Source: Tsukamurella spumae
GTDB lineage: Bacteria > Actinomycetota > Actinomycetes > Mycobacteriales > Mycobacteriaceae
Assembly (NCBI RefSeq): GCF_012396015.1
Contig: NZ_JAAXOQ010000005.1
Span: 1 to 64,000, forward strand
Direction of reading: 5' to 3'
Length of the DNA: 64,000 nucleotides
The notes under the pieces are model-generated. The model was given only the letters and a program-made list of their open reading frames with translations. It was not told the origin of the DNA and ran no database searches. The position numbers were made by a program, and so were the translations under genes. Below are positions 1-64,000 of this stretch, in pieces (the first letter of the stretch is position 1; each line of letters opens with the position of its first letter).

Positions 1-96
1 GTCGCCGCCCAGCTAAACCGCCGGCCCCGCAAGCGCCTCGACTGGCAGACACCAGCCGAGGCACTCGACCAACTACTATCCGAACAAGCAGCATAG
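1..96 (+). CDS. IS30-family transposase, C-terminal end (cut by window edge)
   Basis: Frame 1 reads 31 residues to a TAG stop, beginning VAAQLNRRPRKRLDWQTPAE. The pattern NRRPRKRLxWxTPxEAL is the typical C-terminus of IS30-family transposases, just after the DDE catalytic core. The start and the catalytic residues lie outside the window, so whether the element is intact cannot be judged. No terminal inverted repeat was recognised in the roughly 70 bases that follow before cmrA. Base use is visibly less GC-rich (runs such as ctactatcc and caagcagca) than neighbouring genes, as expected for a mobile element. Confidence 0.75.
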   Translation, partial: VAAQLNRRPRKRLDWQTPAEALDQLLSEQAA

Positions 97-168
97 AGCC
101 GTGTTGCGCTAGCCTCTTGGATCCGCCTGCGGGTTCGCCCTCCATAACGGTGTTCAATCGGGAGTCGG

Positions 169-975
169 TCAGTTGCCGGCGAGCTTCTTGTACATCTGCC
201 CGACGATCGGGGCCATGATCGCGCGTGGCGTGTAGTGGCCGGCCATGGACATGCCCTTGGACAGCAGCCCGGGGACCACGCGCATCTTGTTCTTCTCGAG
301 CGCGTCGAGCGTGACCCGCGCGGTGTACTCGGTGTTGACCCACAGGAACTCGGGAACGACCTTCTCCACCGTGGAGCGATCCTCGGGATCGGGGAGTTCG
401 GTGCGCACGGGGCCGGGGGCGAGCAGGGTGACGTGCACGCCGGTGTTCTTGAGCTCGCCGCGCAGCGACTCGGAGAAGGTGTTGGCGAAGGCCTTCGACG
501 CGGCGTAGGTGGCGTTGTTCGGGATGGGCATGTTGCCGGCCGCGGAGCCGGTGATCATGATGCCGCCGTTGCCGCGCGCGACCATCTGCGGCAACACCGC
601 CAGGGTCAGGTCGTGGACGGCGTTCGCGTTGAGCTCCAGCTGCGCGCGCTCGTAGTCGAAGTCCAGGTCGATGACGCGGCCGAAGGTCGCGGTACCGGCG
701 TTGTTGCACAGGATGGAGATCTCGCGCGAGGCGAGCTCCTCGCAGAGCACGGCGCGGGCGGCGTGGTCGGAGAGGTCGACGCCGCGGACCTCGGCCTCGA
801 CGCCGAACTCGGCGCGCAGCTTCGCGGCCAGCTCCTCCATGGGGCCGGTGCTGCGGGCGACGAGGATGACCGAGTGGCCGCGGCGGGCGAGCTCCGTGGC
901 GAGGGCGACACCGATGCCGGAGGAGCCGCCGGTGACGACGGCGCGGGCGGACTGATGGGGTGCGGGTACTGGCAT
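169..975 (-). CDS. cmrA: Mycolate reductase CmrA (short-chain dehydrogenase)
   Basis: This is a 268-residue classical SDR. The cofactor motif TGGSSGIG sits near residue 15, NNAG near 90, a Ser in the ITGSAAG strand near 143, and the catalytic YxxxK as YAASK near 156. The length of 268, the opening MPVPAPHQSARAVVTGGSSG and the C-terminal region RVVPGLLSKGMSMAG agree, from memory, with M. tuberculosis Rv2509. Rv2509 and its corynebacterial counterpart reduce the 3-oxo intermediate left after Pks13 condensation to give mature mycolic acid. The gene therefore implies a mycolate cell envelope. It is monocistronic, with no close same-strand neighbour. If not CmrA it is still an SDR of the same NADPH-dependent subfamily. 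Confidence 0.85.
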   Translation of the reverse strand: MPVPAPHQSARAVVTGGSSGIGVALATELARRGHSVILVARSTGPMEELAAKLRAEFGVEAEVRGVDLSDHAARAVLCEELASREISILCNNAGTATFGRVIDLDFDYERAQLELNANAVHDLTLAVLPQMVARGNGGIMITGSAAGNMPIPNNATYAASKAFANTFSESLRGELKNTGVHVTLLAPGPVRTELPDPEDRSTVEKVVPEFLWVNTEYTARVTLDALEKNKMRVVPGLLSKGMSMAGHYTPRAIMAPIVGQMYKKLAGN

Positions 976-1121
976 GGGTCAGATCGTACGGGAGGGCACC
1001 CGTGGGTCGACATCGCGAAGATCGCACTGTGACCACCGTGGTCGCGTAGTGGCGCCGGGCGACTTCGCGCACGCTGGACCTGCGGATATGTGTTTCGAGT
1101 GGCGCCCACGGCGTACTGCAA

Positions 1122-1140
1122 TTAGGTTAGCCTCGCCATT
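1122..1140. promoter_or_regulatory. Possible IdeR/DtxR iron-box half-site
   Basis: The bases TTAGGTTAGCCTCGCCATT match the IdeR/DtxR consensus TTAGGTTAGSCTAACCTAA at 14 of 19 positions. The first half is perfect and the second half is poor. The site lies in the 217-base gap between cmrA and the divergent PPOX gene, 52 bases before the latter's ATG. It could be chance. Confidence 0.3.
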
Positions 1141-1192
1141 GTCGTGAGCTGAAGGTGGAAGACATGAACCGTTATGCGGCAGAGTCTGCGGT

Positions 1193-1591
1193 ATGACCGC
1201 AGACATTCCCGAAGCCGCCCGCGCACTCCTCGATCAGGCTCTCGTCGTCGACCTGGCGACGGTGCGCCCCGACGGCGGCCCGCAGGTCAACCCTATGTGG
1301 TTCCTCTTCGAGGACGGGCTGATCTGGTTCACGCACACCGACTTCCGGCAGAAGTTCCGGAACATCCAGCATGAGCCGCGAGTGGCGATCTCGATCCTGC
1401 CCGAGGGGAATCCGTACAACTACTTGGAGATCCGGGGCGAGCTCGACCGAATCGAGCCCGACCCGACGGGTTATCTGTACACGCGTCTCGCGGAGCGGTA
1501 CGGCCAGGGCTCGGTCGTGCCGCCGGATGCGGCGGATCGCGTCAAGATCGCGATCCGCCCCACCCGATTCAGCGGTAACGCCCTGAAGTAG
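1193..1591 (+). CDS. PPOX-class flavin/F420-dependent oxidoreductase
   Basis: This 132-residue protein belongs to the split-barrel pyridoxamine-phosphate-oxidase-like superfamily. The opening VDLATVRPDGGPQVNPMWF is the standard first strand pair of actinobacterial PPOX-class F420-dependent enzymes and deazaflavin-binding proteins. It is followed by RQKFRNIQHEPRVAISI and the strand NYLEIRGELDRI. These proteins use F420H2 or flavin to reduce varied, usually unknown, substrates. The single-domain length is normal. The gene is divergent from cmrA and converges on the fadH-like gene with a 4-base gap. The substrate cannot be told from sequence. Confidence 0.8.
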   Translation: MTADIPEAARALLDQALVVDLATVRPDGGPQVNPMWFLFEDGLIWFTHTDFRQKFRNIQHEPRVAISILPEGNPYNYLEIRGELDRIEPDPTGYLYTRLAERYGQGSVVPPDAADRVKIAIRPTRFSGNALK

Positions 1592-1595
1592 GGCG

Positions 1596-3635
<2,040 letters not shown>

Positions 3636-4190
3636 TTAATCCGCTGATTCAGAGCTGTGGCTGGGCAGGGCACGGAGAACCTCGTCGAGCCAGTCGACGG
3701 TGCCCTGTTCGGAGAGCACGCCGCCGCGCAGTACGAGGTACTGCTGCAGCTGTGTGCCCGTGAGGGTGGCAGGGGTGGGGTAGTCGCGGGTCTCCAGGGT
3801 GCGGAAGAGTTCCGCCCGCTCGGCGTGCAGGTCCCGGACGCGCCGGACCTCGTTCGCCAGGTAGGGCAGGTCCGACGGTGCCGCACCCCGGATTCGGGTG
3901 GCCAGCTCGCGCCGGTCCGGCGAATCCTTGCCCGGCGTGCGGATCCATTCCGACAGGGCCTTCCGCCCGGTGTCGGTGATCGAGTAGACCTTCTTGTCCG
4001 GCTTGCCGTCCTGTGCCTGTTCGACGTAGGTGACGAGGCCGTCCTCGGTCATCCGCGCCAGCGTCTTGTAGATCTGCTGGTGCGAGGCCTGCCACCAGTG
4101 CCCGATCGAGCGGTCGAAGCGCCGGGTGAGCTGATATCCGGTGCCCGATCGTTCGCTCAGGGAGACGAGCAGTGCATGTTCGAGGGCCAC
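3636..4190 (-). CDS. PadR-family transcriptional regulator
   Basis: A PadR winged-helix domain (ALEHALLVSLSE, GYQLTRRFDRSIG, HQQIYKTLARMTEDGLV) occupies the first 85 residues. A helical dimerisation tail of the Vir/AphA-like C-terminal type follows, giving 184 residues in all. I place the start at the GTG at 4190 because PadR proteins begin directly at the ALEHALL helix. A TTG start at 4226 would add 12 unlike residues and would overlap the palindrome at 4222-4235. PadR proteins usually repress their own operon and respond to small molecules. The 9-base gap to the fadH-like gene makes that enzyme the likely target. The ligand is unknown. Confidence 0.85.
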   Translation of the reverse strand: MALEHALLVSLSERSGTGYQLTRRFDRSIGHWWQASHQQIYKTLARMTEDGLVTYVEQAQDGKPDKKVYSITDTGRKALSEWIRTPGKDSPDRRELATRIRGAAPSDLPYLANEVRRVRDLHAERAELFRTLETRDYPTPATLTGTQLQQYLVLRGGVLSEQGTVDWLDEVLRALPSHSSESAD

Positions 4191-4221
4191 GCCGCCGACG
4201 CTACCGTCGCCTCGGAACTTA

Positions 4222-4235
4222 TGCAACTAATTGCA
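4222..4235. promoter_or_regulatory. Inverted repeat, candidate PadR operator
   Basis: TGCAA-CTAA-TTGCA is a perfect 5-bp inverted repeat with a 4-base centre, 31 bases upstream of the preferred padR start. Its AT-richness stands out locally. Position and symmetry suggest autoregulation of padR-fadH. No experimental consensus was used. Confidence 0.4.
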
Positions 4236-4299
4236 GTGCGTGTTGATGCACAGGTCAGCTCCACGTGACCTTGCCGATAGGATGACCACCGCACCACCA

Positions 4300-4373
4300 G
4301 CCTCCGTAGCTCAGTTGGATAGAGCAAGAGCCTTCTAATCTCTAGGTCGCAGGTTCGATTCCTGCCGGGGGCG
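4300..4373 (+). tRNA. tRNA-Arg, anticodon TCT
   Basis: The cloverleaf folds as follows: acceptor GCCTCCG with CGGGGGC (one G-U pair), D stem GCTC/GAGC, anticodon loop CTTCTAA giving anticodon TCT (reads AGA), and T arm GCAGG-TTCGATT-CCTGC. The last base pair of the anticodon stem is mismatched. CCA is not encoded. The gene stands alone between padR (divergent) and the citrate transporter. Confidence 0.95.
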
Positions 4374-4423
4374 CACAGGCTCACGTTCGGATCACCGTCG
4401 CGGTACGGCGCGAAACGCGCAGA

Positions 4424-4451
4424 AGTGCGACTAACACGCACAAGAGTGCGC
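4424..4451. promoter_or_regulatory. Repeated GTGCG/CGCAC elements before citM
   Basis: AGTGCG occurs at 4424 and 4445, and CGCAC at 4437-4441 pairs with the first copy as an inverted repeat (GTGCG-ACTAACA-CGCAC). The cluster lies between the tRNA and the transporter start at 4517. It could be an operator for the CitB-like response regulator encoded downstream, or a hairpin after the tRNA. Confidence 0.3.
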
Positions 4452-4516
4452 TGTGAACCCCATCACCCCCATGCTTCTCGTGTTATCCCGATCACTCACT
4501 CACGAGGAGAAACCCC

Positions 4517-5893
4517 ATGTTGACAGTCCTGGGACTGACCATGGTCGCGGCGTTCATGGTCGTCATCATGACCCGCCGCGCGACGCCCATCGTCGCGCTG
4601 ATCGCCGTTCCGGTGGTCTTCGGCCTGCTCGCGGGGGCGGGCACGGGCATCGGCAAGATGATCACCGACGGCATCAAGGATCTCGCCCCCACCGCGGCCA
4701 TGCTGTTCTTCGCGATCATCTTCTTCGGGGTGATGATCGACGTCGGCCTGTTCGACCCGGTCATCCGCGCCGTGGTCCGCGTCGTCGGCGAGGACCCGGC
4801 CAAGCTCGTACTCGGCACGGGTGTCCTGGCCGCCGTCGTCTCGCTCGACGGTGACGGCTCCACGACCTTCATCGTCACCACGACCGCGCTGCTTCCGTTG
4901 TACCTCAAGCTCGGCGTCAGCCCCGTCGTGCTCACGGTGGTGGCGGGCCTGGCGAACGGCACCATGAACATCCTCCCCTGGGGCGGCCCCACCGCCCGCG
5001 CCGCCGCCGCGCTGAAGATCTCACCGTCCGAGGTGTTCGTGCCGATGATCCCGTCGCTGATCGCGGGTATGGTCGTGGTTCTCGCCTTCGCCTGGCATCT
5101 CGGGCTCATGGAGCGCAAGCGTCTGGGCAGCATCGTGATCCGTGATCGGGTCCTCTCCGGCGTGGGCTCCGGGGGCGGGGGCGGCACCGTCGGCGGTGAT
5201 GCGGGCACCGGCGGGCCCGACGAGGATTCCTCGGGCACCAAGGACGGCGCGCTGACGGCGGCCCTCGGCGTGCACGGCAACCCGAAGCTCCTGTGGTTCA
5301 ACGCCGCGATCACCATCGCGCTGCTCGCGGTGCTCGCGCTGGACCTGCTGCCGATCCCGGTGCTGTTCATGATCGCCGCCGCGATCGCGCTGGCCGTGAA
5401 CTTCCCCAGGGTGGCGGAGCAGCAGGAGGCCATCACGCGGCACTCGAAGTCGATCGTCTCGGTGGTCGGAATGGTCTTCGCCGCAGCAGTTCTGACCGGC
5501 GTCTTCAAGGGAACCGGCATGGTGGAGTCGGTGGCCGCCTGGGTCACGGGCATCATCCCCACGTCGATGGGGCCGCACCTGGCAGTGATCACCGGCATCC
5601 TCTCGATCCCGTTCACCTTCCTGATGTCCAACGACGCCTTCTACTTCGGTGTCCTGCCGGTGCTCTCGGAGACGGCGGGCCACTACGGGATCAGCGCCGC
5701 CGAGATGGCCCGGGCCTCGATCACCGGTCAGCCCTTCCACATGCAGAGCCCGTTGGTCCCGGCCATCCTGCTGCTCGTCGCGCTGGCGGGTGTCGGACTC
5801 GCCGATCACCACAAGAAGGTGCTGTGGCGCGCGGTCGTCGTCTCGCTCGTGATGCTGGTCGTCGGAGTCCTCGTCGGCCAGATCCCGTTCTGA
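4517..5893 (+). CDS. citM: CitMHS-family citrate/Mg(Ca) complex:H+ symporter
   Basis: This 458-residue membrane protein has about a dozen hydrophobic segments and the CitMHS hallmarks: SLDGDGSTTFIVTTTALLPLY near residue 113, NILPWGGPTARAA near 155, and LMSNDAFYFGVLPVL near 370. The family takes up citrate as a divalent-metal complex with protons. A hydrophilic Gly-rich loop around 215-240 is cytoplasmic-like. GAGGAG at 4504-4509 gives a good ribosome site 7 bases before the ATG. The next two genes encode a CitA/DcuS-like sensor and its regulator, which supports a tricarboxylate or dicarboxylate substrate. Confidence 0.88.
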   Translation: MLTVLGLTMVAAFMVVIMTRRATPIVALIAVPVVFGLLAGAGTGIGKMITDGIKDLAPTAAMLFFAIIFFGVMIDVGLFDPVIRAVVRVVGEDPAKLVLGTGVLAAVVSLDGDGSTTFIVTTTALLPLYLKLGVSPVVLTVVAGLANGTMNILPWGGPTARAAAALKISPSEVFVPMIPSLIAGMVVVLAFAWHLGLMERKRLGSIVIRDRVLSGVGSGGGGGTVGGDAGTGGPDEDSSGTKDGALTAALGVHGNPKLLWFNAAITIALLAVLALDLLPIPVLFMIAAAIALAVNFPRVAEQQEAITRHSKSIVSVVGMVFAAAVLTGVFKGTGMVESVAAWVTGIIPTSMGPHLAVITGILSIPFTFLMSNDAFYFGVLPVLSETAGHYGISAAEMARASITGQPFHMQSPLVPAILLLVALAGVGLADHHKKVLWRAVVVSLVMLVVGVLVGQIPF

Positions 5894-5921
5894 GCACGGA
5901 TCGGATGACTAGGCTGAGGCG

Positions 5922-7556
5922 ATGCCCAGGATCCGGCTGCGGACGCAGATCCTCCTGCTTCAGGTGGTGATCATCATCGTCAGCCTGGCGGCCGGATTCG
6001 GCATCGTGCTGCACCGTGTGGACGCGAACACCCGTACCGAGTACGGGCACCGGGCGGAGGCGATCGCCGAGACGGTCGCCTCCGACACCGATGTCCGGGC
6101 CGGCGCCGCAGCGCAGTCCGCGGCCCGGCGCGCGGGCCGTCCGGCCACGCAGGCCGAACTCGCCGCCGCACCGCTGCAGCGCCAGGCGGTCGCGATCACC
6201 CAGCGCACGGGAGTGCTGTTCGTGGTCATCGCCGATGACGCCGGCTACCGGATCGCCCACCCCGACCCGTCCCAGCTGGGTGCGCCGCTCAGCACCGACC
6301 CGTCGACCGTGCTCGGCGGTGACGTCGAACTCACCCTGCAGCGCGGAACCCTCGGCGACTCGGTCCGCGCCAAGGCCCCGGTCCTCGGTCCCGACGGGAA
6401 GGTCGTGGGTCTGGTCAGTGTCGGGATCTCCACCGAGACGGTCGCCGAGGCGGCGCGCCGCACCCTGCTCCTGCTGGCGGCGGTCGCGGCTCTCGCGCTC
6501 GCCGTCGGGATCATCGGCTCGGGGCTGCTGGCCCGACGGTGGCGGCGCCTGACACTGGGACTCGAGCCGGAGGAGATGGCGGAGCTGATCCGGGAACAGA
6601 GCGCCGTCCTGTACTCGGGCTCGGAGGGCGTCATCGCCATCGACGCCACGGGGATCGTCCGCGTCATCAACGACCGCGCCCGCGAACTGCTCGGCGTGAC
6701 CGCCGAGGCGGGCACTCCGCTACCGGAACTGGGCCTCTCGGAACGGGTCTCGGCCGTCGTGGCGGCTCCCACCGAGACGCCCGTCGCGGCCGCGGTGAAC
6801 GAGCGCGTCGTCCTCGTCGCCGCTCGTCGTGTGCACCGCGGCGAGACGGATCTGGGCACCGTCCTCACCGCGGTCGACCGGACCGATGTCGAGGCGCTCA
6901 CCCGCGAGCTGGACTCCGTGCAGGCCATGAGTTCCGCGCTGCGCGCGCAACGGCACGAGGCGGCCAATCGCGTGCACGTCGTCGCCGGGCTGCTCCGCGA
7001 CGGCCGCACCGACGAGGCCATCGCCTATCTCGACGAGATCTCCGGTCCGGCCGGGGTCCTGCCGGTGTCCGGGCTCGATCGCCTCGACGAGCCGCACTTG
7101 CAGGCCTTCGTCTCGGCCAAGGCCGCGCGGGCCCGTGAGCGGGGCGTGGTGCTGCGGGTCGGCGCAGACACCGCACTGGTCGGCGTGCTCACGCACCCCG
7201 TCGACACCACCACCCTCGTGGGCAATCTGCTCGACAACGCCATCGACGCCGCCGCGGACGGCGGCGAGCCCCGGGAGGTGGAGATCGACGTGCTGCGCGA
7301 CGGCGACGACCTCGCGATCATCGTCGCCGACAGCGGGCCGGGATTCACCGTCGACGATCCCTTCGTGGAGGGCGTCAGCACCCGCACCGATCCGACGGTG
7401 CCCGGCGGGCGCGGTCTCGGCCTGGCGATCGCGCGGCAGGTGGCGCGCGGGCACGGGGGAGAGGTCACCGTCGTCGGGCGCGGCGGCACCGCCGCGGACG
7501 AGCCCACCACCGTCATGGCGACCCTGCCGCAGGGGGTGCGCGACGATGCCTCGTGA
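5922..7556 (+). CDS. CitA/DcuS-like sensor histidine kinase
   Basis: This 544-residue membrane kinase has a first transmembrane helix at about 8-28, an extracytoplasmic sensory domain (about 30-178, with the conserved VLFVVIADD and VGLVSVGI strands of CitA/DcuS ligand domains), and a second helix at about 181-205. A cytoplasmic PAS-like region lies at about 215-320, the H-box RHEAANRVHVVAGLL carries His345, and an HATPase domain follows with NLLDNAIDAA, ADSGPGF and GGRGLGLAI boxes. It probably senses citrate or a C4-dicarboxylate outside the cell and phosphorylates the next gene product. It starts 28 bases after the transporter, so the three genes are likely one unit. Confidence 0.88.
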   Translation: MPRIRLRTQILLLQVVIIIVSLAAGFGIVLHRVDANTRTEYGHRAEAIAETVASDTDVRAGAAAQSAARRAGRPATQAELAAAPLQRQAVAITQRTGVLFVVIADDAGYRIAHPDPSQLGAPLSTDPSTVLGGDVELTLQRGTLGDSVRAKAPVLGPDGKVVGLVSVGISTETVAEAARRTLLLLAAVAALALAVGIIGSGLLARRWRRLTLGLEPEEMAELIREQSAVLYSGSEGVIAIDATGIVRVINDRARELLGVTAEAGTPLPELGLSERVSAVVAAPTETPVAAAVNERVVLVAARRVHRGETDLGTVLTAVDRTDVEALTRELDSVQAMSSALRAQRHEAANRVHVVAGLLRDGRTDEAIAYLDEISGPAGVLPVSGLDRLDEPHLQAFVSAKAARARERGVVLRVGADTALVGVLTHPVDTTTLVGNLLDNAIDAAADGGEPREVEIDVLRDGDDLAIIVADSGPGFTVDDPFVEGVSTRTDPTVPGGRGLGLAIARQVARGHGGEVTVVGRGGTAADEPTTVMATLPQGVRDDAS

Positions 7557-8205
7557 CCTACGGATCCTCGTGGTGGACGAAGACTTCCGGGTGGCCGCGT
7601 TGCACGCCAAGATCGTGGACACCATGGTCGGGCTCACCACGGTGGGCTCCGCTCGGACGCTGTCGGAGGCGCGCGCGATCCTGGAGCGCGAGCGGATCGA
7701 CCTGGCGCTGGTCGACGTCTACCTCCCCGACGGCTCGGGCATCGACCTGGTCCGCGAGATGCGCTGCGACGCGTTCATCCTCGGTGCCGCCGACGATGCG
7801 GCCGGTGTGCGCGCGGGCTTCGCCGCGGGCGCCCTGCAGTACCTCATCAAGCCCTTTCCGGCGACGGAGCTCGCGCGACGGCTCGGCGCGTACACGGCCT
7901 ACCGGCGGATTCTCGACGGTCCCGAGGTCACCCAGGACCAGGTCGACGCCGCCGCGTCGGTGCTGCGCAGCGACCGCCCGGCCCCGCGCCGCGACGACGG
8001 CGGCTCGGTCACCGAGCGGCGCATCGTCGAGGCGCTGCGGGCGGCGGAGGGGCCGCTGCTGGCCGACGACATCGCAGGCCAGGTGGGGATCTCACCGGCG
8101 ACCGCGCGCCGCTACCTCGCCGACCTGGTGCGGGACGGGACGCTGACGATGGCGCTGCAGTACGGCGCCACCGGGCGCCCGCGGCAGCGATATGCGCTGA
8201 GCTGA
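7546..8205 (+). CDS. CitB/DctR-like response regulator
   Basis: A receiver domain covers residues 1-120, with the acidic pocket VVDED near 9-13, phospho-acceptor Asp57 in LALVDVYLPD, and the conserved Lys in YLIKPF. A linker leads to a C-terminal helix-turn-helix (about 150-215, DDIAGQVGISPATARRYLAD). This is the CitB/DcuR/DpiA layout. The ATG at 7546 overlaps the kinase end by 11 bases, so the pair is translationally coupled. It likely activates the transporter gene at 4517. The protein has 219 residues. Confidence 0.88.
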   Translation: MPRDLRILVVDEDFRVAALHAKIVDTMVGLTTVGSARTLSEARAILERERIDLALVDVYLPDGSGIDLVREMRCDAFILGAADDAAGVRAGFAAGALQYLIKPFPATELARRLGAYTAYRRILDGPEVTQDQVDAAASVLRSDRPAPRRDDGGSVTERRIVEALRAAEGPLLADDIAGQVGISPATARRYLADLVRDGTLTMALQYGATGRPRQRYALS

Positions 8206-8258
8206 GCCCGTTTCCGCCCAGTGCGAGGCCCCTCGCCGAACCCCTCGGCCGCGTATGG

Positions 8259-8276
8259 CTGACGCCTGAGCGTCAG
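8259..8276. terminator. Hairpin between convergent genes
   Basis: CTGACGC-CTGA-GCGTCAG is a perfect 7-bp stem with a tetraloop. It sits between the response-regulator stop (8205) and the paaK stop (8273), touching the latter. There is no T-run; it probably works as a bidirectional stop or end-protecting hairpin. Confidence 0.45.
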
Positions 8277-9562
8277 TCCTTCGGGCGGTTGTCGACCAGC
8301 CGGCGTGCCTTGCCGACGGTGCGCTCGATGCCGCCCGGGGGGAGAACGTCGACCTCGACCGAGATGCCGATCGTGTCCTTGATGATCCTGGTCAGGGTGC
8401 TGCCGGCGGTCTCGTCGACGGGGCGGTCGTGACGGTTCTCGACCCGCACGGTGAGCCGGTCCATGCGCTCGGGACGGTCCAGCACGCACTGGAACTGGGG
8501 TGCGAGGGAATCGATCCCGAGGATCAGCTCCTCGATCTGGGTCGGGAACACGTTGACTCCGCGCAGGATCATCATGTCGTCGGTGCGGCCGGTGACCTTC
8601 TCCATCCGCCGCATGGTGCGGGCGGTCCCGGGGAGCAGGCGGGTGAGATCCCGCGTGCGGTACCGGATGATCGGCGTCGCCTGCTTGGTGAGCGAGGTGA
8701 AGACCAGCTCGCCGTGCTCGCCGTCCGGCAGCACCTCACCGGTCATCGGGTCGATGACCTCGGGGTAGAAGTGGTCCTCCCAGATGTGCAGGCCGTCCTT
8801 CGTCTCGACGCACTCCATCGCGACGCCCGGTCCGATCACCTCGGACAGGCCGTAGATGTCGACGGCGTCGATGCCCACCTCCTGCTCGAGCTCGGCGCGC
8901 ATCCGGTCGGTCCACGGCTCGGCGCCGAAGACGCCTGTGCGCAGCGAGGTCGCGCGGGGATCGACGCCCATGGCCAGCATGGTGTCGACGATCGTGAGCA
9001 TGTAGCTCGGGGTCACCATGATCGCGTCGGGCTCGAAGTCCTGGATCAGTTGGATCTGCTTCTCCGTCTGTCCGCCCGACATGGGGATCACCGTGGCGCC
9101 CAGCCGTTCGGCGCCGTAGTGCGCGCCGAGGCCTCCGGTGAACAGGCCGTAGCCATAGGCGACGTGGACCCGGTCGCCCGCGCGGACGCCGGCCGCGCGG
9201 AGCGATCTGGCGACCACGTCCGCCCACGTGCTGATGTCCTCGGCGGTGTAGCCCACCACGGTGGGGCGGCCGGTGGTGCCGGAGGAGGCATGGATCCGCG
9301 AGACCCGTTCGCGCGGCACGGCGAACATGCCGAACGGGTAGTTCTCGCGCAGGTCCGCCTTCGTCGTGAAGGGGAACTTGGCGAGGTCGGCGAGCTCCTT
9401 GAGGTCGGACGGGTGCACCCCCGCCTCGTCGAAGGCGCGGCGGTAGTGGGGCACGTTCTCGTAGGCGTGGGTGACCGACCACTGCATGCGCTCGAGCTGC
9501 AGGGCGGAGATCCGGTCGCGGGTGGCGAACTCGATGTCGTCGGTGGGAACGGTCGATGTCAT
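8273..9562 (-). CDS. paaK: Phenylacetate-CoA ligase
   Basis: This 429-residue AMP-forming ligase carries the P-loop SSGTTGRP at 93-100, YGLSEVIGPG for nucleotide binding near 240, and the C-terminal hinge region RTDDMMILRGVNVFPTQIE typical of PaaK. It activates phenylacetate to phenylacetyl-CoA in the cytosol, the entry step of the pathway. It is the last gene of the minus-strand paa operon and follows paaE after 40 bases. Full length and all core motifs are present. Confidence 0.95.
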   Translation of the reverse strand: MTSTVPTDDIEFATRDRISALQLERMQWSVTHAYENVPHYRRAFDEAGVHPSDLKELADLAKFPFTTKADLRENYPFGMFAVPRERVSRIHASSGTTGRPTVVGYTAEDISTWADVVARSLRAAGVRAGDRVHVAYGYGLFTGGLGAHYGAERLGATVIPMSGGQTEKQIQLIQDFEPDAIMVTPSYMLTIVDTMLAMGVDPRATSLRTGVFGAEPWTDRMRAELEQEVGIDAVDIYGLSEVIGPGVAMECVETKDGLHIWEDHFYPEVIDPMTGEVLPDGEHGELVFTSLTKQATPIIRYRTRDLTRLLPGTARTMRRMEKVTGRTDDMMILRGVNVFPTQIEELILGIDSLAPQFQCVLDRPERMDRLTVRVENRHDRPVDETAGSTLTRIIKDTIGISVEVDVLPPGGIERTVGKARRLVDNRPKD

Positions 9563-9602
9563 GGTTGGCTTCCTCGGGCTGGAAAGGCGGGGAGGTCGGG
9601 CG

Positions 9603-10691
9603 TCAGGCGTCGAAGTCGACGGTGACGGTGTCGCTGGTCGGGTACGTCTGGCAGGTCAGGACGAAGCCGGCGGCCACCTCGTCGTCCTCGAGGGCGTAGT
9701 TGCGTCGCATGTCGACGGTGCCGCACAGCACCTTCGCGCGGCAGGTTCCGCACACGCCCCCCTTGCAGGCGAAGGGCAGGTCGGGGCGGAAGTTCTCGGC
9801 ACCGTCGAGCAGGGTGTCGTCCTGGGCGATCGTGCCGGTGGCGCTCCGCCCGTCGAGGACGACGGTGACGGCGCTGCTCGGGCCGGTGATGCCCGGCTCG
9901 CGGTGCTTCTCCTGGGGCGGCGGGGTGCCGTCGTCGACGTAGAACAGCTCGCGATGGATCGCGCTGCGCGCCACACCGAGTTCGGCGAGCACGGCCTCCG
10001 AGTCGGTGACCATGCCGTGCGGGCCGCACAGCCAGAAGTGGTCGACATCGCCGGTCGGCACCACGGTGAGCAGCAGCTCGCGGAGCCGCTCGGCGTCGAC
10101 CCGGCCGGTGAACAGCTCGACATCGCGGGGCTCGCGGGAGAGGACGTGGATCACGTCGAGTCGGTCGTGGTAGCGGTCCTTGAGATCGGCGATCTCGTCG
10201 GCGAACATCACCGACCGCGTGCGCCGGTTGCTGTAGATGAGGATCACGCGCGCAGCGGGATTGGCGAGGACGGTGCCGGCGATGGACAGCATCGGCGTGA
10301 TGCCGGAGCCCGCCGCGATCAGCACGTGCACGCCACCCGCGTCGGGGTCGGCGGCGAAACTGCCGGTGGGGCCCTGCACCTCGATGGTGTCGCCGGCGCG
10401 GACCCGCCGAACCAGCCACGAGGAGAAGAGACCGTCGGTGACCTCGCGGACGCCGACCCGAGGCCGGTCGCCGACGGGTGCGCAGATCGAGTACGACCGG
10501 CGATGTTCGACCCCGTCGATCATCCGGCGCAGCGTGAGCGACTGCCCGGCGGCGAAGGCGAACTCGTCGGCCAGTTCGCCCGGGACGTCGAAGGTGACGG
10601 CCACCGCGTCGTCGCACAGTGGCTCGACGTCGGCGACGGTGAGCGCGTGGAACGCGCGACCCCGGGCGGGGGTGGGGGCGACGGCGGTCAT
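9603..10691 (-). CDS. paaE: Phenylacetyl-CoA epoxidase reductase subunit PaaE
   Basis: This 362-residue protein has an FAD-binding barrel (RRSYSIC near 65), an NAD(P) domain (AAGSGITPML near 125) and a C-terminal plant-type [2Fe-2S] ferredoxin with Cys309, Cys314, Cys317 and Cys347. It passes electrons from NADPH to the PaaA diiron centre. The ATG at 10691 shares one base with the paaD stop. Order and length match PaaE of other bacteria. Confidence 0.95.
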   Translation of the reverse strand: MTAVAPTPARGRAFHALTVADVEPLCDDAVAVTFDVPGELADEFAFAAGQSLTLRRMIDGVEHRRSYSICAPVGDRPRVGVREVTDGLFSSWLVRRVRAGDTIEVQGPTGSFAADPDAGGVHVLIAAGSGITPMLSIAGTVLANPAARVILIYSNRRTRSVMFADEIADLKDRYHDRLDVIHVLSREPRDVELFTGRVDAERLRELLLTVVPTGDVDHFWLCGPHGMVTDSEAVLAELGVARSAIHRELFYVDDGTPPPQEKHREPGITGPSSAVTVVLDGRSATGTIAQDDTLLDGAENFRPDLPFACKGGVCGTCRAKVLCGTVDMRRNYALEDDEVAAGFVLTCQTYPTSDTVTVDFDA

Positions 10692-11206
10692 CAGATCTCC
10701 TTGACGTGGTCGAAGGGCTCGTGGCAGTCCAGGCAGCGGTACAGCGCCTTGCAGGGGGTCGTGCTGAACTCGGAGTCGAGACGGGTGGCGTCGGATCCGC
10801 AGGCGGGGCAGGCGATCCGACGGGGACGGGCCCGCAGGGTCAGGGGGACGGGGCCGTCGCCGCGACGGGGCGCGGGGCCCGGCGTCGAATACCCGGCGGC
10901 GCGGAGCTTCGCACGGCCGGAGTCGGTGATCCAGTCGGTGGTCCAGGCCGGGGACAGGGCGGTGTCGATGACGACCTCCCCGTATCCGGCGGCGTGCAGC
11001 GCGTACTCGATGTCGGCCCGGATGGTCCCCATCGCGGGGCAGCCGGAGTAGGTGGGGGTGATGGTCACGCGGACGGCGCCGTCCGCGTTCTGGAACACCT
11101 CGCGGACGATGCCCAGGTCCGCGAGGGTGACCTGCGGCATCTCGGGGTCGAGCACCGCGCCCACCACGGCGAGCGGCGTGCGCGACTGCATGGCCTGCAC
11201 GGTCAC
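10691..11206 (-). CDS. paaD: Phenylacetyl-CoA epoxidase maturation factor PaaD
   Basis: This is a 171-residue MIP18/DUF59-type protein: VVGAVLDPEMPQVTLADLGIV near the N-terminus, then TPTYSGCPAMGTI. A C-terminal Cys-rich zinc-ribbon-like end follows (CPACGS, then CKALYRCLDCHEPF). PaaD proteins act in iron or iron-sulfur assembly for the epoxidase, not in catalysis. The chosen start is GTG at 11206, which overlaps the paaC stop by 4 bases (GTGA). A GTG three bases upstream and an internal ATG at 11191 are alternatives. Confidence 0.92.
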   Translation of the reverse strand: MTVQAMQSRTPLAVVGAVLDPEMPQVTLADLGIVREVFQNADGAVRVTITPTYSGCPAMGTIRADIEYALHAAGYGEVVIDTALSPAWTTDWITDSGRAKLRAAGYSTPGPAPRRGDGPVPLTLRARPRRIACPACGSDATRLDSEFSTTPCKALYRCLDCHEPFDHVKEI

Positions 11207-12120
11207 CACGTCCCTTCGGGATGTGCGCGGGCGACGGACTGCATCTCCGCGAGGATGCGGCTGAGCTCCTCGGTGTGCAGGCCCTGGCGGCCGGCTCGGC
11301 CGCCCACCCGGGCGACGCCCGGGGCATCGGGGATCGGTAGCCCGGCCGCGCCGAAGGTCAGCTCCATGACTGCGTCGAACTCGGCGCGCAGCTCGCGCGG
11401 GTCGATGCCGATCCCGGACGCGGCGAGCGCGAGCTCCTCGGCGGACGGCTCGAACAGCTCGGGGACGTAGGGCCAGACCCGGGCGATGGCCGCCTCGATG
11501 CGGCGGCGGGACTCGTCGGTGCCCTGCGCGAGGGTGAGCACCCACCGCGCGGCGTAGTCGCGGTGATAGGTGATCTCCTTGACCCCCTTGGCGGCCACAG
11601 CGGCGAGCACCGGGTCGCGGGAGCCGCGGAGGCGGTCGAACAGGGCCAGGCGGGCCGTCGCGAAGACCAGCAGGCGCACCGTCGACACGGCGAAATCGCC
11701 GTTGTCCAGCTCGACGAGCCGGACGTTGCGGAACGCCGAGTCGTCGCGGAAGAAGGCGAGCGCGTCCTCGGCGGGAACCGGCGAGGAGTCCGAGATGACC
11801 GGCACCACTGAGGGATCGGCGGCCGCGGCGCGGGCCAGCAGGAGCCGGGCCTGGCCGATCAGGTCGAGCCCGACGTTGGCGAGCGCGACCTCCTCCTCCA
11901 GCTCGGGTGCGCGGGTGCTCCATTCGGCCAGTCGCTGCGCGGAGATCAGCGCATCGTCGCCGAGCATGAGGCAGTACACCGCGAGAGTGTGCGGGTCGAC
12001 GTCGTCGGGCACCGTCGTATCCACCCCGGCGAGGGGCTCGTCGAAGCTGGTGCCGAAGGCCCACTGTCCGTGGGAGTCCGAGTCGACGAGACTCTCGTAG
12101 GCGTTGTCGTGATCGATCAT
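11203..12120 (-). CDS. paaC: Phenylacetyl-CoA epoxidase structural subunit PaaC
   Basis: This 305-residue ferritin-fold protein (PaaC/TynA-like) begins after a short acidic leader with DPHTLAVYCLMLGDDALISAQRLAEW. Other signatures are LANVGLDLIGQARLLL and KEITYHRDYAARWVLTLAQG. PaaC scaffolds the catalytic PaaA and lacks a functional diiron site in characterised complexes. The ATG at 12120 is preferred over longer in-frame options because family proteins begin close to this point. It follows paaB after 58 bases. Confidence 0.93.
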   Translation of the reverse strand: MIDHDNAYESLVDSDSHGQWAFGTSFDEPLAGVDTTVPDDVDPHTLAVYCLMLGDDALISAQRLAEWSTRAPELEEEVALANVGLDLIGQARLLLARAAAADPSVVPVISDSSPVPAEDALAFFRDDSAFRNVRLVELDNGDFAVSTVRLLVFATARLALFDRLRGSRDPVLAAVAAKGVKEITYHRDYAARWVLTLAQGTDESRRRIEAAIARVWPYVPELFEPSAEELALAASGIGIDPRELRAEFDAVMELTFGAAGLPIPDAPGVARVGGRAGRQGLHTEELSRILAEMQSVARAHPEGTW

Positions 12121-12178
12121 GGCTGTGAATCCTGTTCGCGGGCTGAGCGAGTGGGCTGCGGTGACCGGAGGTCGCGGG

Positions 12179-12475
12179 TCACATGTGGGGCACGTTCTCG
12201 GGGATCTCGTAGAAGGTCGGGTGGCGGTAGACCTTGTCGCCGCTGGGGGCGAAGAACGGATCCTTCTCGGACGGGCTGGAGGCCACCACATCGGTGGAGC
12301 GGACCACCCAGATGCTCACGCCCTCGTTGCGGCGGGTGTACACGTCGCGGGCGTTGCGCAACGCCATCTCGGCGTCGGCGGCGTGCAGGGAGCCTACGTG
12401 CACGTGGTTGAGTCCGCGCTTGCCGCGCAGGAACACCTCGTACAGCGGCCAGTCGATGCGGGTCTGCTCGGTCAT
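12179..12475 (-). CDS. paaB: Phenylacetyl-CoA epoxidase subunit PaaB
   Basis: This 98-residue small subunit contains PLYEVFLRGKRGLNHVHVGS, ALRNARDVYTRRNEGVSIWVV and the C-terminal HPTFYEIPENVPHM. The length is normal for PaaB, which bridges the PaaAC heterodimers in the epoxidase complex. The ATG lies 2 bases after the paaA stop, so translation is coupled. Confidence 0.95.
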   Translation of the reverse strand: MTEQTRIDWPLYEVFLRGKRGLNHVHVGSLHAADAEMALRNARDVYTRRNEGVSIWVVRSTDVVASSPSEKDPFFAPSGDKVYRHPTFYEIPENVPHM

Positions 12476-12477
12476 GT

Positions 12478-13437
12478 CTACTCCTGCTCCGATGTGGTGG
12501 TGTCCGCTGCGGCGGTCCGGGCGGCGAAGGCCGCGGCGGCCTCCCGCACCCAGGCCCCGTTCTCGTGGGCGGCGCGACGGTTCGCGATCCGCTCGACGCT
12601 GGTGGCACCGTTGCCCTTGACGACCTGCATGAACTCGTCCCAGTCCGGCTCGCCGAAGTCGTGGGCGCCGCGCTCGGCGTTCCACCGCAGGTCCGGGTCC
12701 GGGAAGGTGACTCCGAGGATCTCGGCCTGCGGCACCGACATGTCGACGAAGCGCTGCCGCAGCTCGTCGTTCGTGTGCCGCTTGATCCGCCAGGCCATCG
12801 ACTGCGCCGAGTTGGGGGAGCGGTCGTCGGGCGGGCCGAACATCATCAGCGCGGGCCACCACCAGCGGTTCACGGACTCCTGCACCATGTCCCGTTGCGC
12901 CTGTGTGCCGGACATCATCGTCATGAGCAGCTCGAAGCCCTGCCGCTGGTGGAAGGACTCCTCCTTGCACACCCGGATCATCGCGCGGCCGTACGGACCG
13001 TACGAGCTGCGGCACAGCGGCACCTGGTTGCAGATGGCGGCACCGTCGACCAGCCAGCCGATGACCCCCACGTCCGCGAAGGACAGGGTCGGGTAGTTGA
13101 AGATCGACGAGTACTTCTGGCGGCCCTCGATGAGGTTGTCGGTGAGCTCGGCGCGATCAACACCGAGGGTCTCCGTCGCGGAGTACAGGTAGAGCCCGTG
13201 GCCCGCCTCGTCCTGCACCTTCGCCATGAGGATCGCCTTGCGGCGCAGCGACGGTGCGCGGGTGAGCCAGTTGCCCTCGGGCTGCATGCCGATGATCTCG
13301 GAGTGCGCGTGCTGGGCGATCTGCCGGATCAGGGTCTTGCGGTACCCGTCCGGCATCCAGTCCCGCGGCTCGATGCGCTGGTCGGACTGGATGATCCGCT
13401 CGAACTCGGTCTCCAGTTCGATGATGGTCTCCGTCAT
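12478..13437 (-). CDS. paaA: Phenylacetyl-CoA epoxidase catalytic subunit PaaA
   Basis: This 319-residue diiron oxygenase has carboxylate/histidine ligands typical of PaaA in [26 protein letters not shown] and the helices around them. It converts phenylacetyl-CoA to ring-1,2-epoxyphenylacetyl-CoA with O2 and electrons from PaaE. It opens the block of four tightly spaced epoxidase genes paaABCD, with paaE following. A 24-base gap separates it from paaG upstream. All conserved blocks are present. Confidence 0.95.
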
Positions 13438-13461
13438 GGCTGTACCTTCCGTGCGGCCGGG

Positions 13462-14244
13462 TCAGCGACCGGTGAACTCGGGGCGGCGCTTGGCGAGGAA
13501 GGCCTCGACCGCGCCGCGGTGGTCGGAGGTGGTGGCGAGCGGCCCGGCGGCTGCGCGCTCGCGCTCGAGGGCATCGTCGAGCGGTGGGAGCGAGGCGGCG
13601 ACGAGCGACTTCACCGCTGCGAACGCCGCGGTGGGTCCGGCGGCGAGCCGGCGCGCGACGGCCTCGGCGGTGGCTGCGGCCTCGTCGTCGGCCGCGACCT
13701 GGGCGATGAGGCCCCAGTCGAGGGCCTGCGCGGCCGAGATCTTGGTGCCGAGCAGGATGAACGCCCGCGTGCGGACGGCGCCGATGGCGTCGACGAGCGT
13801 GCGGGTCAGGCCCGAGTCGGACGCCAGGCCGATGGCGGTGAAGGCCGTCGCGAAGCTCGCACTCTCGGCGGCGACGACCACGTCGGCGGCGAGCGCGAGG
13901 CCGAGGCCCGCACCGACGCACGCGCCCTGCACGGCGGCGACGACGGGGACCTCGAGCCCGGCGATGCCGGAGATCAGGGGGTTGTAGTGCTCGGCGACGG
14001 TGTCCATGGCCCGGTCCGGCGCGGTGCCGAGCGCGTCCGCGTGCTCGCCGAGGTCCTGTCCGACGCAGAAGTTGCGGCCCTCGGCCCGGATCAGCACGGC
14101 CCGGACGGTGTCGTCGGCGGCGATCGCCCGGACACCGTCGAGCAGCGCGGTCTTGAGCGGGAGGTCCAGCGCGTTGGCGGCCTGCGGGCGGTTCAGCGTG
14201 AGCACGGCGAGGCCGTCGGTCACGGTGACGGTGGCGGAATCCAT
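13462..14244 (-). CDS. paaG: 1,2-epoxyphenylacetyl-CoA isomerase PaaG (crotonase family)
   Basis: This 260-residue crotonase fold contains NFCVGQDLGEH near residue 60, the oxyanion segment GACVGAGLGLALAADVVVAA, and AIGLASDSGLTRTL with the Asp that acts as base in PaaG. The C-terminus FLAKRRPEFTGR matches PaaG. I assign PaaG rather than PaaF because of the YNPLI segment and this C-terminus, both typical of PaaG. It isomerises the ring epoxide to an oxepin-CoA. The gene sits between paaH and paaA in the minus-strand operon. Confidence 0.85.
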   Translation of the reverse strand: MDSATVTVTDGLAVLTLNRPQAANALDLPLKTALLDGVRAIAADDTVRAVLIRAEGRNFCVGQDLGEHADALGTAPDRAMDTVAEHYNPLISGIAGLEVPVVAAVQGACVGAGLGLALAADVVVAAESASFATAFTAIGLASDSGLTRTLVDAIGAVRTRAFILLGTKISAAQALDWGLIAQVAADDEAAATAEAVARRLAAGPTAAFAAVKSLVAASLPPLDDALERERAAAGPLATTSDHRGAVEAFLAKRRPEFTGR

Positions 14245-14275
14245 GCCTACTCCTTCGATGTCGGGTTTCGGTGGG

Positions 14276-15127
14276 TCAGGACCAGGTGTGGAAGCCGCGG
14301 CCGGTCTTACGGCCGAGGTCACCGCGGGCGACCATGTCGCGCAGCAACTGCGGCGGTTCGAACCGCTGGCCCAGAGTGGCGGCGAGGTGCTCCGCGATGG
14401 CGAGCCGCACGTCCAGGCCGACCAGGTCGGTGGAGCGCAGCGGGCCCATCGGGTGGCGGTAGCCCAGCTCCATGGCCCGGTCGATGGACTCCGCATCGGC
14501 GACGCCGTCCTCGAGCATGCGGATCGCCTCCAGGCCCAGGCACACTCCGAGCCGGCTGGTGGCGAAGCCGGGGGAGTCGTTGACGAGCACCTCCTGCTTC
14601 CCCAGGAGTCGCACCCACTCGCGGACCCGCTCGACCACGGTGTCGTCGGTGGCATCGGTGCGGATGACCTCGACCAGGGTCGACGCCGGCACCGGGTTGA
14701 AGAAGTGCATGCCCACCAGGCGTGTCGGGTCGTCGAGCGCCGCCGCGAGGGAGGCGATCGACAGGGAGCTCGTGTTGCTGGCGATGACGCAGCCGCCGTG
14801 CACCGCGTCCTGGACTCGGTGCAGCACGCCGAGCTTGAGATCGATGATCTCGGGGACGGCCTCGACGACGAGGTCGGCGTCCGCGGGCAGGTCCTCGATC
14901 GCGGCGACGACGGTGACCCGCGCGGCCACGTCCTCCGGGGTCCGACCGCCCAGCTTGTCGCGCTCGGCCGCGCGCTGCAGGCCGGTGGTGACCCGGGTCA
15001 GCGCGGCATCCCGGTCGCCGCTCTCGGCGATCGTGACGGAGGCGCCGAGTGCGGCGAAGACCTGTGCGATGCCCGCGCCCATCCGGCCCCCGCCGATGAC
15101 GCCGACCTTCGACGGTGTTGCGGTCAT
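14276..15127 (-). CDS. paaH: 3-hydroxyadipyl-CoA dehydrogenase PaaH
   Basis: This 283-residue 3-hydroxyacyl-CoA dehydrogenase has the NAD loop GVIGGGRMGAGIAQVFA at the N-terminus, SNTSSLSIASLAAAL near 120, and the catalytic His in GMHFFNPVPASTLVEVI. A C-terminal helical domain includes GYRHPMGPLRSTDLVGLD. It oxidises 3-hydroxyadipyl-CoA to 3-oxoadipyl-CoA. The ATG overlaps the paaF stop (ATGA at 15127-15124). The expected next enzyme, the PaaJ thiolase, is not encoded here. Confidence 0.88.
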   Translation of the reverse strand: MTATPSKVGVIGGGRMGAGIAQVFAALGASVTIAESGDRDAALTRVTTGLQRAAERDKLGGRTPEDVAARVTVVAAIEDLPADADLVVEAVPEIIDLKLGVLHRVQDAVHGGCVIASNTSSLSIASLAAALDDPTRLVGMHFFNPVPASTLVEVIRTDATDDTVVERVREWVRLLGKQEVLVNDSPGFATSRLGVCLGLEAIRMLEDGVADAESIDRAMELGYRHPMGPLRSTDLVGLDVRLAIAEHLAATLGQRFEPPQLLRDMVARGDLGRKTGRGFHTWS

Positions 15128-15882
15128 CGGCGGTTCCTCTTCTCCAGGAAGGCGGTCATGCGGTCACGCTTGTCCGCCGTCTCGAACAGGACGGCCTGGG
15201 CGATGTCCTCGATCCGGGCGGTCCCGTCCACGACGGCCTTGGTCAGGCGCAGGGCCAACGGCGCGGACGCGACGATGCGATCGATCACGCGGTGGGCGGC
15301 CGCGAGGTGCTCGCCCGCGGGGACGACGTCCATGACGAGTCCGTAGCGGCGCGCGGCCTCCGCGTCGAGCGTGCGTCCCGCGAGGAGCACCTGCTTGGCC
15401 ACCGACTGTCCGATCAGGGACGGGAGGCGGTACGTGGCCCCGGCGGCCGCGAGGATGCCGAGCCCGGGCTCGGGGTTGCCGAACACCGCGGTCTCGGTGG
15501 CGATCCGGATGTCACAGGCGTAGGCGAGCTCGGCTCCGCCGCCGAGCGCGTAGCCGCTGATCGCGGCGACGGTCGGCAGGGGGAGTGCGGCGAACCGGTC
15601 GAACAGGGTGCGGTTGATGCCCGAGAGGGCCTCGTCGCGGCCGCGTTCGCGGAGCTCGCCGATGTCCGCGCCGCCGGCGAAGTGCTCTCCCGCGCCGGTG
15701 AGCAGCACGGGTGCCGGGGCCGCCTCGACGATGCCGCAGACGGTGTGCAGCTCGGCGATCATGGCCGCGTCGATGGCATTGCGTGCCGCGGGGCGGTCGA
15801 GTGTCACGACGTACCGGTCGTCGGTGCGCTCGACGGTGACGGTCTGCAGGTCGGTGGCGACCGGCGGAAGGGTCTCGCTCAT
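15124..15882 (-). CDS. paaF: 2,3-dehydroadipyl-CoA hydratase PaaF (enoyl-CoA hydratase)
   Basis: This 252-residue crotonase carries HFAGGADIGELRERG near 65 and SGYALGGGAELAYACDIRIA with the oxyanion GGG. It also has GNPEPGLGILAAAGATYRL, where Glu takes the position of a classical hydratase base, and the C-terminal FLEKRNRR. It should hydrate 2,3-dehydroadipyl-CoA. It is the first gene of the minus-strand paa operon, read from the divergent promoter region that carries a PaaR-type box at 15918-15931. Confidence 0.85.
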   Translation of the reverse strand: MSETLPPVATDLQTVTVERTDDRYVVTLDRPAARNAIDAAMIAELHTVCGIVEAAPAPVLLTGAGEHFAGGADIGELRERGRDEALSGINRTLFDRFAALPLPTVAAISGYALGGGAELAYACDIRIATETAVFGNPEPGLGILAAAGATYRLPSLIGQSVAKQVLLAGRTLDAEAARRYGLVMDVVPAGEHLAAAHRVIDRIVASAPLALRLTKAVVDGTARIEDIAQAVLFETADKRDRMTAFLEKRNRR

Positions 15883-15917
15883 GCAACTCCCTCGGGCTGG
15901 GCTGTGGCGAAATAATA

Positions 15918-15931
15918 ACCGATCGTTCGGT
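15918..15931. promoter_or_regulatory. PaaR-type operator in paaF-paaR intergenic region
   Basis: ACCGATCGTTCGGT fits the core ACCGNNCGNNCGGT that I recall for the Corynebacterium PaaR operator, with perfect ACCGA/TCGGT arms. It lies 35 bases before the paaF ATG and 50 bases before the paaR ATG. It could therefore control the operon and the regulator together. Confidence 0.65.
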
Positions 15932-15981
15932 AGGTAACAAGGTCTTGATGCGACCGCGGGGCGGGGTGGGAGAATCTGCGC

Positions 15982-16593
15982 ATGAGCGCAACGCCTGTTC
16001 GACGCCGCACCGGCTCGCCGGGGCGCCCCGGCTACGACCTGGACTCCCTGCTGGCGGTCGCCGTCCGGGTGTTCAACGAGCGCGGCTACGACGCGACCAG
16101 CATGGACGTGCTGGCCAAGAACCTCGGCCTGACGAAGTCGTCGATCTATCATCACGTCGCCGGCAAGGAGGAACTGCTCGAGCTCGCCCTCAACCGCGCC
16201 CTCAGCGGTCTGTTCGCGGTCACCACTGAGGCCGGCGCCACGACGGGGCGCGCCGTCGACCGTCTCGAACACGTGCTGCGGCGCAGCGTGGACGTGCTGG
16301 TGGCGGAGCTGCCCTATGTCACGCTGCTGTTGCGGGTGCGCGGCAATTCCGAGGTCGAACGCCGGGCGCTCGCGCGGCGCCGTGAGTTCGACGCCGTCGT
16401 CGCGGAGCTGGTGACCGGAGCCGTCGCCGAGGGCGATGTGCGCGCGGACGCCGATCCGTCGGTGACCAGCCGCCTGCTGTTCGGCATGGTCAACTCGCTG
16501 GTCGAGTGGTATCGCCCCAAGCCGGATCATCCGGTCGGGGAGGTCGCGGACGCGCTCGTCGCGATCGCGTTCGACGGGCTGCGCCGGAGCTGA
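15982..16593 (+). CDS. paaR: TetR-family regulator PaaR
   Basis: This is a 203-residue TetR protein. The N-terminal helix-turn-helix reads VFNERGYDATSMDVLAKNLGLTKSSIYHHVAGKEELL (about residues 32-68), and an all-helical ligand domain follows. In actinobacteria the TetR-type PaaR represses paa genes and is released by phenylacetyl-CoA. Its place between the divergent paaF and paaZ units, each preceded by a matching palindrome, supports that role. The upstream gap carries one box at 15918. Confidence 0.88.
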   Translation: MSATPVRRRTGSPGRPGYDLDSLLAVAVRVFNERGYDATSMDVLAKNLGLTKSSIYHHVAGKEELLELALNRALSGLFAVTTEAGATTGRAVDRLEHVLRRSVDVLVAELPYVTLLLRVRGNSEVERRALARRREFDAVVAELVTGAVAEGDVRADADPSVTSRLLFGMVNSLVEWYRPKPDHPVGEVADALVAIAFDGLRRS

Positions 16594-16644
16594 GCCGCCC
16601 GACGCCGGGGGCTTGACACGGACGGCCGTCCCGGGCCACCCTGA

Positions 16645-16666
16645 TTACCGACCGAACATACGGTAA
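16645..16666. promoter_or_regulatory. PaaR-type operator before paaZ
   Basis: The element contains ACCGAACATACGGT (16651-16664), one base off the core ACCGNNCGNNCGGT at its centre, inside outer arms TTACCG/CGGTAA. It ends 13 bases before the paaZ ATG and so overlaps the likely promoter or leader. It is consistent with repression of paaZI. Confidence 0.55.
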
Positions 16667-16679
16667 TAGGGAGCGTGTC

Positions 16680-18734
16680 ATGGACAGCAGGATGGTGGAG
16701 AGCTACGCGCTCGGACGGTGGCACCGCGCCACGGACGAGGGCCGCGCGGTGGTCAGCCCCGTCGACGGTGCCGAGGTCGCACGGGTCTCGTCGACGGGGC
16801 TCGACGTCTCCGCGATGGCCGCGTACGCCCGGGAGACGGGCGGGCCCGCGCTCGCCGCGCTCACCTTCCACGAGCGGGCCGCCGCCCTCAAGGCGCTGGG
16901 CCTGACGCTCATGGCCGGCAAGGCCGAGTTCTACGCCGAGTCGGCGCGGACCGGCGCGACGGAGCGGGACTCCGGTGTCGACATCGACGGCGGCTTCGGC
17001 ACCCTGCTCAGCTACGCCAGTAAGGCCAAGCGCGAGCTGCCGAACGCCACCGTGCACCTGGACGGTCCCGTCGAGCAGCTCGGCAAGAAGGGCACCTTCC
17101 TCGCCCGCCACGTGTTCACATCGCGGCGCGGTGTCGCGGTGCAGATCAATGCCTACAACTTCCCCGTATGGGGCTTCCTCGAGAAGCTCGCGCCCGCCTT
17201 CCTGGCCGGCGTCCCGAGCATCGTCAAGCCCGCCACCCAGACCGCCTACCTCACCGAGTCGGTGTTCCGCCGGATCATCGAATCCGGGCTCCTGCCCGAA
17301 GGATCCGTGCAGCTGCTGTGCGGTGACCCGGCCCCGCTGCTCGACAGCCTGGGCGGGCAGGACTCCGTCGCCTTCACCGGGTCCGCGCACACCGCGGCGA
17401 AGCTCCGCGCGCATCCCGTCCTCGTCGAGCGCAGCGTGCACTTCACCGCCGAGGCGGACTCGCTCAACGCCTCCGTCCTCGGCGCCGACGTCACCACCGA
17501 CGCCCCCGAGTTCGATCTGTACATCAAGCAGCTCACCACTGAGATGACCGTCAAGGCCGGCCAGAAGTGCACCGCCATCCGTCGCGCGCTCGTGCCCGAG
17601 TCGATGGTCGACGCCGTCGTCGAGGCGGCCCGCGCCCGGCTCGAGCGCGTCGTCGTCGGCGCGCCGGGCGCCGAGGGCGTCACCATGGGCCCGGTCGTCT
17701 CCCTCTCCCAACGCACCGATGTGCTCGCCGCCGTGGACAAGCTCCGCGGCGCCGCCGAGCTGGTGGTGGGTGACCCGGACGATTTCGCCGTGGTCGGCGG
17801 TGACGCGGAGACGGGTGCGTACCTGCCGCCGATGCTGCTGCGCAGCACCGACCCCGAGGCCCCCGGCGTGCACGAGATCGAGGCCTTCGGTCCGGTGGCC
17901 ACCGTCATCGGCTACCGCGACACCGCACACGCGGTCGAGCTGGTCGCCCGCGGCGGCGGCAGTCTCGTCGCCTCGCTCGTCACCGCGGACCCGCAGCTGG
18001 CCCGCGAGGTCCTGCTCGGCATCGCCCCGTTCCACGGGCGGCTCCTGGTGCTCAACGCCGAGGACGCGCGGGAGTCCACCGGCCACGGTTCGCCGCTGCC
18101 CGTACTCGTGCACGGCGGTCCCGGCCGTGCCGGGGGCGGCGAGGAACTCGGTGGCATCCGCGGCGTCCTGCACCACATGCAGCGCACCGCGATCCAGGGC
18201 ACCCCGGCCGTGCTCGCCGCGACCACCGGGCAATGGGTCACCGGAGCGCCCCGGACCGAGGGCGACGAGCACCCGTTCCGTAAGTCCCTGGCGGAGCTGA
18301 AGATCGGTGACACCATCGTCGGCGGGCCGCGTACCGTCCGCCTGGCGGACATCGGCCACTTCGCGGAGTTCACCGGCGACACCTTCTACGCCCACACCGA
18401 TCCTGAGGCGGCCGCCGCCAACCCGTTGTTCGGCGGCATCGTCGCGCACGGCTACCTCGTGGTCTCCCTCGCCGCCGGCCTGTTCGTCGACCCCGCGCCG
18501 GGCCCCGTGCTGGCGAACTTCGGCGTCGACTCCCTGCGCTTTCTGACCCCGGTGCGTGCGGACGACTCGCTCACGGTGACCCTGACGGCGAAGCAGATCA
18601 CCCCGCGCAGTGGCGCCGACTACGGCGAGGTGCGCTGGGACGCCGTGGTCACCAACCAGGACGATTCGCCGGTCGCCACTTACGACGTGCTCACGCTGGT
18701 GGCCAAGACCCGGGACGGCGGCGAGCCGGCATGA
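16680..18734 (+). CDS. paaZ: Bifunctional oxepin-CoA hydrolase / semialdehyde dehydrogenase PaaZ
   Basis: This 684-residue fusion matches PaaZ. Residues 1-520 form an NADP aldehyde dehydrogenase with Glu in FTAEADSLN and catalytic Cys297 in AGQKCTAI. Residues 530-684 are a MaoC-like R-specific hydratase with FTGDTFYAHTDPEAA and GIVAHGYLVVSLAAGL. The hydratase opens the oxepin ring and the dehydrogenase oxidises the resulting aldehyde to 3-oxo-5,6-dehydrosuberyl-CoA. Both active sites look intact, which avoids the toxic cyclised dead-end seen with hydratase-only systems. The gene is co-transcribed with paaI through an ATGA overlap. Confidence 0.95.
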   Translation: MDSRMVESYALGRWHRATDEGRAVVSPVDGAEVARVSSTGLDVSAMAAYARETGGPALAALTFHERAAALKALGLTLMAGKAEFYAESARTGATERDSGVDIDGGFGTLLSYASKAKRELPNATVHLDGPVEQLGKKGTFLARHVFTSRRGVAVQINAYNFPVWGFLEKLAPAFLAGVPSIVKPATQTAYLTESVFRRIIESGLLPEGSVQLLCGDPAPLLDSLGGQDSVAFTGSAHTAAKLRAHPVLVERSVHFTAEADSLNASVLGADVTTDAPEFDLYIKQLTTEMTVKAGQKCTAIRRALVPESMVDAVVEAARARLERVVVGAPGAEGVTMGPVVSLSQRTDVLAAVDKLRGAAELVVGDPDDFAVVGGDAETGAYLPPMLLRSTDPEAPGVHEIEAFGPVATVIGYRDTAHAVELVARGGGSLVASLVTADPQLAREVLLGIAPFHGRLLVLNAEDARESTGHGSPLPVLVHGGPGRAGGGEELGGIRGVLHHMQRTAIQGTPAVLAATTGQWVTGAPRTEGDEHPFRKSLAELKIGDTIVGGPRTVRLADIGHFAEFTGDTFYAHTDPEAAAANPLFGGIVAHGYLVVSLAAGLFVDPAPGPVLANFGVDSLRFLTPVRADDSLTVTLTAKQITPRSGADYGEVRWDAVVTNQDDSPVATYDVLTLVAKTRDGGEPA

Positions 18735-19150
18735 GTGCGGCGGTGGTGGGCGGCGATTGCGAGCCCGCGCGTTCGATGTTCGCCGCGGACAACGCCTCCC
18801 GGGCCCTCGGGATCGAGATCGTGGACCTGCACCCAGGAGTCGCGACCACGACGGTGACGGTGGGGGAGACGATGGTCAACGGCCACGGGATCACCCACGG
18901 CGGCTATGTCTTCCTGCTCGCGGACACCACCTTCGCCCTCGCCTGCAATTCACGGGGCGATGCCGCCGTCGCCGCGCGGGCGGACATCCGGTTCCTGCGC
19001 GCGACGCGGCTCGGCGACGTGCTGACCGCGACGGCGGTCGAACGGGAGCGGTTCGGCCGCAACGGTCTCTACGACGTGACGGTGCGCCGCGGTGGCGAGG
19101 TGATCGCGGAGTTCCGCGGCGACAGCCGGACCATCCCGTCCGGCGGCTGA
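18731..19150 (+). CDS. paaI: Acyl-CoA thioesterase PaaI
   Basis: This 139-residue hotdog-fold thioesterase contains MVNGHGITHGGYVFLLADTTFALACNS. The HGG-type motif and the following Asp form the PaaI active site. It hydrolyses phenylacetyl-CoA-type thioesters and is thought to rescue CoA when ring intermediates accumulate. The ATG overlaps the paaZ stop by 4 bases. The gene converges on the ABC permease at 19195. Confidence 0.93.
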   Translation: MSAAVVGGDCEPARSMFAADNASRALGIEIVDLHPGVATTTVTVGETMVNGHGITHGGYVFLLADTTFALACNSRGDAAVAARADIRFLRATRLGDVLTATAVERERFGRNGLYDVTVRRGGEVIAEFRGDSRTIPSGG

Positions 19151-19176
19151 CCGAAGAACTCAGCCGGCGGCGGTGC

Positions 19177-19190
19177 CGGGGTTCGCCCCG
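19177..19190. terminator. Short hairpin between convergent units
   Basis: CGGGG-TTCG-CCCCG forms a 5-bp stem capped by a TTCG loop in the 44-base gap between paaI and the ABC permease stop. It has no T-run. It may serve as a bidirectional stop. Confidence 0.35.
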
Positions 19191-19194
19191 TCGA

Positions 19195-20085
19195 TCAGCT
19201 GACGATGTCCTTGGTCCGGAAGCCGCGGACGGCGAGGGCGAACAGGACGATGGCGATGCTCACCGACAGGGAGATCCCCTGCGCCATCGCGGCCCACTCG
19301 ATGTGCGGCTGTAGCAGGTCCGTCCACGCGAACTGCCAGTGCGCGGGGAGCGCCGCCCGCAGGCCGCCGAGTGCGGTCACCTGGTCGAGCACGCTGCCGA
19401 TCACCGTCAGGCCGACGGCCCCGCCCACCGCGGCCAGGGGCGCGTCGGTGCGGGTCGAGAGCCACAGCGCGAGACCGGCGGTGGCCAGCTCGGAGCCGAT
19501 GATGAAGGCCGCCGCCAGCAGCAGCCGCCACAGTGCCTCCCCGGCGGGCATCGCCGGCCCCGTCGGGGCCTGCAGCGGTCCCCAGCCGTAGGCGAGGGTG
19601 CCCGCGCCGAGCGCCACGGCCACGAGGAGGGCGACCGAACCGACGGACAGGATCAGTGCGACGATCGCCTTCGTGACCAACAGGCGCGTGCGGGGCACGG
19701 GAGCGGCCAACAGGTACCGCAGCGAGGACCAGTCCGCCTCGGACGCCACGGCATCGCCGAAGAACAGGGCCACGGGGATGACCAGCAGGAACCCGGTTCC
19801 GGCTGCGAGTACCGTCGCGGTGAGGTTCAGTCCCGATGCGGTCGCGACGTCGAACATCGAGGGACGCCCGCTGCTGCGGCCGTTGTCGTCGGAGCCCACG
19901 GCGAGGGCGACGATCAGGATGATCGGCAGCGCCGCGAGCAACCCGGCCATCACCAGGGTGCGCCGGCGTCGCACCTGCCGGGCGAGCTCGACGCGCACCG
20001 TCAGCGTGCGTGCCGGGGAGTAGGCCGGGGCCGCACCGTGATCGGCTCGCGCCCGCGAGGTCGCCGGATCGTTCGTGGTCGTCAT
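19195..20085 (-). CDS. ABC transporter permease (ABC-2 type)
   Basis: This 296-residue membrane protein has a hydrophilic N-terminus and six hydrophobic stretches: LVMAGLLAALPIILIVALAV near 45, FLLVIPVALFFGDAVASEA near 98, IVALILSVGSVALLVAVALGAG, LLAAAFIIGSELATAGLAL, and further segments to the C-terminus. The SxxxYLLxxPVPRxRLxxxKAIV block is typical of ABC-2 permeases paired with CcmA-like ATPases. The start overlaps the stop of the hydrolase-ATPase fusion by 4 bases (ATGA). The two proteins therefore almost certainly form one transporter. The substrate is unknown. Confidence 0.82.
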   Translation of the reverse strand: MTTTNDPATSRARADHGAAPAYSPARTLTVRVELARQVRRRRTLVMAGLLAALPIILIVALAVGSDDNGRSSGRPSMFDVATASGLNLTATVLAAGTGFLLVIPVALFFGDAVASEADWSSLRYLLAAPVPRTRLLVTKAIVALILSVGSVALLVAVALGAGTLAYGWGPLQAPTGPAMPAGEALWRLLLAAAFIIGSELATAGLALWLSTRTDAPLAAVGGAVGLTVIGSVLDQVTALGGLRAALPAHWQFAWTDLLQPHIEWAAMAQGISLSVSIAIVLFALAVRGFRTKDIVS

Positions 20086-22538
20086 TCGTCGCCGCCCGTC
20101 AGCTGGAGGAACGCGTCTTCGAGGGTGCGGGAGGCCCCGCCGTCGCCGGTCTGGACGATCTCGTCGACCGTGCCGGCGGCGATCAATCGGCCCCGCCTCA
20201 GCACCACGACGTGGGTGCAGGTCTGCTCGACCTCGGCCAGGAGGTGGCTCGAGACGATCACGGTGCGCCCGGTCGCCCCGTACCGGACGATGGCATCGCG
20301 CATCTCCCGGATCTGCGAGGGGTCGAGGCCGTTCGTCGGCTCGTCGAGCACCAGCACGTCGGGCAGGCCGAGCATGGCCTGCGCGATCGCGAGCCGCTGG
20401 CGCATGCCCTGCGAATAGGTGCGCACCGAGCGGTCGAGGGCGGAACCGAGATCGGCGATCGCGAGCGCCTCCTCGATGTGCGCGTCGTCGGCGGGGCGGC
20501 CGGTGGCCCGCCAGTACAGGTCGAGGTTGGCCCGGCCGGACAGGTGCGGCAGGAAGCCGGCGCCCTCCACGAACGCGCCGACCCGGGAGAGCACCGGTGC
20601 ACCCGGCCTGATCGGGTGGCCGAACACCTGGATCGTGCCCTCGTCGGGCGTGATCAGGCCCATCAGCATCCGCAGCGTCGTCGTCTTGCCGGCGCCGTTC
20701 GGCCCGAGCAGGCCGAGGACCTGACCCCGTTCGACGCGGAAGGTCACGTCCTGCACGCTGTAGCCGTCGCCGCCGGCGTACTTCTTGGACAGGCCCGTCA
20801 CCTGGAGGGCCACGTCGGCGAGCTCCGGATCGGCGGGCCCGACGGTGCGCCGCCGCCGCACGGTCAGCAGCGCTGCCGCGACGACGAGCGCCACGATCGG
20901 CAGCAACCACACCCACGTGGGCAGGGGCAGCGGCGCGGTCCTCAGGCCCGGCACCTCGGGCACCGTCAGCGGGCTCGTGGCCGCGATCGTGTAGGTCGCG
21001 GGCGCGGACGGAGAGAGGTAGGCGAGGTCGGTGGTCGCGAGCGCGACGCGCATCCGGTGCCCGGCCGCGAACTCGTGGTCGATCGTGGGCAGGCGGACGG
21101 TCGTCGTGGCGGTGCCACCGGAGAGTGGGATGCGGATCGGGGCGGCGAGCTGCTGGGGCAGCACCTGCGACCCGTCGGGGCCCACGTCGTAGAGCTTGGC
21201 GAAGAGCACTGCGTCGGGCGCGGGGGAGTCGACCTTGATCGTCACCGTCGGGGTTCCGGTGACGGTGACCGGGTCGGCGAGCGGAGCGGAGTCGAACACC
21301 GCGGCCTGCGTCGGCAGGTCCCGGGAGAGCCCGCCCGACCCGAGTGCTGCGGCGGTGGACGCGAGGGCCCCGAGCCCGGGGACTCCGGAGATCGACGGCG
21401 GCGTGCCGCCGGCCGGGTTCTCGGCGGTCCGCGGCGCACCGTCGAGCCCGATGGTGCGTGTGAGGCTCCCGGAGAGCCCGGGGTAGGAGTCGGTGCTCGA
21501 CGAGCGCACCGTGCGCTCGCCGGTCTCGGTGTCGACGCCGCCGGCGCGCGAGACCTGGAAGGCGGGAAGGGCGGGCGCGTCCGCGCCCTTGAGGTATCGG
21601 TCGAACCACTCCACGGTGCGGGCGTCGACCCGCGCGTCCTCGGCGCTGCCGGCGTCGTGCCCGCCCGCGATCCAGTCGACCGCGACCGGGGCGCCGTTGG
21701 CGGAGATGCGTTTCGCGGCCTCGTCGGCGTGTTCCAGCGGGAAGAGCGAGTCCAGCTCGCCCTGCGCGAGGTAGGTGGGTACGCGGATGTCCGCCCCGAC
21801 CGATACGGGGCTGCGTGCGGCGAGCAGGGCGCGGTCGGCGTCGGTGAGCGCGCCGCCCTGCGCGATCCGCGTGTACATCTCGCAGACCGCGGGCTCGAAC
21901 CGCGCGCAGCCGCCGCCCGTCGTGAACAGGATTCCCGCCCACTGCTTCTTGTAGACCCCGCCCGGGAACAGCGCCTGCTCGAGGTTCCAGTACGTGATCC
22001 GCGGGGCGATCGCGTCGACCCGCCTGTCGTGGCCGGCCAGCAACAGGGCCAGCGCGCCGCCGTAGCTGCCGCCCGCGACGCCCACGCGCGGGTCGCCGGG
22101 TGCGTCCCGGCGCACCTCGGAGCGCGTCGCGAGCCAGTCGAGGAGCTTGCGCGCGTCCGCTACCTCGGAGTCGGGGGAGTCGAGTCCCACGAGCCCCGTC
22201 GACTTCCCGAATCCGCGGGCCGTGTACGTCAGGACGGCGTAGCCGTGCCGGGCCAGCTGTTCGGCCTCGCCGCGCACGTCGTCCTTGGACCCGCCGAAGC
22301 CGTGGGCGAGGAGCACCGCCGGCGCGGGCCCGCCACCGTCGGGCCGGAAGAAGGAGGTGTCCAGGCGCACCCCCGCCCCGTCGAGCATCTGGTCCGTCCG
22401 CTGGACCGACGGTGCGCCGCTCCGTCCGGCGAGGCCCCATGCGGCGAACGCGGCCAGGATGATCACGACGGCGGCGAGGGCCGCTCCGATGAGGAGGGGG
22501 CGCGCGGCGGCGCCGCGCAGAGCGCGAGGTGGGGGCAC
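20082..22538 (-). CDS. CocE/NonD-type hydrolase fused to ABC-transporter ATPase
   Basis: This 818-residue protein joins two machines. An N-terminal helix (about 12-34) is followed by an alpha/beta hydrolase of the X-Pro dipeptidyl peptidase/cocaine esterase type, with nucleophile in GGSYGGALAL near residue 150 and His in WIAGGHDAG near 290. Next come a PepX_C-like beta domain (about 390-510) and a second helix (about 525-550). A full ABC ATPase follows at 575-815, with GPNGAGKTT, YSQGMRQRLAIAQ and LVLDEPTNGLDP. The two helices would put the hydrolase outside and the ATPase inside. The start is GTG. It is translationally coupled to the permease at 19195. Substrate is unknown; export or processing of a peptide or ester is an inference. 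Confidence 0.85.
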   Translation of the reverse strand: MPPPRALRGAAARPLLIGAALAAVVIILAAFAAWGLAGRSGAPSVQRTDQMLDGAGVRLDTSFFRPDGGGPAPAVLLAHGFGGSKDDVRGEAEQLARHGYAVLTYTARGFGKSTGLVGLDSPDSEVADARKLLDWLATRSEVRRDAPGDPRVGVAGGSYGGALALLLAGHDRRVDAIAPRITYWNLEQALFPGGVYKKQWAGILFTTGGGCARFEPAVCEMYTRIAQGGALTDADRALLAARSPVSVGADIRVPTYLAQGELDSLFPLEHADEAAKRISANGAPVAVDWIAGGHDAGSAEDARVDARTVEWFDRYLKGADAPALPAFQVSRAGGVDTETGERTVRSSSTDSYPGLSGSLTRTIGLDGAPRTAENPAGGTPPSISGVPGLGALASTAAALGSGGLSRDLPTQAAVFDSAPLADPVTVTGTPTVTIKVDSPAPDAVLFAKLYDVGPDGSQVLPQQLAAPIRIPLSGGTATTTVRLPTIDHEFAAGHRMRVALATTDLAYLSPSAPATYTIAATSPLTVPEVPGLRTAPLPLPTWVWLLPIVALVVAAALLTVRRRRTVGPADPELADVALQVTGLSKKYAGGDGYSVQDVTFRVERGQVLGLLGPNGAGKTTTLRMLMGLITPDEGTIQVFGHPIRPGAPVLSRVGAFVEGAGFLPHLSGRANLDLYWRATGRPADDAHIEEALAIADLGSALDRSVRTYSQGMRQRLAIAQAMLGLPDVLVLDEPTNGLDPSQIREMRDAIVRYGATGRTVIVSSHLLAEVEQTCTHVVVLRRGRLIAAGTVDEIVQTGDGGASRTLEDAFLQLTGGDE

Positions 22539-22604
22539 CCGACCAGAATATGTGCGCTCGTCCGTCGCCGCCGCTGCCGGGATTCCGCCCGCGGCGAAAC
22601 AGCG

Positions 22605-23630
22605 TCAGTCGCTGAGCATGTCCGTGACGAGGGGGACGACCTTCTCGCCGTAGAGCTCGATCGACCGCATCAGGTCGGCGTGCGTGACGGGTTGGTCGTA
22701 CTTGAGGTCGAACCGGTCCACGCCGAGCGCGCGGATCGTGGCCGCGATCCGTCGCGCGACCGTCTCAGGAGAGCCGATGTACAGCGAGCCCGTCTCGACC
22801 TCCCGCTCGAAGTCGCCGACGGAGGGCGGCGGCCAGCCCCGGTCGCGGACCATCCGCTGCCGCATCGCCATCCAGCCGTCGAAGACGAGGGCACGGGCCT
22901 GCTGGTCCGTCTCCGCGACGAGGCCGGGGGAGTGCACCGCGACCGGCTGGTGGGGTACGCCGTACTCGTCCTGGGCCCGCTCGAACAGGTCGACGTAGGC
23001 CGTGAACCGGTCCGCGGGGCCGCCGATGATCGCCAGGAAGAGGCCGAGGCCGTAGCGCGCCGTGTGGACGACGGACTCGGGGCTGCCCCCGACGCCCACC
23101 CAGCCGCGGATGCCCTCGGCCGTGGTCGGGAACACGCGCTGCTCGTGCAGCGACGCGCGGGTGGTGCCGGACCACGTGACCGGCTCCTCCTTCAGGAGCG
23201 CCGCGAGCAGCTCCAGCTTCTCCTCGAAGAGCACCTCGTAGTCCTGCAGGTCGTAACCGAACAGGGGGAAGGACTCGGTGAAGGAGCCGCGCCCGGCGAC
23301 GATCTCGGCGCGGCCGTTCGACACCGCGTCGAGCGTCGCGAACCGCTCGTACACCCGGACCGGGTCATCGGAGCTGAGCACGGTCACCGTCGAACCGAGG
23401 CGGATCGACGTCGTGCGCGAGGCGATCGCCGCGAGCACCATCTCCGGGCTCGACACGGCGAAGTCCTCGCGGTGGTGCTCGCCGACGCCGAAGAAGTCCA
23501 GTCCCACGGCATCGGCCGTCGCGGCCTCCTCGCCGAGATCGCGGATCACCTGCGCGTGCGGCAGGGGCTCGCCCTGCGCGTCCTTCGTCACTCCGCCGAA
23601 CGTGTCCACACCGAACTCGGGAACCTTCAT
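22605..23630 (-). CDS. LLM-class flavin-dependent oxidoreductase
   Basis: This 341-residue bacterial-luciferase-like TIM barrel contains DFFGVGEHHREDFAVSSPEMVLAAIASRT, GRAEIVAGRGSFTESFPLFG and GIRGWVGVGGSPESVVHTARYG. The GEHH motif defines a well-known LLM subgroup. FMNH2- or F420-dependence cannot be separated by eye. It follows the sfnB-like gene by 53 bases with an inverted repeat in the gap, so it may belong to the sulfur operon or be expressed separately. The substrate is not identifiable. Confidence 0.82.
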   Translation of the reverse strand: MKVPEFGVDTFGGVTKDAQGEPLPHAQVIRDLGEEAATADAVGLDFFGVGEHHREDFAVSSPEMVLAAIASRTTSIRLGSTVTVLSSDDPVRVYERFATLDAVSNGRAEIVAGRGSFTESFPLFGYDLQDYEVLFEEKLELLAALLKEEPVTWSGTTRASLHEQRVFPTTAEGIRGWVGVGGSPESVVHTARYGLGLFLAIIGGPADRFTAYVDLFERAQDEYGVPHQPVAVHSPGLVAETDQQARALVFDGWMAMRQRMVRDRGWPPPSVGDFEREVETGSLYIGSPETVARRIAATIRALGVDRFDLKYDQPVTHADLMRSIELYGEKVVPLVTDMLSD

Positions 23631-23653
23631 GGAACCCAGCGTACACCAATAAT

Positions 23654-23667
23654 CGGACTGTGGTCCG
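23654..23667. promoter_or_regulatory. Inverted repeat upstream of LLM gene
   Basis: CGGAC-TGTG-GTCCG has perfect 5-bp arms and lies 23 bases before the ATG of the LLM flavoprotein, in the only sizeable gap of the sulfur operon. It may be an operator or an attenuating hairpin. Confidence 0.3.
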
Positions 23668-23683
23668 AATCCGTTCGGGCTGG

Positions 23684-24871
23684 TCAGACCACCCCGTGCA
23701 GCGGAGGCGGCTCCTGATTCAGGGTGAACCGGCCCAGGTGCCACAGCTTGTAGCGCACCGGGTCGTGCAGGGTGTGGGTCCGGGCGTCCCGCCAGTACCG
23801 GTCCAAGCCCGTCTCGCCCCCTGCGCTCCGGGTGCCGCCGACCTCGAACAGTGCCGAGGGCACCTCGGTCGCCGCCCGGTCGGCGAGCACCTTCGCCGTC
23901 GCGACGGCGAGCGAGGCCTCCGCCGCCGTCTCGGGGCTCGGCGCGGAGAAGGCGCCGTCGACCGCGGCGCCCGCGACGGTGAGCGCGGCCTCCGCGGCGC
24001 GGACGGTGACGGTGAGCTCGCCGAAGCGCTGGACCGTGAGCGGATCGTCCTGCGCCCGGTCCACGCCCGCCTCGAACCAGGGGCGCGACCTCGTGCGGAC
24101 GAAGTCGGCTGCGGCCGCGAGCGCACCGCGGGCGATACCGGCGTCGATGGCGACGTGCAGCAACTGCGCGAACGCCCCGTAGCCGGTGGGCTCGGAGACG
24201 ACGGGGGAGCGGGTGATGACGGCATCGGGCGGCACCGCCACATCCTGGAACCGCACGGTGCCGCTGCCGGTGGTCCGCTGGCCCAGACCGTTCCAGTCGT
24301 CGACGATCGTGATGCCCGGCGTGTCCGCCGGGACGAACGCGATGACTTGCTCCCCGGAATCCGGGTCGCGGGCGAGCACGGCGAGCAGGTGCGCGTAGGG
24401 CGAGCCCGTGCAGTAGAACTTCTCCCCGTTCAGACGCGCGCCCTCCGGGGTGCGCGTCAGCGTGGTGGCGACATCGGCCACCGTCGGCCCGCTGCGCTCG
24501 GACTGTGCGTTGGCGATCCTGGCACCGTCGAGAACCTGCTCGAAGACCCTGCGCTGCAGCTGTTCCGAACCGGCCAGTCGCAACGCCGTCAGGTACACGT
24601 AGTGGCTGTGCGGGATCTGCGCGAGGGAGGCGTCCGCGGTCGCGAGGATGCGGAAGACCTCGGCCACGACCGACGGCGGCAGGTCGGGCCCGCCGAATCG
24701 GGTGGGTACCGTCAGCGCGAACAGGCCTGCGTCGGAGAGGCGTTCGACCTCCGCGTGCGGGAGGCGCCGGTCCCGGTCCCGGCCGGCGGCACCGTCGGCC
24801 AGGCGGACCGCGAGCTCGCTCGCCGCCCGGACGGCGGCCTCGGCGGAGTCGATCGCGGAGGCGAGAGTCAC
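23684..24871 (-). CDS. SfnB/DszC-like acyl-CoA dehydrogenase-fold monooxygenase
   Basis: This 395-residue protein has the acyl-CoA dehydrogenase fold, with GLFALTVPTRFGGPDLPPSVVAEV near 50, NGEKFYCTGSPYAHLLAVLA near 150, and a C-terminal helical domain. It lacks an obvious acyl-CoA dehydrogenase base and resembles SfnB/DszC flavin-dependent sulfur oxidoreductases. The HSHYVYLTALRLAGSEQLQRRVF region and the operon context with SfnG support a role in sulfur release from sulfones or related compounds. The start is GTG at 24871, overlapping the sfnG stop (GTGA). Confidence 0.8.
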   Translation of the reverse strand: MTLASAIDSAEAAVRAASELAVRLADGAAGRDRDRRLPHAEVERLSDAGLFALTVPTRFGGPDLPPSVVAEVFRILATADASLAQIPHSHYVYLTALRLAGSEQLQRRVFEQVLDGARIANAQSERSGPTVADVATTLTRTPEGARLNGEKFYCTGSPYAHLLAVLARDPDSGEQVIAFVPADTPGITIVDDWNGLGQRTTGSGTVRFQDVAVPPDAVITRSPVVSEPTGYGAFAQLLHVAIDAGIARGALAAAADFVRTRSRPWFEAGVDRAQDDPLTVQRFGELTVTVRAAEAALTVAGAAVDGAFSAPSPETAAEASLAVATAKVLADRAATEVPSALFEVGGTRSAGGETGLDRYWRDARTHTLHDPVRYKLWHLGRFTLNQEPPPLHGVV

Positions 24872-25977
24872 ACCAGTGCCCCGGCGCGGCTCGCCTCGAT
24901 CTCGCGGACCAGCGGCAGCACCTTCTCGCCGAAGTACTCGATCTCCTCCTGGAAGTGCAGGAAGCCGCCAAGGATGAGGTCCACGCCCAGCTCCTTGTAG
25001 GCGACGATCCGCTCCGCGACCTCTTCGGGCGTGCCGATCAGCTGGGTGCGGAAGCCGTCGTTGTACTGCACCAGGTCCTCGAACGACGAGTCCGCCCACA
25101 TGCCGCGGCCGTCCGCGGTGGACTTGCCGGCCTGCTGCACGGCGTCCCGGAAGCCCTCGACCGCAGGCTTGTTCGCCTTCTCGACGATCTCACGGAGGGT
25201 ATCGCGCGCCTCCTTCTCCGTGTCGCGGGCGATGATGAAGCCGTTGAGCCCGAACTTGACCTCGCGCTGCGCCTCCCGAGCCACGCGGCGCAGGTCGTCG
25301 AGCTGATCGGTGACGCCGTCGAAGTCCTTGCCGTTGGAGAAGTACCAGTCGGCGTACTTGCCCCCGTTGATCCGCGCCGCGGAGGAGTTGCCGCCCTGGA
25401 ACAGCTCGGGATTCGGGCGCTCGGCGGTGTTGAGCGGCTTGGGCTTGAGGGTGAAATCGCGGATCCGGTAGAAGTCGCCGCCGAAGTCGACGTTGTCCTC
25501 CGTCCAGATCTTCCGGATCACGTCGAGGAACTCGGCGCTGCGCCGGTAGCGCTCGTCGTGCTCGAGCCAGGGCTCGCCGAGCGCCTTGAACTCGCCCGCG
25601 AACCAGCCCGAGACCACGTTGATCGCGAACCGCCCGTTCGACAGGTGATCGGCGGTGGCGCCGAACTTGGCCAGCACGGCGGGGTGCCACAGCCCGGGAT
25701 GCACGGCGGCGATCACCTTGAGCTTCTCCGTCGCCCCGAGCAGTGCGAGGCTGAAGGAGGTGGACTCGTGCTGGTACTCGGCGCCGTAGCTGGCCATGTA
25801 CCGCACCTGCGAGAGCGCGTACTCGAAGCCTACGCGTTCGGCCGTCTGCGCCAGCTTCTTGTTGTACTCGAAGTCCCAGTTCGTGCGCTGCTCGATGTCG
25901 CTGGTGACCAGGCCGCCCGAGACATTGGGCACCCAGTAGGCGAACTTGATCCGGTCGGCGATCTTCTCGGTCGTCAT
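24868..25977 (-). CDS. sfnG: Dimethyl-sulfone monooxygenase SfnG
   Basis: This 369-residue FMNH2-dependent LLM monooxygenase contains FAYWVPNVSGGLVTSDIEQRT at the N-terminus, AAVHPGLWHPAVLAKFGATADHLS, and INVVSGWFAGEFKALGEPWLEHDERYRR. GNSSAARINGGKYADWYFSNG also matches SfnG closely. SfnG cleaves dimethyl sulfone to methanesulfinate. Methanesulfonate formed from that product is a substrate class for the SsuD-like enzyme encoded 18 bases upstream. No flavin reductase gene was seen, so FMNH2 must come from elsewhere. Confidence 0.9.
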   Translation of the reverse strand: MTTEKIADRIKFAYWVPNVSGGLVTSDIEQRTNWDFEYNKKLAQTAERVGFEYALSQVRYMASYGAEYQHESTSFSLALLGATEKLKVIAAVHPGLWHPAVLAKFGATADHLSNGRFAINVVSGWFAGEFKALGEPWLEHDERYRRSAEFLDVIRKIWTEDNVDFGGDFYRIRDFTLKPKPLNTAERPNPELFQGGNSSAARINGGKYADWYFSNGKDFDGVTDQLDDLRRVAREAQREVKFGLNGFIIARDTEKEARDTLREIVEKANKPAVEGFRDAVQQAGKSTADGRGMWADSSFEDLVQYNDGFRTQLIGTPEEVAERIVAYKELGVDLILGGFLHFQEEIEYFGEKVLPLVREIEASRAGALV

Positions 25978-25995
25978 CAGTGTGGTCCTTCGGGA

Positions 25996-27180
25996 CTAGG
26001 AGGTGGGGGAGAGGTCGGGCAGGAAGGCGCCGCGCACGGGCTCCGACGGTGCGCGCCCGTCGTCGACCAGGCCGCGCGCCGCGAGGCGGGGACGCACGCC
26101 CTCGCCGAAGTGGTAGGCCTCCTCCAGGTGCGGGTACCCGGAGAGGATGAAGTGATCGAGGCCGAGGGCGGCGTACTCGGCGATGAGATCGGCGACCTCG
26201 TCGTGCGAGCCGACGAGCGCGGTTCCCGCACCACCTCGGACCAGGCCGACGCCGGTCCACAGCCCGGGGTACACCTGCAGCGACCGGGCATCCGCGGCCT
26301 CGTCGAACGCGGCTCCGCCGCCGTGCAGTTCACGCATGAGGCGCTGCCCCTCGGACTCGCTCCTCGCGAGGCTCGCCTGCGCGGCGCGGACTGTGGCGGG
26401 GTCGAGGTTGCCCAGCAGTCGGTTGGCCTCGGCCCAGGCCTCTTCCGTGGTGTCCCGGGAGATGACGTGCAGGCGGATGCCGTAGGTCAGGCTCCGGCCC
26501 TGCGCGGCGGCGAGTCCACGGATCCAGTCGAGCTTCTTGGCGACCTGCGCGGGCGGCTCGCCCCACGTGAGATAGGTGTCCGCGTACCTCGCCGCGACCT
26601 CGCCGGCCGCGGGGGAGCTGCCGCCGAAGAAGACCGGCGGCGCCGGGTCGGGGCGGCGGGCGAGCACGGCGCCCTCCGTCGACAGGTGCTTGCCGTGCAC
26701 GGTGACCGGCGCATCGGACGTCCAGAGCTTGCGGGTGATGTCGAGGAACTCGCCGCAGCGCTCGTACCGCTCGTCCTTGCTGAGGGTGTCGCCGAAGGCG
26801 CGCTGCTCGGAGGACTCGCCGCCGGTGACGACGTTGAGCAGGACGCGCCCGCCGGACTGCCACTGCAGGGTGCTGGCCATCTGCGCCGAGAGCAGGGGGC
26901 TGACGAGGCCGGGGCGGAGGGCGACCAGGAACTTCAGGTCCCGGGTCGCCTCGGTGAGGAGGGCGGCGGTCAGCCAGGCGTCCTCGCACCACAGTCCTGT
27001 CGGGATGAGGACGGCCTCGAACCTGTTCGCCTCGGCGGCGAGCGCCAACTGCTTGAGGTAGTGCAGGTCCGCGGGCCGATCGCCGCTCATCGAGCTGCCG
27101 TGTCCGCCGGCCATGAGGTTCCGCGAGTCGCCGTAGGTGGGCAGGAACCAGTGCAGATGCAGGGGATTGACGGCGCTCAC
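25996..27180 (-). CDS. ssuD: FMNH2-dependent alkanesulfonate monooxygenase
   Basis: This 394-residue SsuD-type enzyme carries LHWFLPTYGD, PTGLWCEDAWLTAALL, LKFLVALRPGLVSP, NVVTGGESSE, FFGGSSPAAGEVAARYAD and VGLVRGGAGTALVG. All agree with E. coli SsuD, including the catalytic-region Cys in CEDAW. It splits C1 or longer alkanesulfonates to sulfite and aldehyde. I start at GTG 27180, preceded by GAAAGG. A start at 27228 would add 16 residues not seen in the family. It leads the sulfur operon ssuD-sfnG-sfnB-LLM. No ssuABC transporter genes are in the window. Confidence 0.9.
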   Translation of the reverse strand: MSAVNPLHLHWFLPTYGDSRNLMAGGHGSSMSGDRPADLHYLKQLALAAEANRFEAVLIPTGLWCEDAWLTAALLTEATRDLKFLVALRPGLVSPLLSAQMASTLQWQSGGRVLLNVVTGGESSEQRAFGDTLSKDERYERCGEFLDITRKLWTSDAPVTVHGKHLSTEGAVLARRPDPAPPVFFGGSSPAAGEVAARYADTYLTWGEPPAQVAKKLDWIRGLAAAQGRSLTYGIRLHVISRDTTEEAWAEANRLLGNLDPATVRAAQASLARSESEGQRLMRELHGGGAAFDEAADARSLQVYPGLWTGVGLVRGGAGTALVGSHDEVADLIAEYAALGLDHFILSGYPHLEEAYHFGEGVRPRLAARGLVDDGRAPSEPVRGAFLPDLSPTS

Positions 27181-27267
27181 GGCTGCCTTTCGATCGGACT
27201 CGGCGGGTACGGTTCGCCAGTTCACCACTCTGCGAACAGACGGTGAAGGTTTCGGATCGCGATGCGC

Positions 27268-27281
27268 GGAACGTGCGTTCC
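27268..27281. promoter_or_regulatory. Palindrome between ssuD and car
   Basis: GGAACG-TG-CGTTCC is a near-perfect 14-bp palindrome in the 165-base divergent region between ssuD and the carboxylic acid reductase. A wider pair, TTCACC (27221-27226) and GGTGAA (27242-27247), lies closer to ssuD. Either could bind a regulator of the sulfur operon or of car. Confidence 0.4.
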
Positions 27282-27345
27282 TACTCCCCAGTAGCTACAG
27301 TGAGACCAAGTTAGTTAGAGTCCCGTATTGATTGGGGTGTTGCTC

Positions 27346-30300
27346 ATGTCCGTCGAGATCGTCGAGTCGACCGAACCGAACACGGCCACAGGCGCCGCGT
27401 CCGGCGCCGGGGGATCGCCCGGTCACCTGGCCGATGTCATTACGTCGGCCTTCACCCGGTTCGCGGACAGCCCCGCGTTCGCGACCCGCGACGGCGGCCC
27501 CGACGGTCCGTACCGCACCATCACCTACGGCCGGGTGTGGCAGCGCATCACGGCCCTGCGCACCGCCTGGCACGAGGAACTGCGACCGGGGGACTTCGTG
27601 GCCGTCCTCGGCTTCACCAGCCCGGATTTCGTGGTCGTGGACCTCGCCACCACACTGCTCGGCGCGCCCAACGTGCCCCTGCAGGCCGGCGCCCCCGCGG
27701 CCCGCATCGCGGCCATCCTCGACGAGACCACGCCCAAGATCCTCGCCGTCAGCGCCGAGCAGCTCCCGCTCGCCCGCGCCGCGATCGCTGAGTCCGGCAC
27801 TGCCCCGCGCATCGTCGTGTTCGACGGTGCCGTGCCCGGCGAGGCGAATCTCGAGGACGAGATCTCCCGCGGCGCGGCGCTTCCCGTCCCGGAACCCTAC
27901 CGCGCCGCCGAACCCGACGGCGACCGGGTCGTGACCCTGATCTACACCTCCGGCAGCACCGGAACGCCGAAGGGCGCGATCTACACCGAACATCTCGTCG
28001 TGCACTCTTGGCTCAAGATCGAGAGCATCATCGACGACGACATCCCCACCGGCGTGCTCCTGCACTTCCTTCCGATGAGTCACATGTACGGGCGGAACTG
28101 GCTGATCGCGGGCCTCGCGGCCGGAGGCGTCGGCTACTTCGCCTCCGCCGCCGACATGTCCAGCCTGTTCGACGACCTCGCCGCGGCACGCCCGACGGCG
28201 ATCGCCCTCGTCCCGCGCGTCTGCGAGCTGGTGCACCAGCGGTTCCTCGCCCTGGAGGGGGAGACCGACGCCGAGACCGCGCGCACGCATCTGCGGGACG
28301 AGGTGCTCGGTGGCAACATCGTGGCCGCGGTCTGCGGCAGCGCCGCACTCTCCGCCGATCTGCAGGCGTTCATGGAGCAACTCCTCGGCGTGAGCATCCA
28401 GATCGGGTACGGCTCCACCGAGGCCGGCGGGGTCATCGTCGACGGCGTCGTCGCGCGCCCGCCCGTGATCGACTACAAGCTCATCGACGTGCCCGAGTCG
28501 GGTTACCTCACCACGGATCTGCCGCATCCGCGGGGTGAGCTCCTGGTGAAGTCCAGCCAGCTGATCCCCGGCTACTACCGCTCGGACAAACAGGTCCTCG
28601 ACGGCGACGGCTACTACCACACGGGCGACGTGATGGCGGAGCTCGGACCGGACCGGCTCGAGTACGTCGACCGGCGCAGCAACGTGATCAAACTCGCGCA
28701 GGGCGAGTTCGTGCCGATCGCCCGGCTCGAGGCGACCTACGCCGCGAATCCCGCGGTGCACCAGATCTTCCTGCACGGCACCAGTGAGCGCTCGTACCTG
28801 CTCGCCGTCGTCGTCCCGGCGCCCGGTCCGGAGGACGAGACCGACGAGCAGGCCCGGGTCCGCGTCCTCGACGCCCTCGCCACCGTCGCCCGCGAGAACG
28901 AGCTCGCCGGGTACGAGCTGCCGCGCGACGTGATCATCGAGCGCGAGCCCTTCTCCGCGGAGAACGGGTTGCGCTCGGGCATCGGCAAACTGGTGCGCCC
29001 CGCTCTGACCGCCCGCTACGGCGACCGGCTGGCAGCGCGCTACGCCGCCGCCGAGGAACGCCGCCGTGACGGACTCCGGGGACTCGACGCCGACGGTCCG
29101 GTCGCCGACACCGTCGTGCGCGCCGCCGCCCTGACCCTCGGCGTGCTCCCCGAGGAGCTCGACGGCGACACGCGGTTCGTCGACCTCGGGGGCGACTCGC
29201 TGTCAGCCCTCTCGCTCGCCACCACGCTCGAGGGGCTCTACGACCTGTCGGTGCCGGTGCAGACCATCGTGGGCCCCACCGCCACCCTCGCCGGGGTGGT
29301 GGCGCACGTCGAGGCCGCGCGCGCGGGCGCCGTCCGGGCACCCAGCGCCGCATCGATCCACGGCGCCGGTGCGTCGATCGCCCGCGCCGCCGATCTGCGG
29401 CTGGATCGGTTCGTCGATGCGGAGCTGCTCGCGGCGGCACCGTCGAAGCCCGCGCCGCACGGGGAGCCGACGACGGTCCTGCTGACCGGCGCGACCGGCT
29501 ACCTCGGCCGGTTCCTGCTGCTCGAATGGTTGCGCCGAGTGGCGCGCACCGACGGCACCGTCGTCGCCCTGGTGCGCGGCGCCGACGCCGACGACGCCCG
29601 GCGGCGGGTGTTCGACGCGATCGGCACCGCCGACCCCGCCCTGACCGCGGAATTCGCGGGCCTCGCCGCGCGGCACTTGGAGGTCGTGCCCGGCGATTTC
29701 GGCAGCCCCGCACTGGGCCTCGACGAGGCTACCTGGGAGCGCCTCGCGCACGCCGTCGACCATGTCGTGCACTGCGGCGCGCTCGTCAACCACGTGCTGC
29801 CCTACGACCAGTTGTTCGGCCCGAACGTGGTGGCGACCGCCGAGATCGTCCGCCTCGCCGTCACGGAACGGCGCAAGTCGATCGACTACGTCTCGACGGT
29901 GGCCGTGGTCCCGCAGGACGACGGCCGCCTGCTCGTCGAGGACGACGATGTCCGCGTGCTCGGCGCCGAGCGCCGGATCGGCGCCGACGACTACGCCAAC
30001 GGCTACGCCGTGAGCAAGTGGGCCGGCGAGGTGCTGCTGCACGAGGCGGCCGATCTCGCGGGCCTGCCGGTGCGCGTGTTCCGGTCCGACATGATCCTGG
30101 CGCACAGCCGGTTCCGCGGCCAGTACAACCCCGTCGACCAGTTCACCCGCCTGCTGCTGAGCATCGCACGGACGGGGCTCGCGCCCCTGTCCTTCTACGA
30201 GCCCGACGGTTCCGGACGCAGCCCGCACTACGACGGTCTGCCCGTGGACTTCACCGCGGAATCGATCGTCACCCTCGGATCGGCGGCGCGCGAGGGCTTC

Positions 30301-30669
30301 CGGACCTTCCACCTGCTCAACGTCAACGACGACGCGGTGAGCCTCGACAGCTTCGTGGACTGGATCGCGCAGGAGCGCACCGTCGAGCGGATCGCGGACT
30401 ACGACGAGTGGTTCGAGCGGTTCGAGCGCGCGCTGCGGGCGCTGCCCGACGCGGATCGCCAGCGCTCCGTGCTGCCGCTGTTGCACTCGTTCGCCCGGCG
30501 CACCCCGGCCGGCGCCGGCGGGGCATTCACGGCGGACCGGTTCCGGGAGGCCGTGCGCGCCGAGAACGTGGGCCCGGGCGACATCCCGCACCTGGACCGC
30601 GCGCTCGCCGACCGATACCTGCGCGGCTTCGAGGATGCCGGATGGCTCTCCCTGGACGGTGCCCTCTGA
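27346..30669 (+). CDS. car: Carboxylic acid reductase (A-PCP-R)
   Basis: This 1107-residue enzyme reduces carboxylic acids to aldehydes. An adenylation domain at about 1-530 has LIYTSGSTGTPKGAIYTE, YGSTEAGG and YHTGDVM. A carrier domain has Ser618 in LGGDSLSALS for phosphopantetheine. The NADPH reductase domain from about 705 has GATGYLG at 715-721 and catalytic Tyr887/Lys891 in GYAVSKWA. ATP, NADPH and a phosphopantetheinyl transferase are needed; the latter is not encoded nearby. I use ATG 27346 and not the upstream TTG 27328. The length is somewhat below the roughly 1170 residues of the Nocardia/Mycobacterium enzymes. The natural substrate is unknown; fatty or aromatic acids are typical. 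Confidence 0.92.
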   Translation: MSVEIVESTEPNTATGAASGAGGSPGHLADVITSAFTRFADSPAFATRDGGPDGPYRTITYGRVWQRITALRTAWHEELRPGDFVAVLGFTSPDFVVVDLATTLLGAPNVPLQAGAPAARIAAILDETTPKILAVSAEQLPLARAAIAESGTAPRIVVFDGAVPGEANLEDEISRGAALPVPEPYRAAEPDGDRVVTLIYTSGSTGTPKGAIYTEHLVVHSWLKIESIIDDDIPTGVLLHFLPMSHMYGRNWLIAGLAAGGVGYFASAADMSSLFDDLAAARPTAIALVPRVCELVHQRFLALEGETDAETARTHLRDEVLGGNIVAAVCGSAALSADLQAFMEQLLGVSIQIGYGSTEAGGVIVDGVVARPPVIDYKLIDVPESGYLTTDLPHPRGELLVKSSQLIPGYYRSDKQVLDGDGYYHTGDVMAELGPDRLEYVDRRSNVIKLAQGEFVPIARLEATYAANPAVHQIFLHGTSERSYLLAVVVPAPGPEDETDEQARVRVLDALATVARENELAGYELPRDVIIEREPFSAENGLRSGIGKLVRPALTARYGDRLAARYAAAEERRRDGLRGLDADGPVADTVVRAAALTLGVLPEELDGDTRFVDLGGDSLSALSLATTLEGLYDLSVPVQTIVGPTATLAGVVAHVEAARAGAVRAPSAASIHGAGASIARAADLRLDRFVDAELLAAAPSKPAPHGEPTTVLLTGATGYLGRFLLLEWLRRVARTDGTVVALVRGADADDARRRVFDAIGTADPALTAEFAGLAARHLEVVPGDFGSPALGLDEATWERLAHAVDHVVHCGALVNHVLPYDQLFGPNVVATAEIVRLAVTERRKSIDYVSTVAVVPQDDGRLLVEDDDVRVLGAERRIGADDYANGYAVSKWAGEVLLHEAADLAGLPVRVFRSDMILAHSRFRGQYNPVDQFTRLLLSIARTGLAPLSFYEPDGSGRSPHYDGLPVDFTAESIVTLGSAAREGFRTFHLLNVNDDAVSLDSFVDWIAQERTVERIADYDEWFERFERALRALPDADRQRSVLPLLHSFARRTPAGAGGAFTADRFREAVRAENVGPGDIPHLDRALADRYLRGFEDAGWLSLDGAL

Positions 30670-30714
30670 CGCCGTTGTCCACAGATGAGGGTATGTAACC
30701 TTTTTCCTCCACAG

Positions 30715-30745
30715 GCCCCGCCGCGACCGCCGTTCGCGGTGGGGC
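30715..30745 (+). terminator. Hairpin terminator after car
   Basis: GCCCCGCCGCGA at 30715-30726 pairs with TCGCGGTGGGGC at 30734-30745 (12 pairs, one G-U) around a 7-base loop. It follows the car stop by 45 bases and precedes ssb. A T-run (ttttt) lies just before it, not after it, so it is not a textbook intrinsic terminator. Confidence 0.5.
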
Positions 30746-30810
30746 CCGCGGTTCAGACTCGTCGGTGACGGCCGGACACCGCCGGCCGCACGGCAGACGA
30801 GGAGGGCGCC

Positions 30811-31362
30811 ATGCCCGGGGTACTTGTTTTCGCAGCAGGCAATGTCACGAACGACCTCACCTACCGGGAGTCCGCCCGCGATCAGCGGCACGACTTCCTG
30901 AGCTTCACCATGGCCGCCAACAACGGCTACCTCGACGACAACGGGGAGTGGAAGCAGACCAGCACACTGTGGCTCAACGTCAAGGCCTTCGGGGCGCTGG
31001 CGCGCAATGCGCGCGCCGTGATCGCCAAGGGCCGCCCGGTGATCGTGCACGGCGAGCTCAAGCACGAGACCTTCGACGGTGCGGACGGCAACCGGCACAG
31101 CTCGCTCGACCTCAAGGCCGACGCGATCGGGCTGAACCTGCGGATGTGCGCCAGCCAGTACGTCGGTAAGGGGGAGCCGTACCGCGAGATGCCACCGCAG
31201 GCCGGCGTGGAGGCGCTGGCCGGGGAGCGCGCCGCCGAGACCGGCGAGGGCGGCACGGACGGTGAGGTCGTCGTGGTCGGGGACTTCGAGGGCCGGGGCG
31301 CGGGGGATGGCGTCGGGACGGAGCGCGAGCCGGCGGCGGTGGGCGGTGCGCCGGACTTCTGA
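30811..31362 (+). CDS. Single-stranded DNA-binding protein paralogue (SsbB-like)
   Basis: This 183-residue protein has an N-terminal OB fold over about 1-115: GNVTNDLTYRESARDQRHDFLSFTMAAN, TLWLNVKAFGALARNA, and IVHGELKHETFDGADGN. A Gly/Glu-rich disordered tail follows. The tail ends in GGAPDF and lacks the run of Asp found before the PF of canonical housekeeping SSB. This suggests a paralogue, like mycobacterial SsbB (Rv2478c family), linked to recombination or stress more than replication. GAGGAG occurs 7 bases before the ATG. In Mycobacterium this gene directly adjoins ettA; here they are 26 kb apart. Confidence 0.85.
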   Translation: MPGVLVFAAGNVTNDLTYRESARDQRHDFLSFTMAANNGYLDDNGEWKQTSTLWLNVKAFGALARNARAVIAKGRPVIVHGELKHETFDGADGNRHSSLDLKADAIGLNLRMCASQYVGKGEPYREMPPQAGVEALAGERAAETGEGGTDGEVVVVGDFEGRGAGDGVGTEREPAAVGGAPDF

Positions 31363-31419
31363 CGGACCGATGACCGGCCGGCTCGACGGTGCTGGCCGCG
31401 GTCGATCACGGCCGGTCGA

Positions 31420-32625
31420 TCACGGCCGGAGGCGGGCCCGCCGATCGTGATTCGCGACCGCGACCGGGGCACCGACGGTGTGCACCACGACGCTGCCCAA
31501 CACCACGAGCACCGCGACCGACAGCGTCAGATCGGCGACCGGCCCGTCCGGCAGCGTGTTGAACGCTATGAGCGCGAACACGATCGTGGAGGTGCCGCGG
31601 GGCCGCAGCCAGCCGAGGGCGAGGACCTCCCTGCGGGGCAGACGACTGCCCAGCATCGCGATCCCGGTGGGCAACACGCGGATCACGGTGAGCGCCGCCG
31701 CCACGAACACGAGTGTGCGCCAGCCGAACCCGTCGAACAGGCCGACGACGGCCGCTGCGCCGAAGACGAACCACATCGCGGCGGTGAGCAGGAAGCCCAC
31801 GTCCTCGGTGAGACGCACGTCGTCCCCCGTCCGGGTCTCGCGCCGCAATCGGTAGACGATGCCGCACACGAACGCCGCGACGAAGCCGTTCCCGCCCAGG
31901 CCGACCGCGGCGGCGTAGGTGACGAGCGGCGTCGCCGCGAGCGCGAGCCGCCGGCCGCTGTCCGTCGAGAGGCCGCGCCGTTCGGTGTACGTCACGCCCG
32001 CCGAGATCGCCCCTCCCAGTGCCGCGCCCACGGCCAGGGCGATCAGCGCCTGCGGTGCGGCGGCGAGCAGGGCGCGTGCGGGGTCGTCGTCGCCGTGCGC
32101 GGGGCCCGCCCAGTACAGCGCGAACAGGAAGACCGGCGTCACCAGGCCGTCGGTGTAGCCGGACTCCACCGTGAGCACGTCGCGCACGCGCGGGCTCACG
32201 TGCCGGTCCCGCAGCAACGACGGTGCCGAGGCGAAGTCGATGGGCGCGATGACGCACGCGACGAGCACCAGCACCGGCCACCCGAGGTGGGGGAGGAGGA
32301 GCCAGCCGATGGCGGCGGCGAGCAGGAGGCTCACCGGGAGGCCGATCAGCAGCGAGCGCAGCACGAGCCGCGGGTGGCGGCCGAGCAGGGAACCCCGGAC
32401 ATGCGTGGCGTCCACGAACAGCAGCACGGCCAGGATGATCTCGGCGGCACGCTGCGCGGCCCCGGTGTTGAGCGCTTCGGCGATCGCGCCGTGGGCACCG
32501 ATGCCCAGCGCCGCGCCGGCGAGGACCATCACCAGCGGCGCCGAGACGCCCCAGCGGTCCATGCGCCCCGAAAGGAGGCACCATACGACGAAGGCTCCCG
32601 CCCCGATCACGATCGCCGGAATCAC
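31420..32625 (-). CDS. Cation/proton antiporter (CPA1-type)
   Basis: This 401-residue protein has about twelve hydrophobic segments and the Na+/H+ exchanger signature block ACVIAPIDFASAPSLLRDRHVSPRVRDVLTVESGYTDGL around residues 125-160. VESGYTDG stands where CPA1 antiporters usually have a GESLxND-like motif, with the Asp retained. It likely exchanges Na+ or K+ for H+ at the membrane. The start is GTG at 32625. A 14-bp direct repeat (31400-31427) spans the stop codon. The gene is divergent from narK and unrelated to it by function. Confidence 0.8.
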   Translation of the reverse strand: MIPAIVIGAGAFVVWCLLSGRMDRWGVSAPLVMVLAGAALGIGAHGAIAEALNTGAAQRAAEIILAVLLFVDATHVRGSLLGRHPRLVLRSLLIGLPVSLLLAAAIGWLLLPHLGWPVLVLVACVIAPIDFASAPSLLRDRHVSPRVRDVLTVESGYTDGLVTPVFLFALYWAGPAHGDDDPARALLAAAPQALIALAVGAALGGAISAGVTYTERRGLSTDSGRRLALAATPLVTYAAAVGLGGNGFVAAFVCGIVYRLRRETRTGDDVRLTEDVGFLLTAAMWFVFGAAAVVGLFDGFGWRTLVFVAAALTVIRVLPTGIAMLGSRLPRREVLALGWLRPRGTSTIVFALIAFNTLPDGPVADLTLSVAVLVVLGSVVVHTVGAPVAVANHDRRARLRP

Positions 32626-32774
32626 CCCGAGATCATCCCACCCCGCTCCTCACGACCGCGGTGGCGGCGGCGTGCGGTCGAGTTCATCCGGCGGACATCG
32701 AGTGAATCGGTGCCGCAACACGGTTCTCCTACCTTCGACGTCGACAGCACATCGTCCAGGCACCGGAGGTCGAA

Positions 32775-34187
32775 ATGACGCGAGCGCGCACCATCACCGA
32801 GTGGGATCCGGAGGACCGGCAGCAGTGGGAGTCGGGCGGTGAGCGGATCGCGAAGCGGAACCTGCTGTGGTCGGTGATCGCCGAACACGTGGGGTTCTCG
32901 GTGTGGTCCCTGTGGTCGGTGATGGTCCTCTTCATGCCGCAGGCCGTGTACGGCCTGAGCACCGCGGACAAGTTCCTCATCGGCGCGACGGCCACCCTGG
33001 TCGGATCGTGCCTACGGATTCCGTACACCCTTGCGACGGCGCGTTTCGGCGGCCGGAACTGGACGATCTTCAGCGCGTTCGTGCTGGCGGTGCCCGTGGT
33101 GGCGACGATGGTGATCCTCGCGAATCCGGGGCAGCCGTTGTGGGTGTACCTGGTGTGCGCGGCGCTGACCGGCTTCGGCGGCGGCAACTTCGCCTCGTCG
33201 ATGACCAACATCAACGCCTTCTTCCCCCAGCGGCTCAAGGGGTGGGCGCTCGGTCTCAACGCGGGCGGCGGCAATGTCGGCGTGCCGGCCGTGCAGCTCG
33301 TGGGCCTCCTGGTCATCGCGACGGTCGGCGACCGCCAGCCCTACTGGGTGTGCGCGGTGTACCTCGTGCTGCTCGCCGGCGCGGGTGTCGGCGCTGCGCT
33401 GTTCATGGACAACCTGCAGGTCCCGACCGTCGACACCGCCGCGATGCGGGCCGCGACCCGGGATCGCGACACGTGGATCGTCGCGCTGCTCTACATCGGT
33501 ACCTTCGGATCGTTCATCGGCTTCTCCTTCGCCTTCGGGCAGGTCCTGCAGGCCACCTTCAAGGCCGGTGGCGAGACCGCCGCGCAGGCCTCGCTGCACG
33601 CCGCGCAGATCGCCTTCCTGGGCCCCCTGCTCGGGTCGGTCGCCCGCGTCTACGGTGGCAAGATGGCGGACCGGCTCGGTGGCGGCCGAGTCACTCTCTA
33701 CGTCTTCGCCGGGATGGTCGCCGCGGGCGGTGTGCTCATCGCGGCGGCGACGACGGCGGGCTCCGGCGCACCATCGGGCGGGGTGCTCGCGGCGTACATC
33801 GTCGGCTTCATCGCGCTGTTTCTGCTCAGCGGTCTGGGCAACGGGTCCGTCTACAAGATGATCCCGTCGATCTTCGAGGCGAAGGCCCGCTCGATCGACG
33901 CCGACGAGGCCACCCGCACGCACTACTCGCGCGCGATGTCGGGGGCTGTGATCGGCATCGCGGGCGCGATCGGTGGCCTGGGCGGGGTGGGCATCAACCT
34001 GGTCCTGCGCTCGTCGTACCAGTCGTACGGCACGGCGACGGTCGCGTTCTGGGTGTTCGGCGTGTTCTACGTGCTGGCCGCCGTGGTCACCTGGACGGTG
34101 TACGTGCGTACGCCCGCGCCGCGCGGGCATGGGACCATCGCGGGGACGCATCACGTCGACGCCCTCAGCAGCGCCGACACCCGATGA
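32775..34187 (+). CDS. narK: Nitrate/nitrite transporter NarK (MFS)
   Basis: This 470-residue major facilitator has about twelve helices. Nitrate-porter signatures include ALTGFGGGNFASSMTNINAFFPQRLKGWALGLNAGGGNVGV in the first half (helix 4-5 region, Gly-rich NNP motif) and LLSGLGNGSVYKMIPSIF in the second. It should import nitrate or export nitrite. A GGAGG site precedes the ATG. It heads a plus-strand unit with the HemD-like protein and the sirohydrochlorin chelatase. The same trio, narK3-Rv0260c-Rv0259c, is adjacent in M. tuberculosis. Confidence 0.9.
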   Translation: MTRARTITEWDPEDRQQWESGGERIAKRNLLWSVIAEHVGFSVWSLWSVMVLFMPQAVYGLSTADKFLIGATATLVGSCLRIPYTLATARFGGRNWTIFSAFVLAVPVVATMVILANPGQPLWVYLVCAALTGFGGGNFASSMTNINAFFPQRLKGWALGLNAGGGNVGVPAVQLVGLLVIATVGDRQPYWVCAVYLVLLAGAGVGAALFMDNLQVPTVDTAAMRAATRDRDTWIVALLYIGTFGSFIGFSFAFGQVLQATFKAGGETAAQASLHAAQIAFLGPLLGSVARVYGGKMADRLGGGRVTLYVFAGMVAAGGVLIAAATTAGSGAPSGGVLAAYIVGFIALFLLSGLGNGSVYKMIPSIFEAKARSIDADEATRTHYSRAMSGAVIGIAGAIGGLGGVGINLVLRSSYQSYGTATVAFWVFGVFYVLAAVVTWTVYVRTPAPRGHGTIAGTHHVDALSSADTR

Positions 34188-34215
34188 CCACCTGCGTGGA
34201 AGGACGGATCTGACG

Positions 34216-35343
34216 ATGACCGAGGCGCCGCAACGCCCCCTCCTCGGATTCACCGTGGCAGTGACGGCCGCGCGCCGCGCCGACGAGCAGACCACCCTGC
34301 TCGAGCGGCGCGGCGCAGCCGTGATCGCTGCACCGGCGATCGCCATGGTCCCGCTGTCCGACGACGAGCGGCTCCGCGCCGCGACCGATGAGCTGCTCGA
34401 GAGCCCGCCGGACCTGCTGGTCGCGACCACGGGCATCGGTTTCCGCGGCTGGCTGGAGGCGGCCGAGGGATGGGGCGTCGCCGAGCGACTGCTCGCGGCA
34501 CTCGGGACGGGGCGCGTCATCTCCCGTGGCCCCAAGGCCACGGGTGCCCTCCGTGCCGCGGGCCTGCGGGAGGAGTGGTCGCCGCCGTCGGAGTCCTCCG
34601 CCGAGGTCCTCAGTCACCTCAGCGGGACGGACCTCACCGGTCAGCGGGTGGCCGTTCAGTTGCACGGCGCCACCGACGAGTGGGATCCGAATCCCGGTCT
34701 CCTCGAAGGCCTGCGGGCGCTGGGCGCCGAGATCGTCCCGGTGCCCGTCTACCGGTGGGAACAGCCCGCCGACCTCACCGGACTGGACCGCGTGGTGGAA
34801 GCCATCGCGACCTGCGCCGTCGACGCCGTCACGTTCACCTCCGCGCCCGCCGCCGCGTCGGTCCTCGAGCGCGCGGACGAGCTGGGCCTCGGGACCGCGC
34901 TGCGGGGGGCGCTGAACGGCGCCGTGGTGCCGTACTGCGTGGGGCCGGTCACCGCCACGCCGCTCGACCGTTCCGGGATCGCCTCGGTCATGCCGGAGCG
35001 GATGCGGCTTGGCGCCCTCGCGCGGCTCGTGGAGCACGACCTCCCCGAACGTCGGCCGGACCTCACCGTCGCGGACCATGCGCTCGGGATCCGTGCGCGC
35101 GGCGCGGTCGTCGACGGCGCGGACCGCGAGCTCACCCCCACGTCGATCGTCCTGCTCCGGCTCCTGGCGCGCGAGCCGGGCACCGTCGTCTCCCGGGAGG
35201 ATCTGCTGGCCGCGCTGGGCGGCGACGACCCGCACGCCGTCGAGGCCGCCGTTGCGCGGTTGCGGGCGGGGCTGGGCCACAAGGAGATCGTCGCCACGGT
35301 GGTCAAGCGCGGCTACCGGCTCGCGATCGACGAGGAGCATTGA
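34216..35343 (+). CDS. Uroporphyrinogen-III synthase fused to winged-helix DNA-binding domain
   Basis: Residues 1-260 of 375 form a HemD fold: GFTVAVTAARRADEQTTLLERRGA, LLVATTGIGFRGWLEAAEGW, QLHGATDEWDPNPGLLEGLRALGAEIVPVPVYRW. Residues 280-375 are an OmpR/PhoB-type winged helix (TPTSIVLLRLLAREPGTVVSREDLLAALGG, AAVARLRAGLG, VVKRGYRL). The fusion has a counterpart in M. tuberculosis Rv0260c. The HemD part may make the siroheme precursor or only sense tetrapyrrole. The DNA-binding part may regulate narK or nir genes, which is untested. It lies 28 bases after narK and 1 base before the chelatase gene. Confidence 0.85.
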   Translation: MTEAPQRPLLGFTVAVTAARRADEQTTLLERRGAAVIAAPAIAMVPLSDDERLRAATDELLESPPDLLVATTGIGFRGWLEAAEGWGVAERLLAALGTGRVISRGPKATGALRAAGLREEWSPPSESSAEVLSHLSGTDLTGQRVAVQLHGATDEWDPNPGLLEGLRALGAEIVPVPVYRWEQPADLTGLDRVVEAIATCAVDAVTFTSAPAAASVLERADELGLGTALRGALNGAVVPYCVGPVTATPLDRSGIASVMPERMRLGALARLVEHDLPERRPDLTVADHALGIRARGAVVDGADRELTPTSIVLLRLLAREPGTVVSREDLLAALGGDDPHAVEAAVARLRAGLGHKEIVATVVKRGYRLAIDEEH

Positions 35344-35344
35344 G

Positions 35345-36070
35345 ATGGGGACCCTCCTCGTGGCGCACGGTACTCGGAGCGAGCACGGCGTGGCGATGAT
35401 CGGCGACCTCGCCGCCGCCATGGCCGACCGGCTCCGGGAAACCGTGCGGGTGGCGTTCGTGGACGTCCTCGGGCCGACCCCGTGCGAGGTGCTCGCGCAG
35501 TACCGCGATGAGCCGACGGTGGTGGTCCCGGCGTTCCTCTCGAGCGGGTACCACGTGCGCCACGACCTCCCGCGGGAGGTCGCCGAGTCCGGTCACCGAT
35601 CCGTCACCGCCACACCCGCACTCGGCCCCTCGCCCGAGCTGGCGCGCGCCATGCTCGGTCGTCTGCTCGAAGCCGGTTGGCGGCGTGGGGATGCCGTGGT
35701 CATGGCCGCCGCCGGCACCCGCGACGTGCAGGCGCAGGGCCAACTGCGGCGCACCGCCGCCGCCCTCTCCGCCCTGACGGGCGCCCGCGTCTCGATCGCC
35801 TTCGCCGCCCCGAGCCAGCAGAGCGAGGGCTACCCCTCGGTCCCCGAGGTCGTCTCCCGCCTGCGGTCCGACGGTGCGCGGTCCGTCGCCGTCGCGTCGT
35901 ACCTCCTGGCGGAGGGGCTGTTCCAGCAGCGCCTGCGCGACTCCGGCGCCGATGTCGTCGCCGCGCCCCTCGGCCTGCACCCGTCCGTCGTGCGCGTCGC
36001 CTGCCTGCGCCGCAGCCATGCCGGCATCGCGGTCCCGAGGTCGATGTCGTCCGTCGAGGCGCATCCCTGA
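35345..36070 (+). CDS. Sirohydrochlorin chelatase (CbiX/SirB-like)
   Basis: This 241-residue protein has two CbiX-type halves. The first opens with LLVAHGTRSEHGVAMIGDLAA, with the metal-ligand-type His. The AFLSSGYHVRHDLPREVAESG segment follows, with the second conserved His. The second half ends with VASYLLAEGLFQQRLRDSGADVVAAPLGLHP. It probably inserts iron into sirohydrochlorin to give siroheme, the cofactor of NirB, though cobalt chelation cannot be excluded. It is translationally coupled to the HemD fusion. Confidence 0.85.
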   Translation: MGTLLVAHGTRSEHGVAMIGDLAAAMADRLRETVRVAFVDVLGPTPCEVLAQYRDEPTVVVPAFLSSGYHVRHDLPREVAESGHRSVTATPALGPSPELARAMLGRLLEAGWRRGDAVVMAAAGTRDVQAQGQLRRTAAALSALTGARVSIAFAAPSQQSEGYPSVPEVVSRLRSDGARSVAVASYLLAEGLFQQRLRDSGADVVAAPLGLHPSVVRVACLRRSHAGIAVPRSMSSVEAHP

Positions 36071-36098
36071 CGGAGGCCCGCGCCGAGCGAGCCGGCCC

Positions 36099-36815
36099 TC
36101 AGACGATCAGGAACAGCGACAGGCAGCCCGCGCCGATCAGGATCACGAGGAACAGGAGCGCGATCGTGAGCGCGGCCTCGGAGACCTCGAATCGGCTACC
36201 GGCGCGCTGCGCGGGCGGATTCGTGGGCCTCGGGCCCGCCGCCGGGGAGGGATCGACGGGTTCAGCGAGGGCCGAGGGCCCCGTCGGTGCTGCGTCGGGG
36301 GCCGGCGCGGCACCGGTCTCGGCCGCCCGGATCGGCTCCGCGGGCACTCCGAGGGCGGCTTCGAGTGCCTCCGCGAAGGCGGTCACCGTCGGGAAGCGGA
36401 ACTCCGGGCCGCGCGCCGTCGCCTGGGCCAGCACACCGTCGACGCGCGGATCGAGATCGGGGCGGGCCCGCCGCACCGTCGCGAAGCCGTACGGGTTCGG
36501 CGGGTGGCCGGTGAGAAGGGTGTAGCTGGTGCTGGCCAGGGAGAAGACCTCGGAACGGGCGGTGGGTTCTGCGCCGCCGAGCACCTCGGGCGCCGCGTGC
36601 GCGTCGGCGTCCACGGCACTCGGCGCGGCGGCGAGATGCACCGATCCATCGATGCCGATCTGCAGCGCCGCCGGGCTGAGGCGTCCGTAGGGACGGCCCG
36701 CGGCGGCGCGCGCATCCAGTTCGGGCGCAGTCGATCCGATCAGGAATCCGACCCGTCCCGCCGGGAGCCGGCCCTGCTCGGGCGGCCGAACCGATGCGTC
36801 GCCGTGACTCGACAT
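36099..36815 (-). CDS. Tail-anchored kinase-C-lobe-like protein (pseudokinase fragment)
   Basis: This 238-residue protein resembles only the C-lobe of a bacterial Ser/Thr kinase. It has an APE motif at 75-77, RSEVFSLASTSYTLLTGHPP at 87-106 (Glu in place of the usual Asp of SDVxSLG), and GPEFRFPTVTAFAEALEAALG at 136-156, including the PxxRF-type Arg. There is no P-loop, no catalytic HRD and no DFG. A Pro/Ala linker leads to one transmembrane helix at about 213-237. It cannot be an active kinase. The start has GAAGGAG upstream. It lies 49 bases after nirD on the same strand and may belong to the nirBD unit. Function is unknown. Confidence 0.65.
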   Translation of the reverse strand: MSSHGDASVRPPEQGRLPAGRVGFLIGSTAPELDARAAAGRPYGRLSPAALQIGIDGSVHLAAAPSAVDADAHAAPEVLGGAEPTARSEVFSLASTSYTLLTGHPPNPYGFATVRRARPDLDPRVDGVLAQATARGPEFRFPTVTAFAEALEAALGVPAEPIRAAETGAAPAPDAAPTGPSALAEPVDPSPAAGPRPTNPPAQRAGSRFEVSEAALTIALLFLVILIGAGCLSLFLIV

Positions 36816-36864
36816 GGGCCTGACTCCTTCACCTCGTCCGGAGCAGAGACTAGCGTCGATGCGA

Positions 36865-37272
36865 TCACAACGCGACGGCGCCGCGGCGGAAGCCGAACGC
36901 CACCTCGGGGGAGTTGGCCACGAACACCGTGCCGTCCAGCGAGATCCTGGTGTCGTACACGGGTATCGACACGTCGGGCGCGTCCAGGCAGCGGCCGTCG
37001 AGGAGGCTGAACGCCTGCTTCTTCAGTGGCGAATGCACCACGGGGAAGCCGCCGCGGTCACCGACGATGCCGCGCGAGAGCACCGCGGCCCGCCCGATCG
37101 GGTCGATGTTGCCGACCGCGCGGATGCTGTCATCGGCCAGGCGGAACAGCGCGACCTGGGCCCCGTCGGGCAGCAGGACGGCGACGCCGCGCAGTCGCTC
37201 GAGGCGGGCGGCGGGACACGCGGCGGTCCAGTCCCGGGTCCACCGGTGCAGGTCGAAGGGAGTGGTACTCAC
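36865..37272 (-). CDS. nirD: Nitrite reductase small subunit NirD
   Basis: This 135-residue Rieske-like domain lacks the Cys/His cluster ligands, as is usual for NirD. It contains LSRGIVGDRGGFPVVHSPLKKQAFSLLDGRCLD and a final beta strand FVANSPEVAFG. It pairs with NirB in NAD(P)H-dependent reduction of nitrite to ammonium. The start is GTG at 37272, overlapping the nirB stop by 4 bases (GTGA). Longer upstream readings in this frame are only the shadow of nirB. Confidence 0.92.
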   Translation of the reverse strand: MSTTPFDLHRWTRDWTAACPAARLERLRGVAVLLPDGAQVALFRLADDSIRAVGNIDPIGRAAVLSRGIVGDRGGFPVVHSPLKKQAFSLLDGRCLDAPDVSIPVYDTRISLDGTVFVANSPEVAFGFRRGAVAL

Positions 37273-39803
37273 GCGTGGTCCTTTCGCAGGGGCATCGACG
37301 GGCTGGCGCCGAGCAGGACGGGCACCTTGCGTCCGTTCTTCTCGCCGAAGTCGACGGTGGGGTCCGGGGCCCCGGGGGCGTTGACGAAGGAGACGAACCG
37401 GGCGAGCTTGTCGGGGTCGTCCAGCACGCCCTTCCACTCGCAGCCGTAGCCGTCGACGTGGCGGGCGACCGTGGCCTCGAAGTCGGCGGCCAGCCCCAAC
37501 GCGTCGTCGATCACGACCTCGCGCAGCCGGTCCATGCCACCGTCGAGGCTCTCGACCCACGGAGCGGTGCGTTGCAGCCGATCGGCGGTGCGGATGTAGT
37601 ACATCAGGAACCGGTCGACGTAGCGGATCAGCGTCTCGGAGTCGAGATCGCCGGCCAGCAGTTGTGCGTGCTTGGGCGTCATGCCGCCGTTGCCGCCCAC
37701 GTAGAGGTTCCAGCCGGATTCGGTGGCGATGACGCCGACGTCCTTGCCGCGGGCCTCGGCGCACTCGCGGGCGCAGCCCGACACGCCCATCTTGATCTTG
37801 TGCGGGGAGCGCAGTCCGCGGTACCGGAGTTCGAGGTCGATGGCCATCTGCACCGAGTCCTGCTGCCCGTACCGGCACCAGTCGCTGCCCACGCAGCTCT
37901 TGACCGTGCGCAGCGACTTGCCGTAGGCCTGGCCCGATTCCATCCCGGCGTCGACCAGTCGCCGCCAGATCAACGGCAGCTGGTCGACCGTCGCGCCGAA
38001 CATGTCGATCCGCTGTCCGCCGGTGATCTTGGTGTACAGCCCGAAGTCCCGGGCGACCTCGCCGATCACGATGAGCTGCTCGGCGGTCACGTCGCCCCCG
38101 GGCATGCGGGGCACCACCGAGTACGTGCCGTTGCGTTGGATGTTGGCGAGGAAGTGGTCGTTGCTGTCCTGCAGCGATGCCTGCTCGCCCTCGAGGATGT
38201 GGTCGGAGCTCGTCGAGGCGAGGATCGATGCCACCGTCGGCTTGCACAGGTCGCAGCCGGTGCCGGTGCCGAACCGCTCGATGAGTCCCGAGAAGGTGCG
38301 GATCCCGCTCGCCTGGACCAGCTCGAACAGCTCGGCACGGGACTGGGAGAAGTGCTCGCACAGGGACTTCGAGACGGTGACGCCCTCGGACTCCAACAGC
38401 TGGGAGAGCAGGGGTACGCAGGATCCGCAGGAGGTACCGGCGTTGGTGCAGCCCTTGAGCTCGGCGACGGTGCACGCACCGTCGGCGATCGCGCCGCACA
38501 GCACGCCCTTGGAGACATCGTTGCAGGAACAGATCTGGGCGTCGTCCGGCAGGGAACCGACGCCGATGGCGGGCGCACCGTCGCCGACGGGCGCGATCAG
38601 CGAGACGGGGTCGCCCGGCAGCGCCGATCCGACCAACGGCCGCAGCACGCCGTACTGCGAGGCGTCGCCGACGAGCACGCCGCCGAGGAGCGTCGAGGCG
38701 TCGTCGGACAGCACGAGTTTGGCGTAGGTGCCGCCGATGGGATCGCTGACCACCACGTCCAACGCACCCGGGGTGGCGCCGTGCGCATCGCCGAAGGACG
38801 CGACATCCACCCCGAGCAACTTGAGCTTGGTGGACATGTCGGCGCCCGGGAACAGCGCGTCACCGCCGAGCAGCCGGTCGGCGACCACCTCGGCCGTCGC
38901 GTAGCCGGGCCCGACGAGGCCGTAGCAGCGGCCCTCGACCGCGGCCACCTCGCCGATCGCGTGGATCGCCGGATCGGAGGTGACGCAGCCGAGGTCGGTG
39001 AGCACGCCGCCGCGCTCGGCCAGGTCGAGGCCCGCGGCGCGCGCCAGCTCGTCGCGGGGGCGGACACCGGCCGCGAACACGACGACCGCCGCGTCGACGA
39101 CCGACTCGTCCTTGAGCGTGACGGCCAGGCCGTGGTCCGCGGGGCGGATGTCGGCGGTGCCGGAGCTGAGCGTGATGTCGATGCCCAGGGCGCCGATCAT
39201 CCGCGCCAGGTGTTCGCCACCTCCGGTGTCGACCTGCTGCGGCATCAGGCGCGGATTGACCTCCACGACATGCGGCTTGAGCCCCAGCGAGCGGAGCGCG
39301 TTCGCCGCCTCCAGCCCGAGCAGGCCGCCACCGACGACCACGCCGACGGCGTCGGAGCCGCGCTCGAGCGCGGCGTCCGCGTCCGCCCGGATGGCGTCGA
39401 GGTCGTCCAGGGTGCGGTAGACGTGGCAGCCGGGGAGGTCGTGGCCGGGCACCGGCGGCACGAAGGCGTAGGACCCCGTGGCCAGAACCAGGGCGTCGTA
39501 GGCCACCGATTCTCGGTCCGTGACGACCGTGCGCGTGGCCCGGTCGATGCCGGTCACGCGCTCGCCGACGCGCAGCTCGACCAGGTCGTCGCCGGCGTAG
39601 TCGTTGCCCGCGAGCGCGAGCTGCGCGCGGTCCCACACACCCACGTACGCCGACAGTCCGACGCGATCGTAGGCGGCGTCCGCCTCCTCGCCGATGACGA
39701 CGATGCGCCAGGAGCCCGCGTCGTCCCGCGCCCGCAGCGCCTCGACGAACCGGTGTCCGACCATGCCGTGGCCGATCACGACGACGGTGCGGGGTGCGGT
39801 CAT
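37269..39803 (-). CDS. nirB: Assimilatory nitrite reductase large subunit NirB
   Basis: This 844-residue enzyme has an FAD/NAD(P) module (VIGHGMVGHRF at the N-terminus; VVGGGLLGLEAANALRSLG near 155) and a BFD-like [2Fe-2S] domain with CSCNDVSKGVLCGAI and GCTNAGTSCGSC near 430-470. Nitrite/sulfite reductase repeats follow, with siroheme and [4Fe-4S] cysteines in SCVGSDWCRYG and VSGCARECAEARGKD near 640-680. It makes ammonium from nitrite in six electrons. GAGGAG precedes the ATG. A GlnR-like box lies 74 bases upstream (39877-39892), fitting nitrogen control. Confidence 0.95.
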   Translation of the reverse strand: MTAPRTVVVIGHGMVGHRFVEALRARDDAGSWRIVVIGEEADAAYDRVGLSAYVGVWDRAQLALAGNDYAGDDLVELRVGERVTGIDRATRTVVTDRESVAYDALVLATGSYAFVPPVPGHDLPGCHVYRTLDDLDAIRADADAALERGSDAVGVVVGGGLLGLEAANALRSLGLKPHVVEVNPRLMPQQVDTGGGEHLARMIGALGIDITLSSGTADIRPADHGLAVTLKDESVVDAAVVVFAAGVRPRDELARAAGLDLAERGGVLTDLGCVTSDPAIHAIGEVAAVEGRCYGLVGPGYATAEVVADRLLGGDALFPGADMSTKLKLLGVDVASFGDAHGATPGALDVVVSDPIGGTYAKLVLSDDASTLLGGVLVGDASQYGVLRPLVGSALPGDPVSLIAPVGDGAPAIGVGSLPDDAQICSCNDVSKGVLCGAIADGACTVAELKGCTNAGTSCGSCVPLLSQLLESEGVTVSKSLCEHFSQSRAELFELVQASGIRTFSGLIERFGTGTGCDLCKPTVASILASTSSDHILEGEQASLQDSNDHFLANIQRNGTYSVVPRMPGGDVTAEQLIVIGEVARDFGLYTKITGGQRIDMFGATVDQLPLIWRRLVDAGMESGQAYGKSLRTVKSCVGSDWCRYGQQDSVQMAIDLELRYRGLRSPHKIKMGVSGCARECAEARGKDVGVIATESGWNLYVGGNGGMTPKHAQLLAGDLDSETLIRYVDRFLMYYIRTADRLQRTAPWVESLDGGMDRLREVVIDDALGLAADFEATVARHVDGYGCEWKGVLDDPDKLARFVSFVNAPGAPDPTVDFGEKNGRKVPVLLGASPSMPLRKDHA

Positions 39804-39876
39804 GTCCGTCTCCTCTGCGTTGGGAACCCGTTGCCATGAACGGTAAGGAGGCGGTGTTGCCGCGACGTGCCCTCGC

Positions 39877-39892
39877 GTTGCGGCCCCGTCAC
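39877..39892. promoter_or_regulatory. GlnR-like box upstream of nirB
   Basis: On the minus strand the element reads GTGAC-GGGGCC-GCAAC, the a/b-site pattern GTNAC-n6-GNAAC with the AC-n9-AC spacing described for actinobacterial GlnR. It is 74 bases before the nirB ATG. A sister site with the same spacing precedes the nitrate reductase gene. Confidence 0.45.
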
Positions 39893-39943
39893 GGGATCCT
39901 CACGGCGCGCACGGCCCGGAGGTGAGGCGAGGGACCCGCCGGG

Positions 39944-41221
39944 TCAAGCGAGGCGTTCGACCAGGTCGCCGGTCCGGGCGAGCGGCGGCACCAGCAGGAT
40001 CGCGCGGTGATCCACCGCGCCTCGGAGGTGTCCGGTCGCCACGGAACCCGGGACGTGCCAGCGTCCGGCGCCGTCCGGCTCCGCGGGCAGCATCCGCCAG
40101 CGGGGGTCGGGATTCGGGTCGGCGAGTGAAACGAGGTCCTCCGGCCGGGACACCGCCCCGGTCATCGTCTCGCACACCGGGCGACCGAGTAGTGCGGTGC
40201 CGAGGAGCGCCGCCATCGGGTCGCCGCCGAGACCGAGCACGACGGCACCACCGGGCACGGTCGCCACGAGGATCGATCCGCCGGGACGCACGTCGACGCC
40301 GTCGACGAGCAGCGTGGCCCCGGCCTCTGCGAGGGCCTCACGCAGCCGGCCCGCCGCGCCGCGGCCCGTGGCACCGATGATCGCCACGACGTCCGCCTCG
40401 TCCTGCCGGAGCGCGGCGGCGAAGGCCTCCGGGGTGTCCGCGAGGTGCGGCCCGCGCGCGACGTGCGCGCCGACGCCGGCGAGGAGCGCGGCGACCGGAC
40501 CGGCGGCGGTCTCGTCCCCGGACGGATGCAGCGCGACTCGTACCGGACCGCGCAGGAGCGTCCTCGCACCGTCGACGGTGGGGCCGGGCCTCGCCGGCAG
40601 GACCGGGAGAGCGCGGCGCAGCGTTCGTCGGACGGCCGCCGGGGAGTGGCGCGCGATCCGCAGGTCCTCGGGGGTGTCGACGTCCGTGACCGCGGAGCGC
40701 AGACGGGGTGCGTCGGCGCCGACGATCGTTCGGAGCGGTCGCCCGGTGGGATCGCCGACCCCCGCGAGGGCGGAGCGCAGGGCCCGCGCGTCCCATACGG
40801 CGAGCAGGTACTGGATGCGCCCGGCGGGGTCCTCCGCGAGGGCGACCGGGGCGCCCGTTCGCGCCCGCAGCGCGGCCAGCGCACCGACGGTGCCGCGGTC
40901 CACCTCCGGCAGGTCCGCGGCGAGCACGGCGATCGTCCGCGCGGCCGCGGGAAGGGCGTCGAGCCCGGCGGCCACCGCCGCGAGCGGGCCTGCGCCGCCG
41001 GGGCTCTCGCGGGTGAGCAGGACACCGGGTGGAACGGTGCGCGGGGGCCCGACGACTACGACCGCGGCGCCCGCGACCGCATCGAGGGCGGCGTCCAACA
41101 GGCGGCGTCCGCCGACGGTCTGCTCCGGCTTGTCCAGCCCGAGGCGGCGGCCCTCGCCACCGGCCACGATAATCGCCGCGTCGATCCGAGCGGCGGGGTC
41201 GTCGTGGTCAGTAGACGTCAC
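39944..41221 (-). CDS. MobA-like guanylyltransferase fused to MoeA-like domain
   Basis: Residues 1-190 of 425 look like MobA: AAIIVAGGEGRRLGLDKPEQTVGGRRLL (nucleotide loop with the catalytic-type Lys), VLAADLPEVD, and the end VDTPEDL. Residues about 215-425 resemble a MoeA/MogA molybdopterin-binding domain: ARGPHLADTPEAFAAALR, VVAIIGATGRGA, VPGGAVVLGLGGDPMAALLG (compare MoeA LPGNPVSA), and a final barrel-like segment. Together they would insert molybdenum and add GMP for the adjacent nitrate reductase. The start is GTG, overlapping the nasC-type gene end by 14 bases. Several MoeA consensus residues are altered, so the second half may be degenerate. Confidence 0.72.
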   Translation of the reverse strand: MTSTDHDDPAARIDAAIIVAGGEGRRLGLDKPEQTVGGRRLLDAALDAVAGAAVVVVGPPRTVPPGVLLTRESPGGAGPLAAVAAGLDALPAAARTIAVLAADLPEVDRGTVGALAALRARTGAPVALAEDPAGRIQYLLAVWDARALRSALAGVGDPTGRPLRTIVGADAPRLRSAVTDVDTPEDLRIARHSPAAVRRTLRRALPVLPARPGPTVDGARTLLRGPVRVALHPSGDETAAGPVAALLAGVGAHVARGPHLADTPEAFAAALRQDEADVVAIIGATGRGAAGRLREALAEAGATLLVDGVDVRPGGSILVATVPGGAVVLGLGGDPMAALLGTALLGRPVCETMTGAVSRPEDLVSLADPNPDPRWRMLPAEPDGAGRWHVPGSVATGHLRGAVDHRAILLVPPLARTGDLVERLA

Positions 41222-44200
41222 GCACGTATCTCCGTTCGGCCGAGAGCGCTGCCACGTAGGCGTCCGCGCTGCGCGGCGCCATGTGACCGTGTTCGGCGAC
41301 GATACCGCGCAGCGCCTCGTCGACGTCGCGGGCCATTCGCGCGGCGTCGCCGCACACGTAGATGTGTGCGCCCCGCCGGATCCAGTCCCACAGTTCGGCC
41401 GCGTGTTCGCGCATGCGGTCCTGGACGTAGACCTTCTCCGCGCTGTCGCGGGAGAACGCGGTGTCCAGCCGGGTCAAGCCGCCGGACTCCTGCAGGTCCG
41501 CCAGTTCCTCGCGGTAGTAGAAGTCGGTGGCCTCGTGCTGCTCGCCGAAGAACAGCCAGTTCGGCCCGTCGTGGCCGGCCATCGCGCGGTCGTGGAGGAA
41601 TCCTCGGAACGGCGCGATGCCCGTGCCGGGCCCGATCATCACGGCCGCGACGTGGGGATCCTCCGGCGGGAGGAACGCCCGGGTGCGCTGGACGAAGACG
41701 TCGACCTCCGCGCCCGGAGCGAGCGTCGCCAGATGCGAGGAGCACACCCCGGACCGGCGGACGCCCGCGTGCTCGAACCCGACCACGGACACCGTCACCG
41801 ACACCGATGCGGGATCCTCCCGCGGGCTCGACGAGATCGAGTACAGGCGCGGCGCCAGTGGCCGGAGCAATTCCAGCCAGCGCGCGGGATCGGCCTCGAC
41901 GGGGTGCGCCGTCAGCAGGTCGGAGAGCTGGCGCCCCCAGGCCCAGTCCGCGAAGTGCGTGGGCTCGTCGATGATCGCCCGCAGATCGTCGGCGTGCGGG
42001 GAGTTCTCGGCCACGAAGCGCAGGACCTCGGGCGTGATCTGCGTGAGGTTCTTCTCGGCGAGGCCGTCGGTCTCGGGGTCGACACCCGTGCGGGCGCAGA
42101 ACTCCTCGACCACGGCGCCCGAGTTCACGGGCCACACGCCGAGCGCGTCGCCGGCGCGGTAGGACAGTGTGCCCTCCGGCACCGCGAAGGTGAAGCGCCG
42201 CACGTCCTTCGCGGATCCACGACCGGACAGTGCCTGCGACTCGCGCAGCACGGTGCGGAGCGGGCTGTTCCTCGAATAGGCCGGCGCGGATCCGGTGCCC
42301 GCGGGTCCCGCGGATGTGGTGGCGTCGATCGTGGCGTCGGCCGGGTCGAGAGCGGCGGTCACCGTCGCGAGCCAGGCGGCGGCGACGGTGGCGTAGTCGG
42401 GATCGCACGACGCGCGGGGCGCGATGCGCTGGGCGCCCAGATGCTCCAGCCGCGCGTCCAGCTTGCGCGCGAAGCCGCAGAAGTCGGCGTAGGAGGGGTC
42501 GCCGAAGCCGAGCACCGAGTAGTCGAGGTCGCCGAGGTCGCCGGGTTCGGCCGCCGCCAGCGCGTCCCACATCGCGACGCCGTTGTCGGGGGCCTCGCCG
42601 TCGCCGGTGCTGGCCACCAGGAACAGGACCGTGCCGGTCAATCGAGAGGGGGAGATCTGCTCCGCGCCGAGGACCTGCGGCGCCATCCCGGCCTCGGTCA
42701 GCGCGGCGGCGCATTCGTCCGCGTATCCCTCGGCGGTACCGGTCTGCGAGGACCACACCAGGGTGATCGTGCGCGCGGCCGCGGGCGTCGACTCCGTGCC
42801 GGACGGCGGCGGGAAGGCCGCGGGCGCAGCGTAGACGCCGGCGAGGACCCCTTCGAGCCAGGCCCGCGCGATCGGCCCGAGCGGGGCGGTCGGCGGGACG
42901 GGTGGTACGCCGCTCGGCGGTGCGGCGTTCAGCCCGGCCAGCAGGCCACCGAGAAACCCGGACTCCGCCGGGGTCAGCTCGCCGGGGCCGCTCGCGTACG
43001 CCCCGAGTGCCGCGGAGATCGGGGATCCCGTGGAGACGGCGGGGGTTCCGTCGGCGACGGAGGTGGGGGATTCCATGGGGACGGGGGTCAGTGCGACGGC
43101 GCTGACCTTGAACTCCGGTTGCAGGGACTCGGGGTCGACGGCGTCGTTGGTGATCGCGTTCACGGCGCTCTCCTCTCCGAACGTGTCGTTGAAGTGCATG
43201 GGGGCGAAGCAGACTCCGGGTCGGACGCCGTCGTCGACCTGCACCGGCAGCGTCGCACCGCCGCGTCGACTCGACACCCGTACCCGCGATCCCGTGCCGA
43301 CGCCGAGGCGCTCGGCGTCGACGGGGTGCACCTGGAGAAACGGGCCGGGGTTGAGTTTGTTGAGCTTGGCCACCTTGCCGGTCTTGGTCATCGTGTGCCA
43401 CTGGTGCGCGAGGCGGCCGGTGGTGAGGATCAGGGGGTACTCGTCGTCCGGCAGCTCCGCCGGGGGCAGGTACGGCCGGGGGAGGAACTGCGCCCGGCCC
43501 GACGGGGTGGCGAACCGCAGCCCCCGATCGGGGTCCAGGTAGCGGATCGGGTTGCGGTCGTCGCAGCCGGGCGCGGCGGGCCACTGCACCGGGCCGCGCT
43601 CGAGTCGCGCGTGGTCGACACCGCGCAGGTCCCACCCCGTGTGGGGATTGTGGAACCGCTTGAGCTCCTCGAACACGGCTGCCGCATCGGGGAAGTCGAA
43701 GGCGTCGCCGTAGCCGAGTTCGGCGGCGACGAGGCAGATGAGCTTCCAGTCCGGTAGCGCGTCGCCGGGCGGCGCCGTCACCTCGGCCGTGCGGGTGAGG
43801 TTGCGCTCGGAGTTGATCATCACGCCGGAGGTCTCGGCCCAATGGGCAGCGGGCAGAACGATATCGGCGTACCGGGCGCTTTCGCTCCCGGTGAAGGCCT
43901 CCTGCACGATCACCAGCTCCGCGGTCTTGAACGCGTCGATCACGGTGGAGCGGTTGGCCATCGACGCCACGGGGTTGGTGCAGATCACCCACGCGGCCTT
44001 GACCGAGCCGTCGGCCATCTGCCGGTACATATCGACGGTGCCCTGCCCGACCTCGGTGCGGATGGACTCGGCCGGCAGCCCCCATGCCTGCTCGGCGAAC
44101 GCCCGGTCACCGTCGACGAGCACGCTCCGCTGGCCGGGCAGGCCGGGGCCCATGTAGCCCATCTCGCGGCCGCCCATGGCGTTCGGCTGGCCGGTGAGCG

Positions 44201-45176
44201 AGAACGGGCCGGAGCCGGTGCGGCAGATCGCGCCGGTGGCGAGGTGCAGGTTGCACAGCGCAATGGTGTTCCAGGTGCCGTGGATCGACTGGTTCAGGCC
44301 CATGGTCCACAGGCTGGTCCAGTTCTCGGCCCCGCCGAGCAGCTCGGCGACCCGGGTGACGTCGGCCGGGTCGAGGCCGGTGATCTCGGCGACGCGGTCG
44401 AGGGGGTAGTCCTCGAGGAACGAGGGCATCGCCTCCCAGCCCTCGGTGTGCGCATCGATGAAGCCCTCGTCGATGTGGCCCCGCTCGACCAGCAACGCGA
44501 GGAGACCGTTGAGCAGCGCGAGATCGGTACCCGGCCGGATCGGCAGATGCAGGTCTGCCTTCGCCGCCGTGGCGGTGCGCCTGGGGTCGACCACGATCAG
44601 TTTCGCGCCGGCCCTGACCCGATCCATGAGCCGCAGGAACAGGATCGGGTGGCAGTCGGCCATGTTGGCGCCCATCACTAGGAACACGTCCGCGTGGTCG
44701 AGGTCGTCGTAACTGCCGGGCGGGCCGTCCGCGCCGAGCGACTGCTTGTAGCCGGTTCCCGCGCTGGCCATGCACAGCCGCGAGTTCGACTCGATCCACC
44801 GCGTGCGCAGGTAGCCCTTGGCGAGCTTCGTCGCCAGGTACTGGGCCTCCAGCGTCATCTGTCCGCTCACGTACAGCGCGATGGCGTCCGGACCGTGCTC
44901 GTCGCGGATCCGGCGCAGGCGCCGCCCGGTGGCCGCGATCGCGTCCTGCAGTTCGACGGTGCCGCGCGCCGCCTCCCGGTTCTCGCGCAGCTCGGCCCGG
45001 GTCTGCCGGCCGCCCGCCGTGAGCAGGTCGACGGTGGTGCTGCCCTTGGTGCACAGCCGCCCCCGGTTCGCGGGGTGGTCCTTCGTACCGAAGGACCTCG
45101 TCACGGCGCCGTCCGCGACCTGCAGCGTGAGCCCGCAGCCCACCCCGCAGTACCCGCACACAGTCTCGACGTCCAT
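41208..45176 (-). CDS. Assimilatory nitrate reductase fused to CysJ-type flavoprotein
   Basis: This 1322-residue fusion starts with a molybdopterin oxidoreductase at about 1-710: a [4Fe-4S] ligand set Cys7, Cys10, Cys14 and Cys42, then NSRLCMASAGTGYKQSLGADGPPGS and the C-terminal dinucleotide-binding barrel. A Pro/Gly/Ala linker (about 710-800) leads to a flavodoxin domain (SSQTGTAEGYADE near 805). FAD and NADPH domains follow (RLYSISSSPRED near 1110; GPGTGIAPFRGF near 1180), ending in YVRDVY. It should take electrons straight from NADPH to nitrate with no separate reductase. The same fusion is annotated in mycobacteria and rhodococci (NasN-type). A GlnR-like box lies upstream. Confidence 0.92.
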   Translation of the reverse strand: MDVETVCGYCGVGCGLTLQVADGAVTRSFGTKDHPANRGRLCTKGSTTVDLLTAGGRQTRAELRENREAARGTVELQDAIAATGRRLRRIRDEHGPDAIALYVSGQMTLEAQYLATKLAKGYLRTRWIESNSRLCMASAGTGYKQSLGADGPPGSYDDLDHADVFLVMGANMADCHPILFLRLMDRVRAGAKLIVVDPRRTATAAKADLHLPIRPGTDLALLNGLLALLVERGHIDEGFIDAHTEGWEAMPSFLEDYPLDRVAEITGLDPADVTRVAELLGGAENWTSLWTMGLNQSIHGTWNTIALCNLHLATGAICRTGSGPFSLTGQPNAMGGREMGYMGPGLPGQRSVLVDGDRAFAEQAWGLPAESIRTEVGQGTVDMYRQMADGSVKAAWVICTNPVASMANRSTVIDAFKTAELVIVQEAFTGSESARYADIVLPAAHWAETSGVMINSERNLTRTAEVTAPPGDALPDWKLICLVAAELGYGDAFDFPDAAAVFEELKRFHNPHTGWDLRGVDHARLERGPVQWPAAPGCDDRNPIRYLDPDRGLRFATPSGRAQFLPRPYLPPAELPDDEYPLILTTGRLAHQWHTMTKTGKVAKLNKLNPGPFLQVHPVDAERLGVGTGSRVRVSSRRGGATLPVQVDDGVRPGVCFAPMHFNDTFGEESAVNAITNDAVDPESLQPEFKVSAVALTPVPMESPTSVADGTPAVSTGSPISAALGAYASGPGELTPAESGFLGGLLAGLNAAPPSGVPPVPPTAPLGPIARAWLEGVLAGVYAAPAAFPPPSGTESTPAAARTITLVWSSQTGTAEGYADECAAALTEAGMAPQVLGAEQISPSRLTGTVLFLVASTGDGEAPDNGVAMWDALAAAEPGDLGDLDYSVLGFGDPSYADFCGFARKLDARLEHLGAQRIAPRASCDPDYATVAAAWLATVTAALDPADATIDATTSAGPAGTGSAPAYSRNSPLRTVLRESQALSGRGSAKDVRRFTFAVPEGTLSYRAGDALGVWPVNSGAVVEEFCARTGVDPETDGLAEKNLTQITPEVLRFVAENSPHADDLRAIIDEPTHFADWAWGRQLSDLLTAHPVEADPARWLELLRPLAPRLYSISSSPREDPASVSVTVSVVGFEHAGVRRSGVCSSHLATLAPGAEVDVFVQRTRAFLPPEDPHVAAVMIGPGTGIAPFRGFLHDRAMAGHDGPNWLFFGEQHEATDFYYREELADLQESGGLTRLDTAFSRDSAEKVYVQDRMREHAAELWDWIRRGAHIYVCGDAARMARDVDEALRGIVAEHGHMAPRSADAYVAALSAERRYVRDVY

Positions 45177-45220
45177 GCCGCCACGGTGCCCGCGCGGTGT
45201 TTCCGGGGTCGCGCCGGCTT

Positions 45221-45236
45221 GTTACGCGCGTGTCAC
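45221..45236. promoter_or_regulatory. GlnR-like box upstream of nitrate reductase
   Basis: The minus strand reads GTGAC-ACGCGC-GTAAC, matching GTNAC-n6-GNAAC with AC-n9-AC spacing. It is 45 bases before the nitrate reductase ATG, within the 133-base gap that separates the nitrate genes from the ABC permease of the PKS-NRPS operon. It supports nitrogen-limited induction. Confidence 0.5.
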
Positions 45237-45309
45237 CGGGTTCGCGTTCGAGGGGGGCGACGGTCGTGAGGCGCCGGGTGATCGTGGGCGCGCTCCCGGC
45301 GGCGACCGC

Positions 45310-46185
45310 TCAGCCGAGCCTGCGGCCGATGCGCCAGGCACCGAGCGCCACGAACACCGCGAACAGCGCCGCGAACACCAGCCACAGGACCCATTCCGAG
45401 ACCTGGGCGGTGGCGAGGTGGGGGAGGAGCCCGTACTCGTCGCGGACGGTAGCGCGCGCCTGTTCGGACGATCCGGTGAGCGCGTCGAGCGGGGCGCGCG
45501 TGAACGGTGCCCGCATGAGCGTCGCGGCCTGATTGAGCGGGAGCAGGTTCATGAAGGTCACGACGCCGCTGGGCAGGGCCCCGACGGTGATGTACGCGCC
45601 CGCCAGGAAGCCGCCCGCGGTGCCCACGATCGTCGCGACCGAGGTGAACACGCCGTTGGAGGCGATGAAGGTCACCACGAGGCTCCAGATCGCGGAGAAC
45701 ACCAGGCAGAAGCCGACCAACTGCGCCAGGGCCTGCACGAAGGCGCCCGCCGACAGCGCGGCCGAGTAGACGATCCCGAGGTAGACCTCCGCGAGGACCA
45801 GGACCGCCGCGCTGAGCGCGACCGAGACGACGAACGCGCCGAGGAGATAGCTCAGGATCATCTGCAGCCTGCTGATCGGCGAGACCAGGAAGTCGCGGAA
45901 GACGTTCCCCACCCGATCGTTGACGAACACCACCAGCGCGGACAGGCTGGTCGTCGCGGTGGTGATCATGACCAGGTTGGCGATCACCCAGGAGTAGACG
46001 AAGGCGTCGACGTCGTCGCCGTGGGCGCCGGGCAGGGACTTCTGCAGGGCGTCGGTCTGGACGCCGCCGAGGAAGGCGGAGAACAGGACGAACAGGATGA
46101 TCGGCGACAGCAGCGAGAAGAACACCGCGGGCGGATCCCGGAAGAACACGACGACATTGCGCCGGGTCAGGTGGTACAGCATCAT
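45310..46185 (-). CDS. DrrB-like ABC-2 permease of the PKS-NRPS operon
   Basis: This 291-residue ABC-2 permease starts MMLYHLTRRNVVVFFRDPPAVFFSLLSPIILFVLF. It has about six helices and the exporter-type segments RVGNVFRDFLVSPISRLQMILSYLLGAFVVS and AGGFLAGAYITVGALPSGVVTFMNLLPLNQAATLMR. This is the family of DrrB and other antibiotic or lipid exporters. The ATG overlaps the ATPase stop by 4 bases. As the last gene of a four-gene operon with PKS and NRPS genes it likely exports their product. Confidence 0.85.
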   Translation of the reverse strand: MMLYHLTRRNVVVFFRDPPAVFFSLLSPIILFVLFSAFLGGVQTDALQKSLPGAHGDDVDAFVYSWVIANLVMITTATTSLSALVVFVNDRVGNVFRDFLVSPISRLQMILSYLLGAFVVSVALSAAVLVLAEVYLGIVYSAALSAGAFVQALAQLVGFCLVFSAIWSLVVTFIASNGVFTSVATIVGTAGGFLAGAYITVGALPSGVVTFMNLLPLNQAATLMRAPFTRAPLDALTGSSEQARATVRDEYGLLPHLATAQVSEWVLWLVFAALFAVFVALGAWRIGRRLG

Positions 46186-47417
46186 CGCCCCCCGCCTCGT
46201 GTGATGTTCAGGAAGACGTCGTCCATCGTTCCGTGCCGGAACTCGAAATCGGCGATGTCGGCGTCGAACTCGCGCAGCAGGGCCATGGCCTCCCGGCTCG
46301 ATTTGACGACGATCCGACGTTCCGCCCCGGCACGTGCGGCGCGCGATCCGAACCGCTCGTCGAACCGCCGGGGATCGCGCAGAGTCACCCGCAGCTCGTC
46401 CTTCGCGTGCGCGGCGCGCAGTTCCGTCGGCGTACCCGAGGTCACGATCCGACCGTGGTCGATGATCGCGATCCGGTCGGCTCGTTCGGCCTCCTCCATG
46501 TAGTGCGTGGTGAGGAAGACGGTGAGCCGCAGCCGCTTCTGCAGGTCCAGGATCGTCGACCAGACGCGGTCGCGCGAGTCCGGATCGAGGCCGGTCGTCG
46601 GCTCGTCGAGGAACAGGATGCGGGGCTGGTGGATGAGCGCCCGGGCGATGTCCGCGCGGCGCTTCTGCCCGCCGGACAGCGTCTTGTACCGGCGCCCCAG
46701 GAACTCCTCCAGATCGAGCAGCGACGACAGCCCCGCGATCCGCTCCTTCGCGGTGTTCCGGTCGACGCCGTAGAACGTGGCGCGCAGTGCCAGGTTCTCG
46801 CGGACGGACAGGGCGGGGTCCAGTAGGGACTCCTGGAAGACCACGCCGATCGACCGGCGGATGTCGAGGTCCTGCGCGCCCACCTCCATTCCGGCGACGT
46901 GGATCGTGCCGGACGTGGTCGACTTCAATGTCGTGATGCAGCTGATCGTGGTCGACTTGCCGGCGCCGTTCGTGCCGAGGAAGGCGAACGTGCTCCCGCC
47001 GGCGACGTCGAACGACACGCCGTCCACGGCCCGGACGTCGCCGTAACTCTTGACCAGGTTCCGGACGCTGATCACCGGTGGCCCCGCCGGCCCGGGCGCC
47101 GGTCCGCGCACGGGTGCGGGGGGTGCGGCGGGAGCCGGAGCGGGCAGGGGTACCGGGGCCGGGGGACGGGCGGCCGGGGGCGCCTGGACAGCCGGCCGGG
47201 CCGCGGGGGCTGCCGGTGCTGCCGGGCGGGCCGCTGGGGTCGCCGGCCGGGCCGCCGGGAGTGCCGGCCTCGCCGCGGGCAGCGACGGGCGGGAGGCCCG
47301 GGTACGGATCGGCTGCGAGACGTTCGGGTCGACCTGCTGCACGGGCGTCCTGCGGCGCCGTTCCCGGAGCGTGGTCGGCGTCCGCTCCACGGGGCCGCGA
47401 GGTGTCGTTGCGCTCAT
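46182..47417 (-). CDS. DrrA-like ABC ATPase with Pro/Ala-rich N-terminal extension
   Basis: The 411-residue protein has a complete ATPase at about 115-345, with GTNGAGKST, LSGGQKRRADIARALI and ILFLDEPTTGLDP, and a DrrA-type C-terminal domain. Unusually, the first 110 residues are a basic then Pro/Ala-rich extension built of repeats such as PAARPA and APAP; the DNA repeats at about 47088-47290 simply encode it. Such tails are flexible and often contact membrane or partner proteins. The ATG overlaps the NRPS stop (ATGA). It powers the permease at 45310. Confidence 0.85.
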   Translation of the reverse strand: MSATTPRGPVERTPTTLRERRRRTPVQQVDPNVSQPIRTRASRPSLPAARPALPAARPATPAARPAAPAAPAARPAVQAPPAARPPAPVPLPAPAPAAPPAPVRGPAPGPAGPPVISVRNLVKSYGDVRAVDGVSFDVAGGSTFAFLGTNGAGKSTTISCITTLKSTTSGTIHVAGMEVGAQDLDIRRSIGVVFQESLLDPALSVRENLALRATFYGVDRNTAKERIAGLSSLLDLEEFLGRRYKTLSGGQKRRADIARALIHQPRILFLDEPTTGLDPDSRDRVWSTILDLQKRLRLTVFLTTHYMEEAERADRIAIIDHGRIVTSGTPTELRAAHAKDELRVTLRDPRRFDERFGSRAARAGAERRIVVKSSREAMALLREFDADIADFEFRHGTMDDVFLNITRGGGR

Positions 47418-50400
47418 GACGCGACGCTATCCGGCAGGTCCCGGGACGGCGGCGGCGGGAGGTATCCGCGGTCGATGAACCACTCGAAGTAGCGCCGGAG
47501 GAGCGCATCGTCGATCGGCGGGCACGTGATCGCGGTGCCCGCCAGCCCTTCCCGCACGTTGGCGTCGTCGAATCGCGCATCGGGCATGTTGTCCAACGGG
47601 GTCGCGGACAGGAACGGGGCCAGCGCGGCGGCGGTCTCGTCGCCCTCGCGCTCGGCGAGTTCGGCGGCGCGCTCGCACCACTGCCCGAAGGGCAGCTGCT
47701 CGCCGTCGTATCCGAAGTCGGACATCCAGCGCACGAGGTCCCCCACCGCGACGGTCTCGGGCGAGACGACGTGGAAGGTGCGGCCGGCGAGGTCCTGGCG
47801 GCCGGCGAGGCGCGCGATGGCGCCCACCACGTAGTCGACGGGGGTGATGTCGGTCGACATGTCCATGACCGGCGCCGCGCCCAGCGCGACGCCCAGTTTG
47901 ATGGTCTGCCACAGGAAGTCCGACTGCTGGCAGGCGCCGGTGCGGCTGTGACCGGCGACGCGGCCGGTGCGGTAGACGTAGGTGGGGACGCCGCGCGAGC
48001 GCGCCTCGAAGACCAGCTGCTCGCCGACCCACTTGGACTGGGTGTAGCCGAAGGTGAACCGCGGATCCTGGACGGGGCTGCGATCGTCCTCCGCGAAGAC
48101 CGTGTCCTGCGGGTAGGAGAACCGCGAGAAGACATAGGTCGTCGAGACGAAGTGCACGGGCTTGACCGGGCCGTCGCAGGCCAGGGCGAGCACGTGCACC
48201 GTGCCGTCGACGTTCGCGGACTTCAGCGTGGAATAGGGGCGCAGGAAGTTCACGTCGGCACCGCAGTGCATGATGCCGTCCGCGGTTTCGGCCAGCTCGG
48301 CCCAGACCTCCTCGCTCAGCCCGAGTCGCTCGCGCGTCAGGTCGCCCGGCACCGCGACGATCCGGGCCGCGTAGGCATCGTCCCAGATCCCGTAGCCGCG
48401 CATCGCCTCCCGGATCCGCGCCGAGCCCTCCTCGCGGGACTCGGCACGGACCAGGCAGTGCATGGTCGCCGCGGAGGTCTGCAGCAGCTCGGCCAGGAGG
48501 AACGATCCGACGAATCCGGTGGCACCGGTGACGAACAGGTTCCGCGGGTCGGTCGCGCTGCGCACGGGTGCGCCCGGCGTGGGCCGGATCTCCTCGGGGA
48601 GGACCACCTCGTCGGCCAGCAGGAGCGGGCTCTCGAAGCCGGCGCCGCCGTGCTCGAGGATCGCGGCGAGCCGCTCGATCGTGAGCTCACCGGCGAACAG
48701 TGCCGGCAGCGGCACCACCCGGCCGAGCTTCTCCCGCACGCGGAAGACCAGCTTGGTCGCGAGGAGCGAGTGGCCGCCGAGCAGGAAGAAATCGTCGCGG
48801 ACGCCCGGTGCCGCCTCCAGCGACAGCAGATCCGACCAGATCGCGACGAGGTCGCGCTCCAGGTCGGTGCGGGGGGCGACGTACTCGACGCCGCTCGCGG
48901 CCGCCAGCGCGACCGGTGCGCCGCCGCGGGCCGCGAGTGCCTTGCGATCGATCTTGCGGTTCGGGGTGAGGGGGAAGGCGTCCACCACTGCGATCGCGGT
49001 CGGGACCATGTACGGCGGCAGGGTCTCCCGCAGTCCGCCCAGCAGGGCGCCGGTGTCGCCGAGTTCCTCGGCCGCGCACTCGAGGTAGGCGGTGATGGCG
49101 GTCCCGGCGGCGTCGACCGTGGCGATCGCGCGCACGCCCGGCAGCGCCGTCTCCAGCGCGCTCTCGATCTCGCCCAGCTCGACGCGGAAGCCGCGAACCT
49201 TGACCTGGGTGTCGATGCGGCCGCCGAACTCGATCCGGCCGTCGCGGAACCGGCGCACGAGATCGCCGGTGCGGTAGGCCCGGATCGGATGTGCTCCGGA
49301 CAGTTCCACGAATCGGTCGGCGGTCAGATCGGGCCGCTCGTGGTACCCGAGCGTCACGCCGTCGCCGGTGATGCACAGCTCGCCGAAGACACCATCGGGG
49401 ACGGGTGCGGCGGCGGCGTCGGCGACCACGATCCCGGTGCCGCGGATCGGGTGGCCGATCGGGATCGCGCCCGCCGAGACATCGTCGCGGCTGACGCGGT
49501 GCACCGTCGACCAGATGGTGGTCTCGGTGGGGCCGTACATGTTCCACAGCTCGTCCGTGCAGTCCAGGAGGCGGCCCGCGAGGACGGCGGGCATCGCCTC
49601 ACCTCCGCACAGTGCTCGGAGCCCGCGCGTTCCGGTCCACCCCGCGTCGAGCAGCAGGTGCCAGGTGGTGGGCGTGGCCTGCATGACCGTCACGGCGTGC
49701 TCGTCGAGGAGCGCCGCGAGCCGGTCGCCGTCGCGGGCGTCGTCACCGTCGGCGATCACGACCCGCGCCCCGGCGGCGAGCGGGAGCAACAGCTCGAGGA
49801 TCGCGATGTCGAACGACGGGCTCGTGACGGCCAGCAGCGTGTCCGAGGGGGCCAGGCCCGGCTCGGCGCGCATCGCCTCGAGGAAGGTGACCACGTTGCG
49901 GTGCGAGACGCGAACGCCCTTCGGGCGTCCCGTGGATCCGGAGGTGTAGAGCAGGTACGCCGTCCGGGTCGCGGGATCGAGGCCCGACGGTGCCGGGGCC
50001 GGCCCGGCGGGCGCGTCGGTCACGTCGATCCAGGGCAGGTCGAGGCCCGGTACCTCGGCCAGGTGCTCGGCGGTGGTGATCAGCGCGGGGACGCCCGCGT
50101 CCGCGCAGATGAAGGCGAGGCGCTCGGCCGGGTAGGCGGGGTCGAGCGGCACGAAGGAGAATCCCGCGCGCAGGGTGGCGAGCATGGCGACGACCACCTC
50201 CGCCGACCGGGGCAGGAGCAGGCCCACCGGGGTCTGCGGCGGGGCGTCGATCCGCTCGGCGATCCGGGCGGCGAGGCGCTCGACGCGGGCCGCCAACTCC
50301 GCGTGGGTGATCCGCTCGGTCGCCGTGACGATCGCGGTGCGGTCCGCGCCGTCGGTCCCCGCGGCGAGCACGTACTCGTCGAGCGCGGTCGTCGCCGGCT

Positions 50401-51850
50401 GGGGCGCCGGCGCGGCGACGGCGAGCGGGGTGGTGCTCAGTGGCAAGGTCGCGAGCTCGCCGCCCCCCGCGGTTCCGGTGCCCGTGAACGCGTCCAGCAC
50501 CGCGAGGAAGCCGTCGATCAGTGCATCGGCGCTCTCCTGGTCGAACAGGTCGGCTGCGACGTCGAGCGTGCCGGTCATCGTCGTCGGCGTCGTGGTGATG
50601 TTGAGCAGCACCTCGAACTTGGCGCAGCCGTTGTACAGGTCGCGCATCCGCATCTCGGGCGCGCTGCGATCCTCCTGCATGTTCAGGACCGCCTGGAACA
50701 GTGGCGGGCGGGCGGGGTCGCGGCCGAGGTCGAGCGCCGCCAGCACCCGGTCGAAGCGCGCGTCCTGGTGCCGGAAGCCCTCGCGGACCTCTCCGTTCAC
50801 CTGTGCCAGCAGCCCCTCGACGGTCTCGCCCTCGCGGAGCGCGATCGGCAGCGCGAGCGTGTTGAGGAACGGTCCGATCACCTGCTCGGTGCCCGGCTGG
50901 GAGCGCTGCGCCACGGGGACGCCGATCACGACGCCGTCCTGCGCCGACCACCGGGACAGGACGGTCGCGTACGCGCTGAGCACCGTGACGAACGGCGTGA
51001 CACCGTGCTCGGCGCTGAACGCGCGCACGGCGGCGGCGCGGTCGGCGGTGAGCGTGAACTCGGTGCGGCGCCCGCGGTAACTCTGGCGGGCGGGGCGGGG
51101 CCGGTCGGTCGGCAGGGTCAGAGCGGCGGGCGCACCGTCGAGCCGCTCCGTCCAGTAGGCGATGTCCGCAGCATCGGCGTCCTCCTCCTCGCGTTCGCGC
51201 TCCCACAGCGCCACATCGGCGTACTGGAAGGGGAGTTCGGGGAGCTGCTGGAGCCGGCCGACGAGCCTGCCGGTCGCGAGTCGGCCCAGCTCGGCGAAGA
51301 GGATGCCGGTGGAGTAGCCGTCGGCCACCATGTGGTGCAGCGTGATCTGCACCCAGGTATCGCCGGATTCGGTGCGCGCGAGCGTCGCCCGCAGCAGTGG
51401 GTCCCGCGTGATGTCGAAGGGAGTGCGGGCGTCCTCGGCGAACCGCGCCCACATCCGCTGCTCGTCCACGCCGTCGAGCAGCGCGACCTCGGGCCGAACG
51501 GCCGGGTCGATCCGCCCCACCGGCTCACCGTCCTCGATGCCGAACCGGGTGCGCAGCACCGGATGCCGCTCGATCACCTCGGCCAGGCAGTCGGTGAAGA
51601 CCGAGTGCGGGACGTCGATCGGGAGCCGTGCCACGCCGGACATCACATGCATGCTCGTGCCGGGGTGGAACTGCTCGAGGAACCACATGTTCTCCTGGGT
51701 GGCGGAGAGCGGGACCGCGTCCGCGTCCTGCACGCGGGGCCTGATCGGCGGTGCCGCGGGCTCCGTCGACGGTGCCCGTCCCAGGCGTGCCAGGAGGGCG
51801 TTCCGCTGCGCGGGGCTCAGCGCCGCGAGGCGGTCTTCGATCTCGGTCAT
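47414..51850 (-). CDS. NRPS module C-A-PCP-R with glycine-type A domain
   Basis: This 1478-residue synthetase contains a condensation domain (about 45-475) with the active HHMVADG at 172-178. An adenylation domain (about 485-1000) has LLYTSGSTGRPKG, NMYGPTETTIW, YRTGDLVRRF and NRKIDRKAL. A carrier has Ser1028 in LGGHSLLATKL. A terminal thioester reductase (about 1105-1478) has VTGATGFVG and YTQSKW. Reading the ten Stachelhaus positions by alignment to GrsA gives DILQLGMIWK, one residue from the glycine code DILQLGLIWK. The product would leave as an aldehyde or alcohol. The ATG overlaps the PKS stop by 4 bases, with GGAGG upstream. Confidence 0.9.
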   Translation of the reverse strand: MTEIEDRLAALSPAQRNALLARLGRAPSTEPAAPPIRPRVQDADAVPLSATQENMWFLEQFHPGTSMHVMSGVARLPIDVPHSVFTDCLAEVIERHPVLRTRFGIEDGEPVGRIDPAVRPEVALLDGVDEQRMWARFAEDARTPFDITRDPLLRATLARTESGDTWVQITLHHMVADGYSTGILFAELGRLATGRLVGRLQQLPELPFQYADVALWEREREEEDADAADIAYWTERLDGAPAALTLPTDRPRPARQSYRGRRTEFTLTADRAAAVRAFSAEHGVTPFVTVLSAYATVLSRWSAQDGVVIGVPVAQRSQPGTEQVIGPFLNTLALPIALREGETVEGLLAQVNGEVREGFRHQDARFDRVLAALDLGRDPARPPLFQAVLNMQEDRSAPEMRMRDLYNGCAKFEVLLNITTTPTTMTGTLDVAADLFDQESADALIDGFLAVLDAFTGTGTAGGGELATLPLSTTPLAVAAPAPQPATTALDEYVLAAGTDGADRTAIVTATERITHAELAARVERLAARIAERIDAPPQTPVGLLLPRSAEVVVAMLATLRAGFSFVPLDPAYPAERLAFICADAGVPALITTAEHLAEVPGLDLPWIDVTDAPAGPAPAPSGLDPATRTAYLLYTSGSTGRPKGVRVSHRNVVTFLEAMRAEPGLAPSDTLLAVTSPSFDIAILELLLPLAAGARVVIADGDDARDGDRLAALLDEHAVTVMQATPTTWHLLLDAGWTGTRGLRALCGGEAMPAVLAGRLLDCTDELWNMYGPTETTIWSTVHRVSRDDVSAGAIPIGHPIRGTGIVVADAAAAPVPDGVFGELCITGDGVTLGYHERPDLTADRFVELSGAHPIRAYRTGDLVRRFRDGRIEFGGRIDTQVKVRGFRVELGEIESALETALPGVRAIATVDAAGTAITAYLECAAEELGDTGALLGGLRETLPPYMVPTAIAVVDAFPLTPNRKIDRKALAARGGAPVALAAASGVEYVAPRTDLERDLVAIWSDLLSLEAAPGVRDDFFLLGGHSLLATKLVFRVREKLGRVVPLPALFAGELTIERLAAILEHGGAGFESPLLLADEVVLPEEIRPTPGAPVRSATDPRNLFVTGATGFVGSFLLAELLQTSAATMHCLVRAESREEGSARIREAMRGYGIWDDAYAARIVAVPGDLTRERLGLSEEVWAELAETADGIMHCGADVNFLRPYSTLKSANVDGTVHVLALACDGPVKPVHFVSTTYVFSRFSYPQDTVFAEDDRSPVQDPRFTFGYTQSKWVGEQLVFEARSRGVPTYVYRTGRVAGHSRTGACQQSDFLWQTIKLGVALGAAPVMDMSTDITPVDYVVGAIARLAGRQDLAGRTFHVVSPETVAVGDLVRWMSDFGYDGEQLPFGQWCERAAELAEREGDETAAALAPFLSATPLDNMPDARFDDANVREGLAGTAITCPPIDDALLRRYFEWFIDRGYLPPPPSRDLPDSVAS

Positions 51851-54800
51851 CGGGGGCCTCCGGCATTCGGTTCGGTGGTCTCTGACTGGGCGAGCAGGGC
51901 GGCGACGGCGTCGTCGTCGAGGTCTGCGAGGAGCGCGGCGAGGTCGTCGACCTCGGCCTCCTCCTCCGCATCGATCCCCGCGTCCTCGGCGTCGAGGCCG
52001 AGCACGGAGAGGAGCTCGGCGGCGATCGTCGCCACCGTCGCGTTGTCGAGGAGGAAGGCGATCGACGGTGCCGCCCCGAACTGCTGTTCCACACGGATCC
52101 GCAGCTCGGTGGCGAGCATCGAGTCGACGCCGAGGCGGCCGAGCGGCTCGTCGTCCGGGATGTGCTCCTCCGCCATCCGCAGTACGCGGGAGACGGTCAG
52201 CCGCACCCCGTCGACGGCGATCGGCGCGCGGTCGCCCGCGGGAACGGCATCGAGCCGGTCGAGGATCGACTCCCCGTCGTGGTCGCCGACGTCCTCGCCG
52301 CCGCCGAGGTGGGCGACGAGGAGCGGGGTGAGCGCGTAGCTCTCGATCACGGTGGGCCAGTGGGCCGAGACCACGCCCTGTTGGACCTCGCCGGATCCGA
52401 GGAGCTCGGCGAGCAGGGTCATGCCCGTCTCCGGGTCGATGAGGTCGATGCCGCGCTGCCCGTACAGCTCGCGCAGGCCCAGGCTCGCGATCATCCCGGC
52501 GTCCCACGGGCCCCAGTTGATCGACAGCGCGGGCAGGCCCTGCGCCCGGCGGTAGTGCGCGAGCGTGTCGAGGAACGCGTTCCCGGCGGCGTAGTTGCCC
52601 TGCCCGGGCGACGGGATCACCGCCGAGATCGACGAGAACAGGGTGAAGAAGTCGAGCGGCTCGCCGGCCGTAGCGCGGTGCAGTGCCCAGGCGCCCAGCA
52701 CCTTGGGCCGCACCACGCGGTCGACCTGCTCCGGCGTCATCCGCACCAGGATCTGGTCCTCCACCGCGCCGGCGGAGTGGATCACGCCGCGGATCGCGGG
52801 GACGCCGTGCGCCCGCAGCTCCGCGATGCTCGCCGCCAGGGCGGAGGCGTCCGTCACGTCGACGGTCACGATGTGCACCGTCGCGCCCGCCGCCTCCGCG
52901 GCGCGTACGGCCGCCACCGCATCACGCTGCGCGGCGTCGGTCAGCGCGTCCCAGGTCTCCCGGGGCGGCAGCCCTGCGCGGCTGGTCACGATCAGGTGCC
53001 CCGCGCCCCGTTCGGCGAGCGCGACCAGCACCAGCCGGCCGAGCGCGCCGAGGCCGCCGGTGACGATGTACGCGCCGTCGGCGCGCATCCGGGCGGGGAT
53101 CCGCCCGCCGGAGCGGGCCGACGGGTGGAGCCGGGCGACCAGCCGCGCACCGTCGCGGAACGCCACCTGGTCCTCCTCCGAGCCCGTCACGCCGAGCTCG
53201 TCGAAGAGCAGCTCCGCGCTTCCGTCGGGGTCCCGCGGGTCGAGGTCGACGAGGCGCGAGTGCAGCGCCATCAGCTCGTGATGCAGGACCCGTCCGACGC
53301 CGAGCAGGGTGGATTGCAGCAACCCCGCCTCGGACACGCCGCCCGCGACGGGCTGCGCGCCGTTCGTGACCAGGAAGGTCGGCGCCGCGATACCGCGGCG
53401 GTCGAGCTCGGCGGCCAGGTGCACCACGGACAGGACGGCGTCGTGCGCGGTCCACCGCAGCGGATCGGTCCCGTCGGTCCGGGCATCGAGCGAGCGGAGG
53501 TGGACGATGCCGCGCAGCCCGTCCGCGGGCACCGCACGGTCCAGCGCCGCGGCGAGGGCCTCCCGGTCGGCGGGCGCCGGCCCGCCGTCGACGGTGTCCT
53601 CCCGCAGCAGGACCGGTGTGCCGCCGGCCGCGGTCAGGCGGGCGGCGAGACGGTCCGCGACGCCCGTGCCGTCCGCGAGGAGCAACCAGGTGCCCTCGAC
53701 GGATCCGCGGTCCACGGCGTCGACGACCTGGGGCTCCCACGCCTGCTCGTAGACCCAGTCCGTACCCACGCGCTGCGGCGTCGCGCCGTCGTCGAGGATC
53801 CGGACCGTGAAGCCCTCGACCTCGGCCACGACGCGGCCGGAATCGTCGGCCAGCACCACGTCGCCGGCGATCGAGTCGGTGCCGGACGAGGGCCGCGCCG
53901 TCGCGCGCGCGACGAGCGGGCCGAGCGGGGCGTCCGGGCGCGCGTGGATCACGACGCGGTCGACACCGACGGGGATGAGCTTGGCGTCCGCGGCGCCCTG
54001 CAGTGCCAGCGGCAGCAGCAGCTGGAAGGCGGCGTCGAGGACGCTCGGCTCGAGGATCGGTGCCCGGTCCGCGACCGGCTCGGCGGCGACCGCGCGGACC
54101 CGGGCGGTCGCGACCCCGTCGCCGATCGTAACGTCGTGCAGCAGGCGGTAGGCGGGCCCGTACGCGAAGCCGGCCTCGTCGAAGGCCCGGTACAGCGCGT
54201 CCTCGCTCGTCGGCGTTCCCGCGACGGGCGCGTCGTCGAGGTGTGGAGCGATCGACGGCGCGGGGCGCAGGGTCGCCGTCGCGTGCCGCGCCCACCGCCC
54301 GGCCCCGGGGACCTTGCCGTGGATCGTGATCCGGCCGGCATCGGCGTCGAGGGCGGTGTCCACGAGGTAGGTCCCACCGCCGCCGTGCACGAGGGCCGTC
54401 TCGAAGGCGACCTCCTCCAGCGTGCAGGCCGTGGCGCCGTACTCGTCGCGCGCGACCTCGGCCGCGATCTCCAGGAAACCCGCGCCCGGGAACAGGACGG
54501 AGCCGTGCACGACGTGATCGCGGAGGGAGCGCGGCGCGGTGCCGTCGAGCAGACGGCGCCACGCGGGCGTGGCACCGTCGGACCGGTTACCGAGGTAGGG
54601 CTCGACCGTGTCGGCGAGGCGCTCCCGACGGCCGACGGCGCTCTCGGCCCAGAACCGGTCGGCCTGCCACGGGTACGCGGGCAGCGACCGCATGGGCGCG
54701 CGGGGACTGAGCGGCGAGAGATCGACCTCGACGCCGCGGACCCAGAGGTCCGCGAGCGCGCCCGCGAAGGACTCGGAGTCGGCGCCGTCGCGGCGCAGCG

Positions 54801-57369
54801 AGGCGGTCGTCCCGACGCTCCGCTCCTGAGCGGCGGCGGCGTCCGTGATCGCCCGGCCCAGCACCGCGGTCGGGCCGATCTCGAGGAAGGTGACGGCGCC
54901 GTCGTCGAGCATCGCCTCGGTCGCGGCCCCGAACAGGACGGGTCGGCGGATGTTGCGCCACCAGTACTCGGCGTCGTGCGGCTGCGAGCCGTCCGCCGGG
55001 ACCCGGGCCCCGGTCACCGTCGAATAGAGCGGGACCGTGGGCGCCGCGGGGGCGAGTCCGGACAGGCACGTGCGGACCTCGGCTTCGAGGGGGTCCATGG
55101 CGCTGCTGTGGTACGGGACATCGCCCGGGACCAGGCGCGCGAAGACACCGTCGGCGGTGAGCCGGGCGGCGAGCGCCTCCAGGACCTGCAGCGCGCCCAC
55201 CAGCGCGATCGACTCGGGAGCGTTGAGGGCGGCGAACTCGAGCTCGCCGCGCTGGACCTCGGGGAGCGCGCGGGCGTCCGCCTCGCCGAGCGCGACGGCC
55301 AGCAACCGGCCCCGGCCGCTCGCGGTGTGCTGCAACCGTGCCCGATGGGCGATCACGGTGACCGCATCGTCGAAGGTCAGGGCGCCCGCCTCCAGCACGG
55401 CTGCGACCTCGCCCGCGCTGTGTCCGACGATCAGGTCGGGGCGGACCCCGAACGACTCCCACAGCCGGGAGAGCGCGTACTGCACGGCGAAGTTCGCGAT
55501 CTGCGCGACCTCGGACTCGGCCATGCGGGAGTCCGCCTCGGAGGCGAGCAGCGCGTCGGTGAGCGACCAGCCGGTGAGCGGGAGCAGAGCCGCGTCGCAG
55601 CGGTCGATCGCGGTGCGGAACACCGAGTTGTGCTGCAGCAGACCGCGGGCCATGCCCCACCACTGCGGGCCCATCCCGGTGTAGACGAAGGCGAGCGGCC
55701 TCGCGTCCGCGAGCGCGGAACCGGTCCGCACGGACGGATGCGGCGCGCCCTCGGCAGCGGCGCGCAGTGCCTCCGCGGCGCGCGCGGCGTCCCCGGCGAC
55801 CAGTGCGAGCCGCGCGGACCGGTGGGCACTCCGACGGTGCGCCAGTGCCTGCGCCAGCGGCGCGACCCCGTCGGACTCGACGAGCCCGGCGTAGGCGCCG
55901 GCGAGGGTCGCGAGGGAGGCGTCGCTGCGGGCCGCGATCGGGAGCAGCAGGGCGATGCCGTCGCGCTCCGGGGCGTCGCCGCCGGTGGGGGCGGACTCTG
56001 CGGTGGGGGCGGGCCCCGCGGTCGGTGCGGGCGCCGATTCGAGGATCGCATGGGCGTTGGTGCCGCCGAAGCCGAACGAGTTCACGCCCGCCCGGAGGAC
56101 GCCGTCGGGGCGCAGCGCCGCGGGCTCCGTGGCGATCCGGACCCGGAGATCGTCGAGGTCGATGGCCGGGTTGAGGGTCTCCAGGTGCAGGTGTCGGGGG
56201 ACTCGGCGGTGGGCCAGGGTGAGTGCGGACTTGATGAAGCCGACGACGCCCGCGGCGGCCTCCAGATGCCCGAGGTTCGTCTTCACCGAGCCGATGACCA
56301 AGGGCTGGGCGGCGGGGCGCTCGCCCCGGTAGACCCGGCCGATCGCGTTCGCCTCGATCGGGTCGCCGACGGGCGTGCCCGTACCGTGCGCCTCGACGTA
56401 GTCGACGCTCTCCGGGGCGACTCCGGCACCGGCCAGCGCGGCCTCGATGGCGCGCTCCTGGCTGTCGCCGTTCGGCACGGTGATGCCGTTCGTCCGTCCG
56501 TCCTGGCTCACGGCCGTGCCGAGCACCGTGGCGTAGACCCGATCGCCGTCCGCGAGGGCGCGGGAGAGCGGCTTGAGCACGACCAGCGCCGCGCCCTCGC
56601 CGCGGACGTACCCGTTGGCCGCCGCGTCGAACGCGCGGGACGTGCTGGTGGGGGAGAGGAAGCCGCCCGTGGACGCGGCGACGGTGAAGTTCGGGCTGAG
56701 CATCAGGTTGACGCCGCCGGCGAGCGCCAGCTCACTCTCGCCGCTCCAGATCGACTGGCATGCAAGATGAATCGCGACCAGTGAGGACGAGCACGCCGTG
56801 TCGATCGACATGCTCGGCCCGAGCAGGTCGAAGGCGTGCGAGATGCGGTTGGACAGCATCGTCATCACCACGCCGGTCGCGGTGTGCGCGACCACCGTCG
56901 GCGGCTCCGCGGCGGAGGAGGAGAACTGCAGTTGGCTGTAGTCGAGGGTGAATCCGCCGGTGAACACGGAGGTCCGTGAACCCGCGAGGTCCTCGGCGCG
57001 CAGTCCGGCGTCCTCGAAGGACTCCCACGCGACCTCCAGCAGGAGCCGCTGCTGCGGGTCCATCGAGTGCGCCTCGATGGGGGAGATCCCGAAGAACGCG
57101 GGGTCGAACTCGTCGACCGGGTCGGTCAGGAAGCCGCCGCGGCGGACGCGGCTCTTGCCCGGGGTGCGGTCGGCCTCGTAATAGCGATCCGCGCTCCAGC
57201 GCTCCGCGGGGATGTCGACGATGGCATCGCGGCCCTCGTCGAGCAGGTCCCAGAAGTCCTCGGCGGAGCGCACCCCGCCCGGAAGGCGGCAACCGATGCC
57301 CACGATCGCGATCGGCTCGCGCCGGTCCGTTCCCCGCGGACCGCTGCTGTTCACTGAAGCGTCTCTCAC
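51847..57369 (-). CDS. Type I PKS, KS-AT-DH-KR-ACP
   Basis: This 1840-residue single-module synthase has a ketosynthase with Cys193 in DTACSSS, EAHGTGTPVGDP and KTNLGHLEAAAG. The acyltransferase has GHSAGE near 650 and the unusual selectivity segment VPYHSSAMDP (neither HAFH nor YASH). The dehydratase has HxxxGxxxxP as HVVHGSVLFP near 950 and a DAAFQ motif. The ketoreductase has GGLGALG near 1436 and an intact Ser/Tyr/Asn set. The ACP has LGVDSMLATEL near 1750. An acidic 45-residue tail follows the ACP, probably docking to the NRPS. There is no loading module, no enoylreductase and no thioesterase. The start is GTG at 57369 after AAGGGAG. Confidence 0.92.
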   Translation of the reverse strand: MRDASVNSSGPRGTDRREPIAIVGIGCRLPGGVRSAEDFWDLLDEGRDAIVDIPAERWSADRYYEADRTPGKSRVRRGGFLTDPVDEFDPAFFGISPIEAHSMDPQQRLLLEVAWESFEDAGLRAEDLAGSRTSVFTGGFTLDYSQLQFSSSAAEPPTVVAHTATGVVMTMLSNRISHAFDLLGPSMSIDTACSSSLVAIHLACQSIWSGESELALAGGVNLMLSPNFTVAASTGGFLSPTSTSRAFDAAANGYVRGEGAALVVLKPLSRALADGDRVYATVLGTAVSQDGRTNGITVPNGDSQERAIEAALAGAGVAPESVDYVEAHGTGTPVGDPIEANAIGRVYRGERPAAQPLVIGSVKTNLGHLEAAAGVVGFIKSALTLAHRRVPRHLHLETLNPAIDLDDLRVRIATEPAALRPDGVLRAGVNSFGFGGTNAHAILESAPAPTAGPAPTAESAPTGGDAPERDGIALLLPIAARSDASLATLAGAYAGLVESDGVAPLAQALAHRRSAHRSARLALVAGDAARAAEALRAAAEGAPHPSVRTGSALADARPLAFVYTGMGPQWWGMARGLLQHNSVFRTAIDRCDAALLPLTGWSLTDALLASEADSRMAESEVAQIANFAVQYALSRLWESFGVRPDLIVGHSAGEVAAVLEAGALTFDDAVTVIAHRARLQHTASGRGRLLAVALGEADARALPEVQRGELEFAALNAPESIALVGALQVLEALAARLTADGVFARLVPGDVPYHSSAMDPLEAEVRTCLSGLAPAAPTVPLYSTVTGARVPADGSQPHDAEYWWRNIRRPVLFGAATEAMLDDGAVTFLEIGPTAVLGRAITDAAAAQERSVGTTASLRRDGADSESFAGALADLWVRGVEVDLSPLSPRAPMRSLPAYPWQADRFWAESAVGRRERLADTVEPYLGNRSDGATPAWRRLLDGTAPRSLRDHVVHGSVLFPGAGFLEIAAEVARDEYGATACTLEEVAFETALVHGGGGTYLVDTALDADAGRITIHGKVPGAGRWARHATATLRPAPSIAPHLDDAPVAGTPTSEDALYRAFDEAGFAYGPAYRLLHDVTIGDGVATARVRAVAAEPVADRAPILEPSVLDAAFQLLLPLALQGAADAKLIPVGVDRVVIHARPDAPLGPLVARATARPSSGTDSIAGDVVLADDSGRVVAEVEGFTVRILDDGATPQRVGTDWVYEQAWEPQVVDAVDRGSVEGTWLLLADGTGVADRLAARLTAAGGTPVLLREDTVDGGPAPADREALAAALDRAVPADGLRGIVHLRSLDARTDGTDPLRWTAHDAVLSVVHLAAELDRRGIAAPTFLVTNGAQPVAGGVSEAGLLQSTLLGVGRVLHHELMALHSRLVDLDPRDPDGSAELLFDELGVTGSEEDQVAFRDGARLVARLHPSARSGGRIPARMRADGAYIVTGGLGALGRLVLVALAERGAGHLIVTSRAGLPPRETWDALTDAAQRDAVAAVRAAEAAGATVHIVTVDVTDASALAASIAELRAHGVPAIRGVIHSAGAVEDQILVRMTPEQVDRVVRPKVLGAWALHRATAGEPLDFFTLFSSISAVIPSPGQGNYAAGNAFLDTLAHYRRAQGLPALSINWGPWDAGMIASLGLRELYGQRGIDLIDPETGMTLLAELLGSGEVQQGVVSAHWPTVIESYALTPLLVAHLGGGEDVGDHDGESILDRLDAVPAGDRAPIAVDGVRLTVSRVLRMAEEHIPDDEPLGRLGVDSMLATELRIRVEQQFGAAPSIAFLLDNATVATIAAELLSVLGLDAEDAGIDAEEEAEVDDLAALLADLDDDAVAALLAQSETTEPNAGGPR

Positions 57370-57725
57370 CGCTGTACTCCCTTGAATGTCCCCTCGCCGG
57401 CGCCGGCGGCTTCTTCGCCGTGCCCGGTCCTCATGGTGGATGTCGCTTCTTAAGCCCCACCTGTTTCACGCTTGGCGCAGCGGTCCGGTCGGGGGGCTGC
57501 GCCGGATAACGCCGGTTCACGTGCGCGAGATCATGATATCCGCTCGATGAAGAAGGGGTGATGTGATGGTCTGGATCTTATGGGTGGATGTCCGGTGATA
57601 ATAATTGTGCCAGTACGGTAAATCGCGGCACCGGGTGGCTTACATGTCGCGTCGATAGTCTTACAGGCAGTCGTTTGCCCCCGGCACACCGGTGGGTCGT
57701 TTTCGCGTGAGACAGGGCAGGAACT
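57370..57725. other. Divergent promoter region, PKS operon and ettA
   Basis: This 356-base gap is the longest without a gene. It is distinctly more AT-rich than the rest, especially 57525-57670 (for example gatcatgatatcc, gataataattgtgcc). It must hold the promoter for the PKS operon (leftward) and for ettA (rightward). GGCAGG lies just before the ettA GTG. No convincing palindrome or riboswitch fold was recognised. Confidence 0.6.
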
Positions 57726-59399
57726 GTGGCTGAGTTCATCTACACCATGAAGAAGGTGCGCAAGGCGCACGGCGACAAGGTCATCCTCGACGATGTGACG
57801 ATGTCGTTCTACCCCGGCGCGAAGATCGGCGTGGTCGGTCCGAACGGCGCCGGCAAGTCGTCGATCCTCAAGATCATGGCGGGCCTCGACCAGCCGTCGA
57901 ACGGTGAGGCGTTCCTGGACCCGGAGGCCACCGTCGGCATCCTGATGCAGGAGCCGGTGCTCGACGAGACCAAGACCGTCAAGGAGAACGTCGAGGACGG
58001 CCTCGGCCAGACGATGGTCAACCTGCGTCGCTACAACGAGGTCGCGGAGCTCATGGCCACCGACTACAGCGACGAGCTGATGGAGGAGATGGGCAAGCTG
58101 CAGGAGCAGCTGGACGCCGTCGACGCCTGGGACGTGGACTCGCAGATCGAGCAGGCGATGGACGCGCTGCGCTGCCCGCCGGGCGACTCGACCGTCGAGC
58201 ACCTCTCCGGCGGCGAGAAGCGCCGCGTCGCGCTGTGCAAGCTGCTGCTGAGCAAGCCCGACCTGCTGCTCCTCGACGAGCCCACCAACCACCTGGACGC
58301 CGAGTCGGTGCTGTGGCTCGAGCAGCACCTCGCGAGCTACCCGGGCGCCGTCCTGGCCGTGACCCACGACCGGTACTTCCTCGATCACGTCGCGCAGTGG
58401 ATCTGCGAGGTCGACCGCGGCAAGCTGCACCCGTACGAGGGCAACTACTCCACCTACCTGGAGAAGAAGGCCGAGCGCCTCGAGGTGCAGGGCAAGAAGG
58501 ACCAGAAGCTGCAGAAGCGGCTCAAGGAGGAGCTCGCCTGGGTCCGGTCCGGCGCCAAGGCTCGGCAGACCAAGAACAAGGCGCGCCTCGAGCGCTACGA
58601 CGAGATGGCGGCCGAAGCGGAGAAGCACCGCAAGCTGGACTTCGAGGAGATCCAGATCCCGACGCCGCCGCGCCTGGGCAACGTGGTGGTCGAGGTCAAG
58701 AACCTCGACAAGGGCTTCGACGGCCGCGTGCTGATCAAGGACCTGTCGTTCACCCTGCCGCGCAACGGCATCGTCGGCGTCATCGGCCCCAACGGTGTCG
58801 GCAAGACGACGCTGTTCAAGACCATCGTCGGGCTGGAGGGCCCGGACTCGGGCGAGGTCAAGGTGGGCGAGACGGTCAAGCTGAGCTATGTCGACCAGAA
58901 CCGCGCGAACATCGACCCGAAGAAGACGGTCTTCCAGGTGGTCTCGGACGGGCTCGACTACATCACCGTCGGCCAGAACGAGATGCCCGCCCGCGCCTAC
59001 GTGAGCGCGTTCGGGTTCAAGGGGCCGGACCAGCAGAAGCCCTCGGAGGTCCTCTCGGGCGGTGAGCGCAACCGGCTGAACCTGGCGCTGACCCTCAAGG
59101 AGGGCGGCAACCTGATCCTCCTCGACGAGCCGACCAACGACCTCGACGTCGAGACCCTCTCCAGCTTGGAGAACGCGCTCGAGCAGTTCCCGGGCTGCGC
59201 GGTGGTGATCTCCCACGACCGGTGGTTCCTGGACCGCACCTGCACCCACATCCTGGCGTGGGAGGGCAATGTCGAAGAGGGCCAGTGGTTCTGGTTCGAG
59301 GGCAACTTCGAGGCGTACGAGGCGAACAAGATCGAGCGCCTCGGTGCCGAGGCCGCCCGTCCGCACGCCGTGACGCACCGCAAGCTGACGCGCGACTGA
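57726..59399 (+). CDS. ettA: Energy-dependent translational throttle protein EttA (ABC-F)
   Basis: This 557-residue ABC-F protein has two ATPase cassettes, with Walker A motifs GPNGAGKSS near 39 and GPNGVGKTT near 357, and signatures HLSGGEKRRVALCKLLL and LSGGERNRLNLAL. DEPTNHLDAESV and DEPTNDLDVET are the Walker B regions. The arm and linker include EKKAERLEVQGKKDQKLQKRLKEELAWVRS. There are no transmembrane segments. It binds the ribosomal E site and gates elongation by ADP:ATP ratio. The GTG start is preceded by GGCAGG. Its following neighbours are gdh and a thioesterase gene, as in Mycobacterium. Confidence 0.95.
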   Translation: MAEFIYTMKKVRKAHGDKVILDDVTMSFYPGAKIGVVGPNGAGKSSILKIMAGLDQPSNGEAFLDPEATVGILMQEPVLDETKTVKENVEDGLGQTMVNLRRYNEVAELMATDYSDELMEEMGKLQEQLDAVDAWDVDSQIEQAMDALRCPPGDSTVEHLSGGEKRRVALCKLLLSKPDLLLLDEPTNHLDAESVLWLEQHLASYPGAVLAVTHDRYFLDHVAQWICEVDRGKLHPYEGNYSTYLEKKAERLEVQGKKDQKLQKRLKEELAWVRSGAKARQTKNKARLERYDEMAAEAEKHRKLDFEEIQIPTPPRLGNVVVEVKNLDKGFDGRVLIKDLSFTLPRNGIVGVIGPNGVGKTTLFKTIVGLEGPDSGEVKVGETVKLSYVDQNRANIDPKKTVFQVVSDGLDYITVGQNEMPARAYVSAFGFKGPDQQKPSEVLSGGERNRLNLALTLKEGGNLILLDEPTNDLDVETLSSLENALEQFPGCAVVISHDRWFLDRTCTHILAWEGNVEEGQWFWFEGNFEAYEANKIERLGAEAARPHAVTHRKLTRD

Positions 59400-59430
59400 T
59401 CCTCCGGCCGGCTCGACCGGACCGGTGCCC

Positions 59431-59470
59431 GACGACGGCGCCCGCGACACCACGCGCGGGCGCCGTCGTC
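59431..59470 (+). terminator. Strong hairpin terminator after ettA
   Basis: GACGACGGCGCCCGCG (59431-59446) pairs perfectly with CGCGGGCGCCGTCGTC (59455-59470) over 16 bp around an 8-base loop, 31 bases after the ettA stop. There is no clear T-run, as is common in actinobacteria. Confidence 0.75.
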
Positions 59471-59600
59471 GTCGTTACTCGCCCGTAGTCCCCCCTCCGC
59501 ACGTAGTGTGGTGCGCGGAGCCCACCGGCTCCGTCACACCTTGGCAACGGCGCCGTGTGCTGACCTCGCATTTGGCGTGCCCGCTGCTATGACTCATCGC

Positions 59601-59608
59601 AGGAGGAG
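59601..59608 (+). promoter_or_regulatory. Ribosome binding site deciding the gdh start
   Basis: AGGAGGAG lies 7 bases before GTG 59616. It is the best Shine-Dalgarno match in the region and favours this GTG over the in-frame GTG at 59508 and ATG at 59589. Confidence 0.7.
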
Positions 59609-59615
59609 TACCCCC

Positions 59616-62600
59616 GTGGAGCAGTCCGCGCACGATCCGTCCGACTTCACCCGAGCTGCAACGAGCGTCGCCGACCAGCCCCCCGGACGGTCACCGTCGG
59701 ACTTCTTGACCTGGCTCTCCGAGGACAACGCGCGCATCCTCGGAACCTGGACGGGCGGCGCGGGCACGGGAGTGCTCGCGGATCCCGACGACAAGCTCCG
59801 CGCGGTCATCGATGCGATGCCCGCGCCCGAGGCGGGCGGCATCGGGGTGGTGGAACTCGCGCAGCCGCTCGGCGATGCCGCGGGTTCGCCCTTCCTGCTC
59901 GCCGCGAGCCCGTCGGACGGCGGGCCGACGGAGCTGTTCGCCATGGCGATGACGGTTCTGGGCTTGCACCACAACGTGTTCGGCATCCCGATGGTCGGGG
60001 CGAAGATCGAGCGGGTGCTCGCCCGGATCGGGGTCGACCGGTCGGACCCGGCCAACCAGCGCCTGATGGAGTTCATCCAGACCTACCCGCGGCTGCGGCT
60101 CGTCGTGGCCGACGAGGACGAGCTGGCCCGTGTCTTCGGCGCCCTGCGTGACCTCGGTGACGACGACCTCGCACTGTTCCTCCGGACCGACAAGCTGGCG
60201 CGGTTCGCGCGGGCGCTGGTCTACCTGCCCCGCGACCGCTACACCTCGCGGGCCCGCGGCGTGCTCATCGACGTGCTCGAGGACGAGACCGGGATGCGGG
60301 TCGATCGGTTCACCGCGCGCGTCACCGAGTCGGCGATCGCGCGGATCCAGTTCGTGCTCCTCCCGCGAGGAGAGGACGCGGTTCCCGTGTTCCAGGCCGC
60401 CGACGAGGCCCGCATCCGGGCCCGGCTCGGCGATGTCAGCCGCACCTGGGACGAGGACGTGCGGTCGGCCGCGGAGGCCGCGGGCGCCGATGTCGACCTG
60501 GTGGCCGCGTACCTCCCGGGCATCTCGCCCAACTACAAGGAGGACCAGACCCCCGCGGTCGCGCTGCTCGACGTCAACCGGATCGCGGCGCTCCCCGCCG
60601 AGGGCACGGACCTGGTCTTCTACGATCCGCCGGAGGGCCGCGGCGCGAACCTGGGCTTCACCATGTACATGACGGGCGGGCACGTCACGCTCTCCCAGGT
60701 GCTGCCCGTGCTGCAGTCCCTCGGGGTGGATGTGCTCGACGAGCGCCCCTACACCGTCCGGCGTCCCGACGGTGTGCTCTGTTCGGTCTACGACTTCGGC
60801 CTGCGGGTGTCGAAGGTGTTGCGCGCCACGGCCGCCGAGGGCGTCAGCGACGCCGATCTGCCGGCCCACCTCGCCCGGCTGCGCGGCCTGGCCGGCGAGG
60901 GCGCGGCCGCGGTGTGGCGCGGCGACGCCGAGGTGGACCGGTTCAACGAGCTGATCTTCGCGTACGGCCTGGACTGGCGCCGGGTCGCGCTGCTGCGCGC
61001 GATCGGCCAGTACCTGCGTCAGTGCGGCTTCCCGTACAGCCCCGGCCACGTGGCGCAGGTGCTGCTCGAGCACCGCGACGCGGTGCTGGCACTGGTGCGG
61101 CTGTGGACCGCGAACTTCGATCCGGTGGCCGCGGACTCCGACGCGGCGGCGGCCGCGGAGACCGACCTGCGGGCGGCGTTCGCGGCGGTCACGAGCCTCG
61201 ACGCGGACCGGATCCTGCGGGCCTACCTGCACGTCGTCCAGGCCACGGTGCGCACCAACTTCTACGCCGACAAGCCCGTGATCTCCATCAAGCTCGAACC
61301 CGGCCGCGTCCCCGAGGCCCCGAAGCCGCGCCCGCGGTTCGAGATCTTCGTGTACTCGCCGCGGGTGGAGGGCGTGCACCTGCGGTTCGGCATGGTCGCC
61401 CGCGGCGGCCTGCGCTGGTCGGACCGCCGGGAGGACTTCCGCACCGAGGTCCTCGGCCTGGTGAAGGCGCAGGCGGTCAAGAACGCCGTCATCGTGCCGG
61501 TCGGCGCCAAGGGCGGCTTCGTCGTCAAGCAGCCGCCGGAGATCACCGGCGACGCCGGCGTCGACCGCGACGCGCAGCGCGCCGAGGGCGTCGCGTGCTA
61601 CCGCATGTTCATCTCGGGCCTGCTCGACGTGACCGACAACCTCGGTGCCGACGGTGCCGTGCTCCCGCCCGAGCGCGTCGTGCGGCGGGACGCCGACGAC
61701 ACCTACCTCGTCGTCGCGGCCGACAAGGGCACCGCGTCGTTCTCCGACATCGCCAACGACGTCGCCGCCGGATACGACTTCTGGCTCGGCGACGCCTTCG
61801 CGTCCGGCGGATCCGAGGGCTACGACCACAAGGGCATGGGCATCACCGCGCGCGGCGCGTGGGAGTCGGTGAAGATGCACTTCCGCGAGATGGGCATCGA
61901 CACCCAGGCCGAGGACTTCACGGCGGTCGGCGTGGGCGATATGAGCGGCGATGTCTTCGGCAACGGCATGCTGCTCTCCGAGCACATCCGGCTCGTCGCC
62001 GCGTTCGACCACCGCGACATCTTCCTCGACCCGAATCCCGATGCCGCGGCGGGCTTCGCGGAGCGGCAGCGACTGTTCGATCTGCCGCGGTCGTCGTGGA
62101 AGGACTACGACACCAGCAAGATCAGCGAGGGCGGCGGCGTGTACAGCCGCGAGACGAAGTCGGTGCCCATCAGCCCGCAGGTCCGCGCGGTGCTGGGCCT
62201 GGCCGACGACGTGACCGAGCTGACCCCGCCGGAGCTCATGCGCGCGGTGCTGCTGGCCCCCGTCGACCTGCTGTGGAACGGCGGCATCGGCACCTACATC
62301 AAGGCCTCGACGGAGACCGATCTGGCGGTGGGCGACCGCGCCAACGACGCGATCCGCGTCGACGGGAACCAGGTGCGCGCCAAGGTCGTCGGCGAGGGCG
62401 GCAACCTGGGCGTGACTCCGCTCGGCCGCATCGAGTTCGATCGCAGCGGCGGCCGGATCAACACCGACGCGATGGACAACTCGGCCGGCGTGGACTGCTC
62501 CGATCACGAGGTCAACATCAAGATCCTGCTGGATCGGCAGATCGCGGCGGGCGCGATCGGGGAGGCCGAGCGGCACGACCTCCTGGTGTCCATGACCGAC

Positions 62601-63836
62601 GATGTCTCGCGTCTGGTGCTGGCCGACAACGTCTCCCAGAACACCGCGCTGTCGGTGGAGCGCTCGCTCGCGCCGAAGATGGTGGACGTGCACGCCCGGA
62701 TCCTCGCGGACCTCTCGCGCAACCGCGGCGTCGACCTGCGGCTCGAGGCGCTGCCCACGCGCAAGGAGACCGACCGGCTCAAGGCCGCCGGCCTCGGTCT
62801 CAGTTCGCCGGAGCTGGCGAATCTCATGGCCCACGTCAAGCTGGCGGCGAAGGACGACGTGCTGGCCAGCGACCTTCCCGACAACGACGCGCTCACCGCG
62901 CGGCTCCCGGAGTACTTCCCGGACGGGCTGCGCGAGCGCGCCGGCGAGGCCGTGTTCGCGCACCCGCTGCGCCGCGAGATCGTCACCACCCAGGTGGTCA
63001 ACGAGCTCGTCGACAACGCGGGCGTCAGCTTCGTCTACCGGCTCGAGGAGGAGACCGGCGCCGGTGCCGCCGACGCCGTGCGGGCGTTCGTGGCAGTGAG
63101 CCGCGTCTTCGGCCTCTCCGCCACGTGGTCGGCGATCCGCGCGCTGCCGGTCTCGGCCGTGGAGTCGGCGGCACTGTTCTCCGAGAGCCGCCGGGTACTC
63201 GACCGCGGGGCGCGCTGGATGCTCACCAACCGCCCGCAGCCCATCGCGATCGGCGCGGAGGTCAATCGGTACGCGGATCGCATCGCGGCGATGACGGCCG
63301 CGATGCCGGAGTGGGACATCCAGTACGACGCGCAGGCCCGCGCGGCCGCGGACCACGCCATCGCGGCGGGGGTCCCGGACGACCTGGCGTTCGGGGTGTC
63401 CCGCGCGCTGTACCGGTTCAGCCTGCTCGACGTGGTCGACATCGCGGACATCACCGAGCGCGAGGACGACGAGGTGGGGCGCCTGTACTTCGCGCTCATG
63501 CAGTACCTGCGGATCGACAAGATGCTGGGCGCGGTCGCGGAGCTGCCGCGGGGCGACAGGTGGAGCGGGATGGCCCGCCTCGCGTTGCGCGACGACCTGT
63601 ACGGCGCGCTGCGGGCGCTCACCGTCGAGGTCCTCAACTTCACCGACGCGAACGAGCCGGCCACGCAGAAGATCGGCGACTGGGCCTCGCGCAACGCGCG
63701 GAGCCTCGAGCGGGTCGGTGCGCTGCTGTCGGAGATCCTCGACCCGGAGGAGGGGAGCGGCGCGCTGGCGAACCAGGAGTCGAGCCTGTCGGTGGCCACC
63801 CGGGCCCTGCGCTCGCTCCTGCGGCACGCGGGGTGA
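59616..63836 (+). CDS. gdh: NAD-specific glutamate dehydrogenase (large GDH), N-terminally short
   Basis: This 1406-residue protein belongs to the large NAD-GDH class. Residues from about 20 match the middle regulatory domains ([31 protein letters not shown]). The catalytic core begins near 560 with [36 protein letters not shown] and [38 protein letters not shown]-like and [13 protein letters not shown] segments and the helical C-terminal domain follow. It oxidises glutamate to 2-oxoglutarate. Mycobacterial homologues have about 1590-1620 residues. The first roughly 190 residues (an ACT-like regulatory domain) are missing here and no in-frame extension exists upstream. Confidence 0.92.
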   Translation: [1406 protein letters not shown]

Positions 63837-63860
63837 CGCCCGTCGGCTAGCGTTGACGGG

Positions 63861-64000
63861 GTGACCGACTACAGCTTCACCGCCGCGGGCGTCACGGGCG
63901 TGCGCACCGTCTCCGACGACGGCGCCGCCGTCCTGACGGTCCCGGTCGATGTGCGGTGGTCCGATATGGACGTCTACCAGCACATCAACAACGCGCGCAT
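63861..64000 (+). CDS. Acyl-CoA thioesterase, hotdog fold (cut by window edge)
   Basis: From GTG 63861 the frame reads about 46 residues, MTDYSFTAAGVTGVRTVSDD onward, to the window edge. It ends in VRWSDMDVYQHINNAR, the 4HBT/YbgC-type active-site motif with Asp and the HxNN pattern. It begins 24 bases after gdh and is probably co-transcribed. In M. tuberculosis a thioesterase gene (Rv2475c) also follows gdh. Confidence 0.85.
   Translation, partial: MTDYSFTAAGVTGVRTVSDDGAAVLTVPVDVRWSDMDVYQHINNAR

Follow-up and report, generated by a model that had tools for sequence, protein, structure and literature searches.

A compact PKS-NRPS-reductase operon with a DrrAB-like transporter pair in Tsukamurella, related in its PKS to the synthetases of polycyclic tetramate macrolactams

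The products of PTM-type synthetases are antifungal polycyclic tetramate macrolactams (PTMs). These enzymes (IkaA, the HSAF PKS-NRPS, SkoA) consist of a single KS-AT-DH-KR-ACP module followed by C-A-PCP, fused in one protein with a TE, and are flanked by PhyDH/ADH/SD genes; ornithine is acylated at both amines, and tetramate closure requires a retained beta-keto group. In the myxalamid terminal NRPS MxaA (C-A-PCP-R), a polyene chain from a multimodular PKS is joined to alanine, which is released through R as alaninol, whereas the myxochelin enzyme MxcG, also C-A-PCP-R, uses lysine and iterative acylation. The terminal glycine of linear gramicidin, a pentadecapeptide made by an NRPS system without a PKS, is reduced towards ethanolamine by LgrD and a separate aldoreductase, LgrE. 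Mycocerosic acid synthase (MAS) and Pks2 are iterative PKSs with an ER and a methylmalonyl-type AT, and MAS-like enzymes take fatty acyl starters. Exporters of the DrrAB type are the kind exporting mycobacterial lipids. Fungal PKS-NRPS-R systems offer the precedent for Knoevenagel closure to 3-polyenoyl-pyrrolin-2-ones, and 6-methylsalicylate-type (6-MSAS) enzymes are known with the domain order and size of the PKS described below. The PTM PKS works iteratively to make polyenes (PMC8399814; PMC11724479), and the R-domain class and the role of LgrE have been described (PMC2835699).

The window analysed here, a stretch of 64 kb from Tsukamurella spumae, contains a 12-kb operon of four minus-strand genes in the order PKS, NRPS, ABC ATPase and ABC-2 permease (ORF list, Pfam). 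The PKS (51847..57369, 1840 aa) shows the Pfam domains ketoacyl-synt, Acyl_transf_1, PKS_DH_N/PS-DH, KR and PP-binding, and the NRPS (47414..51850, 1478 aa) those of Condensation, AMP-binding, PP-binding and NAD_binding_4 (R). They are followed by a DrrA-like ATPase (46182..47417, 411 aa; ABC_tran, DrrA1-3_C) and a DrrB-like permease (45310..46185, 291 aa; ABC2_membrane). All three junctions are 4-bp ATGA overlaps and read CCCGATGACC, GTCATGAGC and GCGATGATG. The sequence-only reading had given this gene set, its strand and the overlaps exactly to the base, its operon logic is supported, and its domain orders (KS-AT-DH-KR-ACP and C-A-PCP-R) are borne out by Pfam. The intergenic region between the PKS and the divergent plus-strand ettA (57370..57725) is the presumed promoter region, in which a putative ribosome-binding AAGGGAG precedes the GTG start. 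The Rfam scan of the window returned one tRNA and nothing else. As that reading also held, the window is devoid of a loading module, TE, PPTase or tailoring gene for this system. The missing PPTase is no gap, since three ACPS-family matches are located elsewhere in the genome, one of them adjoining the FAS-I gene.

All catalytic residues of the PKS are present, namely the KS Cys and both KS His, AT Ser/His, DH His and Asp, KR Ser/Tyr and the ACP Ser, and the catalytic motifs are intact and invariant or near-invariant in 10 orthologues. Inactivity of KS, C or R, named beforehand as the outcome that would overturn the first interpretation, is thus contradicted by the alignment, and a broken cluster is ruled out by the intact motifs.

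In a KS tree with a small reference set picked by similarity, the KS shares a clade (98/97 support) with PTM PKSs, MAS-like PKSs and stand-alone PKSs; the modular KSs of Streptomyces and mycobacteria stand separately. The relatives in question were taken as PTM synthetases because of their KS-AT-DH-KR-ACP-C-A-PCP-TE order (Pfam), the ornithine-type code DVGEIGSIDK of one of them (L100; readable in one of five PTM proteins, the motif pattern having missed the rest) and the sterol desaturase and FAD oxidoreductases adjoining two others (L106 and L108). KS, AT and KR are all nearest to the iterative polyene PKSs of PTM synthetases and to unnamed stand-alone PKSs. In the case of the AT, the nearest is a PTM AT (48%) with the common signature GMGPQW/VPYHS, whereas MAS-like ATs show GQGPQW/CACHS. 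The Tsukamurella PKS is therefore a related single KS-AT-DH-KR-ACP module of the iterative type, without a loading module as in PTM synthetases, and its iteration is predicted from this kinship. Several observations weigh against an iterative polyene synthase: over the whole PKS, identity with PTM enzymes reaches only about 41%, the KS has its best-supported sister (94/94) not in PTM but in a group of uncharacterised stand-alone PKSs, the KS clade also holds MAS-like extenders of preformed fatty acyls, and among the catalytic domains it is the DH that has diverged most (27-35% to relatives).

Membership among the MAS/lipid PKSs is ruled out by the lack of an ER (Pfam) and by VPYHS in place of CACHS in the AT, although the best PDB match over KS-AT-DH is mycocerosic acid synthase / Pks2. 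A related reading is that the PKS acts once or a few times on a FAS-I fatty acyl-CoA, giving a lipid-like N-enoyl-glycinal or N-enoyl-ethanolamine. The host is a mycolic-acid bacterium with FAS-I, and the KS clade shared with MAS-like enzymes, the lack of a loading module and the DrrAB-type exporter all suit this reading. On the contrary, AT signature and nearest AT are of PTM type, and the operon has no FAAL/FadD gene, whereas MAS-like loci adjoin an adenylation-type gene; we regard this origin of the chain as unlikely. The stand-alone sister PKSs adjoin FAD halogenase-like genes, which, together with the 6-MSAS-type domain order, would fit a partially reducing aromatic synthase yielding an aroyl-glycinal or aroyl-ethanolamine. 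The KS, AT and KR relatives are of PTM/MAS type, in a comparison set without named 6-MSAS references, and an aromatic product appears very improbable.

The A domain of the NRPS carries the signature DILQLGMIWK in 10/10 orthologues (alignment to GrsA, which itself gave the control DAWTIAAIC with K517). The identical code has been assigned to Gly A domains (PMC12283262), and by its signature the substrate reads as glycine. The single amino acid of the sequence-only reading is thus retained and narrowed to glycine. The R domain contains the Rossmann, Thr and YxxxK motifs with catalytic Thr, Tyr and Lys intact, its best PDB match is the alcohol-forming R of MxaA (4u7w), and TIGR01746 on the NRPS scored 330 bits, above the cut-off of 213. 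The reductive release proposed earlier is supported by these motifs. Domain order and the intact R triad agree with reductive-release NRPSs of the MxaA/MxcG type; the MxcG family model NF038078 aligned almost end to end, with a score of 670 bits far below the curated cut-off of 2300. The likeness to MxaA lies in a PKS chain, here predicted to be a polyene, joined to one amino acid and released by R, and the differences in the glycine and the single PKS module. With LgrD/LgrE it would share a terminal glycine reduced towards ethanolamine. Membership among the PTM clusters is ruled out by the glycine code, the R domain and the lack of tailoring genes; PKS and NRPS are, in addition, separate genes, and the operon has a putative ABC exporter of its own. 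To judge from these features, it is a variation on known PKS-NRPS types.

The transporter pair is DrrAB-like only and reads as outside the curated families, as the scores for DrrA (TIGR01188, 269.8 bits, cut-off 312.45) and DrrB (TIGR01247, 28.5 bits, cut-off 223.05) are below the thresholds. The ATPase is extended at its N-terminus by about 110 aa of variable, Pro/Ala-rich sequence; its Walker A/B and signature are intact in 7/7, and permease identity among orthologues averages 89% (minimum 82%). Alignment of the termini in 10 orthologues revealed a conserved acidic helix at the PKS C-terminus (51850..51935, minus strand, within AEVDDLAALLADLDDDAVAALLA), which probably docks with the N-terminus of the NRPS (MTEIEDRLAALSPAQRRALLARLGKAP).

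The assembly route that we consider reasonably probable begins with the stand-alone PKS, which, malonyl-CoA-specific and without an ER, would iterate from acetyl-CoA or an acyl-CoA to a polyenoyl chain of some length on its own ACP. Besides this PKS, a KS search of the genome yielded as large type I synthases only Pks13-sized and FAS-I enzymes. The alpha,beta double bond predicted earlier would stand as part of such a chain, but the single extension implied there is probably an underestimate, a polyene being likelier given the PTM-type iterative kinship. The chain would pass in trans to the C domain via the matching terminal helices and acylate the glycine that the A domain of the same NRPS has loaded. 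With NAD(P)H as reductant, the R domain would free the N-polyenoyl-glycyl thioester, by two-electron reduction to N-polyenoyl-aminoacetaldehyde (N-polyenoyl-glycinal) or by four-electron reduction to N-polyenoyl-ethanolamine; the sequence fits either. The DrrAB-type pair may then export the product. In a cyclic variant of this route, PTM-like programming keeps the last beta-keto and the aldehyde could close by Knoevenagel reaction to a 3-polyenoyl-pyrrolin-2-one. PTM iPKSs do feed tetramate closure (PMC8399814) and the R motif is intact; the programming of the last KR/DH cycle is unreadable from sequence and the operon has no cyclisation gene, and we hold ring closure to be rather doubtful.

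The operon is present in most Tsukamurella examined, intact at the ettA/nitrate-reductase locus, and absent from other species of the genus, in one of which the ettA-nas gap is 292 bp. It was genus-restricted in all searches (family-wide for the NRPS, family- and class-wide for the KS, and a genome-contig scan with exact short peptides, which detects close relatives only). It is flanked by ettA/GDH and nitrate reductase genes, with no PTM-type tailoring genes. The identical gene order recurs at the same locus in other Tsukamurella species with protein identities of about 70-90%, and the median dN/dS per domain of about 0.11-0.26 indicates purifying selection; for these reasons the arrangement is not due to chance. 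Two genomes among those whose 3' end is readable (G015 and G009) have a gene for an F420-type LLM oxidoreductase about 20 bp after drrB, and the G015 protein is identical to the LLM protein of T. tyrosinosolvens NCTC13231. The numerous frame breaks in strain PLM1 (L044/L064) were rejected as real decay; they also strike nas and GDH and look like assembly error. A plasmid origin was rejected: ettA, GDH and nirB, which are present on the 'plasmid 10' record of T. tyrosinosolvens, lie beside the operon in other species on chromosomes or contigs.

The literature, searched outside MIBiG, yielded no described pathway with this gene set, no Tsukamurella or N-acylethanolamine pathway of such kind and no such polyketide from Tsukamurella. 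A tentative interpretation, for which the chances fall somewhat short of even, is that a PTM-type iterative polyene PKS was uncoupled from ornithine and TE and rewired to a glycine-reductase NRPS, with exported polyenoyl-ethanolamides (N-acylethanolamine-like) or 3-polyenoyl-pyrrolin-2-ones as products. To our knowledge, this product class is undescribed for Tsukamurella or for any PTM-type iPKS. With four genes in 12 kb, the operon is a minimal natural PKS-NRPS whose product can be predicted, and it is conserved across most of Tsukamurella, a genus of opportunistic actinobacteria that contain mycolic acids. If the interpretation is true, it would show the re-use of a PTM iPKS module with a different amino acid and release step, and would reveal how bacteria can make N-polyenoyl-ethanolamines or pyrrolinones.

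The four minus-strand ORFs described in the sequence-only reading were recovered at the same positions, namely the PKS (57369-51847), the NRPS (51850-47414) and, following the NRPS, genes for an ABC ATPase (47417-46182) and an ABC-2 permease (46185-45310). Consecutive genes share a 4-bp ATGA overlap at all three junctions, and the domain orders proposed for the PKS (KS-AT-DH-KR-ACP) and the NRPS (C-A-PCP-R) were reproduced by Pfam searches. The exporter is DrrAB-like as suggested, but both the DrrA and DrrB scores are below the curated cut-offs. The ettA gene is located upstream in divergent orientation, and the next same-strand gene, ~134 bp past the permease stop, is nas (41208-45176, minus strand), a 1322-aa fusion of nitrate reductase with a CysJ-like flavoprotein that makes up a one-polypeptide assimilatory nitrate reductase. 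Both neighbors are housekeeping genes and thus the ends of the operon are natural. The contig that holds the window measures 188 kb, and the genome 4.46 Mb.

The assignment of the window to Tsukamurella is based on the T. tyrosinosolvens NRPS (87% identical) and on five named Tsukamurella loci. A near full-length NRPS orthologue is found in 10 of the 16 genus genomes (79-87% identity, or the window's own), and in an eleventh (G010) it is split over several frames. Wherever both flanks are readable, the operon is placed between ettA and nas. In three operon-free species these genes are near neighbors, 292 bp apart in G014 and ~1.6 kb apart in G004 and G008, which marks the operon as a cleanly gained or lost island. 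The next-best NRPS match among 201 genomes of the family is ~39% identical, and no KS >59% identical was found outside the genus in 297 genomes of the class.

Operon dS to most species (0.44-0.56) is similar to that of the adjacent NAD-glutamate dehydrogenase gene (GDH; 0.45-0.50), which fits a long residence in the genus. The exception is G006, with a dS of 0.27 for nas but 0.70 for the operon. In G006 and G013 (loci L060 and L061) PKS/NRPS identity to the window is 74-79%, whereas the flanks are less divergent (nas of G006 91%, ettA of G013 99%), a pattern that points to interspecies exchange of the operon.

The locus varies in other Tsukamurella. In T. tyrosinosolvens NCTC13231 (L009) ettA is separated from the PKS by a phage-like element (4026-13914) with an integrase, a capsid gene and regulators; in G002, G013 and G015 the two genes are 10-12 kb apart, an insertion of similar size at the same spot. 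This record (NZ_LR134452.1), titled "plasmid 10," is probably a mislabelled chromosome fragment, since its ettA, GDH, nirB/nirD and nitrate reductase genes flank the operon in other species. An F420-type LLM oxidoreductase (26684-27622) and a fibronectin-III gene (27664-28380) are inserted there between drrB and nas, as also in L055 and L056. In G015 and G009, an LLM-class oxidoreductase nearest to F420-dependent families starts ~20 bp after drrB; it might complete or alter the product in those genomes as a candidate species-specific tailoring step, and is absent from the window's operon. The LLM proteins of G015 and NCTC13231 are identical, although the PKS is intact in G015 and broken near residue 560 in NCTC13231. 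In Tsukamurella sp. PLM1 (L044/L064), PKS, NRPS, nas and GDH are each broken into several frames, which looks like an assembly quality problem and not like pseudogenes.

All compared orthologues keep the motifs of the PKS (KS Cys/His/His, AT Ser, DH His and Asp, KR Ser/Tyr, ACP Ser), the NRPS (C HHxxxDG, A core motifs, PCP Ser, R Rossmann, Thr and YxxxK) and the ABC proteins, so that the KS, C and R domains, on whose activity the sequence-only reading depended, have intact motifs. Per-domain median dN/dS values are 0.11-0.26. Outside this locus the genome has three ACPS-type matches that can provide phosphopantetheine. The only other large KS proteins that a KS search of the genome recovered are a Pks13-sized PKS and FAS-I, so that this search offers no second PKS module.

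The closest relatives outside the genus are of two kinds, stand-alone ~1850-aa PKSs from another genus of the family, whose KS is sister to that of Tsukamurella (94/94), and proteins of ~3100-3280 aa. Among the latter, L100 and L102 read KS-AT-DH-KR-ACP-C-A-PCP-TE, L100 carries the ornithine-type A-domain code DVGEIGSIDK, and L106 and L108 adjoin sterol desaturase and FAD oxidoreductase genes. This is the published anatomy of polycyclic tetramate macrolactam (PTM) clusters. The Tsukamurella KS groups with PTM-type, mycocerosic acid synthase (MAS)-like and other stand-alone PKSs (98/97), and modular Streptomyces KSs fall outside this clade. The Tsukamurella AT has GMGPQW and VPYHS in common with PTM ATs, unlike MAS-like ATs (GQGPQW and CACHS), which makes malonyl-CoA the likely extender. 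In PTM clusters a single PKS module acts iteratively and yields polyene chains (PMC8399814; PMC11724479). The Tsukamurella PKS lacks an ER, so that a double bond remains after every complete cycle and iteration would mean a polyene.

Loci L081, L082, L083, L104 and L105, from a genus of the family other than Tsukamurella, encode stand-alone KS-AT-DH-KR-ACP PKSs of ~1850 aa. At the three loci inspected (L081-L083) the PKS adjoins an FAD enzyme matching Trp_halogenase/lycopene cyclase, an uncharacterised halogenase-like/PKS pair.

At the C-terminus of the PKS there is a conserved acidic helix and at the N-terminus of the NRPS a conserved LAALSPAQRRALLARL helix, and the two look like a putative docking pair. 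Alignment to GrsA gave the ten-residue A-domain code DILQLGMIWK in 10/10 orthologues; the GrsA core sequence, the sole non-database input, was checked by its known code, which came out as expected. DILQLGMIWK is the signature of glycine-activating A domains in a survey of 2051 A domains (PMC12283262), and the codes of other R-terminated NRPSs in the family differ from it. The nearest PDB match of the R domain is MxaA of myxalamid, of the alcohol-forming class (PMC2835699); the sequence is compatible with either an aldehyde or an alcohol. Were the last beta-keto group to survive, as in PTM synthesis, Knoevenagel closure to a 3-acyl-pyrrolin-2-one would be chemically open.

A gene set on a Deinococcus sp. 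QL22 plasmid (L111:5917-19458), with a PKS containing an ER, a C-A-nitroreductase-like protein, a PCP-R protein and a class III aminotransferase, is a separate compact PKS/NRPS reductive-release operon.

In its predicted function the Tsukamurella operon resembles a PTM PKS coupled to a glycine-reductase terminus of the myxalamid/gramicidin type. It belongs to neither system, as it lacks the ornithine, TE and tailoring genes of the former and the alanine or peptide substrates of the latter. Its features are all within known enzymology, and it constitutes a clean, small, conserved orphan pathway with a specific, testable product prediction.
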